NCBI RefSeq assembly: GCF_023716565.1
Contig: NZ_CP071849.1
Coordinates: 310,001-374,000, forward strand
Source: Vibrio sp. SCSIO 43136
GTDB taxonomy: Bacteria > Pseudomonadota > Gammaproteobacteria > Enterobacterales > Vibrionaceae
Reading direction: 5' to 3'
Length of the DNA stretch: 64,000 nt
Both the position numbers and the translations under genes were made by a program. The notes below the pieces were generated by a model, which saw only the letters and a program-made list of their open reading frames with translations, had not been told where the DNA came from and ran no database searches. Positions 1 through 64,000 of the stretch are shown here, piece after piece (the first letter of the stretch is position 1; each line of letters opens with the position of its first letter).

Positions 1-1696
1 CTTGACGATAGATTTTGTCAGTCACGTTGAGGCAGCTACACAGCTGATCACACCAGTAGGCAAACTGCTTATCGACACTTTCAAGCACTTGCTCAAAACT
101 TTGGTAAGTTTCTAGGCTGCCCGTATCAGGGCCAAGTTGTTTACCTGCATCGGGCCCTGAAAGAATGCGACCACCGTTAATAACCATCTCCATCATTTTG
201 GCGGTATTGACGTAACCGGCATCTAGCCAACCGTGTTCTTTGCCTGGGATAGTTGGTTCAACACAGCCAACTACGGCGTAATTGCGAGCTTCTTCTATGG
301 TAACCCCTTTTGCTTGCATCGCCTTGATTGCAGGGCCGTCATTAAACAGTTTCGGGTGACCATAGCCTGCTCGGATACACTCGATGGTTTTGATCTTAAG
401 CTCGTAAGGGGTGCTTTCATGCATGCGTACGCAGACCCAAGGGTTCATCATACGGGTATGAACGGAAGCTTCGAGCATCAACATAGTAAGATCATTGGTC
501 GCATCGTTCCCTTTCTCATCAACACCACCAATGGTGAGGCTTTCACCACCAAAACCGCGACCATTGCGCACTTTCACCGTGCCTTTGTCTTTGAGTTTGG
601 TCGGGTTATTCATCTTAACGTAAAGCACTTCTAGCAACTCTAAGATGAACTTCTTACTGATACCGTTCGCTTCGATATCTTGTTGATAAAATGGAAGCAG
701 CCACTGATCCATTCGGCCGTAAGATATAGAGTGACCATTGCCTTCGATTTGAGTCAGGGTAACCGCAAAATTAAACAGTTGAATTGCTTGCCAAAAAGTT
801 TGAGGCGCACCACCTGCGATTTGGAAACAGTTTGCCGACATAGTCTGCAATTCTTGCTGGCGAATTTCGTCAGCTTCTGAGCTTGCCATTTGAGCCGCTA
901 ATTCAGCGTGGCGACGGATATACTGCTTAGCTGCGTTTAATACGATGATGGTTGCTTTGTAATAGTCGCGTTTTTCGAAGTAATCAGGGTCTTGTTTAGA
1001 CAGTTTTGAAAACGCAGTTTCCGTAAGCTCCAACACGCCGTTGTAACCCAGCATCATCAGCTTGTTAAAGTCCATGGCAAAGTGACCAATGCCCGCAAAG
1101 TGGTAGTTGTTGGTCTGGAAGACCTTCTCTCCCATATGAGAGCCTTTCTTTTGGTCTTCATCAAGATGCGTAGTGATGATTTCGTTGGCACTCTTGCCTT
1201 TCCAGTATTCGCACAGCTGCAAAATTTCAGCACGGTCTTCGTCGTTGCGAATATAGAATTGGTCGTTGGCACGCTCTTCGAACGGAGAGTGGAGGATCTC
1301 ATCGATAATCCAATCGACAGAAAACTCAGGGTAGATAGGTGATGCTTTCGCTGGAGCGGCGATCTCCCCTAAGATCAAGTCTTGCGGATATATATTGAGC
1401 GTCGTGTTGAGCAGTACATTTTCAAATGCGTAGGCACATTGCAAAATACGTGGGGTGGCTTCGTGGGCTTGGTAGGCTTGGGTCACCAAACGCAGACGTT
1501 CTACATCGATGTCATATGGGCGCTCAAGAAATGTCTGACGCAACTGGTTAACTCGAGGGTAAGGTGACCAATCAGCGTGATCGACTTCGTAACCGAGTCC
1601 ATACACTTTATCGAATGCTTCCGTGCCTATTGCATCGGTGTGAGAGTTAGCTTGTAGGGTAAACAAACTCTCTTTATTCATTTGGAAATTTTCCAT
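1..1696 (-). CDS. Glycyl radical enzyme, glycerol/diol dehydratase-like (partial, C-terminus outside window)
   Basis: About 565 N-terminal codons of a PFL2-type glycyl radical enzyme are visible; the frame is still open at base 1, so the C-terminal glycyl radical loop and any activase lie outside. The thiyl-radical motif GCVEP is present with Cys478 and Glu480. Recalled glycerol dehydratase residues map at near-constant offsets: His205 (His164), His322-Ser323 (His281-Ser282) and Asp492 (Asp447). This argues for a diol dehydratase rather than pyruvate formate-lyase. The ATG at 1696 follows an AAGAGAT-type ribosome site; a second ATG at 1681 is possible. It lies downstream of gldA on the same strand, with a terminator-like hairpin between. 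The substrate is inferred to be glycerol or 1,2-propanediol; a sulfonated diol such as DHPS cannot be excluded. Confidence 0.85.
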   Translation of the reverse strand, partial: MENFQMNKESLFTLQANSHTDAIGTEAFDKVYGLGYEVDHADWSPYPRVNQLRQTFLERPYDIDVERLRLVTQAYQAHEATPRILQCAYAFENVLLNTTLNIYPQDLILGEIAAPAKASPIYPEFSVDWIIDEILHSPFEERANDQFYIRNDEDRAEILQLCEYWKGKSANEIITTHLDEDQKKGSHMGEKVFQTNNYHFAGIGHFAMDFNKLMMLGYNGVLELTETAFSKLSKQDPDYFEKRDYYKATIIVLNAAKQYIRRHAELAAQMASSEADEIRQQELQTMSANCFQIAGGAPQTFWQAIQLFNFAVTLTQIEGNGHSISYGRMDQWLLPFYQQDIEANGISKKFILELLEVLYVKMNNPTKLKDKGTVKVRNGRGFGGESLTIGGVDEKGNDATNDLTMLMLEASVHTRMMNPWVCVRMHESTPYELKIKTIECIRAGYGHPKLFNDGPAIKAMQAKGVTIEEARNYAVVGCVEPTIPGKEHGWLDAGYVNTAKMMEMVINGGRILSGPDAGKQLGPDTGSLETYQSFEQVLESVDKQFAYWCDQLCSCLNVTDKIYRQ

Positions 1697-1785
1697 GCTT
1701 GATCTCTTTTCTAAATACTAAATCTTTGATGCGCATTACCTGCAAAATGAGAGAGAAAAGGGTTGGAATGGCATGTTTTAGTATT

Positions 1786-1818
1786 AAAAAGGGTCTAGCG
1801 GAGGAGCTGGCTAGACCC
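1786..1818 (-). terminator. Intrinsic terminator or attenuator between gldA and the glycyl radical enzyme gene
   Basis: A perfect 9-bp stem (GGGTCTAGC at 1791-1799 and its complement at 1810-1818, 10-nt loop) is followed on the minus strand by five T residues. It lies 18 nt after the gldA stop and upstream of the glycyl radical enzyme start, so it should limit read-through. Confidence 0.75.
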
Positions 1819-1835
1819 ATGGCACGAATAGTGGG

Positions 1836-2918
1836 TTATGCGCCTAAGTTGTGCGCCGTTAGAATCGCTGCGTAAACGCTTTGTGCAGTCACTTCAAATG
1901 GCATGTTATGGATAGTTTCACCTTCGGCAGTTGCGCCTTCAGCCACTTCCATTAGCTTGTCTAGGTTAAGCTCTTTCACGCCCATTTCGAACAGGTTAGT
2001 CGGCAGGCCAACCTCACGGCAGAAATTGATCACCGTGCGGATCTCTTCCATCGGAGCATTTTCAAGCACCAATTGAACAAGCGTACCGAATGCGACTTTT
2101 TCACCGTGGTATAGGTGGTGACACTCTTCCAGTTTGGTTAGACCATTATGGATAGCGTGCGCTGCTGCCAGACCACTACTTTCAAAACCAATGCCGCTTA
2201 GGTAAGTGTTGGCTTCGATGATGTTTTCTACCGCAGTAGTACATACGCCTTGCTCAACTGCGGTTTTCGCTTTTAGGCCATCAGCCAATAGAGTTTCATA
2301 ACATAGTTTCGCTAGTGCTTGAGCTGAACGAGTTGGTGCACCACCTGCCATCGTCGCCTTGCCAGATGTCATGTTGGCACGAGCTTCAAAGTAAGTAGAT
2401 AGTGCATCACCCATACCTGCAACCAGTAGGCGAACAGGTGCTTTTGCAATAACGCCTGTGTCCATCACCACCATATCTGGGTTGGTTGGGAACAATAGAT
2501 ACTCGCTGAACTCACCTTCTGGGGTGTAAATCACGGCTAGAGCACTGGTTGGTGCATCAGTAGATGCAATGGTAGGAACGACAACTACAGGGATTTTGGT
2601 GTAGTAAGCCACAGATTTTGCGGTGTCTAGAGTTTTACCACCACCTACACCAATAATGACGTCATATTTTTGCGTAGCGCAGATGTCCGTTAGGCGGTCG
2701 ATCTCTTCACGCGAACATTCACCGTTAAAGATGTCTGTTGCAAGAGGCATCTCTTCAGCAGCAAAACTGGTCGCAAGCGTGTCGCCAACTAAGCCAGTTA
2801 CAAACTCATCTGCAATGGCAAATGCATTGCCGCCAAGGGCTTTTACATAACCTGCGATGTTGCCGATAACGCCTTCACCTTGTACGTATTTGCTTGGGCT
2901 AATAATGATTTTATCCAT
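1836..2918 (-). CDS. gldA: Glycerol dehydrogenase (NAD+, zinc)
   Basis: The 360-aa protein matches GldA in length and sequence. It oxidises glycerol to dihydroxyacetone with NAD+ in the cytoplasm, and the family also interconverts hydroxyacetone and 1,2-propanediol. Visible signatures are the GGGKTLDTAK nucleotide-binding stretch, VVPTIASTDAPTS, and the metal-ligand regions GMGDALSTYFEA (Asp), HAIHNGL (His) and YHGEKVAFG (His). The ATG is preceded by AAGGTCTGAG. It is divergent from dhaKLM across a 354-bp regulatory region, which fits the DHA-kinase route: GldA makes DHA and DhaKLM phosphorylates it. Confidence 0.95.
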   Translation of the reverse strand: MDKIIISPSKYVQGEGVIGNIAGYVKALGGNAFAIADEFVTGLVGDTLATSFAAEEMPLATDIFNGECSREEIDRLTDICATQKYDVIIGVGGGKTLDTAKSVAYYTKIPVVVVPTIASTDAPTSALAVIYTPEGEFSEYLLFPTNPDMVVMDTGVIAKAPVRLLVAGMGDALSTYFEARANMTSGKATMAGGAPTRSAQALAKLCYETLLADGLKAKTAVEQGVCTTAVENIIEANTYLSGIGFESSGLAAAHAIHNGLTKLEECHHLYHGEKVAFGTLVQLVLENAPMEEIRTVINFCREVGLPTNLFEMGVKELNLDKLMEVAEGATAEGETIHNMPFEVTAQSVYAAILTAHNLGA

Positions 2919-3272
2919 GATGTTCTCAGACCTTTTGTTTCGTTATTTTTAATGTGTAGTAGTTGTTGGATTCATCCTAAAACTCTCACCCTAGAAAGCT
3001 AATAAATGGCTCGATTTGAAGGTCGAAACTATGAAGGAAACACCAATTATTAAGCGAGAAGTTTGCCTGCCAAAACGGATTTGTCGCCCTGATCACTTTT
3101 TGGCGATTTTCGAAAATCTGACGTTTCAAAATGGGACACTTGAGGGTTCAAAAGCGTTTCAAAATGGAACGTAAGATTTTTTTTTGTCTCGATGATTTGG
3201 CTCTCTAAGATGAATTTAAACCCGAGAAAACGAATCCAATAACTGAATCAAAATTATTAAGAGATCCCTACA
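2919..3272. promoter_or_regulatory. Divergent gldA / dhaK regulatory region
   Basis: This 354-bp gene-free stretch separates the two transcription units. On the dhaK side it holds a pair of 16-bp repeats (3122-3170, listed separately) and a weak sigma70-like promoter: TTGTCT at 3184-3189, 16-bp spacer, TAAGAT at 3206-3211. I found no convincing sigma54 GG-N10-GC element, which agrees with the DhaR protein here lacking the GAFTGA loop. The promoter call is inference. Confidence 0.5.
3122..3170. promoter_or_regulatory. Paired 16-bp repeats, candidate DhaR sites
   Basis: CGTTTCAAAATGGGAC (3122-3137) and CGTTTCAAAATGGAAC (3155-3170) are identical at 15 of 16 positions and lie 33 bp apart, about three helical turns. 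Each is an imperfect palindrome (GTTTCA-AAA-TGGAAC). The second copy ends 13 bp before the putative dhaK -35, a typical activator position. Assignment to DhaR is inferred from context. Confidence 0.55.
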
Positions 3273-4331
3273 ATGAAAAAAATCATCAACCAAATCGACG
3301 ACATCGTGAAAGAGCAAATGGAAGGCCTAGTGGCTTCTCGCAGCGAGCTAAAAGCAAACTATGAACCTCGCTTTATCTGGCATGATGCATCACAAGGCAA
3401 AGTGGCGTTGGTTTCTGGTGGCGGCAGTGGTCACGAGCCTTTGCACGCAGGCTTTGTGGGCAAAGGTATGCTTACTGGCGCCTGTCCAGGTGAGGTTTTT
3501 ACCTCTCCAACGCCGGATCAAATGTACGAGTGCGGCCAAAAAGTAAACAGCGGAGAAGGCGTACTCTTCTTCATCAAGAACTACACCGGTGATGTTCTTA
3601 ACTTCGAAACAGCGGTGGAATTACTACACGCAGATGGCGTAGCCGTTGGTTCAGTACTTATTGATGATGACGTTGCAGTAAAAGACAGCCTATACACTGC
3701 AGGTCGCCGTGGCGTAGCGGGTACGGTTCTGGCTGAGAAAATCGTTGGTGCAGCGGCTGAAAAAGGTTACAGCCTAGAAAAATGTGAAGAGCTAGCACGT
3801 CGTATCAATAACAACTGCCGCTCATTCGGTATCGCACTAGAAGCGTGTACCGTACCAGCAGCTGGCAAGCCATCATTCACTCTGGCAGACAACGAGATAG
3901 AGTTTGGTGTGGGTATCCACGGTGAACCAGGTATCGAACGTATCACTTACGAAGATGCTGATAGCCTAGTAGACAAGATGTTCGTTGAGCTTTCTGAAAA
4001 CGCAGCCTACAGCCGTGTACTACGTATCTGGGATCGTGAAGAAGGCGATTGGCGTGAAGAAGAATCAACGGTTAAAAACTTCGAAGCAGATAAAGAGTAC
4101 ATCGTATTAGTCAACGGCCTAGGTGCGACTCCTGAAGGCGAGCTATACGGAGCATACCGTCGCCTAGCAGAGAACTGCGAAAAAGCAGGCTACAAGATCG
4201 CACGTAACATGGTAGGCAACTACTGTACTTCACTTGATATGCAAGGCTTCTCAATCACGCTGCTACAAGCGGATGAAGAGATGCTAGAGCTATTTGACGC
4301 ACCAGTAAACACAGCAGCAATGACTTGGTAA
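3273..4331 (+). CDS. dhaK: Dihydroxyacetone kinase, substrate-binding subunit DhaK
   Basis: The 352-aa protein is a full-length PTS-type DhaK. It binds dihydroxyacetone covalently through a hemiaminal to a histidine and presents it to DhaL-ADP for phosphorylation. The covalent His is His216 in GVGIHGEPG; His54 in GGGSGHEP and the Asp in KNYTGDVLNF are the other active-site residues known for the family. It is the first gene of dhaK-dhaL-dhaM; dhaL follows with 11 bp between stop and start. Substrate-loaded DhaK and DhaL also communicate with DhaR in E. coli, and a DhaR gene lies nearby here. Confidence 0.97.
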   Translation: MKKIINQIDDIVKEQMEGLVASRSELKANYEPRFIWHDASQGKVALVSGGGSGHEPLHAGFVGKGMLTGACPGEVFTSPTPDQMYECGQKVNSGEGVLFFIKNYTGDVLNFETAVELLHADGVAVGSVLIDDDVAVKDSLYTAGRRGVAGTVLAEKIVGAAAEKGYSLEKCEELARRINNNCRSFGIALEACTVPAAGKPSFTLADNEIEFGVGIHGEPGIERITYEDADSLVDKMFVELSENAAYSRVLRIWDREEGDWREEESTVKNFEADKEYIVLVNGLGATPEGELYGAYRRLAENCEKAGYKIARNMVGNYCTSLDMQGFSITLLQADEEMLELFDAPVNTAAMTW

Positions 4332-4342
4332 GGAACACGAAA

Positions 4343-4978
4343 ATGCAAATTGAAAAGAAACACATCATTAACTGGCTTGAGCTGTGCGCACAAACGTATC
4401 AAGAGCAGCAAGACTTCTTGACTGATCTTGACCGCGATATCGGCGATGCCGATCACGGTCTAAACATGAACCGCGGCTTTAAGAAAGTCGCTGAGAATCT
4501 GCCAAAAGTGGCTGAACAGAACATATCTACCATCCTGAAAAACACAGGTATGACACTGCTTTCAAGTGTGGGTGGTGCTAGTGGTCCGTTATACGGCACC
4601 TTGTTTATCCGCAGCGCAGCGGCAGTGGGCAGCCGTGAGCAGTTAAGTTATGAAGAGCTTATCGATGTGCTAAAAGGCGGTGTTGATGGTGTTATCTCTC
4701 GCGGTAAAGCAGAGCAGGGTGACAAAACCATGTGTGACGTTTGGCTACCAGTACTAGAAAGTGCCAAAGAAGCCATAGGCAAAGGTGCTCAAGGTGAAGA
4801 TTTGCTAAACACTATGGTTGAAACGGCTGAGAAAAGTGCAGTTGCGACCATTGAAATGCAAGCGAAGAAAGGCCGTGCAAGTTACCTAGGTGAGCGCAGT
4901 ATTGGCCACCAAGATCCTGGTGCAACCTCCTCTCTAATGATGGTGAAGGCACTACGCCAATCGGTAGTAGGAGCGTAA
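4343..4978 (+). CDS. dhaL: Dihydroxyacetone kinase, ADP-binding subunit DhaL
   Basis: The 211-aa protein carries tightly bound Mg-ADP that is rephosphorylated by DhaM and passes phosphate to DHA on DhaK. The metal-binding DRDIGDADHG motif, the GGASGPLYGTLF loop and the DPGATS motif are all present. I chose the ATG at 4343 because AAGGA (4330-4334) lies 8 nt upstream; an in-frame TTG at 4325 would overlap the dhaK end and is less likely. It ends 3 bp before dhaM, so the genes are tightly coupled. Confidence 0.96.
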   Translation: MQIEKKHIINWLELCAQTYQEQQDFLTDLDRDIGDADHGLNMNRGFKKVAENLPKVAEQNISTILKNTGMTLLSSVGGASGPLYGTLFIRSAAAVGSREQLSYEELIDVLKGGVDGVISRGKAEQGDKTMCDVWLPVLESAKEAIGKGAQGEDLLNTMVETAEKSAVATIEMQAKKGRASYLGERSIGHQDPGATSSLMMVKALRQSVVGA

Positions 4979-4981
4979 GCA

Positions 4982-7360
4982 ATGGCGGGTATTGTAGTTG
5001 TATCGCACAGCCGACAACTCGCGTTAGGGGTGGCAGAGCTTGCCACCCAAATGACGCAAGGCAAAGTGCGTTTAGCCGTTGCAGCGGGCATAGATGATCC
5101 TGATAACCCTATTGGCACGGACGCCATGGCGGTTATGATGGCCATTGAGGAAGTGTGTGACGATCAAGGTGTGTTGATCTTGATGGATCTGGGTAGTGCG
5201 CTACTGAGCACCGAGATGGCATTAGAGCTTATCGATGATGAGCTGCGTGAGAAAGTCACCCTGATCTCCGCACCACTGGTAGAAGGTACACTGGCGGCTT
5301 CCGTCGCAGCAAGTGCTAACTTACCTATGGCTACTATCGTGGAAGAAGCGAACCGAGCTTTGGAAGCAAAACGTGAACACCTAGGTGATGGTGAGCCACA
5401 AGCGCCAGCAGCATCAGTAAGTGCTGATGAGCCAAGCGCTACGGCAGTCACCTATACATGGACAGTGCAGAACCCTCACGGTATTCACGCACGCCCGGCG
5501 GCGACTATTGTATCCGCATTAGCAAGCCTTCAAGCTAATATATGGCTGAAAAAAGGCGAACAATCGGCCAGTGCAACCAGCCTAAATAGCATTGCTAAAC
5601 TCGGCGCTGTAAAAGGCGATGAGATTACATTTGCCGTTGAAGGCGAAGAGTCTGAGCTAGCGATTAAAGCAATCCAATCACTTTGTGATCAGCACTTTGG
5701 TGAGGCGGAGCTGGTCGCCAATGGTGCTGACCAAGAGTCAGAAACTGAACAGCCATCAGCTCAGCAAGAGATCGCAGGTGCTATTGTCGGTATTGCTGTT
5801 AGCCAAGGGGTAGTGAAAGCACCTGCGGTTAAGTTTGAAAGCCGTATGCCAGAGGTGCCACGGCGTGATTACCAAGGCTTTGAAGCTGAGAGTGGTCGTC
5901 TAAGTGCAGCGATGGATGAAGTCAAAGCTGCTCTAAGCCAGCAGGCGAAAGCACCAAGTGGTGAAGTATTCCAAGCGCATCTGCTGATGCTAACCGATCC
6001 AGAGCTATGGCATGGCCTATTAGCCGAAGTGGAAAACCAACAGATCGCCGAGCAAGCATGGCTAAATACCATGGGCAAACTTGCCGAAGATTACCGCAAT
6101 GCCCAAAGCCAATACATGCAAGAGCGTGAAGCCGATGTTTGGGATATTGCTAAGCAGGTAATGCAGGTGTTGGTTGGTGAGAAATCATCTGGTGTTGAAT
6201 TCAATGAACCTTCCATTGTGCTAGCAAGAGATCTAATGCCATCGGATGTGGCTGGTCTTGATAAATCTAAGGTACTTGCTATCTGTCTAAGCGAAGGTGG
6301 TAAAACGTCCCATAGTGCCATCATTGCCCGAGCAATGGGTATCCCAGCGATTGTAAAAGCTAAAGGTTGCCTTGATCAAATTACCGACCAGCAAGTGATC
6401 ACCGTTGATGGCGAGCAGGGCGTAATCTGGATAGAGCCAAGCGAAGAGAAAGCGCTAGAGCTAGCACAAAAACGTGAGCAGTGGATTGCAGAAACCCAAG
6501 CCTGCCAACAAGCTGCGATGGAAAGCGCAGTCACTCAAAGCGGTGTTGAGGTGCAAGTCCTAGCTAATATCGGTGGCCCTAATGATGTGGCTTCGGCACT
6601 TGAAAATGGCTGTGATGGTGTTGGCCTGTTTAGAACGGAATTCCTATTCCAAGACAGCGCTGAACTACCAAGCGAGCAAGACCAATACGAAGTTTACCTA
6701 GATATTGCCACACGCCTAGAAGGCAAACCTTTAACTATCCGAAGCCTAGATGTTGGCGGTGATAAACCACTAGCAGCTTACCCAATGCCAGAGGAAGAGA
6801 ACCCATTCCTAGGTTTACGTGGTGTGCGTCTATGTCTTGCGCATCAGAAGCTGTTTATCGACCAAATCCGAGCCGTATTGCGAGCGCACGCTGAATGTAA
6901 CAACATCCAGCTAATGATCCCGATGATCGCAACGGTTGAGGAAGTACGTCAGGTGAAAGCGCTGGTGGCAGAGCAAGCCGAGCAGTTAGGTCTTGATGCA
7001 TCAGCAATGAAGCTAGGCATCATGATTGAAGTGCCAGCTGCGGTGCTAAACGCCGATGCCCTCGCACTGCATGTCGACTTCTTCTCTATCGGCACCAACG
7101 ACCTGACTCAATATGTGATGGCTGCTGACCGTGGTAATACAGAAGTAGCACACCTAGTGGATTACTTTGATGAAGCGGTACTAAAAGCCATCGAACTCAC
7201 CTGTGAAGCAGGCCAGAAAGCAGGTATCCCAGTGAGTATGTGTGGTGAGATGGCGGGTGATACTAAAGCGACTTCGCAACTGCTTGATTTTGGGCTGACT
7301 AAGTTCAGTGCAAGTGGAAGCTTGTTGCCTAAGTTGAAGGCTACGATTCGGGAGTTGTAA
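4982..7360 (+). CDS. dhaM: PTS phosphoryl donor DhaM, EIIA(Man)-HPr-complete EI fusion
   Basis: The 792-aa fusion feeds PEP phosphate to DhaL. Domains in order: EIIA-mannose-like domain (about 1-130, phospho-His9 in VVSHS), HPr domain (about 155-245, His169 in HGIHARP) and enzyme I (about 265-790). EI shows the phospho-His motif GGKTSHSAIIAR (His444) and a complete C-terminal PEP-binding half: GLFRTEFLF, the MIPMIATVEE and GIMIEVPAA strands, FFSIGTNDLTQY, and Cys754 in SMCGEMAGD. E. coli DhaM is about 470 aa and lacks the PEP-binding half, so this version could autophosphorylate from PEP without general EI/HPr. A terminator follows. Confidence 0.95.
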   Translation: MAGIVVVSHSRQLALGVAELATQMTQGKVRLAVAAGIDDPDNPIGTDAMAVMMAIEEVCDDQGVLILMDLGSALLSTEMALELIDDELREKVTLISAPLVEGTLAASVAASANLPMATIVEEANRALEAKREHLGDGEPQAPAASVSADEPSATAVTYTWTVQNPHGIHARPAATIVSALASLQANIWLKKGEQSASATSLNSIAKLGAVKGDEITFAVEGEESELAIKAIQSLCDQHFGEAELVANGADQESETEQPSAQQEIAGAIVGIAVSQGVVKAPAVKFESRMPEVPRRDYQGFEAESGRLSAAMDEVKAALSQQAKAPSGEVFQAHLLMLTDPELWHGLLAEVENQQIAEQAWLNTMGKLAEDYRNAQSQYMQEREADVWDIAKQVMQVLVGEKSSGVEFNEPSIVLARDLMPSDVAGLDKSKVLAICLSEGGKTSHSAIIARAMGIPAIVKAKGCLDQITDQQVITVDGEQGVIWIEPSEEKALELAQKREQWIAETQACQQAAMESAVTQSGVEVQVLANIGGPNDVASALENGCDGVGLFRTEFLFQDSAELPSEQDQYEVYLDIATRLEGKPLTIRSLDVGGDKPLAAYPMPEEENPFLGLRGVRLCLAHQKLFIDQIRAVLRAHAECNNIQLMIPMIATVEEVRQVKALVAEQAEQLGLDASAMKLGIMIEVPAAVLNADALALHVDFFSIGTNDLTQYVMAADRGNTEVAHLVDYFDEAVLKAIELTCEAGQKAGIPVSMCGEMAGDTKATSQLLDFGLTKFSASGSLLPKLKATIREL

Positions 7361-7382
7361 GTTTTAATTTTTAATGAATATA

Positions 7383-7416
7383 GGTCAGTCGGGCTAGTTG
7401 TCGGCTGGCCTTTTTT
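7383..7416 (+). terminator. Rho-independent terminator after dhaKLM
   Basis: A 9-bp stem with two G-U pairs (7383-7391 with 7402-7410) is followed by TTTTTT (7411-7416). It overlaps the 3' end of the convergent small gene at 7394-7582. Confidence 0.8.
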
Positions 7417-7582
7417 GATCCAGTTCATCGAGTTCTCGTAAGAACTCTTCGCCATCTACAAGGTTACCGCTTCTAATATCTTCTTCTGCTTGTTCAAAGC
7501 GAGCTTTTACGAGTCTCATCTTGGCTTCTTCTGAGAGTCCACTTTCCTTATCAGTGTTCGATTCGGGGTTTGATGAGGGCAT
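7394..7582 (-). CDS. Small antitoxin-like protein (orphan), divergent from fic
   Basis: The 62-aa, highly charged protein ends in a helix-rich stretch (KMRLVKARFEQAEEDIRSGN, then LVDGEEFLREL) resembling the C-terminal toxin-binding part of ParD/CopG-type antitoxins. I see no N-terminal ribbon-helix-helix. The ATG at 7582 has a strong AGGAGATAGGT ribosome site, so I prefer it to the longer frame from 7690. No ParE/RelE-like toxin follows; the next gene is the end of dhaM. It is divergent from fic across a long palindrome, so it may be a fic partner or a decayed module. Function is not established. Confidence 0.6.
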   Translation of the reverse strand: MPSSNPESNTDKESGLSEEAKMRLVKARFEQAEEDIRSGNLVDGEEFLRELDELDQKRPADN

Positions 7583-7667
7583 ACCTATCTCCTGTGGTTG
7601 TGCCAATATTGTAGTTGCTAGCCGATATGATGCGAAAGATAGAGCCAATCTAATCACATAATGATTT

Positions 7668-7716
7668 GAATAACCACCTAATCTAATCATAATATGATTA
7701 GATTAGGTGGTTATTC
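7668..7716. promoter_or_regulatory. 49-bp palindrome between antitoxin-like gene and fic, likely operator
   Basis: Two perfect 23-bp arms (7668-7690 and 7694-7716) flank a 3-nt centre, AAT. A related half-strength copy lies at 7648-7667 (AATCTAATCACATAATGATT versus AATCTAATCATAATATGATT at 7680-7699). There is no T-tract, and it sits between divergent starts with TATGAT-like -10 elements inside. A self-regulatory operator is the likely reading. Confidence 0.7.
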
Positions 7717-7733
7717 GCATCATAGGTACCGTT

Positions 7734-8834
7734 ATGTGGGTCTGGCAACAGCAAGAGTGGCCTCACTTTACGTGGGACAAAAACGTTATAGAACCGTTGG
7801 TTAGGGAGACTCGTCTCAACCAGGGCGTGCTATTGGGCAAAATGACCAGTCAGCCCACAGATCAAAAGCAAAGTATGCTTGATACCTTGCTTGCAAACAT
7901 TGTTCACTCTAGTGCAATCGAGGGTGAAAAGCTGAATGCATTTTCCGTTCGCTCCTCGCTTGCGAATAAACTAGGTGTTTGTGAAGAAAGACCTTTCCCA
8001 ACTACAGATCAAACCGATGGCCTTGCAGAAATCATGCTGGATGCCGTTGAGAACTTAGAGTCACCTCTAACCCTAGATCGTATCTTACACTGGCATAAGC
8101 GACTCTTCCCTGAAGGCTACACTATGTTCAACCCTGTGATCGGTGGTCAGCTACGAGGTAATGAACCCATGCAGGTAGTTTCCGGCCGAATTGACCGACC
8201 AACGGTACACTTTGAAGCCCCTAGCCGAGATGTGCTGGATCGTGAGCTTCAAACATTAGTTGAATGGTTTAATGCATCCCAAAGCGATGTATCGCTAGAT
8301 CCGCTATTACGAGCTGCCATCACGCATCTTTGGTTTATCACACTTCACCCGTTAGATGATGGTAATGGGCGGATTACTCGTTTATTAACTGATCTAGCTT
8401 TAGCCCAAGCCGAGCAGCAGTCAGTGCGCTTCTACGCCATGTCAGTTGGGATTCTTGCCAACCGCAAAGCCTATTACGAGATACTAGAACAGACACAGAA
8501 AGGTGGTTTGGATATCACCCAATGGCTTGTATGGTTCTTTAATACCTTGAACGAGACCTTTGCTGAGGTGCTTAAGGAGATCGACCAGACGATCTTTAAA
8601 ACCAATTTCTGGCGTAATGTTGATCAAACCAAATTGGCAGCAGAGCAAGTTAAAGTGCTTAATCGAATGCTTGATGGGGATTTTGAGCAAGGGATTAATG
8701 CTACTCAGTATCACAAGGTTGCTAAGGTCAGTAAGCCGACTGCTACTAGGCACTTGGCTTCGCTGGTTGAGATGGGATGTTTGGTTAAGTCTGGTGGTGG
8801 GCGGAGTACTAGGTACTTGTTAACTAAGGAGTGA
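7734..8834 (+). CDS. Fic family protein (AMPylase) with inhibitory helix and winged-helix tail
   Basis: The 366-aa protein starts MWVWQQQEWPHFTWD, the N-terminal signature of DUF4172-type Fic proteins. The Fic motif is HPLDDGNGRITR with catalytic His205; such proteins transfer AMP from ATP to target proteins. An inhibitory S-x-x-x-E-G motif (Ser59, Glu63, Gly64) makes it a class II Fic that restrains itself. The C-terminal 60 residues look like a winged helix (VSKPTATRHLASLVEMG), so it may bind the upstream palindrome. The ATG at 7734 is preferred over an in-frame GTG at 7707 because the family begins at MW-W-QQ. It lies between the dha operon and the SIR2 gene. Confidence 0.88.
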   Translation: MWVWQQQEWPHFTWDKNVIEPLVRETRLNQGVLLGKMTSQPTDQKQSMLDTLLANIVHSSAIEGEKLNAFSVRSSLANKLGVCEERPFPTTDQTDGLAEIMLDAVENLESPLTLDRILHWHKRLFPEGYTMFNPVIGGQLRGNEPMQVVSGRIDRPTVHFEAPSRDVLDRELQTLVEWFNASQSDVSLDPLLRAAITHLWFITLHPLDDGNGRITRLLTDLALAQAEQQSVRFYAMSVGILANRKAYYEILEQTQKGGLDITQWLVWFFNTLNETFAEVLKEIDQTIFKTNFWRNVDQTKLAAEQVKVLNRMLDGDFEQGINATQYHKVAKVSKPTATRHLASLVEMGCLVKSGGGRSTRYLLTKE

Positions 8835-9005
8835 TTAGCTAATCATGCCTTAACTCGCTGGGCAATTAAAGCCAACCTTCATTTGTATTTTATAAAAGAA
8901 GGTTTCTGTGTGATAAGAGTCTACTAACACGAAACCAGATTCCAAACTTTAGGTGCCTATGTGCATAATGTTGAGATTGCATTTATTTACTAGGTCATAA
9001 TTGGT
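8835..9005. other. fic-SIR2 gene spacer
   Basis: This 171-bp AT-rich gap begins with a 14-bp perfect palindrome over the fic stop codon (8832-8845) and contains a loose inverted repeat (AACCTTC 8874-8880 and GAAGGTT 8898-8904) without a clear T-tract. No strong promoter is recognised, though the SIR2 gene needs one or read-through. Confidence 0.4.
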
Positions 9006-11438
9006 ATGAGTATTTCGTTGGAATCAGTTGTAGACAGTATCGAACCGTCAAAAACAGTACTTTTTTTTGGAGCTGGATCTTCAATTCCCTCAGGAGCCCC
9101 AAGTGTTTCAGGCTTGATTTCTGAGATAGGAAGAAAATTCAATTTAGATACTGACGGATATAGTTTAACTGAGCTATCTAGTTTGGCTGAGGATAAAACT
9201 TCACGTAAGGAACTTATTAGCTTTCTGCGGCCTATGTTTGAGCGGCAGCGTGTTACGGGGGCTATGTTAAACTTGCCTTTATATAAGTGGAAAAATATAT
9301 ACACAACAAATTATGATACATTTATTGAGCAAGCATATTCAAAAAAAGAAATACCATTACCAGTATTAAGTACAAATTACGATTTTGCAGAACAAACCCA
9401 CCCTGAAGTTACAAAGTTATATAAGCTTCATGGGACGATTGATAAGGATATCTCTGATGGTCACCAAAGCAGAATTATCATATCTGAAACTGATTATGAC
9501 CATACAAGTGATTATAGGGATGCATTATGGGATGCTTTTAAGTTCGATATGAGTTCAAGTAGTTTAGTTATAATTGGCTATTCACTTTCTGATTCTCATA
9601 TAAAAGACTTGGTAAATAGAGCTATAAAAATAAATAATCAATCACATTCCCCTGCAACAATATATTTGATTTTATATACAAAAGATGAAAATAGAGCTTC
9701 ACTTTTAGAGAAAAGGGGGGTGAAAGTGGCATTCGGTAGTGTCGATGATTTTTTCTCGCAACTACATAAGTTTAATGAGCCTGAAAAGGTGCTATATACA
9801 AGCTCCGGGAATCCATTCGATAGATATCCACTATTGCAGGCAATAACATATACAGTAAAAGATCAACTTAGAAACACCGATAAAAACGTAAGTGCAATGT
9901 TTCATGGTTGGCCTGCTACATATTCTGACATCAAAGCAGGGCTAACTTTTGAAAGGCCTATATCTCGAAGGATAAAAGATGCTCTTAACTTAACCGATGT
10001 GCTTATGTGTACAATTCTAGGTCCTAGTGGAATGGGGAAGAGCACGTTAGCCAGACAGGTTCTATTGAGCTATCACAATAAAGGGCTACATTGTTGGGAA
10101 CATAAAAGTAGCCATCAATTTCTTCCTCATGAGTGGCGTGGTGTTGCAAGACTTTTGGAAAGTAACAACCAAAAAGGGGTTGTGCTAGTAGATGATGCAC
10201 ATATACATTTGAACGAAATAAACACTTTGGCTGATTTGCTATCAGCTGATGGAAACAATAGTTTAAAAGTAATTTTGACATCTACTAGGAATAAGTGGTA
10301 TCCAAGGATAAAATCCCCTACAGTATTTAATAAAGGTGAAGAGTTTGTTGTTAGAAAACTATGTGAAGTTGAAATTGAAAATTTATTAAATCTTGTCGAG
10401 TCTCATCCGGAACTACAACCTTTAGTTGCTAATACATTTGCTGGTTTTTCTAAGTCTGAACGAAAACGACGGCTTACTGCTAAATGTGAATCAGATACAT
10501 TTGTTTGTTTGAAAAACATATTTGCCTCAGAGCAGTTTGATGACATTGTTCTGAGAGAGTTTGCTGATCTAGAGCCGGAACTAAGGGAAATATATAGGTT
10601 GGTAAGTGCAATGGAAAGCGCAGGAGTGAATGTTCATAGACAACTAGTTATTAGGCTTCTAGGGATTCCAGCACAATCCGTCGCTGCATCTATTTCTAAT
10701 CTAGTTGATATAATACATGAATATACCATTAGTGACAGAGAAGGTATATATGGTTGGAAGGGGCGTCACCCTGTCATTACTGATATTATTTCTAAGTATA
10801 AGATGCAAGATGAAACTGAATACTATCAGCTTTTTGAACGGGTAATAGATAGCATAATACCGACATATGATGTAGAGATTAGAACAATCAAACAGTTATG
10901 CGATTTTGATAGTGGGATAAGCAGATTCCCAGATAAACAAAAAAGAAATAAACTGTTAAGAAAAATGATTTCCAAGGCTCCAGGAGAGAGAATACCTAGA
11001 CATAGACTTATTCGGTATCTAATTGATATTAATGAGCTAGAAAAAGCTGAAACTGAGATAAGATTATATGAAAATGATTTTAAACAAGACTCAGCAATGT
11101 TTAGGTATCAGGCACTTCTACTAATGGCTAGATCTGAACGAACAAAAGGGATATTAGACGAGGATCGAGTTTCAATATTAGAAATGGCTCGAATAAAAGT
11201 AGCTAAAGGTATAGAAAAGTTTAAAAACAACAAACACTTACTTAAGACGTATTGTGATGTTGGCTTAGAGTTATTTAAGCGAACGGGAAATGCAGAGTCC
11301 TTTGATGAAGCTTTAGTTCACCTCAAGTTGGCAGAAGAAAGGTTAGGCGACCCTGAAATTACGACGTCTATAATTGTACTTGAGCAACAATTTTCAAGAA
11401 TTCAATTAGACGCACAAGAAAAAGTTGAAGAGGCTTAG
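9006..11438 (+). CDS. SIR2-like / P-loop NTPase protein, candidate anti-phage defence
   Basis: The 810-aa protein has an N-terminal SIR2-like domain (about 1-250): FFGAGSS near residue 20, TTNYD at 100-104, KLHGTID with likely catalytic His142, and an IIGYSLSD strand. A P-loop NTPase follows, with Walker A GPSGMGKST near 340 and Walker B-like VVLVDDAH near 393. The helical C-terminus (about 600-810) looks like TPR-type repeats. SIR2 effectors on NTPase or repeat sensors deplete NAD+ during phage infection in known systems such as DSR and Avs-type proteins; the role here is inferred. The gene is much more AT-rich than its neighbours and uses many ATA and AGA codons, a sign of transfer. It converges on dhaR with a 22-bp gap. 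Confidence 0.8.
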   Translation: MSISLESVVDSIEPSKTVLFFGAGSSIPSGAPSVSGLISEIGRKFNLDTDGYSLTELSSLAEDKTSRKELISFLRPMFERQRVTGAMLNLPLYKWKNIYTTNYDTFIEQAYSKKEIPLPVLSTNYDFAEQTHPEVTKLYKLHGTIDKDISDGHQSRIIISETDYDHTSDYRDALWDAFKFDMSSSSLVIIGYSLSDSHIKDLVNRAIKINNQSHSPATIYLILYTKDENRASLLEKRGVKVAFGSVDDFFSQLHKFNEPEKVLYTSSGNPFDRYPLLQAITYTVKDQLRNTDKNVSAMFHGWPATYSDIKAGLTFERPISRRIKDALNLTDVLMCTILGPSGMGKSTLARQVLLSYHNKGLHCWEHKSSHQFLPHEWRGVARLLESNNQKGVVLVDDAHIHLNEINTLADLLSADGNNSLKVILTSTRNKWYPRIKSPTVFNKGEEFVVRKLCEVEIENLLNLVESHPELQPLVANTFAGFSKSERKRRLTAKCESDTFVCLKNIFASEQFDDIVLREFADLEPELREIYRLVSAMESAGVNVHRQLVIRLLGIPAQSVAASISNLVDIIHEYTISDREGIYGWKGRHPVITDIISKYKMQDETEYYQLFERVIDSIIPTYDVEIRTIKQLCDFDSGISRFPDKQKRNKLLRKMISKAPGERIPRHRLIRYLIDINELEKAETEIRLYENDFKQDSAMFRYQALLLMARSERTKGILDEDRVSILEMARIKVAKGIEKFKNNKHLLKTYCDVGLELFKRTGNAESFDEALVHLKLAEERLGDPEITTSIIVLEQQFSRIQLDAQEKVEEA

Positions 11439-11460
11439 GTATGTATGGGTGTTGGTTGAT

Positions 11461-13374
11461 CTACCCCTCAACCAACCCATACTTCTTAACCTTCCTCCAA
11501 AGCGTAGTCCGCCCAATTTGTAACACTTTCGCCATTACCTGCATTTTCCCATCATAGCGCTCCCAAGCATCAATGATCGCTCGCTTCTCAATCTCTTCCA
11601 GTGATAGCCCTTCATTCGGGTTAGCGTCTCCATCACTTTGTAGCAGATCACTAGGGATATCCATCAGTTGGATAAGGTTGCTACTACGGTTGAGTAAGAT
11701 TTTCTCCATGCGGTTTTTCAGCTCAGAGTTGTTGCCTTGCCAGCGGTAATTGAGTAAAGCCGCTTTGGCTTCTGTCCCTAGTTCTACCTTGTTTCCGTGG
11801 CGCTTTTGGTAGATGGAGAGTAGCTGCTCAATAATGAGCTCTATATCTTCACTGCGCTGGTAAAGTGGTGAGATTTCAAGTTCATTAGAGGAGATCTCAT
11901 AGTAGAGTTGACGGCTAAAATAATCTTGGGCGACATACTCACGGATGTCTTCGCTAGTGCTGGTGACGAGCTGGAATTTTACCGGGATAAGGCGCTGGCT
12001 ATTGTGGCGGCTAATCAAGCCAGTTTTAAGGTACTTTAGCAATACCGCTTGAAGCTCTTGGCTCAAATATTCGAAGTTTTCAAGATACAGTGTGCCGTCA
12101 TGGGCTAGTTCAAATTTGGATGGCTGACCATTGTCGTCATCGTAGCCCAGCGTATCTCTAAGCATTTGCTCATTATTGAGTGAGCGGCAATTGAGGCTAA
12201 TAAATGGCCCTTGTCGGTATTCACTTTCGCTGTGGATTGCCATGGCTAGGGTGCTTTTTCCCACGCCTTCTTCACCGGTAAGCAAGATTGGGGATTTGGA
12301 TTTTATTGCCCTTTTGGCCATGGTGATGACCCGCTGCATTTTTTGTGAGCGAGCAGGTAGAGATTCGAAAGTGTGTTTGACACTGCTTCCGACCTGCTGC
12401 TGAGCAAGTTTGCGGATCTTATCCAGAGGATGAGTGAAGAGGAGTGAACTACCATCCGCCATGGGTGTATAGGTCACTATTGCTTCGATAAATGCGCTGT
12501 TCACTTCAATGGTGGTTTGAAGACGCTCAATACGCTCTCTTTGCTGGATCTTAACCATCAAGTTAGGTGGAAAGCGGATGATGTTGAATACATCTCTATC
12601 CAATACTTTTTGTGGATTGAGGCCAAGCAGTTGCTGGTTTTGATGACTGGCAATTGTGATGCGGTTGTCTGTATCCCAACCGAGCAAACCATCGTCCATG
12701 TTTTCTAATGTGGTTTGATGTGCGCACATCAAACGGTGCATGTTGTCTTGTTCAGAATCGATGTGGATTTGTAGCGAAACTTCTTTTGCACACGCATCGA
12801 CAACAATAGTGCTTTCAAGGCAGTGATCTTCTGCAGGCCGCACCATGGTGACACAGCCTCGCAAACGACCGAGCGTATCGAAAATTGGGGCAGCGCTAGT
12901 CACATAAGGATGAAGGTGGCGGTTAAAATGTTCAGCAGCTAAGACTTCGCTACTTTGGTGTGTTTCGAGAGCAATGCTGGTGGCATTTGTCCCCATTTTA
13001 CCTTCGGCGATGAAGCAGCCGGTTTTTATGCCGAGCTGCTGTAGCTCTTCTAACAGTTTTGGATGACCAACAGTATGGAGCACACAGCCGTTATCGTCGG
13101 TGACAAACATCATAACTTGTTTGTCGCCAAACTGGTCATAGGTATCTTCGATAACCGTGGTAGCGCAGCCGATGATGCGTTGATTACGCTTCATCAAGGA
13201 GCTAAGGGTATGCCCAGAGGCGATATGAGGTTTCGACCAATGGTAGGCGCTGCAACGCTTACTGCTGCGCTCCCAAGATTCGACCACGGGTGTGTGGGCG
13301 AAATCAGGAGAGACCCAGTGGTGTTTTTGGAAGAAATCCCACTTCTTTTTAGTGTCTTCTATTTGGTCTAGCAT
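11461..13374 (-). CDS. dhaR: Transcriptional activator of the dihydroxyacetone kinase operon, DhaR
   Basis: The 637-aa protein has the DhaR layout: GAF/PAS sensory half (about 1-310), AAA+ domain (about 330-560, Walker A LLTGEEGVGKST) and C-terminal Fis-type helix-turn-helix (AKVLQIGRTTLWRKVKKYGL). The GAFTGA sigma54-contact loop is missing, and the Walker B region reads GTLYLENFEYL. E. coli DhaR shares these changes and works with sigma70 RNA polymerase; DhaL-ADP activates and DhaK inhibits it. The gene is separated from dhaKLM by the fic/SIR2 block. A repeat element follows its start on the upstream side. Confidence 0.9.
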   Translation of the reverse strand: MLDQIEDTKKKWDFFQKHHWVSPDFAHTPVVESWERSSKRCSAYHWSKPHIASGHTLSSLMKRNQRIIGCATTVIEDTYDQFGDKQVMMFVTDDNGCVLHTVGHPKLLEELQQLGIKTGCFIAEGKMGTNATSIALETHQSSEVLAAEHFNRHLHPYVTSAAPIFDTLGRLRGCVTMVRPAEDHCLESTIVVDACAKEVSLQIHIDSEQDNMHRLMCAHQTTLENMDDGLLGWDTDNRITIASHQNQQLLGLNPQKVLDRDVFNIIRFPPNLMVKIQQRERIERLQTTIEVNSAFIEAIVTYTPMADGSSLLFTHPLDKIRKLAQQQVGSSVKHTFESLPARSQKMQRVITMAKRAIKSKSPILLTGEEGVGKSTLAMAIHSESEYRQGPFISLNCRSLNNEQMLRDTLGYDDDNGQPSKFELAHDGTLYLENFEYLSQELQAVLLKYLKTGLISRHNSQRLIPVKFQLVTSTSEDIREYVAQDYFSRQLYYEISSNELEISPLYQRSEDIELIIEQLLSIYQKRHGNKVELGTEAKAALLNYRWQGNNSELKNRMEKILLNRSSNLIQLMDIPSDLLQSDGDANPNEGLSLEEIEKRAIIDAWERYDGKMQVMAKVLQIGRTTLWRKVKKYGLVEG

Positions 13375-13406
13375 GAAGCTTTGCCTATACCTTGCAGAGG
13401 CTCTTA

Positions 13407-13523
13407 GCTCCTCCCCTTTTCCAAGGGGAGGCTGGGAGGGGTTCTGAAAGGAGCTTAAGTCCTGCGCATGAATTTAGGTCTGTGCAGAACCCCCTCCAGC
13501 TCCCCCTTGGAAAGTGGGAGAGC
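13407..13523. repeat. Long imperfect inverted repeat (REP/MITE-like element)
   Basis: Arms of about 40 bp at 13407-13446 and 13485-13523 are nearly complementary, joined by about 38 bp. Each arm contains its own small hairpin (CTCCCCTT...AAGGGGAG type). It fills the space between the starts of dhaR and the downstream end of the sulfoquinovose regulator gene. The pyrimidine/purine-rich sequence resembles intergenic REP-type repeats dispersed in Vibrio and Shewanella genomes. Confidence 0.7.
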
Positions 13524-13545
13524 GGTTTTTCACACGCTGCTAAAA

Positions 13546-14307
13546 CTAACCTTCACAAACCTCTAAGTTAACGCCTTCTTTCTCAGCGGTTGCTCGAAGT
13601 TCTGGACTTACAGGTTCATTGGTAAATAAGAAGCTAGCATCACGAATGTGGCCAAGTTGAATCGAGCCTTTCGGAATAAACTTGGTTGAGTCTAAAGCCA
13701 GCATTACGTGTCTTGCTGAACTCATGGCTTTTTGAGTGATCAAAGTTTCGTTGAGATCGTACTCAAGCAATGTCCCATCTACATCCATTGAACCTGCGCT
13801 GGTGACCAAGTAGTCGAAGCGGAAGTTGGCGATAAAATCCAATGCTTCTGTCCCTGCAATACCACCGTTGGTCGCTTTTACCTTGCCACTTGGGATCAGC
13901 ACATCAAACGTTTTGTTGCTGTGCAAAATATTGGCAACGCGCAAACTGTTGGTGATAACTTGCAAGTTACTTTTATTGAGCAGATGGCTAGCCACGACTT
14001 CCATGGTTGTACCAATCGTGATGAATACCGTTGAATTATCTGGGATCATCTCGGCAATGCGTTTTGCAATGGCGTTTTTCTCAGATGTTTCGGACACTTT
14101 ACGCACCTCGTAATCGAGGTTGGTTTTGGTCGCAGGTGAACTGGCACCACCATGGTGACGGATCAACAGGCGTTCATCACTTAACTTCTTAATATCACGG
14201 CGAATCGTTTGAGTAGATACGTCTAGCTGTTCGGCCAGATCTTCAACCGTGTAGTAGCCTTTATCAATTACGAGCTTTAATAATTTATCTTGTCTTGGAT
14301 TCGTCAC
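13546..14307 (-). CDS. csqR: DeoR-family repressor of sulfoquinovose catabolism (CsqR/YihW-like)
   Basis: The 253-aa protein has an N-terminal DeoR helix-turn-helix (about 5-60: TVEDLAEQLDVSTQTIRRDI, RHHGGA) and a C-terminal sugar-phosphate sensing domain (ITIGTTMEVVA, ITNSLRVANIL, NGGIAGTEAL, DYLVTSAG). Similarity to E. coli YihW/CsqR is strong throughout. It lies 19 bp downstream of the kinase gene, in one operon on the minus strand. The start is a GTG with GGAAG six bases upstream. Repression relieved by sulfoquinovose or its metabolites is known for CsqR and inferred here. Confidence 0.88.
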   Translation of the reverse strand: MTNPRQDKLLKLVIDKGYYTVEDLAEQLDVSTQTIRRDIKKLSDERLLIRHHGGASSPATKTNLDYEVRKVSETSEKNAIAKRIAEMIPDNSTVFITIGTTMEVVASHLLNKSNLQVITNSLRVANILHSNKTFDVLIPSGKVKATNGGIAGTEALDFIANFRFDYLVTSAGSMDVDGTLLEYDLNETLITQKAMSSARHVMLALDSTKFIPKGSIQLGHIRDASFLFTNEPVSPELRATAEKEGVNLEVCEG

Positions 14308-14326
14308 CGCTAACTTCCATTTCTAT

Positions 14327-15208
14327 TTATATCTGTGAATCGACGACTGAGCGTGTCGGTATGCCTTCCCTGCCACCGCGCTTAGTACATTTCAGCGCCG
14401 CTACTGTATTTGAAAACTTAATTGCGTCACGTGTTGCCATTTGCTCAGCAACGGCCACAACGAATGCTCCATGGAACACATCACCAGCACCAGTGGTGTC
14501 GACAACATCGACCTTAAGTCCTGATTGATGAGCAATTTCTCCATCTTCTAACCAGTAGCAACCTTCGGAGCCCACAGTAACATACACTTTCCCTTTTGTC
14601 TGTTTCTGAGCGATTTTGAGTCCTTCAATTGGATCTGTGACACCAGTGAAGCGTTCAAGCCCTGGTTCAGAGAAAGCAACGTGGTCTGCAAGTGCGACCA
14701 AATCATCGATTGGTTCAGGAGTGAGGTCTGCATCTAATACTGATGGAATGCCGTACTGTTTCGCTTGTTCTAGAGCGTATTTCGCTCCTTCTGTCCAGCG
14801 TACATCGGTCAATACCGCTTGGTAATTTGAAAAGTTGATCGCCTTAAGCGGGGTGATGTCTCGAGATAGCGAAGGATCTTGATAGTTGATGATCATTCGT
14901 TCGCCTTCGTCGTCCACTAAAATCGCCGAAAATGCGGAACTGGCATTGGTGATTTTGATACAGCTATCGGTGTTGACCCCATAGCCAGCAAGCTCTGTGA
15001 GCATAGTGTCGGCAACACCATCACAGCCTACGCGGCCGATAAAATCAACCTCATGTCCAAGTTTTGCCACAGCAACCGCTGCCGTAGCGGCAGGACCACC
15101 ACCCACCTCGTAGTAATCAGTGGCGACGTATTTCCCCCCCGCAGTAGGCAGGTTGGCAACTCTTTGAATTCGATCAAGAACGGTAATACCGAGACACGCT
15201 ATCGACAT
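14327..15208 (-). CDS. yihV: 6-deoxy-6-sulfofructose kinase (YihV-like, PfkB family)
   Basis: The 293-aa ribokinase-family protein aligns along its whole length with E. coli YihV as I recall it. It phosphorylates 6-deoxy-6-sulfofructose at C1 using ATP. Landmarks are the N-terminal GGGPAATAAVAVAKLG sugar-binding segment, ILVDDEGERMIINY, SEPGLERFTG, and the DTTGAGDVFHGAF anion hole with catalytic Asp. It starts the yihV-csqR operon, divergent from the yihU-like gene across 221 bp. Confidence 0.9.
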   Translation of the reverse strand: MSIACLGITVLDRIQRVANLPTAGGKYVATDYYEVGGGPAATAAVAVAKLGHEVDFIGRVGCDGVADTMLTELAGYGVNTDSCIKITNASSAFSAILVDDEGERMIINYQDPSLSRDITPLKAINFSNYQAVLTDVRWTEGAKYALEQAKQYGIPSVLDADLTPEPIDDLVALADHVAFSEPGLERFTGVTDPIEGLKIAQKQTKGKVYVTVGSEGCYWLEDGEIAHQSGLKVDVVDTTGAGDVFHGAFVVAVAEQMATRDAIKFSNTVAALKCTKRGGREGIPTRSVVDSQI

Positions 15209-15429
15209 TTGGAAACTCTCATATTGTTAGGTATTGGCAATGCCGCATGAGTCAGCATTACCTCGGATGATTTCATTATACGATGCGCTTTAAAGGTATC
15301 TGAGAGAACTGTCACATAACGAAACCAAATCAACAAAAAACAACAAAATGTGACAAACCTAATAGTTATTAATTTCTGTCCGCCTATAGTGAACATACAT
15401 TTCGTTAGCTCACAAAAAAGGACAATTTC
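15209..15429. promoter_or_regulatory. Divergent promoter region of the sulfoglycolysis genes with candidate operators
   Basis: This 221-bp space carries TGTCACA (15310-15316) and the inverted TGTGACA (15349-15355), separated by A/C-rich sequence with AACAACAAAA-type runs. Similar CTGTCACA elements occur before yihS (18201-18208) and before the small gene at 29978 (29950-29957), suggesting a shared regulator, most simply the CsqR-like protein. A TATAGT -10-like box lies at 15385-15390 without a good -35. Confidence 0.5.
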
Positions 15430-16323
15430 ATGTCAACTATTGGATTTATCGGTCTTGGTCAAATGGGTAGCCCTATGGCGACTACCTTGATCAATGGTGG
15501 TCACACGGTATGCGTTTTCGACATTAATCAATGTGCAGTCAATGAGTTAGTAGAAAAAGGCGCCCACGCAGCAAGCACTCCAGCACAAGCTGCAAGCGAA
15601 GCTGAGTTTGTTATTACCATGCTTCCAAACGGAAAACTGGTCCGTGAAGTCGTATTTGGTGTAAACGGTATCACAGAGACGTTGAGTAAAGATGCGTTGG
15701 TGATCGACATGTCATCGATTCATCCATTTGAAACCGATGCACTGGTCTCAGAAATGACAGAAAAAGGCTACGCCATGATGGAAGCCCCAGTTGGCCGTAC
15801 ATCTGATCATGCGGTACGCGGCGAGCTGCTTATTTTGGCCGGTGGTACGAAAGAGCAAATTGAGCGAGCTCAGCCATTATTCGACTGCATGGGTTCAGAA
15901 ACGATTGATGCTGGTGGTCCGGGTAAAGGTATTCGCGTCAAGATGGTCAATAACTACATGAGTATTGCATTGAACGCATTGTCGGCAGAAGCGGCAACCT
16001 TATCTGAGGCGATTGGTTTGGATTTTGAAACTGCACTTGCGGTGATGAGTGGCACTCCAGCGGGCAATGGTCACTTCAAGACGACTTGGCCAAACAAAGT
16101 GCTGGCTGGCGATCTTAGCCCTGCATTCATGGTTGACCTAGCCCACAAAGATCTGGGAATTGCGTTGGATTTGGCGAATCAAGTTAACGTGCCAATGCCA
16201 TGCGGCGCTGCGTCTCGTGAACTGTACAGCATTGCTCGCGCAGCAGGCCGTGGTCGTCAGGACTGGACATCAGTATTTGAGCAGCTTCGAGTCACTTCAG
16301 GTCTTGAACCTAAGATCAAATAA
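15430..16323 (+). CDS. yihU: Sulfolactaldehyde reductase (YihU-like)
   Basis: The 297-aa 3-hydroxyisobutyrate-dehydrogenase-family enzyme is very similar to E. coli YihU. It reduces sulfolactaldehyde to 2,3-dihydroxypropanesulfonate with NADH. Seen are the Rossmann motif [13 protein letters not shown], the substrate-binding PVGRTSDHA segment, the catalytic Lys region [14 protein letters not shown] (about residue 177) and [18 protein letters not shown] precedes the ATG. The aldose epimerase gene follows 21 bp later. Confidence 0.92.
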
Positions 16324-16344
16324 CCTACTGAAGAGGCAGAATTC

Positions 16345-17385
16345 GTGAAGATTTCAATCGAAGATTGGGGGCAAGTAGAAGGGCAACCGCTCCCAGTAAA
16401 ACTGTTTAGTATCGAAAACTCCCAAGGAATGCAGATCAAGGTAACCAACTATGGCTGCATTGTGACTTCGATTGAAGTCCCTGACCGAAATGGCCAACTT
16501 GCCGATGTCGTTTTAGGGTATGAAAGCCTAGATAAGTATCTGGGGGGACACCCGTTCTTTGGTGCCATCGCTGGGCGTTTTGCCAACCGAATCAAAGATG
16601 GTCGCTATGAGTTGGATGGTGAGGTATTTCGCTTAGAAACCAATGAGCCACCAACGACACAGCACTTACACGGTGGTAGCAAAGGTTTTGACAAATATGT
16701 TTGGAACTTCGCCGTTGAAGAGTGTACCGACGCGGTTTATCTACATTTGAGCCGCATTTCACCAGACGGTGAATCGGGGTATGGCGGCACTTTGACGGTG
16801 ACTCATACCATAGGTTTGGATGAGCATAACCAAGTGCACTACAACTTTTCGGCAACCACGGATAAGCCGACAGTCGTCAATCTAGTTAACCACAGTTACT
16901 ACAACTTGGCTGGTCACGATGCAGGGACTGTGAATGGACACCAATTAAAGCTTCATAGTGATTTCTATACACCAGTGACGGATAAACTGATCCCAACGGG
17001 TGAAATCAAAAGTGTGCGCAATAGCGATCTTGATTTTACGGTCGTTCGAGAGATCGGCTGCGGGGAGTATGACCATAATTTCGTTCTCAACCAGCAAGAG
17101 AAAGAAGGGGACTATCATTTGGCGGCAGAGCTATATGAGCCAGTCAGTGGTCGTGCGATGACGGTGCTGACGACTCAGCCCGGTGTCCAGTTTTATAACG
17201 GTTACAAGCTATCGAACAAGCCGTGGCACGGGCGTAACGGGCATAAGTACGAGTCACGAGAAGGCATGTGTTTGGAAACTCAGCACTTCCCTGATAGCCC
17301 GAACCAAGCGCATTTCCCGAGTGTTCGCTTGAATCCGGGTGAAGTCTATGAAGAAAAGACCCTTCACCGATTCGGTGTGAAATAA
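16345..17385 (+). CDS. yihR: Aldose 1-epimerase family, probable sulfoquinovose mutarotase
   Basis: The 346-aa GalM-fold protein interconverts sugar anomers. Family residues are visible: the NRIKDG strand, His in NLVNHSYYNL as acid, and Glu in GMCLETQHFPDSPN as base. It has the length of GalM and is longer than E. coli YihR (about 308 aa), but its place between yihU and yihS homologues points to sulfoquinovose, the product of YihQ. The start is GTG with GAGG upstream. A compact terminator follows. Confidence 0.8.
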   Translation: MKISIEDWGQVEGQPLPVKLFSIENSQGMQIKVTNYGCIVTSIEVPDRNGQLADVVLGYESLDKYLGGHPFFGAIAGRFANRIKDGRYELDGEVFRLETNEPPTTQHLHGGSKGFDKYVWNFAVEECTDAVYLHLSRISPDGESGYGGTLTVTHTIGLDEHNQVHYNFSATTDKPTVVNLVNHSYYNLAGHDAGTVNGHQLKLHSDFYTPVTDKLIPTGEIKSVRNSDLDFTVVREIGCGEYDHNFVLNQQEKEGDYHLAAELYEPVSGRAMTVLTTQPGVQFYNGYKLSNKPWHGRNGHKYESREGMCLETQHFPDSPNQAHFPSVRLNPGEVYEEKTLHRFGVK

Positions 17386-17421
17386 AACATCAATAATAAT
17401 TTCGGATTTAACTAACCTTTT

Positions 17422-17443
17422 GGGCGGCCTGCCGCCCCTTTTT
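17422..17443 (+). terminator. Terminator/attenuator between mutarotase and tauE-like genes
   Basis: GGGCGG-CCTG-CCGCCC (17422-17437) is followed by CTTTTT. It ends 10 bp before the next start codon, so it either ends the first transcript or reduces expression of the exporter. Confidence 0.7.
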
Positions 17444-17453
17444 AGGACCCATT

Positions 17454-18194
17454 ATGGATACCACCCTAATTCTGGTCTCAATGATCATCGCACTGGCGGG
17501 CTTTACCCAAGGCCTGACAGGCTTCGGTTCAGCTTTGGTTTCAGTGCCTTTGCTATCAATGATTGTTGGGGCCCAAACCGCTGTGCCGATTGCGGGTATT
17601 TTCGGTTGGCTAGTGACTTTGCCCATCGTTTGGAAAATGAAAGAGCACATCCAGCATCGAACAGGGTTGATCTTGTTTGCTGGTGCTGTACCAGCCTCAT
17701 TTGTGGGTGCAAAGCTACTCGCCAACATGCCATCTCATTACATTTTGATCACCATGGGTGTCGTGTTGATTGTTTCAAGTTTGCATTCACTGCGCTCGAC
17801 TAAGCCTTTGTTTCAAAAGACCTCTATTCCTGTCACTGTCGGTGCGGGGTTCACATCTGGCGTGTTAGGGGCGAGCGTAGGTGAGTCTGGGCCTCCAGTT
17901 ATCGCTTACACCTCTATGCAGCCTTGGACAGCGGATCAAACCAAATCAACATTGGCATTCTTTTTTATGCTGCAGATGATTGGGGCGAACGTGAGTTTCT
18001 ATACCGAAGGCCTTATCACTGAAGATGTGATCTCTTATGTCGTGTCGGCTCTGCCTGCGTTTGCGGTTGGCTTAACAGGCGGCATGGTCGGATACCACTT
18101 CTTGCAAAAATACAAAATTGATTATCACAAGATCGTGCATACCTTCCTTTTGGTCATTGGTTGTGCATTAGTGTTTAAAAATGTCCATTTGTGA
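17454..18194 (+). CDS. TauE/SafE-family sulfonate/sulfite exporter
   Basis: The 246-aa protein is strongly hydrophobic with about seven to eight membrane segments and the family pattern GFTQGLTGFGSALVSVPLL in the first helix, repeated in the second half (GAGFTSGVLGASVGESGPP). TauE/SafE proteins move sulfite or small sulfonates across the inner membrane. Within this cluster the likely cargo is DHPS, the end product of sulfoglycolysis. AGGA lies 6 bases before the ATG. Its last codons overlap an inverted repeat that may be an operator for the next gene. Confidence 0.85.
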   Translation: MDTTLILVSMIIALAGFTQGLTGFGSALVSVPLLSMIVGAQTAVPIAGIFGWLVTLPIVWKMKEHIQHRTGLILFAGAVPASFVGAKLLANMPSHYILITMGVVLIVSSLHSLRSTKPLFQKTSIPVTVGAGFTSGVLGASVGESGPPVIAYTSMQPWTADQTKSTLAFFFMLQMIGANVSFYTEGLITEDVISYVVSALPAFAVGLTGGMVGYHFLQKYKIDYHKIVHTFLLVIGCALVFKNVHL

Positions 18195-18212
18195 TTGTTT
18201 CTGTCACAAATG
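18186..18212. promoter_or_regulatory. Inverted repeat upstream of yihS, candidate operator
   Basis: CATTTGTGA (18186-18194) and TCACAAATG (18204-18212) are a perfect 9-bp inverted repeat with a 9-nt spacer and no T-tract. The spacing is wrong for a CRP site (6 bp). It contains the CTGTCACA element seen at other promoters of the cluster. Confidence 0.5.
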
Positions 18213-18285
18213 ATAGCTATCTAACAGAATTGAAAATCAACGGCTGATAATTTCAGCGGTAATAAATAATAACGAGGAAACCCCT

Positions 18286-19536
18286 ATGAAATGGATTAAC
18301 ACCCGCTCTCATAACTCATGGTTAGAGACTGAAACAGACCGAATTTTTGAATTCGGCAGAAAATCAGTGGTACCAAATGGGTTTGGTTGGGTTGGCAACA
18401 ACGGCAATATCCGTGAAGAGATGGGCACACGTCTTTGGATCACAGCACGCATGTTGCACTGTTACTCGCTTGCAGCCCTGATGGGGCGCCCTGGCGCTTA
18501 CGACTTAGTCGAGCACGGTATTACAGCACTTGAAGGCCCACTTAAAGATAAAGAGCACGGTGGCTGGTTCGCAACTATCGATAATGAAGGTGAAGGCATT
18601 GTCGACAACTCTAAGCAGGGTTATCAACACGCTTTTGTCTTGCTTGGTGCTGCGAGCGCAGTGACCACGGGCCACCCACGAGCTCGAGCACTGCTTGATG
18701 AAGCTATCACAGTATATGACAAGCACTTCTGGGTCGAAGAGAAACAGATGTGTTATGAGTCTTGGGATCAAGCTTGGACGGAAACTGAGGCTTATCGTGG
18801 CGGTAACATGGCGATGCACTCAGTTGAAGCATTCTTGATTGTTTATGATGTAACCAAAGATAAGAAGTGGCTAGATCGTGCATTAAACATCACTGAGTTC
18901 ATGGTGCATAAGACTGCAAAAGGCTTGAACTACCGAGTGAATGAACACTTCGACTCAGATTGGAATCCACTTCCAGACTACAACAAAGACACGCCAGCGA
19001 GTCACTTCCGTGCATATGGTGGTACACCGGGCCACTGGATTGAGTGGGGTCGTTTGATCTGTCACTTACGTGCCACCTTACTTGAAATTGGTGAAGAAGC
19101 TCCAGAATGGTTACTTGAAGATGCGGTAGGTCTATTCGATGCGACTGTCCGTGATGCATGGGCAGTGGATGGCGCTCCGGGCTTTGTCTATTCCGTGGAT
19201 TGGGATGGCAAACCTGTCGTGCGTGAGCGTATTCGTTGGGCACCAGTAGAAGCGATTGGTACGGCTTACGCCCTGTATGAGGTTACAGGTGATGAGAAGT
19301 ACCAGCAGTGGTATCGTACTTGGTGGGATTACTGCCGAACCTACCTTATCGATTATGAAGGCTGCTCTTGGTGGCAAGAGCTAGACGTCAACAACCAAGC
19401 CGGTACCAGTGTGGTTTGGGATGGTAAACAAGATATCTACCACTTAATGCATTGCTTGGTGATCCCTCGCTTGCCATTGACTCCTGGTCTTGCACCAGCA
19501 GTGGCTGCAGGTTTGCTTGATAAGAATATGCAATAG
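18286..19536 (+). CDS. yihS: Sulfoquinovose isomerase (YihS-like)
   Basis: The 416-aa (alpha/alpha)6-barrel protein of the N-acylglucosamine 2-epimerase family is closely similar to E. coli YihS over its whole length. YihS converts sulfoquinovose to sulfofructose. Shared blocks include [70 protein letters not shown] with a catalytic His, and [17 protein letters not shown] with the second. It has its own upstream region and a strong terminator downstream. Confidence 0.95.
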
Positions 19537-19554
19537 CCGGATTCGAATACCTGT

Positions 19555-19592
19555 AAAAAAGCGCTCGATGCAATGCATTGAGCGCTTTTTTT
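19555..19592. terminator. Bidirectional-looking terminator after yihS
   Basis: AAAAAAGCGCTC (19555-19566) pairs with GAGCGCTTTTTT (19580-19591) with additional ATGCA/TGCAT pairing inside. It isolates yihS from the sensor gene downstream. Confidence 0.85.
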
Positions 19593-19800
19593 GAATATGG
19601 GGTGGGCTTGGTTGTGTGTTGTCGGTGTAAGTGGGCATAGCTTAAAGATTGGTTGTTTAACATTAGCGGATAAATACGTTGTGTCTCACAGTGAGAATAC
19701 GGCGAACTAAGTGATTTCTTTTTTAATAATAATATGAAGTTAACATAGAACACTGCGCAGTAATTACTTCTCCTCTTCATTAGGTACGTTGTCGGTCATT

Positions 19801-22800
19801 ATGTTTAAGTTTATAAAACTATTCATTGCATTGATGCTGGTTAGCTTGAGTGTAAAAGCTTTAGCTGACCATACCGACGTCGCCCTGTCTTCTTCCGTCA
19901 TCCAGCAAGATAACACTTCGCAAATACCAGCGTTTGAATTGCTCACTGAGCAAGAAAGGCACTTTCTCGCCCAACTCGGTCCTTTAAGTGTACCAGCGAC
20001 CCCACATGAATCTCCGTTGTCTTATGTTGGGCGAGAAGGAGAGTATAAAGGGTACTTAAATGGTGTTTTGCGCTACGTTGCCGAGCAACTTGGATTGACT
20101 TTAGAACACTACCCAACCACCTATGCGCAGAGCCTCAAAGACTTTATGGCTGGGCGGGCAGATATTTTGGCTAATTTTTCATCGTTTGAACACCCAGAGC
20201 TTCAGCTAGAACGAAGCATGCCAATCATGCATACCAAGTACGTTGCTCTCGGGCGCAGTGGTGAGCCACCAATTAAGTCCATGGCAGATTTTAATGGTCA
20301 TACCTTGGTGCTCGTTAAGGAGTTTGCCCAAACTATTACCATTCGCGAAAAGTATCCTCATTTACGGGCTCTATTGGTGGACGATATCGGTCAAGCGATC
20401 GACTTGGTACGCCGTGGAGAGGCGGATTTTTATATCGATAATGCGATTCATGCAGGCTATTTTTTGCGTAACGGTATGATCAGTGACTTATCTATATCTG
20501 GGTGGTTACCTGAGTCTGAGATGGGGTATTTGGAATTCTATATTGGTGTTAGGGCTGACCAACCACTGCTATTGTCTGCGATTAACAAAGTTCTTGGTTC
20601 GATGAGCCATTCCAAATGGCAGGACCTTCGAGCTCTTTGGTTGCGGGATATGGATCCAGTCTCTCGTTTAGATCTTGCATTAACCAGTACTGAGCGTGCT
20701 TGGCTTAGAGCGAACCCTACTATCAAAGTGACCTATGAGAAACATTGGGCTCCCTTTGCCTATCAAGATAAAAACGGTGAGTATTTGGGGCTGTCTGTCT
20801 CCTATATGGACAGAATAAGTGAGTTACTTGGGGTTAAGTTTGAACCTGTAGAGGGTTCTCGCTTCAGTGATTTGTTACAACCCAATGCCGACTCAGAAAT
20901 CGATATCATCCCTGCGCTGGTCAAGCTGGAAAGTCGCCTGCAGTACCTTGATTTCACTCACTCTTACCTCAATGTGCCCGTACATTTGTTCTCAAAAGTT
21001 GGGATGCCGCTGAGCTACATAAATCAAGTTTCTGAGATCCCTGTGATGGCTAGGGTTGCGGTGTTGGACAACTATGCGATTGTTGAACAGCTTCGAGAGC
21101 AAGTTCCAACGTTGCAATTGATCCATGTAGATTCCGTGACTGACGGGTTGCAAGCGGTGCTTAACGGACATGCTGACTACTATGCTGGAAACGGCGTTTC
21201 TACCGCCTACTACATATCTAAAGGGGCCATCGATTCTATTCAGGATGTCGGCAAGCTGGATCTTGAAAATGAATACGGGATTGGCGTGCGGAAGGGAATG
21301 CCGATACTGACCAGTATTCTCAATAAAGCACTCATTGCCATTCCTGAGCATGAAAAGCAGCAAATATACAATAGTTGGCGTTCCGTGAGATTTGAGCAGC
21401 AAACAGATTACACCTTGTTGGCTCAATTAGGCATGGCCACACTGGTGCTCGCTCTATTGTTTTTGTATTGGATAAAACGCTTGGCGAGTGAAGTGACCTT
21501 GCGACGTTCTATTGAAGAAAGCCTTGAAGATACGGTTCAGGAAAGAACCCGAAAACTTCAATCGACAGAAGCAAGATTTCGTTCCTTTTTTGAAAGCAAT
21601 AACTGCGTAATGCTGTTAGTTGATCCTGACACGCAAGAGATTATCGACGCTAATAAAGCGGCATGTGATTTCTATGGTTACACTACGCAACACATGCGCA
21701 GAAAGACGCTTGCGGGGCTGCAAGTAGAACAATCCATGGCAAAGTTGTCGAATAAACCGTTGCCGTTATTGGAGAGCAACTACACGATTCAACAAGTACA
21801 TCATTGCGCTAATAAGGAGATACGCACGGTGGAGCTACACTTCACCCCGATCTCCTATGAGTCTCACCTCCAAGCGTTTATTTTGGTGCAGGATATTACC
21901 GAGCGTAAAGAAGCTGAAAAGCAAATGCTGTTTAACGCTCACTATGACTTGCTGACCCACCTCCCTAATAGAATCCATATATTAAATCAACTGCAATCCA
22001 TGCTTGAAGAGATAGAGTCTAAAGGTGAATTGGTGGGCGTTGCGCTTCTCGATATCGATGACTTTAAAAGGATCAATGATAGTGGAGGGCACGAGTACGG
22101 AGACCAGTTATTATTGGATGTGACTGCTCGCCTTAAGCGGGTATTAGGCACAGGGGAGATACTGGGCCGACTGGGCGGAGATGAGTTTGCGGTGTTGGTT
22201 CATGGTAAAGCTTGCGAATCTGAGTTTGAAAACCTCGCACTGCGGATCATGGATGTCATGAAACCTTCATTCATGGTCAGAAATAGAGATATGAAGGTGA
22301 GTATAAGTATGGGGCTCGCAGTCGCTCCAACGGCAGGGAAAAGTGCAACAGAGTTATTAAGAAGTGCTGATACCGCCATGTACCACGCGAAAGATCTCGG
22401 CAGAGATACTTATACTTTCTTTACCGAAAATATGAATACTGAGCTGGAGCGCCGAATTGAAGTAGAGCAGCAAATGGAAGGGGCGCTACAGCGTGGTGAA
22501 TTTAGCCTAGCCTTCCAGCCTAAAATAGAGATTATCTCTGGACGTATCAGTAGTGCAGAAGCATTGCTGCGCTGGAATAGCCCAAAGCTTGGTTTTGTCA
22601 GCCCAATGGAATTTATTCCTATTGCAGAACAAACGGGTTTGATCATGAGCATTGGCGAGTTCGTGATGGAGCAATCAGTCAAGACGTTAGCGAACTGGCA
22701 GCGCCAGCATGGTAACCAGCTAAGCATGGCACTTAACCTATCTCCCCGTCAGTTTCGAGATGCAGCTTTGGTAAAGAAGCTGAAGCGCTACTGTGTGCAG

Positions 22801-23244
22801 TATGGGGTATCTTCTGGGCACATAGAGCTCGAAATCACCGAAGGCGTATTACTGTCTGGAGAAACTCAAGTACATCAACTCCTGTTTGAGATGCATCAAC
22901 TAGGTTTCTCGATTGCAATGGATGACTTTGGCACTGGTTACGCATCACTCAGCTACTTACGGCAATACCCATTTGATGTATTAAAAATCGATCGCGCCTT
23001 CATCAGTGACATTGTGAGCAATGAACGAGATTTAGGCTTAGTAAAAGCCGCAATCAATATGGCTCACGGCATGGGATTAAGCGTGGTCGCTGAAGGCGTA
23101 GAAACCGCAGACCAGCTTGATCTACTGGCCCTACTAAAATGCAACATCGCCCAAGGCTATTACTTCAGCAAACCAGTACCAGCCCCTGACTTTGTAAAAC
23201 TACTACAAGCCGACCAAGAACACTCAAGCAGTACCTACATCTAA
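19801..23244 (+). CDS. Membrane c-di-GMP enzyme: two solute-binding domains, PAS, GGDEF, EAL
   Basis: The 1147-aa protein has a signal peptide or first membrane helix (FIKLFIALMLVSLSVKALA), two tandem periplasmic family-3 solute-binding domains (about 40-275 and 285-530), a membrane helix near 545 (LGMATLVLALLFLYWI), a coiled linker, PAS (about 590-700), GGDEF (about 715-870; RLGGDEFAVLV intact) and EAL (about 885-1140; AEALLRW, EITEG, DDFGTGYASL, DVLKIDR intact). It could make and break c-di-GMP in response to a periplasmic ligand. The ATG at 19801 begins the signal sequence; an upstream TTG at 19789 is less likely. It lies between yihS and the aldolase, so a sugar or sulfonate ligand is possible but unproven. 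Confidence 0.9.
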   Translation: MFKFIKLFIALMLVSLSVKALADHTDVALSSSVIQQDNTSQIPAFELLTEQERHFLAQLGPLSVPATPHESPLSYVGREGEYKGYLNGVLRYVAEQLGLTLEHYPTTYAQSLKDFMAGRADILANFSSFEHPELQLERSMPIMHTKYVALGRSGEPPIKSMADFNGHTLVLVKEFAQTITIREKYPHLRALLVDDIGQAIDLVRRGEADFYIDNAIHAGYFLRNGMISDLSISGWLPESEMGYLEFYIGVRADQPLLLSAINKVLGSMSHSKWQDLRALWLRDMDPVSRLDLALTSTERAWLRANPTIKVTYEKHWAPFAYQDKNGEYLGLSVSYMDRISELLGVKFEPVEGSRFSDLLQPNADSEIDIIPALVKLESRLQYLDFTHSYLNVPVHLFSKVGMPLSYINQVSEIPVMARVAVLDNYAIVEQLREQVPTLQLIHVDSVTDGLQAVLNGHADYYAGNGVSTAYYISKGAIDSIQDVGKLDLENEYGIGVRKGMPILTSILNKALIAIPEHEKQQIYNSWRSVRFEQQTDYTLLAQLGMATLVLALLFLYWIKRLASEVTLRRSIEESLEDTVQERTRKLQSTEARFRSFFESNNCVMLLVDPDTQEIIDANKAACDFYGYTTQHMRRKTLAGLQVEQSMAKLSNKPLPLLESNYTIQQVHHCANKEIRTVELHFTPISYESHLQAFILVQDITERKEAEKQMLFNAHYDLLTHLPNRIHILNQLQSMLEEIESKGELVGVALLDIDDFKRINDSGGHEYGDQLLLDVTARLKRVLGTGEILGRLGGDEFAVLVHGKACESEFENLALRIMDVMKPSFMVRNRDMKVSISMGLAVAPTAGKSATELLRSADTAMYHAKDLGRDTYTFFTENMNTELERRIEVEQQMEGALQRGEFSLAFQPKIEIISGRISSAEALLRWNSPKLGFVSPMEFIPIAEQTGLIMSIGEFVMEQSVKTLANWQRQHGNQLSMALNLSPRQFRDAALVKKLKRYCVQYGVSSGHIELEITEGVLLSGETQVHQLLFEMHQLGFSIAMDDFGTGYASLSYLRQYPFDVLKIDRAFISDIVSNERDLGLVKAAINMAHGMGLSVVAEGVETADQLDLLALLKCNIAQGYYFSKPVPAPDFVKLLQADQEHSSSTYI

Positions 23245-23716
23245 TTAACCCGTCGTACCCCATCCCCACAAACTTTCACTAGACAACCTCACTCAGCCCT
23301 CTAAGATTTCCCGCTTCCCGCTTCCCGCTTCCCGCTTCCCGCTTCCCGCTTCCCGCTTCCCGCTTCCCGCTTCCCGCTTCCCGCTTCCCGCTTCCCGCTT
23401 CCCGCTTCCCGCTTCCCGCTTCCCGCTTCCCGCTTCCCGCTTCCCGCTTCCCGCTTCCCGCTTCCCGCTTCCCGCTTCCCGCTTCCCGCTTCCCGTTTCC
23501 CGTTTCCCGTTTCCCGCTTCCCGCTTCCCGTTTCCCGTTTCCCGTTTCCCGCTTCCCTCACACATCCCAACATTCCAAGATGTGCACTACCGCTCATTTT
23601 TGTCCGTTTTTGTCTGAATCTGTAATAAAGTGTTATCTAACTAACAGAAATGATCATTTGCAGCTGTTACTTTTTATTCCGTCGGAACAATTTGAGAATA
23701 AAGAGGAACACCGCAA
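23245..23716. other. Non-coding region: tandem repeat tract and aldolase promoter
   Basis: No gene is supported in this 472-bp stretch. It contains the heptanucleotide array (23307-23557) and, near the aldolase, a plausible sigma70 promoter: TTGTCT (23610-23615), 17-bp spacer, TTATCT (23633-23638). The -10 overlaps TATCTAACTAACAGAA, which resembles TATCTAACAGAA before yihS (18219-18230). Long minus-strand frames across the array are repeat artefacts. Confidence 0.6.
23307..23557. repeat. Heptanucleotide tandem repeat (CTTCCCG)n, about 36 units
   Basis: Uninterrupted 7-bp periodicity runs 251 bp. Most units are CTTCCCG; TTTCCCG variants occur at the first unit and as two groups of three near the right end, separated by two CTTCCCG units. 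On the other strand it reads GGGAAGC/GGGAAAC. All bases except the first position of the unit are invariant. It is a VNTR that should vary by slippage. Confidence 0.95.
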
Positions 23717-24577
23717 ATGCCTTACGTATCTGGTAAAAAGATGATTGAACAAGCGTGGAATGAGGGTTACGCAATCGGCGCTTTCACCGCACACAACTTA
23801 GAGACCATCAAAGCAGTATTGCTTGCAGCCCAAGCAGAACAAGCACCTATCATGATTCAGATTGGTCAGAAAGCGATTAACGAAATGGGCATGAAGCCAC
23901 TTCGAGACGCTGTTGATTCACTGATTGAGCATCACCAAATCACAGTGCCAATTTGTATCCACCTAGACCATAGCCGTAAGTTTGAGCAATGTATGGAAGC
24001 CGCTAAGCGTGATTTTCAATCGCTCATGTTCGATGGTTCGGCACTTCCAATCGATGAAAACGTTCGCATTACAAAGGCAGTTGTAGAAGTTGCGGCGGCT
24101 CTTGGTCTTGGCTCTGAAGGTGAGATTGGCAAGATCGGTGGCACGGAAGATGACATCACAGTTGATGAAAAAGATGCCATGATCACTACGGTAGAAGAAG
24201 CGCTAGATTTCTCTGAGCGCACGGGCGTTGATTACCTAGCTGTGTCTATCGGTACGGCTCATGGTGTTTACAAAACCACGCCAGAACTAAAGTTTGACCG
24301 CCTGTCAGAAATTAAAGACGCAGTGAAGAAACCTATCGTACTTCACGGCGGTTCAGGGGTGCCTGATGACCAAGTTGTAGAAGCCATCAAGCGCGGTGTT
24401 GCAAAAATCAACGTAGATACCGAGCTTCGTCAAGGTTTCATTACTGGTGTTCAAGCACACTGGAAAGAAAGGGAAAACGATTACATTTTGGCGGATGTAA
24501 TGAACACTGGTATCGCTTCCATGATGGAAGTTGTACAGCACAAGATCCGCCTATTTGGTTCAAACGGTAAAGCTTAA
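23717..24577 (+). CDS. Class II (zinc) aldolase, probable sulfofructose-1-phosphate aldolase
   Basis: The 286-aa protein is a class II fructose/tagatose-bisphosphate-type aldolase. Zinc and catalytic residues are visible: Asp84 and His85 in HLDHS, Glu134/Glu136 in SEGEIG, His182 in GTAHG and His210 in HGGSGVPD. It would split a ketose 1-phosphate into DHAP and an aldehyde. No class I YihT homologue is present in the cluster, so this enzyme is the natural candidate for sulfofructose 1-phosphate cleavage. That substrate is inference; fructose or tagatose bisphosphate remain possible. AGAGGA precedes the ATG. Confidence 0.85.
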   Translation: MPYVSGKKMIEQAWNEGYAIGAFTAHNLETIKAVLLAAQAEQAPIMIQIGQKAINEMGMKPLRDAVDSLIEHHQITVPICIHLDHSRKFEQCMEAAKRDFQSLMFDGSALPIDENVRITKAVVEVAAALGLGSEGEIGKIGGTEDDITVDEKDAMITTVEEALDFSERTGVDYLAVSIGTAHGVYKTTPELKFDRLSEIKDAVKKPIVLHGGSGVPDDQVVEAIKRGVAKINVDTELRQGFITGVQAHWKERENDYILADVMNTGIASMMEVVQHKIRLFGSNGKA

Positions 24578-24733
24578 TGTCCATTATGTGACATAAACCC
24601 TACAAAAAATGACACATTGTTGATCGCTGTGAATCGCTTCAAAGAACCACATGGTCAAACGAGTTATCAATACTTCTCTCAGAAACAATGTGTCGTTTTA
24701 ACTACGATAATAAATACGAAATATGGTGACTAT
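24578..24733. promoter_or_regulatory. Aldolase-TRAP spacer with inverted repeat
   Basis: ATGTGACA (24586-24593) and its partner GACACAT (24611-24617) form a spaced inverted repeat resembling the TGTCACA elements elsewhere in the cluster. It may allow separate control of the TRAP genes. There is no terminator. Confidence 0.4.
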
Positions 24734-25273
24734 ATGCTTAAAGCCATAGAAAACGCTTTACATAAAATCAATGCACCAATAGCACGCTGGACAGCAAGCA
24801 TTGCGGGATTTTTCCTTTTCGTAATGACTGCGATTGTACTGATCCAAGTTGGATGTCGTTACATCCTAAACATGCCACTTGGCTGGACTGACGAATCTTC
24901 TCGCTTCTTGATGATCTACATGACGTACCTATGTCTACCAATCATCTACCTAGAAGACCGTAATATCTCCATGACGTTTGTGACAGATAAACTTAAGGGT
25001 ACTCGAATCTTTGAACTCTTGATGGTGTTTGCTCACATTGCAAGTTTGCTTCTATTCGCCGTTTGGATCTATTTCGGCTACAAGTTTTTCGAAACTGGGG
25101 CAGTGATGGCGGATAGCTTGCCTATCCCTATGTACATCATCTACGCCATTCCACCAGTAATGCTTGCGATCTCTTGCTCGTTTGCACTACAGAAACTGGC
25201 AGGTTCGTTACACAACCTAATCTTTTTTACCCAAGCTCAGCAGAAAAATATGACTGCTGAAGCAGTGAAGTAG
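24734..25273 (+). CDS. TRAP transporter small membrane subunit (DctQ type)
   Basis: The 179-aa protein has four predicted membrane helices (AGFFLFVMTAIVLIQVGCRY, FLMIYMTYLCLPIIYL, LLMVFAHIASLLLFAVWIYF, YIIYAIPPVMLAIS) and the DctQ signature PLGWTDESSRFLMIYMTYL. It joins the large subunit to the periplasmic receptor in sodium-driven uptake. The ATG at 24734 is the likely start because the preceding 39 in-frame codons lack family similarity. The DctM gene follows 12 bp later. Confidence 0.92.
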   Translation: MLKAIENALHKINAPIARWTASIAGFFLFVMTAIVLIQVGCRYILNMPLGWTDESSRFLMIYMTYLCLPIIYLEDRNISMTFVTDKLKGTRIFELLMVFAHIASLLLFAVWIYFGYKFFETGAVMADSLPIPMYIIYAIPPVMLAISCSFALQKLAGSLHNLIFFTQAQQKNMTAEAVK

Positions 25274-25285
25274 AGGTAAATAATC

Positions 25286-26575
25286 ATGGTTTCTCCAATT
25301 TTTGTACTCTACTTCATGATGTTCCTACTGATGGGAGTACCAGTACTTTTTGCACTAGGCCTTTCGCCGATCATTACCTTTTTCCAAAATGATCAAGTGC
25401 TATTCATTAACATGTTGTACCAGCGCCTTTACTCAGGCCTGGATAACTTCCTGCTTCTCGCTCTGCCATTCTTTATGTTGGCGGGTGAGATGATGTCGAG
25501 CGGTGGTATTACACCTCGCATTATTGCTTTTGCGCAAGCTCGCGTTCAGCACCTACGTGGTGGTCTAGGACACGTGGTTGTACTGACTTCTACACTATTT
25601 GGCGCACTAACAGGTTCAGCTGTAGCGGCAACTTCAGCGATCGGCAACATGTTGTTACCTGAGATGACCAAGTACAAATACGACAAGAGCTATTCGGCAG
25701 CACTGACTGCGGCAGCTACCATCATTGGTAACATCATTCCGCCATCAGGCTTGATGCTGTTGTATGCATTTGTCATGAACACCTCGGTCGCTGCGATGTT
25801 TATCGCAGGTATCATCCCAGGCATTATTTTCTGCCTAGGCCTGATGCTGGTTAACCGCTTCCAGATCCGTCATTACCCTGATGTGCAGCCACTGCCTCGC
25901 GCGAGTAAGCTAGAGCGCAGCCAAAGCCTGAAGTTGGCCATCTTGCCTCTACTGACTCCGGTCATCATCCTTGGTGGTATTTACGGCGGTATCTTTACTC
26001 CAACAGAAGCGGCAGCGGTAGCAGTTGCGTACGCCATCTTCCTATCAGTTTACGTTATCAAGGTAACCAATCTGAAAGCGACTTATGCCATCTTCGCTAA
26101 AGTTGCCGTGAACGCAGCAGCGGTACTGATTATCGTAGCAGCGGCGAGTGGTTTTGCATCGGCTATTAGCTTCTCAGGCATCTCTAACATGGTAACTGAG
26201 TTCTTCAACGGAATTACTCGTGACCCACTGATGCTGTTCTTCATCATCAATGTGTTCTTGTTCATCGTTGGCATGTTCCTAGATGCGGGTCCTGCGATCC
26301 TAATCTTCGCACCAATTATTGCGCCAATCATGATCAATGCGGGCGTAGACCCGGTGCACTTTGGCGTGGTGATGTGTATCAACCTATCCATTGGTCTAGC
26401 GACGCCACCTATGGGTCTGGTGCTATTCGTAGCCTCGGGCGTATCGGGAGAGCCGCTACAGAAGATTTCTAAGGCGATCATTCCATTCATCATCATTGAA
26501 TTCTTGATCATCTTCTTAATCTCATTCTTCCCAGAATTGGTGATTGGCCTACCTAAGCTGTTGGGCGTGATGTAG
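25286..26575 (+). CDS. TRAP transporter large permease subunit (DctM type)
   Basis: The 429-aa protein has about 12 membrane helices and family motifs including FMLAGEMMSSGG, LFGALTGSAVAATSAIG, IPPSGLMLLYAF, PTEAAAVAVAYA and ATPPMGLVLFVASG. It forms the sodium-coupled transport channel. Its place between aldolase, receptor and sulfoquinovosidase genes suggests uptake of sulfoquinovose or its glyceryl glycoside. Confidence 0.94.
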   Translation: MVSPIFVLYFMMFLLMGVPVLFALGLSPIITFFQNDQVLFINMLYQRLYSGLDNFLLLALPFFMLAGEMMSSGGITPRIIAFAQARVQHLRGGLGHVVVLTSTLFGALTGSAVAATSAIGNMLLPEMTKYKYDKSYSAALTAAATIIGNIIPPSGLMLLYAFVMNTSVAAMFIAGIIPGIIFCLGLMLVNRFQIRHYPDVQPLPRASKLERSQSLKLAILPLLTPVIILGGIYGGIFTPTEAAAVAVAYAIFLSVYVIKVTNLKATYAIFAKVAVNAAAVLIIVAAASGFASAISFSGISNMVTEFFNGITRDPLMLFFIINVFLFIVGMFLDAGPAILIFAPIIAPIMINAGVDPVHFGVVMCINLSIGLATPPMGLVLFVASGVSGEPLQKISKAIIPFIIIEFLIIFLISFFPELVIGLPKLLGVM

Positions 26576-26629
26576 CACCGATTCAAAAGAAACGTGAAAC
26601 AAAATCTATAAAGATAAAAGGACTATCCA

Positions 26630-27679
26630 ATGAAAAAAACTTTACTGGCTGTTGCTGCCTCGACTCTTCTTGCTTCTGGTATGGCATCTGCTGCGGAGTA
26701 CAAACTAACAGTACCGCACGTATCTAACCTAGAGAGCTACAACCACCAGTCACTATTGGTGTTTAAGAACTTCGTAGAGTCACGCTCTAATGGACAGATC
26801 ACAGTAGATATCTACCCGTCTGGCCAGCTATGTAGTAACGCTAAAGAGTGTATTGCCGGGGTACAAGCAGGCATGTTTGATTACTTCCAAACGACTATCC
26901 CTGAGCTTGCTAACTTCTGGAAACCTGTCGGTGCATTTGACCTGCCATACATGCTACCAAATGACCGTGTTGCTGAGTGTGTTTACGACAACGAGCAATT
27001 CCTAGGTGATGTACGTGGTGAGCTTCTAAAACGTGCACCAAACGTTCGTCTAATGATGGTATCTAACTCAGGTGGTTGGCGTAACATCGCAACAACTAAG
27101 AAGCAGGTGCAATCTCCAGATGATGTGAAAGGTCTGAAACTGCGTACTGTACCTGCGAAGATCCAGCAAGAGCTTGTAAAAGAGCTTGGCGGTTCACCAA
27201 CGCCAATCGCATGGCCTGAAGTGTACACAGCGCTTTCAACAGGCGTAGTAGATGGGACTAAGAACGGCATCGTAGATATCGTACAGAACAAATTCCATGA
27301 GAGCCTAGACTACCTAATCCTAGATGGTCACGCATACATGGGTGGTGCTTGGGTATTCAACGATAAGAAGTTTAAAGGCATGCCAAATGAGCTTAAACAA
27401 GTGCTGATTGATGGCGTTGCGGCTCAGAACCAATACCTACGTGCATATCCTAAGCATAAAGAGTTCACAGCTTACGAAGAGTTCCGTAAAGCTGACGGTA
27501 CTATCTACAACCCAAGTGCTGCTGAAAAAGCGAAGTTCCAAGAGAAAACAGCACCAGTTAAAGAGTACTTCCTAGCGAACTCTGGTTCTGAAGGTAAGCA
27601 ATGGTTAGAGCGCTTCCAGAATGAAATCAAAACTTGTGAGATGAAAATCCAAGCTGACTACGACATTCAATTCAAATAA
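26630..27679 (+). CDS. TRAP transporter periplasmic substrate-binding protein (DctP type)
   Basis: The 349-aa protein has a clear signal peptide (KKTLLAVAASTLLASGMASAA) and the DctP fold: GQITVDIYPSGQL, GGWRNIATTKKQ, and KGLKLRTVPAKIQQELVKEL with the Arg that usually binds the carboxylate, or here possibly a sulfonate. AAAGGA lies upstream. A hairpin at 27702-27722 follows. The ligand is inferred from context as sulfoquinovose or a sulfoquinovosyl glycerol. Confidence 0.93.
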   Translation: MKKTLLAVAASTLLASGMASAAEYKLTVPHVSNLESYNHQSLLVFKNFVESRSNGQITVDIYPSGQLCSNAKECIAGVQAGMFDYFQTTIPELANFWKPVGAFDLPYMLPNDRVAECVYDNEQFLGDVRGELLKRAPNVRLMMVSNSGGWRNIATTKKQVQSPDDVKGLKLRTVPAKIQQELVKELGGSPTPIAWPEVYTALSTGVVDGTKNGIVDIVQNKFHESLDYLILDGHAYMGGAWVFNDKKFKGMPNELKQVLIDGVAAQNQYLRAYPKHKEFTAYEEFRKADGTIYNPSAAEKAKFQEKTAPVKEYFLANSGSEGKQWLERFQNEIKTCEMKIQADYDIQFK

Positions 27680-27701
27680 TTACGAAGTCAACTCACTATT
27701 T

Positions 27702-27722
27702 GGGGCGCTGATTTGGCGCCCC
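27702..27722 (+). terminator. Hairpin after the TRAP operon
   Basis: GGGGCGC (27702-27708) pairs with GCGCCCC (27716-27722), followed by GTTATTTC. It is a probable weak terminator or stabilising hairpin before the sulfoquinovosidase gene. Confidence 0.6.
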
Positions 27723-27793
27723 GTTATTTCTCCCAGTTCCAATAAACCAAGAACAAAATTTTATTCAGCATTCACTGCTGAGAGGTAACTAAG

Positions 27794-29812
27794 ATGGACT
27801 TAATCCGTACTGAAAATGGCTTTACCCTGACCCATAAAGGTCGCCCTGTATTCTCACACTCGGTCGATAAACCGATGCTATTCCTAGGCAAGGGTGATGC
27901 CAACTACGATATGTATCGTGGTAACTTTGATATTACTGATTACGTGACTGAGCGCTTGCCAATGCGCCAATTCACGCTGGAAAGCTTTGAAAAAGAAGGC
28001 GCTCAAAGCTATGTTGTGACTTTCCTATTTGATGGTCAGCCGGTATTGAGCATGATCATCGGTCTAACCGCTGAAAAACGACTCAAAGCTGAGTTTGAAG
28101 CGATTGATAAAAGCTTCAACCGTTTCTGGCTGCGTGTTGATGCCGATGAAAATGAACGAGTGTATGGCTGTGGTGAACAGCTAACTTACTTCAACCTACG
28201 TGGCAAAAACTTCCCACTTTGGTCATCTGAACCAGGCGTAGGCCGTAACAAAAACAGCTACGTGACATGGCAAGCAGACGTAAAAGACAAAGCGGGCGGT
28301 GATTACTACAACACTAACTACCCACAACCAACGTACGTTTCTGATAAGAAGTACTTCTGTCACCTAGAAACAACAGCTTACGCAGATTTTGATTTCACCA
28401 ATGCTGACTTCCATGAGCTACAAGCTTGGGATATCCCGCAATACTTGCTGCTTGATGCTGAGCCCGATTTCCTTTCTCTGATGACTAACATCACCGATCT
28501 GTTCGGTCGTCAGCCTAAACTTCCTGATTGGGTGCATGACGGTATCATCCTTGGCATCCAAGGTGGTACGCAAATCACCCTTGATAAGATTGAAGCGGCT
28601 CGTAAAGCCGGTGTTAAGGTCGCTGGTGCTTGGTGTCAGGACTGGCAAGGCATCAAAATGACCTCGTTTGGTAAGCGCCTGCAGTGGGATTGGCAGTGGA
28701 ACAAAGAGCTATACCCAGAGTTGGACAGCAAGATCCATGAGATGAAAGCAGATGGTATTCGTTTCCTAGGTTACATTAACCCATACGTGTTGGAAGACTT
28801 CCCGCTGTACAAAATCGCTCAGGAAAAAGGTTACCTAGCGACTAAGGAAGACGGCTCCAAATACGTTGTCGATTTTGGTGAGTTTTACTGTGGCGTGGTG
28901 GATTTCACTAACCCAGAAGCGTGTGAATGGTATAAAGACGTTATCAAGACCAACATGATCGATTTCGGTCTTGATGGTTGGATGGGTGACTTTGGTGAGT
29001 ACTTACCAACAGATTGCTCATTGAGTAATGGTGTTAGTGCGGAAATTGAGCATAACAAATGGCCTTACCGTTGGGCGAAGGTTCAGCATGAGGCGATTGA
29101 AGAAGCAGGCAAAACGGACGATATTCTTTTCTTCATGCGTGCTGGTGGCACGGGGATTCAAGGCTACTGTCACACGCTATGGGGCGGTGATCAGCTAGTA
29201 GATTGGTGTATTGATGATGGTCTAGCATCGGTTATCCCTGCGGCATTATCGTCTGGCATGATGGGCAATGGTATCCACCATTCAGATATCGGTGGTTACA
29301 CGACTCTTCACGGTTGCAAGCGTCCTAAAGAGCTATTCCAACGTTGGGCTGAGATGAACGCGTTCACACCAATTATGCGTAGCCACGAAGGTAACCGCCC
29401 AGGGGATAACCATCAGTTTGATACTGATATGGATACCCTGACGCATCTGGCGAAGATGACTCGTATCTTCACCCACCTAAAGCCTTACACTAAGGCGGCA
29501 GTGGCATTAAATGCAGAGAAAGGTATCCCGGTACAACGTCCATTGTTCATGCACTATGAAGACGATGCAGAGAGTTATGAGATCAAGTTCCAGTATCTGC
29601 TAGGACGTGATTTGCTTGTGGCTCCGGTTTACAACGAAGGTGAAGTGAACAAACGTCTTTACCTACCAGAAGACACTTGGGTACACGCTTGGACAGGTGA
29701 AGTCTACCAAGGTGGTTGGGTTGAGGTGGATGCACCAATCGGTGAGCCAGCAGTGTTCTATCGTGCCGACAGCGAAGACAAAGCGTTATTTGAAGGATTA
29801 CGCACCTTGTAA
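27794..29812 (+). CDS. yihQ: Sulfoquinovosidase (YihQ-like, GH31)
   Basis: The 672-aa GH31 glycosidase is clearly orthologous to E. coli YihQ. It cleaves alpha-sulfoquinovosides, such as those from the plant and algal sulfolipid, to free sulfoquinovose. The sulfonate-recognition Arg-x-x-Trp pair lies in SFGKRLQWDW, matching Arg301/Trp304 of E. coli. The catalytic Asp nucleophile lies in GWMGDFGEYLPTD and the acid/base Asp in GGDQLVDW. No signal peptide is present, so it acts in the cytoplasm on imported glycosides. GAGAGG precedes the ATG. Confidence 0.96.
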   Translation: MDLIRTENGFTLTHKGRPVFSHSVDKPMLFLGKGDANYDMYRGNFDITDYVTERLPMRQFTLESFEKEGAQSYVVTFLFDGQPVLSMIIGLTAEKRLKAEFEAIDKSFNRFWLRVDADENERVYGCGEQLTYFNLRGKNFPLWSSEPGVGRNKNSYVTWQADVKDKAGGDYYNTNYPQPTYVSDKKYFCHLETTAYADFDFTNADFHELQAWDIPQYLLLDAEPDFLSLMTNITDLFGRQPKLPDWVHDGIILGIQGGTQITLDKIEAARKAGVKVAGAWCQDWQGIKMTSFGKRLQWDWQWNKELYPELDSKIHEMKADGIRFLGYINPYVLEDFPLYKIAQEKGYLATKEDGSKYVVDFGEFYCGVVDFTNPEACEWYKDVIKTNMIDFGLDGWMGDFGEYLPTDCSLSNGVSAEIEHNKWPYRWAKVQHEAIEEAGKTDDILFFMRAGGTGIQGYCHTLWGGDQLVDWCIDDGLASVIPAALSSGMMGNGIHHSDIGGYTTLHGCKRPKELFQRWAEMNAFTPIMRSHEGNRPGDNHQFDTDMDTLTHLAKMTRIFTHLKPYTKAAVALNAEKGIPVQRPLFMHYEDDAESYEIKFQYLLGRDLLVAPVYNEGEVNKRLYLPEDTWVHAWTGEVYQGGWVEVDAPIGEPAVFYRADSEDKALFEGLRTL

Positions 29813-29842
29813 TCTATTTCAAATAGAGCTAACAAAATTAAG

Positions 29843-29870
29843 CCAGCGGGTCACCTTGCTGGTTTTTTTT
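29843..29870 (+). terminator. Rho-independent terminator after yihQ
   Basis: CCAGC (29843-29847) pairs with GCTGG (29858-29862), followed by eight T residues. It marks the end of the sulfoquinovose genes. Confidence 0.85.
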
Positions 29871-29910
29871 GTTTTTTAAACAAAAGTTGAACAAATTCCA
29901 CTCACTTGGC

Positions 29911-29957
29911 TTGATCTTAGTCACATTGCTCGGTATAGTTGCGACATCTGTCACAAA
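29911..29957 (+). promoter_or_regulatory. Sigma70 promoter with CTGTCACA element before the 47-aa gene
   Basis: TTGATC (29911-29916) and TATAGT (29934-29939) are 17 bp apart. CTGTCACA (29950-29957), followed by AAAACAACAAAA, lies just after the predicted start of transcription and matches elements before yihU and yihS. Confidence 0.65.
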
Positions 29958-29977
29958 AACAACAAAAGGCAACAAAA

Positions 29978-30121
29978 ATGAACCAAGCAACGACTGTTCA
30001 ACTAAACACATCACTACCAATCAACAAAATCAAAGCTATTGCTGATGAAGCAATTTCTCTAGCTAAAATGGCTGCACTTGTTGCGCTTCCTCTGCTAGCA
30101 CTCGCACTATTCTGGGCGTAA
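29978..30121 (+). CDS. 47-aa single-pass membrane protein, unknown function
   Basis: The small protein starts at an ATG with AAAGG eight bases upstream. Residues 1-28 are polar (MNQATTVQLNTSLPINKIKA, then IADEAISLA) and residues 29-46 form one hydrophobic helix ending at the C-terminus (AKMAALVALPLLALALFWA). It has its own good promoter and a possible cluster operator, which supports a real gene. I do not recognise a family. It could modulate a membrane transporter such as the TRAP permease, but that is speculation. Confidence 0.65.
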   Translation: MNQATTVQLNTSLPINKIKAIADEAISLAKMAALVALPLLALALFWA

Positions 30122-30309
30122 TAAATAGTCGATAAAACCCAGGCGCAACTCCCAGCTGAGCATCACGATCACGGAATATCGTTGATGGCCGCTGGTGGTT
30201 TATTCTTCGAGTATTTTCCCACCAGACTAACCAATACTTGCTTTCAATCATCGCTATGACATAATCCGCCACCTTCGTGCGAGTAACAAGTTGATGGAGA
30301 GGCAAGCGG

Positions 30310-31377
30310 ATGTTTAAAAGGGTTCTGAAAGCACTGTTTAAGTCGTTTTCAAATAGCAATAAAACCCCAACTGAAGTAGTCTCTGCCCAAGCCCAACACC
30401 CAGTAAAAGCAGAAAACCAACCACAAACGGTTACCCTCAAGAACAATACGCCAATCAGCGCTCATGCCGCAGACTTCCTTGGCTATCTGTTCGGTGAATC
30501 TGAGCTTCATACCGATACTGACCCATTCAGTGATTTCGTCGCCGCTCGTGTCGAGCGATTATTGCTATCTCCTAAAGCGCTTTTAAATGAGTTACCCGTG
30601 ATGCCAGCGTCAGTGACAACATTATTGGCGGAGCTGCAAAGTGACGACTTTGATGTCGATAAGCTGCTTAAAGTGATAGAGCACGAACCGAGTATGGCCG
30701 CCGATGTGATCAAGCTTGCCAACAGTGCCCGTTACCGCCGTAGCGAAAAAGAAGTCACCGATCTGAAAACTGCGTTTATGAACATGGGATCACAAGGCTT
30801 GATAGAGGGAGTGATTAACACTTACCTCAAGAACTTCGCACCAAGAACCAACATTTACTGGCGACAGTTTGGAGAAAAGATTTGGCAACATAGCTTAGAT
30901 ACCGCTGTGTATTCCAAAACCTTGCTTAAAGCGACTGATGCTCAGGAAGATGAAGCCACGGCGTATTTCGTGGGTCTCATCCGCAATCTAGGCAATATGA
31001 TCATCTTCCAAGTGATGGTGGAAGCTTTCGCCCACGTTGATCCGTCGGTTCCGCCAAACTCAATGGCGTTTAAACGTCTGATCAATGCTTATGCAATCAA
31101 GTTAACTTACACCTTAGCCAAGTTTTGGGAAATGCCGACAGCAGTGCTCAATGCGATTGGCTTTCAAGCGTCCTCGAAATTTGAAGCAACAGCCTTATCA
31201 AGCGCAGTTCGTGAAGCTAACTATCTAAATGAGCTTAAATGCTTGCTGACCTCTGAGCTAATTGATGCCGCAGAATACGAGTTGCGTTGTCGCGCATTTT
31301 TGCGCTCTGCTCAGGCACAACAGATAGCTCTCGAGGTGATGCAGGTATTCACCTCTCAAGATCAGAGTGGTAATTAA
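30310..31377 (+). CDS. HDOD domain protein
   Basis: The 355-aa cytoplasmic protein has a basic, low-complexity N-terminus (about 1-90) and an HDOD domain (about 95-300: LLNELPVMPASVTTLLAEL, EHEPSMAADVIKLANSA, AFMNMGSQGL, YFVGLIRNLGNMIIF). HDOD domains lack catalytic HD residues and act in signalling, often with c-di-GMP proteins. GGAGAGG precedes the ATG. Its stop codon overlaps the convergent GGDEF/EAL gene by 4 bp. Confidence 0.88.
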   Translation: MFKRVLKALFKSFSNSNKTPTEVVSAQAQHPVKAENQPQTVTLKNNTPISAHAADFLGYLFGESELHTDTDPFSDFVAARVERLLLSPKALLNELPVMPASVTTLLAELQSDDFDVDKLLKVIEHEPSMAADVIKLANSARYRRSEKEVTDLKTAFMNMGSQGLIEGVINTYLKNFAPRTNIYWRQFGEKIWQHSLDTAVYSKTLLKATDAQEDEATAYFVGLIRNLGNMIIFQVMVEAFAHVDPSVPPNSMAFKRLINAYAIKLTYTLAKFWEMPTAVLNAIGFQASSKFEATALSSAVREANYLNELKCLLTSELIDAAEYELRCRAFLRSAQAQQIALEVMQVFTSQDQSGN

Positions 31378-34148
31378 GAGTGCTCCCATAATTGCGCTTC
31401 ATCGGAAATGGAGTTGATAGGAGCGCAGGTTAAACTTTTGTTTTTTAGCCACTTGGCTTCGAAATCATGAGCTTTCAAGGGTTTATCAAACAAGTAACCT
31501 TGTGCACAACAACAGCCCAAGCTCTTAAGGCTATCTAACTGCCAGCGTTCTTCCACCCCTTCAGCCACCACTTTTAAATCTAGGCTTTTCGCCAGTGTAA
31601 TGATGGTTTTCGCCAATGTTTTTGAGTGGCGACTACTTTCTAGTTCAGAAATGTAACTCCTATCGAGCTTGATAATGTCGAATGGATAGGAGTTTAGATA
31701 GCTGAGTGACGAATACCCAGTACCAAAGTCATCTAGATACAATTCGATGCCGAGATCTTTTAGTTGACCAAGCTGTTCTATGATGTCTTCATTTTTGCCA
31801 AGGTAGATGTTCTCGGTGATTTCTAAGCCTATATGTTTACCTTCTACCCCATGTTTGTCTAACGCTGCTTTGACTTGCTCAACAAGATTGGATGTGAAGA
31901 GTTGGGCGGCTGAAATATTAATCGAGACTCGGTGATGCGGCTCAAGCAGATGAGACCATGTCCCCATTTGCTGGCACACTTGTTCAATCACCCAAGCTCC
32001 AATTTCATTGATCTTACCGCTGTGCTCAGCAATAGGGATAAAGATATTAGGAGGTACACTGCCAATGGTGTGACTTTTCCAGCGGATTAACGCTTCAGCA
32101 CCTGCCAGTCTTTGCTGATCGATACAGTAAATCGGCTGGTAGACTAGGGTGAATTCATTGTTCCCAATGGCTTTATTGAGTGCTGATGAGACCAAGAGCT
32201 GGTAGGTACTCTCTTCGAGCATATCTTCGCTAAACAAAATGTAGCTGCTGCTCCTTGAGTTCTTAGCCTTGGATAAGGCTGAACTTGCCGCCTTTAGTAG
32301 TGTTTCTGAGTTATTGCCGTGCTGGGGGGCGATCGCTACTCCAATAGATACAGATAGCTCTAAGCTGTGGTCCTTTACGCATGCCGGCTGTTGGAATATC
32401 TGAGTAATTTTTTTACATAGCGGAGTGATAGAAGCTGGCGATGAAATGGGTAATACGATCGCAAACTCACCACCTGTTAGGCGGTACAATGCATCCTTAT
32501 CAAACGTTTGACTAAGTTTATCTGCCACTGTTTTAAGTGTTTCATCACCCACTTTTAAACCAAGAGTATCGTTGATCAAACGCAAGTCAGATAGATCGAG
32601 CAAAGCGATCATAAATTTGGCAGAATCCACATCGTTTTGGTTCAGATTATGCTCTATGGCCGCATCAATGGCTTGTCGGTTACCAAGCCCGGTTAGAAGA
32701 TCCATATTGAGCATAGAGATCAGTTTAGACTCATTGGCTTTCTTTTCCGTGATGTCTCTGATAATAGAAAGAATGACCATTTCAGAGTTGAACTTCATGT
32801 ACTTAGTACCAATTTCAACGATCTTGTGTACACCCGAACGAGTGACGAACTCTTTTTCGACGTGTGTTTGGCTAAAATCTATATAGTCACCATCTTTATC
32901 TGAATAAATGTTGGATAAAGAGAGATTGGCAAGCTCATCAGACTTATATTCTAAGAAGTTACAAGCCATATCATTAGCAGCAATGATTCTTTGCGACTCT
33001 ACGCTCGATAGCAATATTGGATCACTCGCATTCTCTAAGAGGTTTATATAATCTCTTTTTTGTCTTCGAATTTTATTTATTAGGCGATAAAAGAGAAACG
33101 TTATAAACAACGTCACCGAAATGATACAAAAAGCGAAGATAATAAATGCGTCGCGAGTTTGATTATAGGCAATATAGGCTTCGTCGTAGTCCAATTCGGT
33201 CGCTAAACCGAACTCATGTATAGGGTCCCATAACCAAGCGCCAACCACCGTAGTCCCCCGATAGTCTACATACCCTTCAATGTTGTAATTGGACTGGCCC
33301 GACAACGCACTTTGCGCCATGACAGTGAGTTCAGGCTTTCCATTGGACACCAGTGTTGGGATCTTGATTTGTGTGGTAAATATGCTCGATTCATTATCCG
33401 CTAAGATTTTACGTTGCTTAAGTTCATCTTCGAAGCGGCTATCTGAGATCATCACACCATGTTCATCAAATAGGTAAGTCTCTCCAGTTCGTCCAATCTG
33501 ACTGCGGTTGAGTATTTTTTGTAGCTTTTCAATCGGATCTAGGCGTAGGGTCAATAGGGCAATGATTTTGCCATCGAAATCTCTGATAGGGCTTGCGACA
33601 AACATGGTCGGGTAGTTTTCAATCAGTTGTCCCTCTTTATTTGGAAGGGGCACATCAGATTTTTGTGGCAGCGTAGTGAGAGTCTCTCCCTGCCACGCCC
33701 GGTCAAGGAACCCTTTTTGGCTAGCAAGCAGATTTATAGTGCCAATATTACTGTTTCTGGTAGATGCGAGGCTGATATTGTTTTTGTCGAGAATAAAAAA
33801 GCCACGCATCTCATGGGTTTGAAGGATTGGAGCAAGCAACTTCCGTAAGCTCGTTTGTGCATCTGAGTTGACTAATGCTTCTTGCGTATTGGGAGTGGAT
33901 AGTAATTCACGAGTCTGGCTGACGATTACTGGATTGCTGGCAAGGATATTGGCATGGTCTTCATTTTCTTGAGCCCATAGGTGGATGGCTTGGTATGTGG
34001 TGCTGCTGACTGCCCGAAGCGATTCGGCGAGGCTATCGGTGAAGCTATTTTTGATCACGCTTAACGTCAATGAGGCAGCAATGAGTGTAATAGCAATTGT
34101 CGCTATCATTGTGCCAAATAGGTATCTAAGTTTGTGTTTGGAGAGCAC
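31374..34148 (-). CDS. Cache-PAS-GGDEF-EAL membrane protein, probable c-di-GMP phosphodiesterase
   Basis: The 924-aa protein has an N-terminal membrane helix (about 10-32), a periplasmic double-Cache sensor (about 40-325), a second helix (IIFAFCIISVTLFITFLFY), PAS (about 360-480), GGDEF (about 490-650) and EAL (about 665-905). The active-site loop reads RLTGGEF instead of RLGGDEF, so cyclase activity is doubtful. EAL residues are intact (AEALIRW, EITEN, DDFGTGYSSL, DIIKLDR), predicting c-di-GMP hydrolysis. The start is GTG with AAGGA six bases upstream. Confidence 0.9.
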   Translation of the reverse strand: MLSKHKLRYLFGTMIATIAITLIAASLTLSVIKNSFTDSLAESLRAVSSTTYQAIHLWAQENEDHANILASNPVIVSQTRELLSTPNTQEALVNSDAQTSLRKLLAPILQTHEMRGFFILDKNNISLASTRNSNIGTINLLASQKGFLDRAWQGETLTTLPQKSDVPLPNKEGQLIENYPTMFVASPIRDFDGKIIALLTLRLDPIEKLQKILNRSQIGRTGETYLFDEHGVMISDSRFEDELKQRKILADNESSIFTTQIKIPTLVSNGKPELTVMAQSALSGQSNYNIEGYVDYRGTTVVGAWLWDPIHEFGLATELDYDEAYIAYNQTRDAFIIFAFCIISVTLFITFLFYRLINKIRRQKRDYINLLENASDPILLSSVESQRIIAANDMACNFLEYKSDELANLSLSNIYSDKDGDYIDFSQTHVEKEFVTRSGVHKIVEIGTKYMKFNSEMVILSIIRDITEKKANESKLISMLNMDLLTGLGNRQAIDAAIEHNLNQNDVDSAKFMIALLDLSDLRLINDTLGLKVGDETLKTVADKLSQTFDKDALYRLTGGEFAIVLPISSPASITPLCKKITQIFQQPACVKDHSLELSVSIGVAIAPQHGNNSETLLKAASSALSKAKNSRSSSYILFSEDMLEESTYQLLVSSALNKAIGNNEFTLVYQPIYCIDQQRLAGAEALIRWKSHTIGSVPPNIFIPIAEHSGKINEIGAWVIEQVCQQMGTWSHLLEPHHRVSINISAAQLFTSNLVEQVKAALDKHGVEGKHIGLEITENIYLGKNEDIIEQLGQLKDLGIELYLDDFGTGYSSLSYLNSYPFDIIKLDRSYISELESSRHSKTLAKTIITLAKSLDLKVVAEGVEERWQLDSLKSLGCCCAQGYLFDKPLKAHDFEAKWLKNKSLTCAPINSISDEAQLWEHS

Positions 34149-34556
34149 GGTAAGTCCTTGGGGAGAGGCTTTGTATATTAATTTTCGCTAATCTAGTTTT
34201 ATTTGTATCAATCAATGGTTTTTATAGAGTAGCGAGGCTATTTCTTGCCTGTCTGTTATTTTAGTCAGCCCAATATGACGTGTTAAATTTTTTCTACTCA
34301 GCGATAGGAGTTTCATTGTAAAGCTTGCGACATAGCAAGTTTTTTTAATAATTAATCCAATTTAATTATAGACAGCGTACCATTATGTTACGTGTTACAG
34401 AATTCTTATAATTCGTGTTCATTTCTATGTTGCATTGGTAGTCATTTACGAGTGTAGTGCAGTAAGGAAAGTACAACTGAAGCTATACGAAAACGTATAT
34501 CAGCTATATTTGCATCAGATGTTGCTAAAGCGCAATAACGTGTCAAGGTTAGATAA
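34149..34556. other. 408-bp AT-rich intergenic region with an orphan terminator
   Basis: No coding frame is supported between the divergent GGDEF/EAL and chemoreceptor genes. CTTGC (34324-34328) pairs with GCAAG (34335-34339), followed by seven T residues: a plus-strand terminator with no gene before it. It could end a small RNA or a leader transcript starting around 34200-34280. I did not find a strong promoter for it. Confidence 0.5.
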
Positions 34557-36140
34557 ATGATAAGAAGTAAATTACGCATAATTAGTGGTGTGTTGTTGAT
34601 CATGGCGTTTGCACTTAGCCTAACCATGATTTTTAAATTGAATGAAGTTTCAAGCGATATGGAAACGTTGGAAAATACGTTTCAACCTATTGAACGCAAG
34701 TATTTGGAGTTACAGTTGAATGTTGGGTCACTTGAGCAATCTTTGCTGGCCTATGCCGTGACTCAAGGTGCCTACGATGGCTTGTCGATTGCTAGCCAGT
34801 ATTACCAGCAATCTAAGAAACTGCTGGGAGAAATTGAAGCCCTAAGTTCATCGCAAGCAGAGCTTGGTCAACTGCTAGACAAACATCATGATTTTGGTTT
34901 AGTGATAGCGGCAGCTTATGTCGAGCAAGGTGTTGACGCTGGTAACCTTATGTTAGGCGATTTTGACGCCTTATCTGTACGTATATTTGAGTTGGTTGAA
35001 ACCAATAGACAGATAGCAGATAAAACTGCGAAAACTCTTGAAGCGAGTGTTGATGAGCGTATGCAATGGTTTAAGCTATTGGTTTACCTATTTGCTTCAG
35101 CATTCATTATTACCATCTTTGGGTTTTATTATTCTCTTAGCCGTTACGTGTTTAGCCCATTACGCAGACTCGGTGAGATGGTAAAAGATCTTGCCAGCGG
35201 AAAAGGTGATCTCACTAAGCGTTTGCGTGCAACCCGCAGTGACGAGTTAGGCATTATTGCTGGGGACATTAATCAGTTTATTGCTAAGACCCAAGAGTTA
35301 CTGCAAGCAGTCAGTCACGCTGGTGACCAGCTAGGTCAAAGTGCTAAAGCGTTAGAAAGTTCGATGACCAGCACGTTGAGCGGTATTACCAAACAGGAAA
35401 GAGAAATCGAAGCGACCAGCCATTCCGCACAACAAGTGGCAGAAGGTTCGATCGAGGTTAGTAAACATACCGTAGATGCTTCTCTACAAACTAACGATAT
35501 TCACGAGAACTCCGAGAGTGTTAGGTTAGATGTGGATGCTTCAGAAAAAAGCATGATTTTGCTGGCGTCAAAAATGGAAGAAGCGCAACAGGTTATCCAT
35601 CGTTTAGGTGAAGACAGCAATAACATCGGTTCAATGCTTGAAGTGATCCGTGGTATCTCCGAGCAAACTAACTTGTTAGCACTCAATGCAGCGATTGAAG
35701 CCGCGAGGGCTGGCGAGCAAGGCAGAGGGTTTGCTGTGGTAGCCGATGAAGTTCGAAGCCTTGCAGGTAACACTAGTGATTCAACAGATAAAATTAACCA
35801 AGTCATCGAGCAGCTTGCCCACAACGTAAGTCACGCAATCGATGTGGTTAAACAATGCAGCGATACTACTTGTGAGTGTTTGCAAACGGTGAACTCGATG
35901 GGCTCATCGATTAAGGGCATCAGTCATGCTGTTGAAGGTTTGAACTCGATGAATACTCAGATAGCAACAGCCTCTGAAGAGCAGTCAGAAGTTTTGAATG
36001 AAATCGACCGAAATATGACGGATATTGCCCAAGTGACCCGAGACAACTCACAATCTGTTTCGCAATTGGGCGATATTGTTGAGCAGCTTCAGCGCAGTAC
36101 AAAAGAGTTGGACTCCCATCTGGCTCAATTCCAGTATTAA
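34557..36140 (+). CDS. Methyl-accepting chemotaxis protein
   Basis: The 527-aa chemoreceptor has a first membrane helix (about 7-28), a helical periplasmic domain (about 30-165), a second helix ([21 protein letters not shown]), a HAMP domain and a long signalling coiled coil. The hairpin tip ([20 protein letters not shown], continuing [12 protein letters not shown]) matches the CheA/CheW-binding consensus. The ligand is unknown. AAGG precedes the ATG. A terminator follows at 36155-36188. Confidence 0.94.
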
Positions 36141-36154
36141 ATGAGTTGATAAAG

Positions 36155-36188
36155 CGCCATCTTAAACCAAAGTCATGATGGCGTTTTT
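36155..36188 (+). terminator. Terminator after the chemoreceptor gene
   Basis: CGCCATC (36155-36161) pairs with GATGGCG (36177-36183), followed by TTTTT. Confidence 0.75.
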
Positions 36189-36203
36189 ACTATTCAACGC
36201 CCC

Positions 36204-37085
36204 TTAGTGTTGCTTGTTCAAATCCAACCAGTAGGAAGGCTCATCGTAGATTGGGTGTAAGGGTAGAGTTGGATTCTCTATCTTTATGTGTCGGCGCTTA
36301 GCAAATTGCGCTTGCTTAATTGGGTCGCCGTTAGCCTTCATGAACTCTTCTTCAAAAGAGCCATCCGCTTTCATTTTCTCTAAGCCATAAAGTATGCGGT
36401 CAGCAATTTCTGGGTGTTTAGGGGAAACAAAAAAGTAGACAGGCAAGGGCATCTCAATAACTAGGCTTTGTTCGATAACCATCTTAGGGTGCACGTTTGA
36501 ACGTTGCTGATACTCAGGGAAAATCTCACTTACCCCCCGAATAAAGTAGTCGAAGCGTTTGGCCATCAACATGCCAAATAGCCCTTCATAGTTGGTACCC
36601 GTGACGATTTTAAACCCGCCCACTTCACGTAGCGCTTTTGTTATTGACCATTGCTCACCGAGCCCCGCCGAAAGTCGTTGCAGGTCATTTAAGGTATAGA
36701 TTTGTTCAAACTTAGTGATGTTGTCTTGATGGATCAGTAGGATTCGATAGCCCAAGATGCCTTTTAAGATTGGAAAGTAAACTGGTAGCGCTCGTTCTTC
36801 CCACTCTCTACGAGTGGGCGCATTGTGTACATTGATTTTCCCACCATCAAGTAGCTCTTGCAGCATTCGGTCTCTCGGGCCAAACCAGTCACTCTCTATA
36901 ATGTCATAGGGCCCATACTCATCGATGCTAGCTTCTAAGGCTAACTTTAAAAGTTGGGTAGGATAATCGTATCTTTGGTCAGTGCCTGTTTTAGGTTTAG
37001 AAATTTTAATAACGTCTGCATGAGCTACAAATGCAAGCACAAGATTAAGTACGAATTGGATGGATAAATGAGATTTTAACGACAT
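36204..37085 (-). CDS. Periplasmic family-3-like solute-binding protein
   Basis: The 293-aa protein starts with a hydrophobic export segment (SIQFVLNLVLAFVAHA) and resembles family-3 solute-binding domains (DRMLQELLDGGKINV, LNDLQRLSAGLGEQW, YEGLFGMLMAKRFDYFIRGV, IADRILYGLEKMKADGSFEEEF). No ABC permease or ATPase genes are adjacent, so it may act as a sensor component rather than in transport. It converges on the chemoreceptor gene, which could suggest a shared pathway; this is unproven. Confidence 0.8.
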   Translation of the reverse strand: MSLKSHLSIQFVLNLVLAFVAHADVIKISKPKTGTDQRYDYPTQLLKLALEASIDEYGPYDIIESDWFGPRDRMLQELLDGGKINVHNAPTRREWEERALPVYFPILKGILGYRILLIHQDNITKFEQIYTLNDLQRLSAGLGEQWSITKALREVGGFKIVTGTNYEGLFGMLMAKRFDYFIRGVSEIFPEYQQRSNVHPKMVIEQSLVIEMPLPVYFFVSPKHPEIADRILYGLEKMKADGSFEEEFMKANGDPIKQAQFAKRRHIKIENPTLPLHPIYDEPSYWLDLNKQH

Positions 37086-37238
37086 TGTACGCCGTTCCTC
37101 GCATGGCTTGAGGTAGATGGTTTAATGATAGAAGTGTTTTTAAATTGTTGCGTAGCTTGGTTGAGCCATATACCTAATATTGGGTAGGTTAGATGGAGAG
37201 GCAATTAAATGGGGAATTTGGTCGAGTCAGAGAAGGTA

Positions 37239-37267
37239 AACCCTGCTGCGATTACAGCAGCAGGGTT
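37239..37267 (-). terminator. Hairpin after yiaY
   Basis: A perfect 10-bp stem (AACCCTGCTG at 37239-37248, CAGCAGGGTT at 37258-37267) lies just past the yiaY stop on the minus strand. The T-tract is weak. Confidence 0.7.
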
Positions 37268-37277
37268 CAAGTTAATG

Positions 37278-38426
37278 TTACATCGCAGCTTCAAAAATTG
37301 CCGAGATTTCCTCGTGTGTTGCTTGTTTCGGGTTGGTAAAACCACATGCATCTTTTAGTGCATTATCAGCAAGCGTAGGGATATCTTCTGATTTGGCACC
37401 AAGCTCAGCAATACCGGTTGGGATACCCACATCTTTGGCTAGCTCAACAATTGCTGCAATAGCTGCATCAGCGCCTTGTTCTGCCGTTAAGCCTTCAACA
37501 TTAACACCCATCGCTTTTGCAACGTCACGTAGTCTATCGGCTGATACTTGTGCGTTGTAGCGCTGAACGTGTGGCAGCAAGATAGCATTACAAACACCAT
37601 GCGGTAGGTCGTAGAAGCCACCTAATTGGTGTGCCATGGCGTGCACGTAGCCAAGTGATGCGTTGTTGAATGCCATACCAGCCATAAATTGTGCATAGGC
37701 CATTTGCTCACGAGCTTCGATATCGTCACCGTGTGATACCGCTTTACGAAGGTGCGCTTGGATAAGCTCAATCGCTTTAATTGCTACTGCGTCTGTGATT
37801 GGCGTTGCCGCAATGGATACGTAAGCTTCAACAGCGTGAGTCAGTGCATCCATACCCGTTGCAGCAGTTAGAGACGCTGGTTTGGCTAGCATAAGTTCAG
37901 GATCATTCACTGAGATAAGTGGCGTTGTGTGTTTATCAACGATAGCCATCTTAATATGACGCTCTTCATCAGTAATGATACAGAAACGAGTCATTTCAGA
38001 GGCTGTACCAGCGGTAGTGTTGATTGCGATCAGAGGCAGCATAGGTTTAGCTGATTGATCAACCCCTTCGTAGTCGCCAATTTTGCCACCATTGGATGCT
38101 ACAAGTGCAATACCTTTCGCACAGTCGTGCGGTGAACCACCACCTAGCGAGATGACGAAGTCACATTCGTTTTCACGCAGTAGCGCTAGTCCATCATTTA
38201 CGTTTGAAGTGGTTGGGTTTGGCTGAGTGCCATCGAAAACAACGGTGTTTACTTCTTGTTCTACCAATAACTCTTGTACTTGCTTCACCATACCTATTTG
38301 GCTAAGTACGTTATCAGTAACAATAAGCCCTTTTTTAAACCCATGTGACTTGATGCTTGCTACCGCATCCTTCAAGCAGCCAGCGCCCATCAAATTTACT
38401 GTAGGGATAAAAAATGCACTAGTCAT
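37278..38426 (-). CDS. yiaY: Iron-containing alcohol dehydrogenase (YiaY-like)
   Basis: The 382-aa group III alcohol dehydrogenase is highly similar to E. coli YiaY throughout ([77 protein letters not shown]). The Asp and three His metal ligands are present. It is also related to 1,3-propanediol dehydrogenase DhaT and could serve the glycerol locus, but sequence details favour YiaY. It is transcribed away from ahpC. Confidence 0.92.
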
Positions 38427-38771
38427 AGACGTTACTCCATATTATTTGGGATTTGTTTGGATGACATTTAATGTGCAGGCTGTGCTTATGAAACTTTTTG
38501 ATTTGGGACAAGTTTCCGGTCTAGAGGATGTTACCAAATATAAAAATGGGATCTGCGAAACAATTAAAACAATTATCGGTATCTTGGTGAGTTATTGGTC
38601 AATTGAGCTGGTGCTGTTGGTATTTTAACCGCTTGAGTTTGGTGGTTTTTGTTCAATAGAATTCGCCTATCAAATCGATAGGAATTACCCATTTTTCTAA
38701 AAATGCTCGCTGGGGCATTATGAACCCATCAACGCAAACAAAGACTTAAACGGATAAAAGAGAGTAACGTC
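38427..38771. promoter_or_regulatory. Divergent yiaY / ahpC intergenic region
   Basis: This 345-bp stretch holds an OxyR-type site near ahpC (38656-38692, listed separately). I see nothing else definite; the yiaY-proximal half shows no clear operator, and no small gene is convincing. Confidence 0.5.
38656..38692. promoter_or_regulatory. OxyR binding site upstream of ahpC copy 1
   Basis: The sequence fits the OxyR pattern of four spaced elements: ATAG (38656), CTAT (38667), ATAG (38678), CCAT (38689), each separated by 7 bp. Three elements are exact and the last has one mismatch. Confidence 0.8.
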
Positions 38772-39329
38772 ATGATCAACACGCAAATCAAACCATTTAG
38801 CGCAACAGCATTCAAAAACGGCGAATTCGTAGACATCACAGAGCAAGACGTTCTTGGTAAATGGGCAGTATTTTTCTTCTACCCAGCGGACTTCACATTC
38901 GTTTGTCCAACCGAACTTGGTGACCTAGCCGACCATTACGAAGAGCTACAATCTCGTGGCGTTGAGGTGTACTCAGTATCAACAGATACTCATTTCACTC
39001 ACAAAGCTTGGCACGATAGCTCAGACACGATTGGCAAAATTAACTATTTCATGGTGGGTGACCAAACAGGTAACATCACTAACAACTTTAACGTAATGCG
39101 TGAAGGTCAAGGTCTTGCAGACCGTGCCACATTCCTTATCGACCCAGAAGGTACGATTCAAGCGATGGAAATCACTGCAGAAGGTATCGGTCGTGATGCA
39201 GAAGACCTACTTCGTAAAGTGAAAGCAGCGCAATACGTAGCAGCAAACCCAGGTGAAGTTTGCCCAGCAAAATGGAAAGAAGGTGAAGAGACTCTAGCAC
39301 CATCACTAGACCTAGTTGGCAAAATCTAA
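38772..39329 (+). CDS. ahpC: Alkyl hydroperoxide reductase peroxiredoxin AhpC (copy 1)
   Basis: The 185-aa typical 2-Cys peroxiredoxin reduces peroxides and is recycled by AhpF. Peroxidatic Cys45 lies in FTFVCPTE and resolving Cys164 in GEVCPAKW. It differs from the second copy at 40968-41525 at only four residues (14, 52, 55 and one Ile/Val near 122). An OxyR-type site precedes it and a strong terminator follows, so it is a single-gene unit. Confidence 0.97.
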
Positions 39330-39371
39330 TCTTTCTAAAGAGAAGCCCTAAAATCCCTTTAGATGCCTTTT

Positions 39372-39399
39372 GGCGCAGGTAACTCCTGCGCCTTTTTTT
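39372..39399 (+). terminator. Terminator after ahpC copy 1
   Basis: GGCGCAGG (39372-39379) pairs with CCTGCGCC (39385-39392), followed by seven T residues. Confidence 0.9.
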
Positions 39400-39691
39400 G
39401 TATTTTGGCTCTAGATATACGTCATAAGGGCACTTTTGAATATCCACAAAACCCACAGGTATTGCAAACGATAATTATTTGCAATAATGATTTTCTCATA
39501 CTAATACGACTAATTATCTGATCTTGTATAGCGACGGACAGATTTTCTCGAGCATGGTCCGGCATTCCGGGGAAGAAATCTTATGCCTAGCTGGGACTAG
39601 GGATACGATTTCTGACGCCGCTAGAGGAAATATGGACTAGCTAGACTGAGCAAATAATTAGTTGGATTGGTATCAATACAAGGAGAAAGTC
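39400..39691. promoter_or_regulatory. sodA upstream region with Fur box and structured leader
   Basis: No gene is seen. A Fur-like site lies at 39469-39483 (CGATAATTATTTGCA), with AATAATGATTTT extending it. Downstream, 39530-39650 is more G/C-rich and rich in self-complementary words (AGATTTTCTC...GAAGAAATCT, CCGG...CCGG, repeated CTAG), so the messenger may have a folded leader. GGAGA lies before the sodA ATG at 39692. Confidence 0.55.
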
Positions 39692-40297
39692 ATGAGCCAT
39701 CAATTCCCACAATTACCTTACCAATACAGTGATCTAGAACCTTACATAGACGCCAAAACGATGGAAGTGCACTACAGCAAGCATCATCGTACTTACTACG
39801 ATAAGTTTATGGCCGCCATCAGTGGCAGTGATTTAGAGAGCCAATCTCTTGTCGAGATTTTTGCTAATACCTCAAAACACTCCCCGGCCGTTCGAAACAA
39901 TGGTGGCGGTTACTATAACCATATTGTGTATTGGAACTGCATGTCGTCAAACCCACAATCAGAACCAAGCGGTAAGCTTGCTCAAGAAATTGTCACTACA
40001 TTTGGCAGTTTAGAAGCGTTCAAAGAGGAGTTTGCTCTGGCGGCTATAAATACCTTTGGGTCAGGTTTTGCTTGGCTTATTGTTCAAGATGGCAAACTTA
40101 AAATTACCTCGACAAGTAATCAAGACAACCCCTTGATGGATGTAGTGGCTGACCGTGGTGCGCCAATACTTGCGCTCGACGTATGGGAACACGCTTACTA
40201 CATTAGCTACCAAAACCGTCGCCCAGATTACATCAACGCTTGGTGGAATGTCGTGGATTGGAAAGCAGTAGAAACCAATTACCAAGCCGCCATATAG
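39692..40297 (+). CDS. sodA: Superoxide dismutase, Mn-type (SodA-like)
   Basis: The 201-aa Fe/Mn superoxide dismutase has all metal ligands: His27 (VHYSKHH), His in YYNHIVYW, and Asp and His in LDVWEHAYY. The SNQDNPLM stretch carries the Gln typical of Mn enzymes, so I favour manganese; biochemical metal choice could differ. A Fur box upstream fits induction under iron limitation. The ATG at 39692 has GGAGA upstream; an earlier TTG at 39662 is not needed. It is followed by a small conserved-looking gene. Confidence 0.92.
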   Translation: MSHQFPQLPYQYSDLEPYIDAKTMEVHYSKHHRTYYDKFMAAISGSDLESQSLVEIFANTSKHSPAVRNNGGGYYNHIVYWNCMSSNPQSEPSGKLAQEIVTTFGSLEAFKEEFALAAINTFGSGFAWLIVQDGKLKITSTSNQDNPLMDVVADRGAPILALDVWEHAYYISYQNRRPDYINAWWNVVDWKAVETNYQAAI

Positions 40298-40311
40298 GAG
40301 TATGCCAAGCT

Positions 40312-40686
40312 ATGTCAGGTAAGCAGACATTGTATGCAGACTACTTTCGTACCCAAGAACAATTCCTTGCCACTAAACAAGCTTATGGTTTTGAGTCTGA
40401 AATCGTCTCTCGATACATTAATTCCGCCGTTATGCTCAGCGATTTTCACCAGCAACAGAGCCCAGAAGATTGTCGATTACTTAGCGAACTGTTTTTACGA
40501 CAGGTTTATTTCCACTTATTGGAGGCCATTTCTTGCAAGCAACGAAGTGCGGCGTTTCGTCGTGTCTGCTTTGAATCTATCTATGTTCCTCTGCTCAACC
40601 TTAAGCGATTTTATGATGAGATAGAAAATGGCGAGTTGAGATTTGTTCAGCTAAAGCAAGAATTGCAGTTCGTACAAGTACCCTAA
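40312..40686 (+). CDS. Hypothetical protein downstream of sodA
   Basis: The 124-aa soluble, mostly helical protein has no recognised motif (SGKQTLYADYFRTQEQFLA near the start). It starts 14 bp after the sodA stop, with AGGAG at 40296-40300, and shares the terminator at 40721-40751, so it is co-transcribed with sodA. Involvement in oxidative or iron stress is guilt by association. Confidence 0.7.
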   Translation: MSGKQTLYADYFRTQEQFLATKQAYGFESEIVSRYINSAVMLSDFHQQQSPEDCRLLSELFLRQVYFHLLEAISCKQRSAAFRRVCFESIYVPLLNLKRFYDEIENGELRFVQLKQELQFVQVP

Positions 40687-40720
40687 CGTCCAAAAACAAG
40701 TGCAATAGATTTGTCCAATG

Positions 40721-40751
40721 AAAAAGCACCTTTTATGTAAGGTGCTTTTTT
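40721..40751 (+). terminator. Terminator after the sodA operon
   Basis: AAAAAGCACCTT (40721-40732) pairs with AAGGTGCTTTTTT (40739-40751). Confidence 0.9.
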
Positions 40752-40830
40752 GTGCTTGGTGCAAAGCTATTGAGCTTAACTTATTGTTTTTAATGGATTA
40801 TTGGTTGATAGGTAAAAGCCACACTTTTTG

Positions 40831-40867
40831 ATAGGAATAGGCTATTGAATCGATAGATCCTAACGTT
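40831..40867. promoter_or_regulatory. OxyR binding site upstream of ahpC copy 2
   Basis: ATAG (40831), CTAT (40842) and ATAG (40853) are spaced by 7 bp exactly as in OxyR sites; the fourth element (40864) reads CGTT and is poor. Confidence 0.75.
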
Positions 40868-40967
40868 TTTTCAATGAGTTAGGTTTGGGGCAATATAAAC
40901 ACATCAACGCAGACAAGCGATTAAACAAACACTTTCAATCAGTTATAAGACAATAGAGAGCAAAGTC

Positions 40968-41525
40968 ATGATCAACACTCAAATCAAACCATTTAGCGCA
41001 ACAGCATACAAGAACGGCGAATTCGTAGACATCACAGAGCAAGACGTTCTAGGCAAGTGGGCAGTTTTTTTCTTCTACCCAGCTGACTTCACTTTCGTAT
41101 GTCCTACTGAGCTTGGCGATGTTGCTGACAAGTACGAAGAGCTTCAGTCTCGTGGCGTAGAAGTTTACTCAGTATCTACAGATACTCACTTCACTCACAA
41201 AGCGTGGCACGACAGCTCAGACACTATCGGCAAAATCAACTACTTCATGGTAGGCGACCAAACAGGCAACATCACTAACAACTTTAACGTGATGCGTGAA
41301 GGTCAAGGCCTTGCAGACCGCGCAACATTCCTTGTAGACCCAGAAGGTACTATCCAAGCAATGGAAATCACTGCAGAAGGTATTGGCCGTGACGCTGAAG
41401 ACCTACTTCGTAAAGTAAAAGCTGCGCAATACGTAGCGGCTAACCCAGGCGAAGTTTGCCCAGCAAAATGGAAAGAAGGTGAAGAGACACTAGCACCATC
41501 ACTAGACCTAGTTGGCAAAATCTAA
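40968..41525 (+). CDS. ahpC: Alkyl hydroperoxide reductase peroxiredoxin AhpC (copy 2)
   Basis: The 185-aa 2-Cys peroxiredoxin has Cys45 and Cys164. It is 181/185 identical to copy 1. At DNA level the first roughly 90 bases and the last roughly 60 are almost identical between copies, while the middle carries many synonymous changes. It lies upstream of ahpF, with 220 bp between them, and has its own OxyR-like site, so it is probably the main AhpF partner. Confidence 0.97.
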
Positions 41526-41745
41526 TCTAGGCAACCGAATAAGGCGACTGGCGCAGAGGGGCTGTGCCAGAAGTCTTTCCCCCTCGCTCTCCGTTTCAAC
41601 GAGCGAGGGGGAACCCCAGCACATTGATGAGAACATTCGCAGGCAAGGCATTAACCATCACTGCCTACCAATGTTTTTACGAATTAACGTTTTTACGAAT
41701 TAACGTTTTTACGAATTTGAATTAGAGAAGAAAGCAGGTATCACT
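41526..41745. other. ahpC-ahpF spacer with hairpin and tandem repeats
   Basis: A perfect 11-bp hairpin stem (41579-41589 with 41601-41611) lacks a T-tract, so it may be a partial terminator or messenger-stabilising structure. Next comes a 16-bp unit GTTTTTACGAATTAAC repeated almost three times (41673-41719). AhpF expression could be tuned relative to ahpC by either. Confidence 0.6.
41673..41719. repeat. 16-bp tandem repeat, 2.9 copies
   Basis: Units at 41673-41688 and 41689-41704 are identical; the third (41705-41719) is truncated with a changed end. It lies 26 bp upstream of ahpF. Confidence 0.85.
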
Positions 41746-43347
41746 ATGTTAGACCAAGCAATGAAACAACAACTTAAAGCCTACTTAGAAAACCTTAAAA
41801 CCGACGTGAACCTAGTGCTTAGCCTAGACGGTAGTGATACAGCCACTAAGCTACAAGCGCTTGCAGATGACATCGCTTCACTAAGCAGCAAGATCATCGT
41901 TGAGCGTGATGATAACGCAAGCGCTCGTCGCCCTATCATGCAAGTCGTGAACGCTGAGAAAGGGTCTGCGATTGGGTTTGCTGGACTGCCTATGGGCCAT
42001 GAGTTCACATCACTGGTACTCGCACTGCTGCATTCAGGTGGCCACCCGATCAAACTAGAGCAAGAAGTGATTGAGCAAATTGCTGAGCTGGACAGTGACT
42101 TGAACGTTGAGATCTTCATCTCATTGTCGTGCCAAAACTGTCCTGAGGTGGTTCAAGCATTCAACATGATGTCTGCGATTAACCCGAAAGTGAAAACAAC
42201 CATGATCGATGGCGCAGCGTTCCAAGACGAAGTGAAGCAGCGTGATATCATGGCGGTTCCTAGCGTGTTCATTAACGGTGAGCTATTTGGCCAAGGCCGT
42301 ATGTCTCTTGCTGAGATTTTGAACAAAGTAGACAGTGGCGCTGCAGAAAAGAAAGCCGCTAGCCTAAATGAAAAAGCACCATACGATGTATTGGTTGTAG
42401 GTGGTGGTCCTTCAGGTTCATCTGCTGCAATCTACGCTGCACGTAAAGGTATTCGTACTGGTATTGTTGCTGAGCGTTTCGGCGGTCAAGTGATGGACAC
42501 TATGGCTATTGAGAACTTTATCTCAGTGAAAGCGACCACGGGTCCTAAGCTGGTGGCTAGCCTTGAAGAGCATGTAAAAGAGTACGGTGTAGATATCATC
42601 ACAGAACAGCGCGCAGCGAACATCATTGGTGCTGAAAAAACCGAAGATGGTTACATCCATGTTGAGCTAGAAAGTGGCGCAGTATTAAAAGCTCGCAGCG
42701 TGATCACAAGTACTGGTGCTCGCTGGCGTGAAATGAACGTCCCAGGTGAGAACGAGTACCGCAACAAAGGCGTAGCTTACTGCCCACACTGTGATGGTCC
42801 TTTGTTTAAAGGTAAACGTACAGCAGTCATCGGTGGTGGTAACTCAGGTATTGAAGCAGCTATCGACCTATCTGGTATTGTTGAGCACGTAACCGTATTG
42901 GAATTTGCAGATACGCTACGCGCAGACCAAGTATTGATCGACAAAGCGAACAGCACGCCAAACATTGAGATCATCACAATGGCGCAAACCACTCAAGTGC
43001 TTGGTGATGGTAACCGTGTCACAGGTCTTGAGTACAAAGACCGCAATAGTGATGAAATCAAGCAAATTGACTTGGCAGGTATCTTTGTTCAAATCGGTCT
43101 AATGCCAAACAGCGAATGGCTGAAAGATACAGGTGTGAATCTATCCCCACGTGGTGAAATTGAAGTGAACCCTGACGGTAGTACTAGCCTAAGTGGTGTG
43201 TTTGCAGCGGGTGATGTAACAACCGTTCCATACAAGCAAATTATCATCGCAATGGGTGAAGGTGCAAAAGCAAGCCTAGGTGCATTTGATTACTTGATTC
43301 GTAACCCTGCACCGAATGCAGAGCGAGCTGAGGAAACAACGGCTTAA
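41746..43347 (+). CDS. ahpF: Alkyl hydroperoxide reductase subunit F
   Basis: The 533-aa flavoprotein reduces AhpC with NADH. The N-terminal double thioredoxin-like domain has its CxxC in SLSCQNCPE (about residue 127). The C-terminal part is thioredoxin-reductase-like, with FAD motif [17 protein letters not shown], redox CPHCDG, NADH-binding [15 protein letters not shown] and [12 protein letters not shown]. It follows ahpC copy 2 and has its own terminator. Confidence 0.97.
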
Positions 43348-43377
43348 TCTCATCGGTAAAATTGGATAGTCCAAGGT

Positions 43378-43412
43378 AAGCCCAATATTGTGGAAACAGT
43401 ATTGGGCTTTTT
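43378..43412 (+). terminator. Terminator after ahpF
   Basis: AGCCCAATA (43379-43387) pairs with TATTGGGCT (43400-43408), followed by T residues. Confidence 0.85.
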
Positions 43413-43508
43413 GCTTCATCCAAACTTCACCCAAGGTTTAAATAATCTTCATATCCGGTTTCTAGATTGGTTTTAGCGTCAACGTCAGTGTAGATAGCAA
43501 GGGATGAT

Positions 43509-44684
43509 ATGAAAATTGCAGTAGTAGGGACCGGATACGTTGGGCTATCAAACGCAATGTTACTTGCCCAACATAGCCAAGTGGTAGCGCTTGATATTGC
43601 ATTAGATCGAGTGCAAATGCTCAATGACCGCCTTTCTCCAATAAGAGATATGGAGATAGAGTCGTTTTTAAAATCAGACCGACTTCAGTTTGAAGCCACG
43701 ATGGATAAATACCACGCCTACCAAGGGGCAGACTATGTGGTGGTGGCAACCCCAACGGATTACGATCCGGTGACCAATCATTTTGATACCAGCTCTGTAG
43801 AGCTTGTGATCCGAGAAGTAAACCAAATCAACCCTAATACCACCATAGTGATTAAATCTACCGTTCCTGTTGGTTTTACAAAGCGATTGTGCCAACAACA
43901 TGGTTATACCAATGTGTTGTTCTCGCCTGAGTTTTTGCGAGAGGGTAGGGCCCTTTATGACAATCTCTACCCTTCGAGAATCATAATTGGTGAAAGCAGC
44001 GCACGAGCGACAAGGTTTGCTCAACTCTTGCTAAAAGGTACCAAAGTAGATAGCGCCGATGAGGTGCCTGTCCTCTTAACCGATTCTACCGAAGCAGAAG
44101 CGGTTAAGCTGTTTGCGAACACCTATTTGGCGATGCGTGTTGCCTATTTCAATGAGTTGGACTCTTTTGCCGAGACACATGGACTTAGCTCAAAGCAGAT
44201 AATCCAAGGGGTAGGGCTAGATCCACGAATCGGTGATCACTACAACAACCCATCCTTTGGTTATGGGGGATATTGTCTACCCAAAGATACCAAACAGCTG
44301 TTGGCTAATTATCAAGATGTGCCTAATAACCTTATCAAGGCGATTGTGGCAGCAAACCGTACCCGCAAAGACTATATTGCGCAGTGCATTTTGGCTAAAT
44401 CCCCAAAAGTGGTTGGCGTTTATCGACTTATCATGAAAGCGGGGTCGGACAATTTCAGAGCCTCCAGTATTCAGGGCATCATGAAACGCCTCAAAGGTCG
44501 GGGGATCGAAGTGATAGTTTACGAGCCAGTGTTGGATCAGCCTGAGTTTTTCAACTCTTTGGTTGTCAAAGACCTAGACTCTTTTAAGCACCAGTCTGAT
44601 GTCATTATCTCAAATCGAATGGTTGATGAGCTGTTGGACGTGAAGGATAAGGTTTACACACGTGATTTGTTTGGTTCGGATTAA
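43509..44684 (+). CDS. ugd: UDP-glucose 6-dehydrogenase
   Basis: The 391-aa protein oxidises UDP-glucose to UDP-glucuronate using two NAD+. It has the N-terminal NAD motif [68 protein letters not shown], and the catalytic Cys in [12 protein letters not shown]. The length matches the short bacterial type (E. coli 388 aa). UDP-glucuronate would feed capsule or polysaccharide synthesis. It stands alone and converges with a 4-bp overlap on the gene at 44681. Confidence 0.96.
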
Positions 44685-45775
44685 ACCATTCGTTCAAGTC
44701 GAATTACCGTATAGGGTTTATGCCCACCTTGCTTGGTTTGTTGTAGGGCTTGATATCCTGCATCGAGTATTTTGTCGCTGCTGCGAGCGTTCTCCGCTCC
44801 CATAACGATGCCGCAAAAAGCCCGTATTGGGTAGCGGTGCCCTCTGACCACAACACGTACTGACATTAACTCAATTAGCTCATTCGCCAACTCAGTATTA
44901 TCGGGGGTGTTTTGCGTCACCATTGCAATCTGATTGGCCTCGATGTGAGCAAACATCTTAACGTTGGCTCGGGGTGTCGCCTGTTCTGTTTGCATAATGG
45001 CTTTATTGAGTTCTTTGATAAACAGTGGGTGGCCGTGTTTCAGTCGCAATGCGTCAAACCCGTCCAGTTCTAGGTAAATCAAAGCGAAGGGTTCTCCCAT
45101 TTCGATTTTTTTATCTAGATAGGATCTGATCGAGTTACGATTCGCCAGCTTAGTTTGCGAATCAATAAGACTGAAACGGTGTAACTTAGTTTGATTGCGA
45201 ATGCCGCTAATGAGTAATAGCAATGAGATGCAAAGCGCTGTAGCCAGTGCATAAGACATAAGCTCAATAGAGTGAGAAAGTTGCTCGTCTCGTTGATAAT
45301 TGTAATTGGCTATCCTCTGAAACTCGTCATTATAAATAACATTGAGCACCTCATTAGCATTGGGCTTATTGGCTACGTATTGAGCGTAGTTTTCTGCGTT
45401 AAAGCGACCAAGTGTTGGATCTATCGACTCAAAGTTGGCAAAGACTTGTCGTAGAGCGAGTTCATTTTTTTTGTTCTCAAGCAGCTCTTCGTAACCTGCA
45501 CCATCTAACAAGATGTCGAAGGCGGACCAAGAGAGGTCATAAGCCTGTACCAACTCATCATAACTGACCTTGCCTTCTAGGTATCGGGTTGCTGTAAAGG
45601 AGAACAACTGGTGCATAAGCAACAGCTGCACGGCTCCACGACCACTAAAAAACCCATTCTCTTCGACTAGCTTAGAAGAGCGTTTGATGAGGTCAATGCT
45701 AATTGAGCTGCAAACGATAATGACGATTGCTGCTAAAGTCATGATAATAATTCGAGCCCAAGCATACTTTTTCAT
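44681..45775 (-). CDS. Membrane protein with degenerate GGDEF domain
   Basis: The 364-aa protein has two membrane helices (about 7-28 and about 185-205) around a periplasmic helical domain, then a GGDEF-like domain (about 210-365). The active-site loop reads [11 protein letters not shown], so GGDEF residues are lost and cyclase activity is not expected; it may bind nucleotide or a partner. The ATG at 45775 has AAGGAG nine bases upstream; a GTG at 45778 is the alternative. It follows the 45779-46279 gene without a gap, so the two form an operon. Confidence 0.8.
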
Positions 45776-45778
45776 CAC

Positions 45779-46279
45779 CTAAGGCTCCTTGGTCATGACC
45801 TCGATTTCATAGAGTTGCCAAACCATGTAGTCATTAAAAATATGCGCTTTAAGTTCCTCATATTCGTCTATCGGGAACATTATCCAGTAAGGGCCACGTT
45901 TGCGCACCGACATCTCTTTTCCATCCATTTTCCAAGCAACAATCGGCTGATAATCGATGATTTTTGAGTAACTGGCACTGGCTTGGTACTGGTCGAGAGC
46001 CCTAAGCATCAACCAATCCCCTTTAGGCTGTGCCAAAGCCAATACGTCTTTTAGTAGCGGCCCTTGAAAACGAACCATGCCTTGAGTCCATGGTGTATTG
46101 GTGTCAATAACGACTTGATCAAGTCGCTTTATTTGCTCAAGCGAAACTTCAACTTCACTACCTACATTCCCCTTGATAACTAAAGACTTTTTAGCATGAG
46201 CTGTGGCAAATACGCTGTTCAGGCCAAATAGTAGAAAAATAGATAGAGCTAATACTCTAATTAAGCGTTTTGTATTCAT
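45779..46279 (-). CDS. Periplasmic molybdopterin-binding-like (sulfite-oxidase-fold) protein
   Basis: The 166-aa protein has a signal peptide (VLALSIFLLFGLNSVFATAHA) and a domain resembling the oxidoreductase molybdopterin-binding fold (GNVGSEVEVSLEQIKRLDQV, TPWTQGMVRFQGPLLKDVL, IAWKMDG-like segment, GPYWIMFPID). The usual cofactor Cys is not evident, so it may bind a ligand rather than catalyse redox chemistry. It lies directly upstream of the degenerate GGDEF protein and is probably its periplasmic input. Confidence 0.75.
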   Translation of the reverse strand: MNTKRLIRVLALSIFLLFGLNSVFATAHAKKSLVIKGNVGSEVEVSLEQIKRLDQVVIDTNTPWTQGMVRFQGPLLKDVLALAQPKGDWLMLRALDQYQASASYSKIIDYQPIVAWKMDGKEMSVRKRGPYWIMFPIDEYEELKAHIFNDYMVWQLYEIEVMTKEP

Positions 46280-46523
46280 TTTCCACCTATGTTACTTCGA
46301 ATAGATAGCTATACAGATAGCGAACTCGCAAGCCAGTGCATTTTTTAGAGTATAGATAGCGATTTGAGCTTTGCCATAAAGTAATCAAGCAGTTATTGAC
46401 AAAATAGTGACTATATTCAATGTCAAATAATTGTCAGATGTGGTGCTGACATTTGGTGTGATCTTGTTCAATGTAATACTTTTATGTACGATTTCGAACT
46501 AAAGTCAATTATAGCTCGAATTT

Positions 46524-47963
46524 ATGAATTCCCTACGAAACTCTACCTATACAAACTATCGCGAACCTTTGTCGTTAAACGCCAAGGGAGTAGATTGGCA
46601 GGGGGCGTTATTTAGCCTAGTTAGCGTTGCGCTGATCTTGTTTAGCTTTAATGTGTTTCGTGGCCAAATAAATACTTTTGTGCTTTTTGACAGCAAGCGC
46701 ATCTTTGTATGTGCATTTATTTGTTTGACAAGCATGCTGGTCATTTTCAACCGTACTATCAGAAGTCAATGCATCCACAATTTGACGCGTTTGAACCGAG
46801 TCACGACACTCGCTCTGCTGACTTTGTGTGTTTGCATGCTGGTCGCTAATTCTTTAAGTGAACAGATTGTCGCAGGTTACTTGCAGCATTTTTATTTATT
46901 GGGACTGTTATTCGTCAGCTGCGCTTTAGGGGGCTGGTTAGCTAACAATAAATTGCGCCTATTTCGCTTGTTGGCGCTGGTTAATATCCTACTGTTTTTC
47001 AGTGTTGCTACCATGATGTGGCTGGCCGTGATGTTCGATAAGCCGATCACCATTTTTACTCAGCTCAGCTTTGCCAACCCTAGGTTTTTGAATCATTTAC
47101 AAGCGTGGGTTGCGATCCCTGTGGGTTATTTTGCTGTGGTTGCAATAAGGCGTCAGCGTAGTGTTTTTGTTACACGGCTTGCCTTGGTTATTCTGTTTGC
47201 GACGGCTTTTGCTACCGATGCCAGAGGTGCACTGTTATCTATAGTATGCGGCTTCTTCATTATGGCAATAGCTGACAAAGCCAATCGAAAGTTGTGGTTT
47301 CAACTATTGTGGCAGTGCGCAGTTGTTGGATATGCGTTTAAATACTGTTTGATCGATCCGTTACCTAAGCTGTTATTGAGTTCCAGCTCAGACTTCCTTC
47401 CTCAAGTAAGAACGACATCTTCTTCGCGAATCACCAATTGGCTTGAGATCTTGCACAACACGCGTTGGTACGGTTGGGGCTCTGACCAGTACGCATGTGA
47501 TGGCGGGCAATTTGCAGGAACACACAACTCTTTTTTAACCGTGCTCTACCAATGGGGTGTCGTAGCATTGCTAGCCTATCTCGCTTTAATCGGAGTCTTA
47601 GTAAAAGCCTTATTCTCCACTCCACATCGGGTAACGCGTGTGCTGGCGGGGGCTTTGGTAACGGCGGTTATCTATAGCTTTTTTACTGGACTGATGATCA
47701 CCCCTCTTAGCCAGATGATTGGTGCATTGGTGTTAGGCACATTTTGGTCTTTGCGCATACAGGGTAAGACCAAAGTGAACATGGGCTCCATTTCACCAAA
47801 AAAGAATGCGTTGATAGTGGCATTGATGATCGGAGTGATTGGCGCTGTGAGTTATCGAGTTGCACTGCGTATCGAAAATTACCCGATGGTTGAGCCTGAC
47901 TATAGTCATCGACCTCAGTTTTGGGTGGGTTACAACTGCCTAACTCAACCTCAACAGCCGTAA
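46524..47963 (+). CDS. O-antigen ligase/polymerase-like (Wzy_C) membrane protein, possible pilin O-oligosaccharyltransferase
   Basis: The 479-aa protein has about 10-12 membrane helices and the Wzy_C-type periplasmic loop (RITNWLEILHNTRWYGWGSD, then GTHNSFLTVLYQWG), where family members carry the catalytic His. WaaL, Wzy and the PglL/TfpO O-oligosaccharyltransferases share this region. It ends 9 bp before tadE and appears to head the tadE-tadF-tadG transcript, with no lipopolysaccharide genes adjacent. Glycosylation of Tad pilin or pseudopilins is therefore a reasonable but untested guess. Confidence 0.8.
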   Translation: MNSLRNSTYTNYREPLSLNAKGVDWQGALFSLVSVALILFSFNVFRGQINTFVLFDSKRIFVCAFICLTSMLVIFNRTIRSQCIHNLTRLNRVTTLALLTLCVCMLVANSLSEQIVAGYLQHFYLLGLLFVSCALGGWLANNKLRLFRLLALVNILLFFSVATMMWLAVMFDKPITIFTQLSFANPRFLNHLQAWVAIPVGYFAVVAIRRQRSVFVTRLALVILFATAFATDARGALLSIVCGFFIMAIADKANRKLWFQLLWQCAVVGYAFKYCLIDPLPKLLLSSSSDFLPQVRTTSSSRITNWLEILHNTRWYGWGSDQYACDGGQFAGTHNSFLTVLYQWGVVALLAYLALIGVLVKALFSTPHRVTRVLAGALVTAVIYSFFTGLMITPLSQMIGALVLGTFWSLRIQGKTKVNMGSISPKKNALIVALMIGVIGAVSYRVALRIENYPMVEPDYSHRPQFWVGYNCLTQPQQP

Positions 47964-47972
47964 AGGTCAGTT

Positions 47973-48575
47973 ATGAAATATCTATTGAAGAAAAAGCAAA
48001 CCGGGGTGTTTGCCATCGAATTTGCGCTTGGGTTTCTGGTGTTGTTTATGTTCACCATGCTGATTTTTGAAACCTGCCGACTTACTTACATCTGCGCAGT
48101 GCTTGACTATACCACCGCCGAAGCAGCCCGAGATGCAAGGGTTCAGCTTGATAGCAATCCTGATTTCGATTTGTATAAGTCCGATCTTTTTGTGTGTGAA
48201 GACCACGATCTGTCACCTACTGATTTAAAGCAGTGCCAGATGATCAAATCATTCAAAGGTGATGAGTATCAGGTTTGGTTTTATAGTTTTCTGTTGAACA
48301 ACGGTGGCAAACTTTGGGAAGTGATGACTGCAAAAAATGACTTTGCAGTAACAGCAAAACACTACAAGACACTCACTGATTTAGAGCGAGACCGTCCAAC
48401 GAACTCAAGGGCTGCCAAAGATCGTAAGAATTGGCAGGATAACGGTTTTTCATTGTTTGAAGTGAATTACACCTACCAACCAATATTTTTTAAAGCTAAG
48501 TGGTCATCTGTATTGATAAAACGAAGCGTTCTGATCATTGATGAGTTCGAGAGGCACACCCATGCAAATAAATAA
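47973..48575 (+). CDS. tadE: TadE-like minor pilin
   Basis: The 200-aa protein has a type IV-like prepilin N-terminus with a short basic leader (KYLLKKKQTG), then FAIEFALGFLVLFMFTMLIF with the Glu at position +5-like and a long hydrophobic helix. The C-terminal part is soluble and contains Cys pairs. TadE is a pseudopilin processed by TadV. AAGG precedes the ATG; the tadF start overlaps its end by 14 bp. Confidence 0.88.
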   Translation: MKYLLKKKQTGVFAIEFALGFLVLFMFTMLIFETCRLTYICAVLDYTTAEAARDARVQLDSNPDFDLYKSDLFVCEDHDLSPTDLKQCQMIKSFKGDEYQVWFYSFLLNNGGKLWEVMTAKNDFAVTAKHYKTLTDLERDRPTNSRAAKDRKNWQDNGFSLFEVNYTYQPIFFKAKWSSVLIKRSVLIIDEFERHTHANK

Positions 48576-49080
48576 GAACCGTGGGGTTTTCTCAATTGAA
48601 ATGGCATTTGTTCTGATTGGCATGTCAGCCTGTTTATATTTCTGTTTTGATTTGGGTTATCAACAGATTAGAAAAAGCCAGCTTGAAAGAGTTTCTTATT
48701 CCTTGGTCAGTGTATTAAAAGAAAGAACTCTGTTCTATCAGCAGAAACAACCTGTTGATGGCAAGCAAGTTGCTCAACTGCATAAAATCGCTGCCAGATT
48801 ACTTAATACTTCTCCAGAACGTGTAGCCATCAACGTAGATTACCGTATCGGAAAAACACAGCGTATTAACCAAAGCCAACGTCATGGGTTTACGTGTGAA
48901 TCTCAAGGTAAATTGAATCAAAAATTCGATGTAGCGTTAGAGAAAACAGGGGAGTTTGCACCTGTGTATCAAGTGACCGTTTGTCAAAAGATACCTGCAT
49001 GGTTTGAAAGAGTCATTGGTAAAGACATTGATAACGATGAACGAGTGATTAAAGCTCAGTCAACTTTCATGGGGCGCTAA
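48562..49080 (+). CDS. tadF: TadF-like minor pilin
   Basis: The 172-aa protein has a pseudopilin-like N-terminus (MQINKNRGVFSIEMAFVLIG) with a hydrophobic helix and a soluble C-terminal domain. The ATG at 48562 has GAGAGG upstream and gives a compact basic leader. It lies between tadE and tadG. Confidence 0.85.
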   Translation: MQINKNRGVFSIEMAFVLIGMSACLYFCFDLGYQQIRKSQLERVSYSLVSVLKERTLFYQQKQPVDGKQVAQLHKIAARLLNTSPERVAINVDYRIGKTQRINQSQRHGFTCESQGKLNQKFDVALEKTGEFAPVYQVTVCQKIPAWFERVIGKDIDNDERVIKAQSTFMGR

Positions 49081-49083
49081 TTT

Positions 49084-50724
49084 ATGAAGTTTGTATCGAA
49101 GCAACAGGGCGCTGCGGCGATTTGGTTTATTTTCTTGATTGGAGCCATTATGTCGCTCGGCGCCTTAGCTATTGAAGGTTCAAGGTACATTGGCAAAAAA
49201 GCAAGACTAGGTGATGCGCTTGAAGCGGCGGCGATTGCTGTGGGTTCTAATGACCGTGTTATGCAAGATTTCAAAGCCAATGTTGCACCGAGTGGTGTTA
49301 AATACAGCGCAAATCAAGTCGCAAAAACATGGATTCATCATTACATCAATGATGAAGTTGATATCGATCTTAGAAGTATTAAACGTAAAGACGTATCGAA
49401 GTTGATTGGCAAAAACTACCTAGTGACACCATATAAGCTGGAATATTTCCGTTACGATATTGATGCCGTTACTAAGCACAACTCTTGGTTCAATTTTTCG
49501 AGTTGGGCTAGTTTTGACAGTCAAGTTAAGGTGGCTAACAAAGGTGTTTCAGGAAGAATCAAAGGGGGACACGAGCCGGCCGACGTAGTTTTTGTAGCCG
49601 ACTTTTCTGGGTCGATGAATGGCCGTTCTAAAGGAAAAGTGAAAATAAAAGCACTGCAAGAAGCAATTAGATATGTAAGTGAAACACTTTATGGAGTCAA
49701 CGATAATTCTACCTTTGGCTTCATTCCTTTCTCAAAGCGAATTGTTATTAAACGAGATGATAGCTATTACTGCGCCTCTCCTCTTTTAGCAAAAAAAGGG
49801 AGTGACGCAGAAACTATCCGAAACCTACCTAGGTTTAGTGAGTTAATGCGTGGGAAAAAGAATAGTGATACTTGGAGCAACACTTCCCGTAAAGAAATCT
49901 ACAAGTCTTATAAGTTTAACCACCGCCAAGAAGGAATGGCAGAATACTATGTTAATTGGTTAAAAGGGCGATCTGGTCATTATGCTAATAGCGAATGGAG
50001 TGAAGAGTGGTGGAAGTACATGAATGTACTAAGAGCCGACTATCCGGTTTCTTACATGAGCTATGACTATATTTATGGAAAGGATGACTGGGGTTGGGAT
50101 AAGAGCGTTCGAGTCGATTTTGATGACCATGTCGATATAAAAAGAAGCGCTAGAGAAATCACGATTAAAGATAAGCCAATGTTTGGCTTGCCAATGCCTT
50201 ATGGTGGAAAATTCTCTGATGGCAAGCCCAAGTTCGGGACTTATTGTACAGGGTGGAGTAGCAAGAATAAGGCTCCTAAATTCTACAATATTGAGCGAAA
50301 AACTTATTCGGACAAAAATGATTTAGAAAATAGCTTATTGAAACCTGTAGACAAAATGTCAGCAGGTGGTGGTACAGATATGTACCAAGGACTATTAGCA
50401 GCCCCACACCAGTTTTATGGGGCGAAACAAAAGAATCGATATATTATTGTCTTGTCTGATGGTGCTGAAAATGTAGACACTTTCCAAAGACTGGTAAATG
50501 CAGGTATGTGTGACGAAATTCGACATAAACTAACACACCCTGCTTATGGAGCAGACTATAACTTTAAGATGTTTGTTGTTGGTATTGGATTTAACCCAAG
50601 TAACAAAGCCTATAATAAATGTTTCGGGCGTGAAAATATTCACCCTGTGTATGATATGGATAAGCTAAAAGACAGGATACTTAGTCTGATCACTGATGAT
50701 ATAGGCCATAACTTCAACCGTTAG
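49084..50724 (+). CDS. tadG: TadG-like protein with von Willebrand A domain
   Basis: The 546-aa protein has a TadE/G-type N-terminal helix (QQGAAAIWFIFLIGAIMSLGA), a long middle region and a von Willebrand factor A domain with the metal site DFSGSMNG (about residue 178), GGGTDMYQG and VLSDGAENVD. Such proteins may act as pilus-tip or surface adhesins. It ends the tadEFG transcript; a weak hairpin follows at 50740-50759. Confidence 0.87.
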   Translation: MKFVSKQQGAAAIWFIFLIGAIMSLGALAIEGSRYIGKKARLGDALEAAAIAVGSNDRVMQDFKANVAPSGVKYSANQVAKTWIHHYINDEVDIDLRSIKRKDVSKLIGKNYLVTPYKLEYFRYDIDAVTKHNSWFNFSSWASFDSQVKVANKGVSGRIKGGHEPADVVFVADFSGSMNGRSKGKVKIKALQEAIRYVSETLYGVNDNSTFGFIPFSKRIVIKRDDSYYCASPLLAKKGSDAETIRNLPRFSELMRGKKNSDTWSNTSRKEIYKSYKFNHRQEGMAEYYVNWLKGRSGHYANSEWSEEWWKYMNVLRADYPVSYMSYDYIYGKDDWGWDKSVRVDFDDHVDIKRSAREITIKDKPMFGLPMPYGGKFSDGKPKFGTYCTGWSSKNKAPKFYNIERKTYSDKNDLENSLLKPVDKMSAGGGTDMYQGLLAAPHQFYGAKQKNRYIIVLSDGAENVDTFQRLVNAGMCDEIRHKLTHPAYGADYNFKMFVVGIGFNPSNKAYNKCFGRENIHPVYDMDKLKDRILSLITDDIGHNFNR

Positions 50725-51065
50725 CCTTAGATTGCCAAGCGCCCGCTACTGAGTGGGCGTCTTCGATCTTACAGGCTATGTTTCTCATTAAACCTTGGCT
50801 ATTCGCTAAGGGTCTGTATTCATTTCGATAAAACCGAGCTCTTTCTAACTATCAGTTTTATAAGGACTAAAGTCTAGAGTTAAACATCTAACGTCTTGAT
50901 TTTGTTAACAGTGTCAGAACTTTGTCAGGACTGTAAAATTGACGCCTTTCAAGGTTGTCATACGATATCGAATCTATACAATGGCACCCAACGTAAACGA
51001 CGCAACAAATGATTTGTCCTTTTCACTTTTTGCGTTGCTAATCCACTCGAGATAAGAGAAAAAAC
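50725..51065. promoter_or_regulatory. tadG-flp intergenic region with flp promoter
   Basis: No gene is supported in this 341-bp gap. A short hairpin (CGCCC 50740-50744, GGGCG 50755-50759) may end the tadEFG transcript. A likely sigma70 promoter lies at TTGACG (50939-50944), 16-bp spacer, TACGAT (50961-50966), giving a leader of about 95 nt before flp. AAGAGA precedes the flp ATG. Confidence 0.6.
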
Positions 51066-51257
51066 ATGAAAAACCTAATCAAAGATTTCATCAAAAACGA
51101 AGACGGTGTAACAGCGATCGAATACGCAGTAATTGGTGTAGCTATGGCTGCGGGCTTAGCAGTTGCAATCGGTAGTACTAAAGGCACCGGTTCAGGCCTA
51201 GTTGGTGCTATCAACAGTGCTTTTACAAAAATTTCTAACTCATTGAAATCAGCGTAA
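51066..51257 (+). CDS. flp: Flp-family major pilin prepilin
   Basis: The 63-aa protein is the Tad pilus subunit. The leader ends at Gly14, followed by VTAIEYAVIG, the Flp motif with Glu+5 and Tyr+6 after the cleavage site, and a hydrophobic helix. It is encoded first in the 51066-60091 transcript, immediately before the prepilin peptidase gene. Confidence 0.97.
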   Translation: MKNLIKDFIKNEDGVTAIEYAVIGVAMAAGLAVAIGSTKGTGSGLVGAINSAFTKISNSLKSA

Positions 51258-51260
51258 TTA

Positions 51261-51722
51261 ATGAGCTTGATTTTAATATCAATATTGACCGCAATAGCGG
51301 TCAATATTTGCATTTCAGACTGGAAAGAAAGACGCATCAGCAATCAGTTGGTTGGTCTTAACTTTGCAGTCTGTTTTATTTTGGCGCTGTTGCTTGATTA
51401 TTCAACGATCTGGCAAGGTTTAACGCTTGCTTTAATTACTTTTGTTGTTGGTCTGTTTTTATTTCGCTTCAAGGTGTTTGGAGCGGGAGATATTAAATTG
51501 CTCATGGGCTACTCGCTTTGTTTTAATTTCTCGCTGGCATTAGACAACCTGATTGGTTTTCTATTGGTTGGTGGAGTTGTTGTCATGGTGCAGTTTGGTT
51601 GGGCATATTTAACCGCAGGTTATAAAGAGTTAAAAGAGCGTGGCGTGCCTTACGGCATTGCTATCGCAAGCGTCAGCACATTCAACATTATTGCTCTAGT
51701 TCTGGACCCAGCACGCATATGA
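51261..51722 (+). CDS. tadV: Prepilin peptidase TadV/CpaA
   Basis: The 153-aa A24-type aspartic peptidase has several membrane helices; the catalytic Asp residues lie in ISDWKERRISN and FGAGDIKLL (GxGD). It cleaves the Flp and TadE/F leaders. It starts 3 bp after flp and overlaps rcpC by 4 bp. Confidence 0.94.
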   Translation: MSLILISILTAIAVNICISDWKERRISNQLVGLNFAVCFILALLLDYSTIWQGLTLALITFVVGLFLFRFKVFGAGDIKLLMGYSLCFNFSLALDNLIGFLLVGGVVVMVQFGWAYLTAGYKELKERGVPYGIAIASVSTFNIIALVLDPARI

Positions 51723-52516
51723 GACAACGAATTACCCATCTTTTTGCCATCTTAGCGCTGGCTGTTGGTGTTTATGGCATCTTTAATGAAGTTTTTGCGA
51801 CCAAGCCTGAAGCGGACAACATCACTCAGGTCGAGCCTCAAGAGACTAAGCTGCGTATTTGGGTTGCCAACCAAAGCATTCGCAAAGGCGATAACTTCGA
51901 CCCAGAGCAGTTAGATGCCCAAATGCGCCTAGAAAGCGAAGTGGGTTACGCACTGCTAGACCTGCCATATAGCAAAGGTGCGGTCTTTCGTCATGGTATC
52001 CGTGCTGGAGAAGTCTTGACGGCGGATGACCTGATTACACCGGAAGACCCAGATTACGTTGAAACCATCATTAAGCCCGGAATGGTGCCTTACCCATTGG
52101 CGATGGCGAGCCGACATATCGTAGCGGCAGGCGTTAAAGCTGGAGACTACATTGATATTTTGTCATTGACCTCGTTACAACAAAACATGGCGCAACGTGA
52201 CAGCTTAGAATCTCCACGAGCTGCAAATGTTGACGTAAAACCTCTTCTAAACCGAGTGCGTGTGCTAGCAGTACAAGGTAAAACTTATGACGACCAAGAG
52301 CTTAGTCACTATAGCGTTGATGAAACTTCAACCTTAGTCACCTTGGTACTAGAGATCCCTCACGACTTTATCAGTCGTATGACGCTGGCAAGACGTTTAT
52401 CAGCGCTTGAGATATACAAATCTCGCAATCAGACCCAACTTCCACAAGCGCAGACTAAGGATATTCTGCCAGGTTATCAGGGAATTGTTGAACTGCGCGG
52501 CTCTCGCCGCGGATAA
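51719..52516 (+). CDS. rcpC: Flp pilus assembly protein RcpC/CpaB
   Basis: The 265-aa protein has an N-terminal export/membrane helix (THLFAILALAVGVYGIF) and a SAF domain (VANQSIRKGDNFDPEQL, RAGEVLTADDLI), as in CpaB/RcpC. It is thought to work with the RcpA secretin in the periplasm. Confidence 0.92.
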   Translation: MRQRITHLFAILALAVGVYGIFNEVFATKPEADNITQVEPQETKLRIWVANQSIRKGDNFDPEQLDAQMRLESEVGYALLDLPYSKGAVFRHGIRAGEVLTADDLITPEDPDYVETIIKPGMVPYPLAMASRHIVAAGVKAGDYIDILSLTSLQQNMAQRDSLESPRAANVDVKPLLNRVRVLAVQGKTYDDQELSHYSVDETSTLVTLVLEIPHDFISRMTLARRLSALEIYKSRNQTQLPQAQTKDILPGYQGIVELRGSRRG

Positions 52517-52526
52517 GGTGTTCTCA

Positions 52527-53855
52527 ATGAAAAAAATGCTCAACTTTTTGCCACTTTTGATGGCACTTGTCGCAGCACCTTTGTCCGCTGCAAATATGAC
52601 GCTTGCTGAAGGTGATGCTACCAGTATCACAACCCAGCAAGAGATTGGCACCATCTTTGTCTCAGCACCCGATATTGCTGACTACCAAATACTTGATAGC
52701 AATAAGTTTGTGATCTTTGGTAAAGAACGTGGTGAAACCCGTGTCATGGTGTTTGATAAAGACAATCGTGAACTGCTCAACCGTAAAGTGATTGTTGTTC
52801 GTGATGTCAGTCTAGTGAATCGCCAGCTAAAGCTTCATTACCCAGATCTAAAAGTAAAGGTTGATGCGGTGGATGAGCAAGTATTGGTTCAAGGCGAGAT
52901 AATCAACCAGACTCAGCACCAAGAAGTGATCAAACTCATTGGTGAGCTACTTAAACTACCGAAGAAAGAGATCAAAACGAGTGGCGGTTCAGGTAATAGC
53001 GGCAGATCCAACAACTCAGGCGGAGGTGGCAGCGTAAAAGCACACTTCACTAAAAAATACGAATTTGATGGTCTAGTGGATAAGCTAAAAGTGGCAACGG
53101 CCGATCAGATTAACGTTAAGCTTTCCATCGCAGAAGTGAGCCGTACGCTTAACGAAGAGCTTGGCTTCAAATGGGGTACGGATGGTGCAGGTCAATTCAT
53201 TCTTGAAGATTTTACCGCTAAGCAATTAAGCACCATGATCACTGCGATCGGCGATAACTCTTTAGGCCAACTTCTTGCTGAACCAAACCTGTCAGTGATC
53301 TCTGGAGAGTCAGCAAACTTCCTTGTGGGTGGTGAGTTACCAGTCGTGACCTCTAGCTCCAATGGCTCTTCTGTGAGCTACAAAGAATACGGTATCAAAC
53401 TTGCGTTTGCGGCAAAAACTCTAGAGAGCGGCCGTATCCGTCTGAAACTTAAACCAGAAGTGAGCTCAGTCGATAAAACCTATTCTGGTGACAACAATTT
53501 CATGCCTGCAATTCGTACCCGTAAAGCAGAGACTACGCTTGAGCTTAAAGATGGTGAAAGCTTTGTTATCGGTGGCTTGATGAGCTCTGAAGAGGTTGAA
53601 GGCCTTTCCAAAATCCCAGGTGCTGGCGATATCCCGGTATTGGGTGCTCTGTTCCGAAACTCGGCAACTAAACGTGAGAAACGCGAGCTTATCATCGTCG
53701 CCACGGTAAATCGTGTTAAGCCACAGCACGCTTCCGAGATTCAGCTACCGAGCATGCAGCCAACCAGCACGTTTAAGCGCCTGTTTGGTCTTTCAGAGAC
53801 ACCAAAGTATCAAGTGACGTATGACTTACTTAACCACGGAGGCTTTAAAAAATGA
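52527..53855 (+). CDS. rcpA: Tad secretin RcpA/CpaC
   Basis: The 442-aa outer-membrane secretin has a signal peptide (KKMLNFLPLLMALVAAPLSAA), a pilus-assembly N-domain and BON-like segment (about 25-160), a glycine/serine-rich linker (about 165-185) and the secretin core (about 200-430) with VVTSSSNGSSVSYKEYGI and IPGAGDIPVLGALFR. The ATG at 52527 begins the signal peptide; the frame extends upstream into rcpC but has no export signal there. Confidence 0.94.
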   Translation: MKKMLNFLPLLMALVAAPLSAANMTLAEGDATSITTQQEIGTIFVSAPDIADYQILDSNKFVIFGKERGETRVMVFDKDNRELLNRKVIVVRDVSLVNRQLKLHYPDLKVKVDAVDEQVLVQGEIINQTQHQEVIKLIGELLKLPKKEIKTSGGSGNSGRSNNSGGGGSVKAHFTKKYEFDGLVDKLKVATADQINVKLSIAEVSRTLNEELGFKWGTDGAGQFILEDFTAKQLSTMITAIGDNSLGQLLAEPNLSVISGESANFLVGGELPVVTSSSNGSSVSYKEYGIKLAFAAKTLESGRIRLKLKPEVSSVDKTYSGDNNFMPAIRTRKAETTLELKDGESFVIGGLMSSEEVEGLSKIPGAGDIPVLGALFRNSATKREKRELIIVATVNRVKPQHASEIQLPSMQPTSTFKRLFGLSETPKYQVTYDLLNHGGFKK

Positions 53856-54373
53856 TTAATGCATGGACAAAATCCTCAGTGGTTATCTTAAGTGTGCTGC
53901 TTAGTGTAACAGGTTGTACTAATCAACCTGTTACAGGCACTGAAGCCGTATTGGTTCCTGTGACCACTGAACTCAAGCTTGGCTACAAATCTCAAAAATC
54001 GACAGAGAAAAAGAAGCTAGATAAGAAAGCGGCCGAGTTCATTGTGGCACAAATGCACAGCCACGCTGAAAAGATCTACGTTACTGCGAATACTAAGCAG
54101 GGCCAACAACTCCAAGCCAAGCTCAAACAGGCTTTGGGAGAGTACGCCCCATGGATCGAATACAAAACCGAACTAAAAGCCCGAGCAACCAGCGATCTTG
54201 TTATCCGCTCTGAACGCACTCAAGTGATCATGCCACCGTGTGAAGCGTTAGGGGCTTACAACACTTGGTCGATGCAAGACGGTTGTTTTGTCGACCGCGC
54301 GCGTAACAAATCATTAGCGACACCTTCTACGTTAAAGCCTGTGGTGTCTGAGCTTTCCATTCTAGAGGACTAA
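53852..54373 (+). CDS. rcpB: Tad pilus lipoprotein RcpB/CpaD-like
   Basis: The 173-aa protein has a lipoprotein signal ending SVTGC. The rest is soluble, with few motifs (ATNTKQGQQ-like region, two further Cys). Position between rcpA and tadZ and its size fit the RcpB/CpaD pilotin-like slot. It overlaps rcpA by 4 bp. Confidence 0.75.
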   Translation: MINAWTKSSVVILSVLLSVTGCTNQPVTGTEAVLVPVTTELKLGYKSQKSTEKKKLDKKAAEFIVAQMHSHAEKIYVTANTKQGQQLQAKLKQALGEYAPWIEYKTELKARATSDLVIRSERTQVIMPPCEALGAYNTWSMQDGCFVDRARNKSLATPSTLKPVVSELSILED

Positions 54374-54376
54374 CCG

Positions 54377-55642
54377 ATGTTAGATTTAACAGAAGCGTTG
54401 AAAGCCACGGAGGCACTGTCAGAAACTAAGGAAGGTTTAAATTCAGTTTTATTCCACCAATCAGGCCATTGTCGAGATCTGGTGAGCGAAGTATTCAGTT
54501 TCGATTCGTTAGGAACGCCAGATTTAATGGAGATGAAACCATCCGTCTGGGAAGATTTCTTCGCTAAGAATATTGTTCGCTTAGATTTGGTGTTAATCGA
54601 ACTGACCGATTGTGATGATGTGATCGCTAAGATCACCGAACTTGCTCCTCAAATTCCAAACACGGCCTCAGTGGTAGTGATTGGCAAAGAAGATGCGATC
54701 TCGACTATCCGTTCGCTTAAAGAAATGGGCTTTTACTACGTGTTTTGGCCGGTGGTCAAAGCAGAACTGAGTGATTTCTTGCGCCATGTAGTGAAAAACC
54801 ACCACGGTGGTAAAGGTCTAGGTAAAGAGCGTAAAGCGAAACGTATTGCGGTAGTTGGCGCAAAAGGTGGCGTTGGCTGCTCATTGATCGCCTGTGAACT
54901 GGCGAGTTTCTTACAAAAAGAGACTCACGCAAAAGTGATGCTGGTGGATCATAACTACAGCGATTCTAACCTTGATGTGTTACTCGGGATTGATGCCTTC
55001 GATAAGCTCGATCTAAATAAGTCTTCGGTGCAAATCACGCAACTGGATGAAGACTCAGCCCAAAGCTTGCTGCAAAAAGTGTGCGATAACGTTGCACTAC
55101 TGGCGGTAGATGGCCTTAAAGCGCCAATCGATGAGTGTAACAAACAGACCGATGCCATGGTTTCTTTGCTGCTTCGTCGCTACAACTTAGTGGTTGAAGA
55201 TTTCTCATGCTCGCGCGAGTTCCCACTCGACTACATGGCGTTTTGTGAAAACTATGACTCAGTGGTGGTGGTGACTGATTCCACCGTCTCTTCGGTTCGA
55301 TCAGCAAAACGCATTATGCATAACTTAGATGTTGCAGCTCGCAACAGCTTAAAAACACCGCGTTCAATTGTGGTACTTAACCAGCACCGCACCTATCGTG
55401 ACGGCGTGCTCTATGCCAAAGAGATTGAACAGCAGCTAAAACGCAAAGTGGATGTAGAAGTGGCGTATGAGAAAACCATTCCTACCGTACTGCTGTCAGG
55501 TAAACGCTTTACCGAACTTAACGGCCGCTTCTCTAGCAAGTTGCTGGAGCTAACAGGGCAGGTACTAGGTCGAGTGATCAAGAAAAAGCGTAACCCGATT
55601 GCAGAAGTGATCACTTCTGTAAAAATGTCTCTTGGCAAATAA
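54377..55642 (+). CDS. tadZ: Tad localisation ATPase TadZ/CpaE
   Basis: The 421-aa protein has an N-terminal receiver-like domain (about 1-145) and a ParA/MinD-type ATPase with deviant Walker A VVGAKGGVGCSLIA. TadZ/CpaE positions the pilus machine at the cell pole. It starts 3 bp after rcpB and ends 13 bp before tadA. Confidence 0.92.
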   Translation: MLDLTEALKATEALSETKEGLNSVLFHQSGHCRDLVSEVFSFDSLGTPDLMEMKPSVWEDFFAKNIVRLDLVLIELTDCDDVIAKITELAPQIPNTASVVVIGKEDAISTIRSLKEMGFYYVFWPVVKAELSDFLRHVVKNHHGGKGLGKERKAKRIAVVGAKGGVGCSLIACELASFLQKETHAKVMLVDHNYSDSNLDVLLGIDAFDKLDLNKSSVQITQLDEDSAQSLLQKVCDNVALLAVDGLKAPIDECNKQTDAMVSLLLRRYNLVVEDFSCSREFPLDYMAFCENYDSVVVVTDSTVSSVRSAKRIMHNLDVAARNSLKTPRSIVVLNQHRTYRDGVLYAKEIEQQLKRKVDVEVAYEKTIPTVLLSGKRFTELNGRFSSKLLELTGQVLGRVIKKKRNPIAEVITSVKMSLGK

Positions 55643-55655
55643 GCGAGTCTGATCA

Positions 55656-56924
55656 ATGAGTGCAGCAAAATCTCTCTATCTGGACATTCGTACCCGTATT
55701 TACGAAGCGCTAGATACCACAGCGGTAGAAAATGCGAATAAGGATCAGCTTCGCAATCAGTTAACCAATGGCGTGGACATGCTGGTCGAGCAAATGGAGC
55801 AACCCGTTCCAGCAATCATGCGTCGCCAGTTCGTCTCTAACCTCATCGATGAGCTTACAGGTCTTGGTCCATTGCAATCGCTGATGGATGACGAAGATAT
55901 CACCGACATCATGGTTAACGGTCCTGATGCGGTTTTTGTTGAGCGCCACGGTTTGGTTGAAAAGTCTGATGTCTCCTTTGTTGATGATAATCAGCTTCGT
56001 CAAATCGCCCAGCGAATCGTATCTCGCGTGGGCCGACGTGTGGACGAAGCGACGCCGCTAGCCGATGCGCGTTTAGAAGATGGCAGCCGTGTTAACGTGG
56101 TGATCAGCCCAATCAGTATTGATGGCACTGCGATTTCGATTCGTAAGTTCAAAAAGCAGTCTATTGGCTTACCTGAATTGGTTGAATTTGGGGCGATGAG
56201 CCCGCAAATGGCGAAAGTGCTGATGATTGCGGCTCGTTGCCGTTGCAACATTTTGATCTCTGGTGGTACAGGTTCGGGTAAGACGACTTTGCTTAACGGC
56301 TTATCGCAATTTATCTCTGAAAAAGAGCGAATTCTGACCATTGAAGATGCAGCGGAACTAAAACTTCAGCAGCCACATGTACTACGACTTGAAACTCGTG
56401 TTGCAGGCACAGAAGGTACCGGACAAATCAACCAGCGCGATTTGGTGATAAACGCCCTACGTATGCGCCCTGACCGAATAGTGATTGGTGAGTGTCGTGG
56501 CCCAGAAGCATTTGAAATGCTTCAAGCAATGAACACTGGCCACGATGGCTCAATGTCGACACTGCATGCCAACACCCCTCGCGATGCACTGGCTCGTGTA
56601 GAGAGCATGATCATGATGGCTAATTTAAGCCTGCCACTGGAAGCGATTCGTCGCACCATTGTTAGCGCAGTGAACATAGTGATTCAGGCTAACCGTCTGC
56701 ATGACGGCTCGCGTAAAGTGACCTCTATTTCAGAAGTGGTTGGGCTTGAAGGCGAAAACGTCGTGCTGGAAGAGATCTTCCGATTCGAGCCAAATGAGCG
56801 TCAAGGTGAAGGCGATAAAATTGAAGGTCGCTTTATCACACCAGGTCTTATGCAACGTTCTGAGCTGGCGAAAAAAGCGCGCTTCTTTGGTTTGTATGAA
56901 GAACTGATGGCGGCGTTCCGATGA
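55656..56924 (+). CDS. tadA: Tad pilus secretion ATPase TadA/CpaF
   Basis: The 422-aa hexameric ATPase powers Flp pilus extension and retraction. Signatures are Walker A ISGGTGSGKTTLLN, the Asp box DAAELKLQQPH, Walker B RMRPDRIVIGE and the His box TGHDGSMSTLHANTPRDAL. It overlaps tadB by 4 bp. Confidence 0.97.
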   Translation: MSAAKSLYLDIRTRIYEALDTTAVENANKDQLRNQLTNGVDMLVEQMEQPVPAIMRRQFVSNLIDELTGLGPLQSLMDDEDITDIMVNGPDAVFVERHGLVEKSDVSFVDDNQLRQIAQRIVSRVGRRVDEATPLADARLEDGSRVNVVISPISIDGTAISIRKFKKQSIGLPELVEFGAMSPQMAKVLMIAARCRCNILISGGTGSGKTTLLNGLSQFISEKERILTIEDAAELKLQQPHVLRLETRVAGTEGTGQINQRDLVINALRMRPDRIVIGECRGPEAFEMLQAMNTGHDGSMSTLHANTPRDALARVESMIMMANLSLPLEAIRRTIVSAVNIVIQANRLHDGSRKVTSISEVVGLEGENVVLEEIFRFEPNERQGEGDKIEGRFITPGLMQRSELAKKARFFGLYEELMAAFR

Positions 56925-57841
56925 GTCTCTATTTCTACCTGTTGTTGATAGGCGGCGTTGCCTTCTTTTATAGCAATGGACTGAAAAAACAAAAGACTAA
57001 GTTGCTGGCGAAAGATTCTCACACCAGTGATGGCGAAGATGAGCTTAACTTGGTGAACCTATCTTCTTTGAAAGGTGAATCGCTTAAAGATAAGGTCCTG
57101 ATCCGCTTTAATGGCGTTGCGACGCAGTTGGGCAAGAAGGGGTTGATACAGGCAGCTATTGGCATTGCTATCGTCAGTTTCTTGATGAGCTATGTGGTCG
57201 GGGTTTACCTTGCACTTGGCTTTGTCTCAGGGGTGGCGGCACTAACTATGACACCAGTGATTGCCTCAGTAATCTTGGTCAAAGTGTTGCTTAACCGTCG
57301 CCAAAAGAAATTCGAAGAGTCTTTTCCTGATGCCATTAACTTGATGACCAGTGCCGTGAGCTCTGGTGAGAGTGTGATGCAAGCGATTCAGTTTGTGGGA
57401 GATAAGCTCGATACCATCGTCGGCAAAGAGTTCAAATGGGTAGGTCAGCGTTTGCAAATCGGTGAGTCACCTGATGAGGTGTTTCGCCGCTCGTGTCAAA
57501 ACTGCCCATACAAGAGTTACCGATTCTTTATCATCACTTTGCGCGCCAACATGATTCGTGGTGGTCAGTTAAAAGAGGTGATGACTCGCTTGAACCGAGT
57601 GCTTTTTGATGCTCGTTCGGTGGAGAAAAAGACTAACGCAATGACTTCAGAAGCTCGTTTGTCCGCCAAGATTGTAGGTGCCATACCATTCCTGTTCCTA
57701 TTTGGCATGCAGTACATGAGCCCTGAAAACTTCCAGTTTGTGATTCATGATCCTGCTGGGCGAATGATCCTTTACTACTTGATCGGCAGTGAAGCGATAG
57801 GTATGGGCATTATTTGGTTCTTGATCCGAGGTATTCGCTAA
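56921..57841 (+). CDS. tadB: Tad inner-membrane protein TadB
   Basis: The 306-aa protein has a T2SS-F (GspF-like) domain (FEESFPDAINLMTSAVSSGES) flanked by membrane helices near both ends. With TadC it forms the membrane platform for TadA. Stop and tadC start share one base. Confidence 0.94.
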   Translation: MSLYFYLLLIGGVAFFYSNGLKKQKTKLLAKDSHTSDGEDELNLVNLSSLKGESLKDKVLIRFNGVATQLGKKGLIQAAIGIAIVSFLMSYVVGVYLALGFVSGVAALTMTPVIASVILVKVLLNRRQKKFEESFPDAINLMTSAVSSGESVMQAIQFVGDKLDTIVGKEFKWVGQRLQIGESPDEVFRRSCQNCPYKSYRFFIITLRANMIRGGQLKEVMTRLNRVLFDARSVEKKTNAMTSEARLSAKIVGAIPFLFLFGMQYMSPENFQFVIHDPAGRMILYYLIGSEAIGMGIIWFLIRGIR

Positions 57842-58701
57842 TGACATCTATGGTGATATCACTAATTACCTTCTTGCTCGGTGTGATTGCCTTTAGTTTG
57901 CTTCGCACTAACGCACAAGCCAAGCAGCGTTCTCGAATGCATAAGCTGCTGCAAACCGAGCAAGTCGAGTCGGAAGCGAGGAAAAAATTCCGTCTGGCGA
58001 TGAAGAAAGTCAGCGCAGAGAACAAAGAAGAATTCGAACAAAAGCTAGAGCAAGCAGGTGTCTACAACAAAGGCCTAGCAATTTACTACTTGCCAGCCAA
58101 GTTCGGCACCATTTTTGTCACTTTAGGCGTTGCGGCTTTCTTGGTAATTACCCAAGACTGGCCGCTAGAAGATGTGATTCTTCCAGTGTTTGGTATTTTG
58201 GTCAGTGTCATTGTGTTGCCAGATATGATCTTAGCGTCAAAGAAAAAGGCAGTGGAAAGAAGTGTAGGCCGTGAAATTCCATACCTTATCGATCTCATGG
58301 CGGTATGTGTGCAAACCGGTATGACACTGGAGTCTGCGTTAGCTTATATTGCAGACGAGCTGCAAGGGTTCGACAAGCACTTGGCGTATCACATCAAGCG
58401 AACCGCCGAGCGTGCTCGACTCACTGGACTTGAGAATGCGTTGACCGAGCTTGCAGTTCGAATTAACACCCAAGAGGTGCGCAGTTTTACTTTTACTTTG
58501 CTGCAAAGCTTGCAGCACGGTAGTTCCATCTACCAAGTGTTGATCACCTTATCGAAAGATATTCGTGAAGTTCAAATGCTTGAAACGGAAGAGAAAATAG
58601 GTGCGCTATCTGCGAAGATGAGTGTGCCACTGATTATTTTTATTATGATGCCTATCGTGATTTTGATCATCGCACCGGGCGTAATGAGGCTAATGCAATG
58701 A
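57841..58701 (+). CDS. tadC: Tad inner-membrane protein TadC
   Basis: The 286-aa GspF-domain protein (REIPYLIDLMAVCVQTGMTLESAL) has helices at both ends and in the middle. The ATG at 57841 overlaps the tadB stop (TAATG); an upstream frame extension to 57814 lies inside tadB and is not needed. It overlaps tadD by 4 bp. Confidence 0.94.
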   Translation: MTSMVISLITFLLGVIAFSLLRTNAQAKQRSRMHKLLQTEQVESEARKKFRLAMKKVSAENKEEFEQKLEQAGVYNKGLAIYYLPAKFGTIFVTLGVAAFLVITQDWPLEDVILPVFGILVSVIVLPDMILASKKKAVERSVGREIPYLIDLMAVCVQTGMTLESALAYIADELQGFDKHLAYHIKRTAERARLTGLENALTELAVRINTQEVRSFTFTLLQSLQHGSSIYQVLITLSKDIREVQMLETEEKIGALSAKMSVPLIIFIMMPIVILIIAPGVMRLMQ

Positions 58702-59450
58702 GATTGATTCCCCTGTTACTGATTGCTCTATTGTCGGGGTGTAGCTCTGCACCAAAATCGACATTAAGCGAAGAACAGCGAATGGAAATCACTGAAAACT
58801 ACCAAGGATTGCAAGAGAACTACCGTGAGCGTTTGCAGAAAAACCCAAACGATCACCTTGCTGGTGTGAAACTGGCGCAGACCTATTTTAAAGCGGGAGA
58901 TCTAGAGGCGTCGAGCTACTACCTAGATCAGATCCCCGATGCGCAGTGCAGCGAAGTCGAAGGCTGCTGGTTAACCAAGGCAGAGATCGCCTACGCCAGC
59001 GATGATTTTGATAACGCCAAATACTACATCGACTACAGCCTAGCGGTGCAGAAAGACGTTTATGCGGTAAAAAACCTCTACGGCATCATCGTGGCAACAG
59101 AAGGCGATTTCGAGTTAGCAAAACGCTACTTCTTTGAGGCACGTCTTGGCTTCAATGACGAGAATGCCATTCGCAATAACCTAGCGATGACGGAAATGCT
59201 TGAAGGTAAGTATGCCGATGCCGCTGAACGTCTGATGGTGCTTTATACCCAAGGTAAGGCAGATGATACCGTGCGTGCTAACTTGATTGTCAGCTTGATG
59301 CGTTCTAACCAAGAGCACGTCGTTAAGCAAATGCTACTGCGAGAAATGGACGAAACTGAGGCGCTGCTGACTTTCGCTCAGCTGAAAGATGATTTACACA
59401 ACTGGCCTGAAGAACAGGTCACTCTTAATAACACCCGCGAGGAAATATAA
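58698..59450 (+). CDS. tadD: TadD lipoprotein with TPR repeats
   Basis: The 250-aa protein has a lipobox (LLSGCSS) and TPR-type helices (KNPNDHLAGVKLAQTYFKAG, then AEIAYASDDFDNAKYYIDY). TadD family lipoproteins assist secretin assembly. It shares one base with the next start. Confidence 0.92.
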   Translation: MRLIPLLLIALLSGCSSAPKSTLSEEQRMEITENYQGLQENYRERLQKNPNDHLAGVKLAQTYFKAGDLEASSYYLDQIPDAQCSEVEGCWLTKAEIAYASDDFDNAKYYIDYSLAVQKDVYAVKNLYGIIVATEGDFELAKRYFFEARLGFNDENAIRNNLAMTEMLEGKYADAAERLMVLYTQGKADDTVRANLIVSLMRSNQEHVVKQMLLREMDETEALLTFAQLKDDLHNWPEEQVTLNNTREEI

Positions 59451-60091
59451 TGACAAAATGGCTGTTAAGTGCCCTAGTAGTATTCTCTAGCGTCGCCAAC
59501 GCAGAGCAGAGCTTACTCCAGCAGATGTGTGAAACCACCGCATTTAACCAAGAGCTATCAGTGACTATGGCAACGCCAATCGTGATAGCCCATCATCGCA
59601 ATGGCCGTATGGTTGCAGGTGAAGAGAATGATCAAATCGATGTGTCTAAGTTTGCTCCGCTGCTAGTGGGCGAGAATCAAATCTCTGACGACTGCTTAGC
59701 CTACCTACAGCACAAAAGTGTGTTGAAGGTGACCAAAAGCGACGCTCAGATCATTGATAAAACCGATCCTATTTTGGCACGAGTGTTTTTCGAGTTTGAT
59801 CGCTCAAAGCTCAGTGATACGTCAGTACGAATTCTTGAGCATATTGCTAAGCAGCTAAAGGCGAGCCCAAACACTATCACGCTGGAAGGCCATACCGATG
59901 CAATGGGCAGCGAGACCTACAACATGGCGCTTGGCCTACGTCGTAGTAAAGAAGTTGAAGCGTTTCTAGTTGAGAAAGGGATTGACCCGCAGACAATGCT
60001 AGCAAGCTCGAAAGGTGAGTCACAGCCAGTTGCGGACAACACCACGAAAGAAGGGCGAGAGAAAAACCGCCGCGTAGAAATCAAGATCTAG
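59450..60091 (+). CDS. OmpA-family peptidoglycan-binding protein of the Tad locus
   Basis: The 213-aa protein has a signal peptide (KWLLSALVVFSSVANA) and a C-terminal OmpA-like domain (about 105-210: VFFEFDRSKLS, LEGHTDAMGSETYNMALGLRR, NRRVEIKI). It likely anchors the Tad machine to peptidoglycan. It ends the operon, followed by the terminator at 60136-60165. Confidence 0.92.
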   Translation: MTKWLLSALVVFSSVANAEQSLLQQMCETTAFNQELSVTMATPIVIAHHRNGRMVAGEENDQIDVSKFAPLLVGENQISDDCLAYLQHKSVLKVTKSDAQIIDKTDPILARVFFEFDRSKLSDTSVRILEHIAKQLKASPNTITLEGHTDAMGSETYNMALGLRRSKEVEAFLVEKGIDPQTMLASSKGESQPVADNTTKEGREKNRRVEIKI

Positions 60092-60135
60092 TTCTACTCA
60101 TCAAATTGAATCATGGCTTCTCTCAAAGTAGCCTA

Positions 60136-60165
60136 GCGGGCCTTCTGCTTAGCAGTAAGGCCCGC
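60136..60165 (+). terminator. Terminator of the Tad operon
   Basis: GCGGGCCTT (60136-60144) pairs with AAGGCCCGC (60157-60165), followed by a T-rich stretch. Confidence 0.8.
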
Positions 60166-60218
60166 ATTCTTTACTCTAAAATCATTGGCAGTGGTTTCGA
60201 GTAAACTCTTAAGATCTT

Positions 60219-60557
60219 TTATGAGTTATCACGCTGGTTGTAGTCGTAGTTTACTTCCAGTACCGCACGGTAACTGATTTCACCTTTGGCTTTCGCATAA
60301 GATTCTACCTGTACTTCCACATCTTTGATTTCGATGCTGTTGTATTCCACGTTGTCCGAAATAATTCGTAGATTACTCATTAACTGATTGTGAGACTGGT
60401 TTTTCAAGTTGTCGGCTAAATCAAAGCCAGCGTTGTAGGCTTGCTCTTGAGTCTTGTATCCATCAATACTTAATTCTGAGGTTGAACTTGTATGCAAGGT
60501 GGTAGCAAATGCACTGGTAGACATGATGGCTGCGATTGTTAGGGCTAACTTTTTCAT
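60219..60557 (-). CDS. Small secreted protein, DUF3316-like
   Basis: The 112-aa protein has a signal peptide (KKLALTIAAIMSTSAFATT) and a short soluble domain resembling Vibrio DUF3316 proteins (DGYKTQEQAYNAGFDLA, EISYRAVLEVNYDY). Function is unknown. AAGGAGAGAG precedes the ATG. It stands alone. Confidence 0.8.
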   Translation of the reverse strand: MKKLALTIAAIMSTSAFATTLHTSSTSELSIDGYKTQEQAYNAGFDLADNLKNQSHNQLMSNLRIISDNVEYNSIEIKDVEVQVESYAKAKGEISYRAVLEVNYDYNQRDNS

Positions 60558-60662
60558 AACTCTCTCCTTGGGGGCGTTTGGTGTTTACAGGAGTTATATT
60601 AGCGAGGCTTGGGTAAAGGTGGGGTTAGCGGAGCGTAAAGGAGAGTAAATGGAACGTAAAGA

Positions 60663-60687
60663 AAAGCGGCACCAGTGGCACCGCTTT
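60663..60687 (-). terminator. Terminator after gltS
   Basis: AAAGCGG (60663-60669) pairs with CCGCTTT (60681-60687); on the minus strand CCGCTTTTCTTT follows. It lies 10 bp past the gltS stop. Confidence 0.65.
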
Positions 60688-60696
60688 GAAAATGCT

Positions 60697-61923
60697 TTAC
60701 ACAATAAAGGAGATGTAAGCTTGTAAGATGATCAGGTTTACGATGTCGATAAAGAAGGCTCCGACAATCGGCACCACCATGAAAGCTTGGGGAGAAGGAC
60801 CAAATCTTGTGACCAAGGACCCCATGTTCATCACCGCCGTGGGTGTTGCGCCTAATCCAAAACCACAATGTCCGCCTGCGATGACCGCTGCATCGTAGTT
60901 TTTACCCATCGCTTTAAAAGTAATAAAGTAGCTAAATAGGCCCAGCACCACAGATTGCACTGTTAGAATAGCCAAGAACGGCAACGCCAAGTCAAAGATG
61001 TTCCATAGCTTTAGGCTCATGAGCGCCATGGATAAGAAAAGCGATAAAGAGACTGTGCCAAGCATATCGACAGTTTCAGTATCTAATTCACGAACCTTAC
61101 TCACTTCCATCACATTGGTAATGAAAACACCAATAAACAGCGCATAGACAAAGTCAGGGATCTTCAGCCAGCTAATCTCAAAGCTGGCAACAAACGCTTC
61201 TAAGTAGCCTGCGCCTGTCACACAGATGAGTAAGACAAACAAGGTCTCAATCACTACTCGTGCAGTAACTTTCTCTTCTTCAAGTTCGTTATAGGTAACG
61301 ACTTCTGGGAAACGTTCATGGGTGTGTGTCCCACAACCATATTCCGATTCGATGTTGTTCTTGGTGATCAAACGCTGTGCGACTGGGCTACCTATAATAC
61401 CGCCAATGATCAAACCAAAAGTCGCTGACGCCATCGCAATTTCTAGTGTGTTGCTCATTCCGTAAGAGTCAGCAAAGGTTTGTGACCAAGCTGCCCCTGT
61501 TCCGTGACCACCTGATAGGGTGATTGAACCTGCAATCAGGCCCATCAGTGGGTCTAATCCCAACATTTGCGCCATGGAGACACCAACGCCATTTTGAATC
61601 ACGATGTACAGTGAGGCGATAGCCAAGAACCAAAACACCTTTGCACCACCTTTAAGTAGCTGCTTGTAGTTTGCGGCCAATCCAACCGTACTGAAAAACA
61701 TCAGCATAAATGTGTGTTGAAGCGGTAGTGAGAACTCTAAATCGATGTGGTTAAAGTGTAGCGCTGTGATGACTAGCGCGATGATGAGTCCACCAACGAT
61801 GGGTTCTGGAATGTTATATCGTTTAAGTGCAGGAACCTTATTGTTCACTAAGTGGCCGATAAACAGCACGCTCATCGCAATGAGAAAAGATTCCAAAGTG
61901 CCAATTGAAATTGTCTCAATCAT
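60697..61923 (-). CDS. gltS: Sodium/glutamate symporter
   Basis: The 408-aa inner-membrane protein matches GltS, with about 10-12 helices and family segments YNIPEPIVGGLIIALV, FFSTVGLAANYKQLLKGG, GSITLSGGHGTGAAWSQTF, and AGGHCGFGLGATPTAVMNM. It imports L-glutamate with sodium. It is divergent from the chemoreceptor gene. Confidence 0.95.
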   Translation of the reverse strand: MIETISIGTLESFLIAMSVLFIGHLVNNKVPALKRYNIPEPIVGGLIIALVITALHFNHIDLEFSLPLQHTFMLMFFSTVGLAANYKQLLKGGAKVFWFLAIASLYIVIQNGVGVSMAQMLGLDPLMGLIAGSITLSGGHGTGAAWSQTFADSYGMSNTLEIAMASATFGLIIGGIIGSPVAQRLITKNNIESEYGCGTHTHERFPEVVTYNELEEEKVTARVVIETLFVLLICVTGAGYLEAFVASFEISWLKIPDFVYALFIGVFITNVMEVSKVRELDTETVDMLGTVSLSLFLSMALMSLKLWNIFDLALPFLAILTVQSVVLGLFSYFITFKAMGKNYDAAVIAGGHCGFGLGATPTAVMNMGSLVTRFGPSPQAFMVVPIVGAFFIDIVNLIILQAYISFIV

Positions 61924-62438
61924 ATAACCTCTGCTTAATTGCCGGGCTTTCCTCTCTAATATTTTGTCGAGAACAGTAAACCATTCTCAATTATAGGCGC
62001 TTCCTTTCGCAGGCAATGGTAAAAGACAAGCGCAAGAGGTTACTGATTGATAGCGGTTGCTTTGTTAGAGCAATGTCAGGGAAGTGGTTGATGTTTAATC
62101 ATTTGAGCCGAATAGTAAAATAAAAGATCAGGTAAAACATAAGGTTATTCTTGAGCAGTCGGTTGCGTAACTTGGGGTGCTTTTTGGGCTAAATTAATTT
62201 TCCTAAGTGGGACAAACTGTTACAGATGTAACTATTTTAAAAACTAATTTATCAATCTTGTGATCATCCATGAGTGTTTTCTGATATTTGTAAATGGTCA
62301 GATTGACTTTTGACCAGTATAGACAACACTAAAATTAAGGTTTCTAAAGATACCAAGCTAATAAGAAAGAGAGAATTCTTCGCATTTAGGTTGAGCTGGC
62401 TAAACATTTTTGGACGACAAAATTTTTAAGGACGCTTT
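61924..62438. other. 515-bp gltS / chemoreceptor divergent intergenic region
   Basis: No gene is supported on either strand. It is AT-rich and presumably holds both promoters; I could not identify a confident -35/-10 pair or a sigma28 site. AAGGA at 62428-62432 is the ribosome site of the chemoreceptor. Confidence 0.4.
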
Positions 62439-64000
62439 ATGAATTTAACAATAAAAAGCCGCCTATACATTTTAGCAATTGCGCCGCTGGTAATTATCGC
62501 ACTGAGTTTGATGTATTTGACCTACTCGGAGACTCACGAACTGAGTAACGAGCAGATGGAAGAGACACGTAGTTCGATGATGGATATGAAGCGGGCAGAG
62601 TTGAAATCGTATCTAGGCATTGCCAAAACCGCATTACTGCCATTAGAAAAACGCAATGCAACTCGTGAAGAAGCTTTGGAAGTGTTACGTGGGATTAAGT
62701 TTGGTGACAGCGGTTACTTTTTTGGTTATGACGCATCAGGCACTCGAGTGCTATTGGGTAGCAGTGATAAGGGCGTTGGCGATAATCACTGGACCTTACA
62801 AGATAAAAAAGGCAATTATTTCATCCAAGACCTAATCAATAACTCTCGCTCTGGTAAGTTCACTACCTATTATTTCCCAAAACCAGGTCAAACAGAAGCC
62901 TTGCCAAAGCTGAGCTTATCCACCTTCTTTCCACAGTGGGACCTAATGATAGGTACGGGCTTTTACACTGATGACGTAGATGCAACCATTATGCGTATGG
63001 AAGCACGTGTGGATGAAAATGTTAATAAAGGCATCATGCAGATTGCTGCCATTGGTGTGGTCATCGTGGCGATAGTAATGGTGTTTGCCATTATGGTTAA
63101 TCGCAGTATCTTGGTTCCCCTTGCTAAATTTGACGATTCTATTCGTTCGTTTGCCAGTGGTGATGCAGACCTGACCGCCCGAATGGAGAAATTCAGCGTG
63201 CCAGAGTTTGCGAGTTTGGGCAGCAACTTCAATGCATTTGTGAAGTCACTACAGAAACTGATTGGCAGCGTTACTGAAGTAAGCCATGAAGTCGTGGGTG
63301 AAACTGACCTAATGTCCGGCCGAGCTTCACAGGTTGATCGACTTGCAGCAGGTCAGCGTGAAGAGACTGAGCAAGTGGCGACGGCCATGACAGAGATGAC
63401 CACTACGGCAAATGATATCTCAAACAGTGCTAACCAAGCGGCGGAATCTGCAAAAACTGCAGATGACAATGCTCAACACGCTAATTCCATTGTTGTGGCT
63501 GCAGCTAAGTCTGTAGAAGCACTAGCAACTGAGATTGCAGAAGCGAACAAAGTTATCTCAGATTTAGAAGGTGACGTGCAAAATATCTCAACCTCACTCG
63601 GTGTGATCCAAGACATCGCTGAGCAAACCAACCTTCTGGCTCTTAACGCAGCGATTGAGGCGGCACGTGCTGGTGAGCAAGGCCGAGGCTTTGCCGTAGT
63701 TGCGGACGAAGTACGTAAACTGGCCAGTCGTACTCAAGAGAGTACTGGTGAGATTCACTCGATGATCGAGCAGCTTAAATCGGCTTCAGATGCGGCGGTG
63801 AGTGCGATGAGCTCAAGCCAAGATCGCAGTGTCAGCACGGTCGAAGAAGCCAACGCAGCGAGTGTTGCTTTGGAGCAAGTACAAGAGTCAATCCAGACAA
63901 TTATGGATATGAATACCTTGATTGCGACGGCAACCGAAGAGCAGAGCTTAGTGGGCCAAGATATCTCCAAGCGTATCGTGGTGATTTCAGATCAAAGTGC
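62439..64000 (+). CDS. Methyl-accepting chemotaxis protein with single-Cache domain (partial)
   Basis: About 520 residues are visible; the frame is open at the window end. An N-terminal helix ([19 protein letters not shown]) leads to a periplasmic sCache_2-type domain (about 35-185: [34 protein letters not shown]), a second helix ([18 protein letters not shown]), HAMP and the signalling coiled coil with tip [20 protein letters not shown]. sCache_2 receptors often sense small carboxylates such as C2/C3 acids; the ligand here is unknown. Confidence 0.93.

Follow-up and report, generated by a model that had tools for sequence, protein, structure and literature searches.

An ORF of 810 codons in Vibrio sp. 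SCSIO 43136 raises the question whether a single gene serves here as a complete anti-phage system and, if so, to which family of defense proteins it belongs. The ORF runs uninterrupted from an ATG, with no internal stop, in a stretch of 64,000 nucleotides (contig NZ_CP071849.1, positions 310,001 to 374,000), which was analyzed as a whole and is called the window below. The original prediction, made from the window alone, had described an effector-switch-sensor protein and a candidate one-gene defense system, and had left it without assignment to a named system. We find the layout to be as described, with an N-terminal SIR2 domain and a STAND-type P-loop NTPase identified by Pfam and a C terminus that is helical in an AlphaFold2 model (Table 1). 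Full-length homologues exist at 38-47% identity, and the ORF is thus not a chance one. The SIR2-STAND layout, a core of the Avs5 type and relatives in mobile DNA together support a single-gene defense candidate. Judging from sequence comparison, it is likely that the gene encodes an anti-phage immune receptor of the abortive-infection type, which is Avs5-like and belongs to a lineage of its own; it is probably a real, functional defense gene of a known kind.

Table 1. Features of the SIR2-STAND gene and its surroundings (window coordinates)
Feature	Position	Strand	Basis
Stretch between dhaM and dhaR, 4.1 kb	7361..11460	.	gap of 78-118 bp in three relatives
DUF4172-Fic gene, neighbor, judged not part of the system	7707..8834	+	Pfam, homologue loci, composition
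SIR2-nSTAND-helical gene, 810 aa, single gene	9006..11438	+	ORF, Pfam, full-length homologues
SIR2-like domain, residues 1-256 (Pfam match 97-241)	9006..9773	+	Pfam; PDB matches KomC, ThsA, DSR2, EfAvs5
GAGSS motif, residues 22-26, counterpart of Avs5 GAGxS	9069..9083	+	alignments; motif from passages of PMC12931631
TTNYD motif, residues 100-104	9303..9317	+	N102 and D104 in 18/18 SIR2-STAND rows
HG motif, H142-G143	9429..9434	+	alignment; H in 5/5 group-B and 3/3 group-C rows
nSTAND NTPase core, residues 299-432	9900..10301	+	PF25199 1.5e-14, PF20720 7.8e-8
Walker A GPSGMGKS, residues 339-346	10020..10043	+	sequence; K345 in 18/18 rows
Walker B VVLVDD, residues 392-397	10179..10196	+	alignments
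Conserved region behind NTPase core, residues 451-600	10356..10805	+	alignments
C-terminal helical domain, residues 601-810, putative sensor	10806..11435	+	AlphaFold2
Strong hairpin in the gap to convergent dhaR, reaching over the dhaR 3' end	11443..11482	.	fold z -5.0 (+), -3.1 (-)

Domain architecture and catalytic motifs

We aligned 18 SIR2-STAND proteins, which fall into four groups. Group B contains the window protein and four other full-length members (L008, L087, L098 and L099), group C contains L010, L013 and L014, and group D contains L023, L045 and L046. The seven members of group A include L090, and four of its rows, from Vibrio, are cut by locus ends. The Pfam family SIR2_2 (PF13289) matches the window protein far above its cut-off (98.9 bits against 24.5, E 3.5e-28). 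The histidine of the HG motif is replaced by asparagine in all ten rows of groups A and D, giving an NG motif. H142 had been singled out in the original prediction as a residue to mutate, and it is indeed the histidine of the SIR2 HG motif, aligned with that of KomC; an asparagine occupies the same column in the deposited KomC variant H146N. All five group-B rows carry N102, D104, H142, G339, G344, K345 and D396. A second, weaker SIR2_2 match is found elsewhere in the same genome, in a 383-residue frame (G000:C1:1227238-1227492, 23.5 bits against the cut-off of 24.5).

Some of the closest SIR2 chains in the PDB bear the molecule name 'deacetylase', as would suit a protein deacylase or regulator with an NTPase and no immune NADase activity. 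These chains carry the name KomC NADase as well, however, and the other close ones belong to ThsA, DSR2 and EfAvs5. Given in addition the fusion to a STAND module and the mobile context, we regard a deacylase or regulator as very improbable indeed, and an immune effector remains our preferred reading of the domain.

The NTPase core is matched by two nSTAND families (on nSTAND naming, see passages of PMC8195603). Of these, nSTAND_NTPase5 (PF25199) outscores nSTAND3 (PF20720) in each of the three group-B proteins scanned, namely the window protein, L008 and L087. nSTAND3 exceeds its cut-off of 27.2 bits in the window protein (32.6 bits) and falls below it in L008 (22.6 bits) and L087 (21.2 bits). 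The Walker residues are present as G339, G344, K345 and S346 in motif A and D396 and D397 in motif B. The arginine finger R438 of PaAvs5-1 may correspond to R428 (three of five group-B rows) or R434 (all five) in a part of the alignment that is uncertain. The conserved region that follows is perhaps the winged-helix or arm part of the STAND module. It contains an Arg-His pair, R587-H588, in 11/11 rows of groups B, C and D, which is Lys-Ser in 7/7 rows of group A. A single-sequence search of PDB sequences with residues 261-810 alone returned no relevant match. The broad Avs5 architecture is present: PF13289, PF20720 in the window protein, a predicted helical C terminus, the SIR2 motifs GAGxS, TTNxD and HG-or-NG seen in the alignments, and Walker A and B.

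Relationship to Avs5 and other SIR2 defense proteins

Profile searches against the SIR2 defense families had been proposed as a check. In them the NCBIfam cut-offs for DSR and Avs5 were all missed, and the core matches Avs5-type (AVAST type 5) proteins. DSR1 and DSR2 share with the window protein an N-terminal SIR2 domain in a one-gene defense protein, but their models reach 15.4 and 19.4 bits against a cut-off of 1400, and the DSR-type relatives L007 and L042 have no NTPase match in the parts scanned. The SIR2 domain is also common to Thoeris ThsA (PADLOC ThsA, 4.5e-25), yet Pfam finds no STALD domain (PF18185) in the window protein, which the ThsA-like control L002 contains (9e-72). KomC of KomBC matches with an E-value of 9.3e-14 and with its HG histidine aligned, but it is a chain of 264 residues and the match is limited to the SIR2 part. 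The NCBIfam Avs5 model NF041814 reaches 23.5 bits where 1000 are required, over model positions 115-217 in the SIR2 part only; at E<=0.01 the four other group-B members match it (best 2.4e-6) and the window protein does not. As none of 274 genomes contains a match above this cut-off, our comparison set holds no EcAvs5-type sequence. The strong PADLOC matches to the window protein all lie in its SIR2 part. PADLOC also returned SIR2-only matches and no Avs5-named model for L090, a near-copy of EfAvs5, and we therefore discarded its silence as evidence.

The E. coli plasmid protein L090 matches PDB entry 9jap ('Helical structure of EfAvs5(SIR2-STAND)', chain A) along its whole length with 1846 bits and ties group A to EfAvs5. 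The top PDB sequence matches cover the SIR2 part only (ThsA-type, KomC). EfAvs5, tenth of 38 matches with the group-B profile, is the sole sequence match that spans both SIR2 and NTPase domains (E 5.3e-11 over residues 66-524; with profile A1, E 4.1e-18 over residues 12-536). The AVAST5 filament entries 9nah and 9nc9 turned up solely as PDB matches. In a Foldseek search with the AlphaFold2 model, 9jap ranks first of 61 matches at E<=0.001, with an E-value of 1.3e-14, followed by DSR2 at 4.6e-7; TM-scores of the model to 9jap are low (0.24).

The tree of the 18 proteins separates group A from groups B, C and D with support of 100/100, a split that is unchanged when only three group-B rows are used. 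Group B forms one clade (100/100), and the union of groups C and D is weaker (83/90). In a tree of SIR2 domains alone, with ThsA, DSR and other SIR2 rows added, the deep forks are weak, so that this domain by itself does not settle the placement. HHalign comparison of the SIR2 domains gives 99.6% for group B (three rows) against C, 98.8% against A and 97.5% against D; the corresponding values for the NTPase region (five rows) are 99.0%, 97.3% and 97.8%, with reversed decoys at 0.07-0.26%. By these comparisons, the SIR2 and NTPase domains of group B and of the Avs5-type proteins are of common descent. The earlier view that the protein cannot be assigned to a named system is therefore superseded: trees, HHalign and Foldseek place its core with that of the Avs5-type SIR2-STAND proteins.

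Each of the other groups resembles the window protein in part. EfAvs5 has the same SIR2-STAND-helical order and a homologous core, but L090 is only 21% identical over residues 12-581 and group A carries NG instead of HG. Group D is PaAvs5-1-like, an assignment that we infer from motifs given in passages of PMC12931631 and not from a named PaAvs5 sequence. Its members, about 830 residues long, have NG, Glu at the E202 position and a Walker B of the acid-Arg form; L045 also has Tyr, Trp and Gln spaced by 14 and 2 as in Tyr661, Trp675 and Gln677, while L023 and L046 keep the hinge Gln and not the Trp. Group D shares with the window protein the SIR2-STAND core, the Arg-His pair and the same side of the split from group A. 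Group B differs from it in having HG, a D-D/E Walker B and Asp at the E202 position, and the window protein is 20% identical to L045 (like the comparison with L090, over about 600 columns). Group C, a further SIR2-STAND group, gives the highest profile matches to group B and shares its HG active site, but its proteins are longer (903-1049 residues). It comprises L010 from a plasmid of V. pectenicida (L010:5818-8961), L013, which ends in a cold-shock-like domain, and L014. Genomes of the same genus also carry EfAvs5-like genes (L027, L032, L034 and L035) and one gene that is PaAvs5-1-like by its motifs (L023).

The C-terminal domain and the limits of Avs5

A first AlphaFold2 model, built from two sequences with a pLDDT of 43, was set aside. 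The model used here, from four sequences, is mediocre (mean pLDDT 62.4, pTM 0.39): it is fairly confident for residues ~311-430 and 641-800 and poor for much of the SIR2 domain (22-171) and for 495-601. Residues 603-809 are almost wholly helical in it, with block means of 71-91 across 641-800. The only TPR match that Pfam reports in this part is non-significant (TPR_19, E 0.17). HHalign finds no kinship between the C termini of group B and those of group A (0.25%) or D (0.14%), in contrast to D against A (85.9%). The signal is similarly poor for group C, at 15.5% against B (decoy 2.2%), 14.7% against D and 0.26% against A. Since these profiles hold three to seven rows each, a missed match is no proof, and the C termini may be distantly related. 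Compared domain by domain, groups A to D thus have an engine in common, and the sensor of group B is without detectable kinship to those of the Avs5-type groups.

Passages of PMC12931631 place a conserved Tyr661 and Trp675 and an invariant Gln677 at the start of the Avs5 repeat domain. This hinge glutamine is present in every row of groups A, C and D (13/13), and its column holds Arg in the three group-B rows compared. No invariant Gln or Trp is found past residue 600 across the five group-B rows. The C termini of the groups align poorly, however, and the Trp of the motif is also absent from group C, as it is from L023 and L046. As the hinge glutamine is absent and the NF041814 cut-off is missed, we file group B as an Avs5-like SIR2-STAND lineage and not as Avs5 proper. 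The earlier suggestion that it could be a new subtype is supported, and we found no description of the lineage in the open-access papers searched.

Group B could also be nothing other than Avs5 as broadly published, one of the four clades in a tree of 335 Avs5 sequences and new only in its host. According to the parts of PMC12931631 concerned with Avs5 diversity, three PaAvs5 homologues from different clades are 18-21% identical, close to the identities of the window protein to L045 and L090, and have unlike C-terminal repeats, and HG occurs about as often as NG. A family of this breadth would admit group B, and PF13289 and PF20720 both exceed their cut-offs in the window protein. The missed NCBIfam cut-off, the missing hinge glutamine, the C terminus without detectable homology and the sub-threshold nSTAND3 matches of L008 and L087 speak against it. 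We consider this a serious possibility, somewhat short of an even one; it is a question of filing and is compatible with the mechanism proposed below. A bolder reading makes group B a separate AVAST type, which would combine the Avs5 engine with an unrelated helical sensor and hinge of its own, travel on prophages and plasmids, and recognize a feature of phages to which none of the known Avs proteins responds. This we put forward tentatively, as a rather doubtful proposal. A shared engine with a sensor of no detectable kinship lends itself naturally to testing if sensors are exchangeable.

Proposed mechanism

Avs5-type SIR2-STAND receptors illustrate phage-protein sensing that is answered by loss of NAD+. 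As described in passages of PMC12931631, Avs5 is a Sir2-nSTAND3-repeat protein that requires its C-terminal domain for activation and also depends on its ATPase motifs. Its Sir2 domain hydrolyzes NAD+ once a phage protein has been sensed, and defense is lost without the catalytic Asn, the Walker A residues or the C-terminal helices. The same passages report a structural likeness to human SAMD9, and filament formation is an apparent prerequisite of Avs5 activity (passages of PMC12700824). Because the core of the window protein is homologous to that of Avs5, the same chain of events, each step of which we infer, provides the best account of the gene. By analogy with characterized Avs5 proteins, the resting protein would be closed, and a phage product would bind to the C-terminal helical domain. 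The STAND NTPase modules would then oligomerize, as EfAvs5 does in its solved filament, and the SIR2 heads would hydrolyze NAD+ and stop phage growth. The gene is a candidate defense against marine (Vibrio) phages.

Distribution and genomic context of group B

Group B is rare. In samples that overlap with one another, and with two or three first-look candidates scored per genome in the genus, class and phylum scans, a long match of the group-B type was found in its own genome only when 61 relatives, 227 genus members and 369 genomes from the class were scanned. The phylum sample of 398 genomes added one such genome (G948), which was also the only one with a long match among 249 genomes of its order. 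The remaining matches in the genus, class and phylum scans are either confined to the SIR2 domain or come from members of groups A, C and D, and the C-terminal profile detected its own genome only among 319. A scan of viral sequences with that profile (A4) yielded two loci, both with full-length ORFs; profile A5 recovered the same two and four more in which the match is confined to the SIR2 part, and neither profile A1 nor the group-C protein L010 gave a match. No match was obtained by tblastn against 50,697 phage records (E<=1e-5), by megablast against E. coli genomes, or with L023 against plasmids.

The full-length relatives are 47% (L008 and L098), 43-44% (L087, in G948) and 38% (L099) identical to the window protein. 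Further copies, at 46-52% identity, occur on the Pseudomonas savastanoi conjugative plasmid NC_007274 and on NZ_CP041755. The loci L098 and L099 are viral (prophage-like) contigs with full-length ORFs. In L098 the gene is flanked by a CI-like repressor gene and a ParB-like gene, and in L099 a tail-type gene and a pair of integrase-like genes lie downstream. The NC_007274 copy adjoins a tyrosine recombinase gene and a toxin-antitoxin pair, the copy in G948 is located ~4.6 kb from a DUF3987 gene, and that in L008 has a ResIII-DUF3427-PLD helicase gene ~2 kb away and, further out, a gene for a methyltransferase; the L008 contig is filed as a Saccharibacteria MAG and may be mis-binned. Judged by gene content, these neighborhoods are the genomic company of defense genes. 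The relatives on viral contigs, together with the clean insertion site described below, make the mobility of the gene easy to trace.

Such company would also be expected if the same machine were aimed mainly at plasmids and other mobile elements, or were a weapon of prophages against rival prophages: group-B genes occur on a conjugative plasmid (as a broken copy), on viral contigs and near the DUF3987 gene of G948. Short Argonaute systems with SIR2 effectors have an anti-plasmid role, and PADLOC Aga_SIR2 models match the SIR2 domain of the window protein. The targets of characterized Avs5 proteins are phages, however (passages of PMC12931631), and we consider a main role against plasmids or rival prophages unlikely. 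A receptor directed at phages remains the preferred interpretation. It is very unlikely, on the other hand, that the window gene is a decaying passenger with no current role. Such genes do decay, as the copy on NC_007274 is broken and spread over three annotated ORFs (L009:9751-12175) and a match in genome G647 of the phylum sample covers residues 1-111 only, with a stop inside. The reading frame in the window is full length, however, and its motif columns agree with those of the other group-B rows except where these vary among themselves.

Insertion site and neighboring genes

The gene has a foreign composition, with a GC content of 0.357 and a GC3 of 0.26 against a GC content of 0.45 for the window, which confirms that it is AT-rich. 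GC3 is 0.435 in dhaM and 0.457 in the Fic gene, whose composition is host-like. A search with dhaR found matches in 10 other genomes of 60, and we compared five of these regions. All three relatives with convergent dhaM and dhaR (L083, L084 and L085) have an empty site, in which the gap contains no ORF of at least 100 residues; the other two (L086 and L088) have a different gene order and no bearing on this question. In the window, the gap contains a small ORF, the DUF4172-Fic gene and the SIR2 gene. The SIR2 gene has thus apparently been inserted into the Vibrio chromosome between dhaM and dhaR, and composition and empty sites together bear out the transferred look noted in the original prediction.

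The adjacent Fic module had been noted as well, and the gene is indeed there, with DUF4172 and Fic domains. It does not look functionally linked to the SIR2 gene. Of the 22 genomes searched, eight from the same genus carry a strong Fic homologue, which is split or broken in two. We compared six of these loci (78-82% identity): all lie elsewhere in their genomes, and no relative of the SIR2 gene is found near them within the 11-13 kb inspected at each. On account of these loci and its host-like composition, we take the Fic gene to be separate cargo.

Further elements flank the two genes. The hairpin between the SIR2 gene and dhaR is a possible two-way terminator and is absent from the list returned by a terminator scan. 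The small ORF (7394-7690, minus strand, 98 residues) is divergent from the Fic gene and has no Pfam match at E<=0.001. Between it and the Fic start lies an inverted repeat of 31 nucleotides at 7661-7723 (94% complementary, RNA fold z -10.5), possibly an operator; seven Fic loci from relatives lack its 12-base core words. Further dips in GC content, to 0.39-0.41, occur in the window at 34001-35000, 46001-47000, 48001-51000 and 62001-63000.
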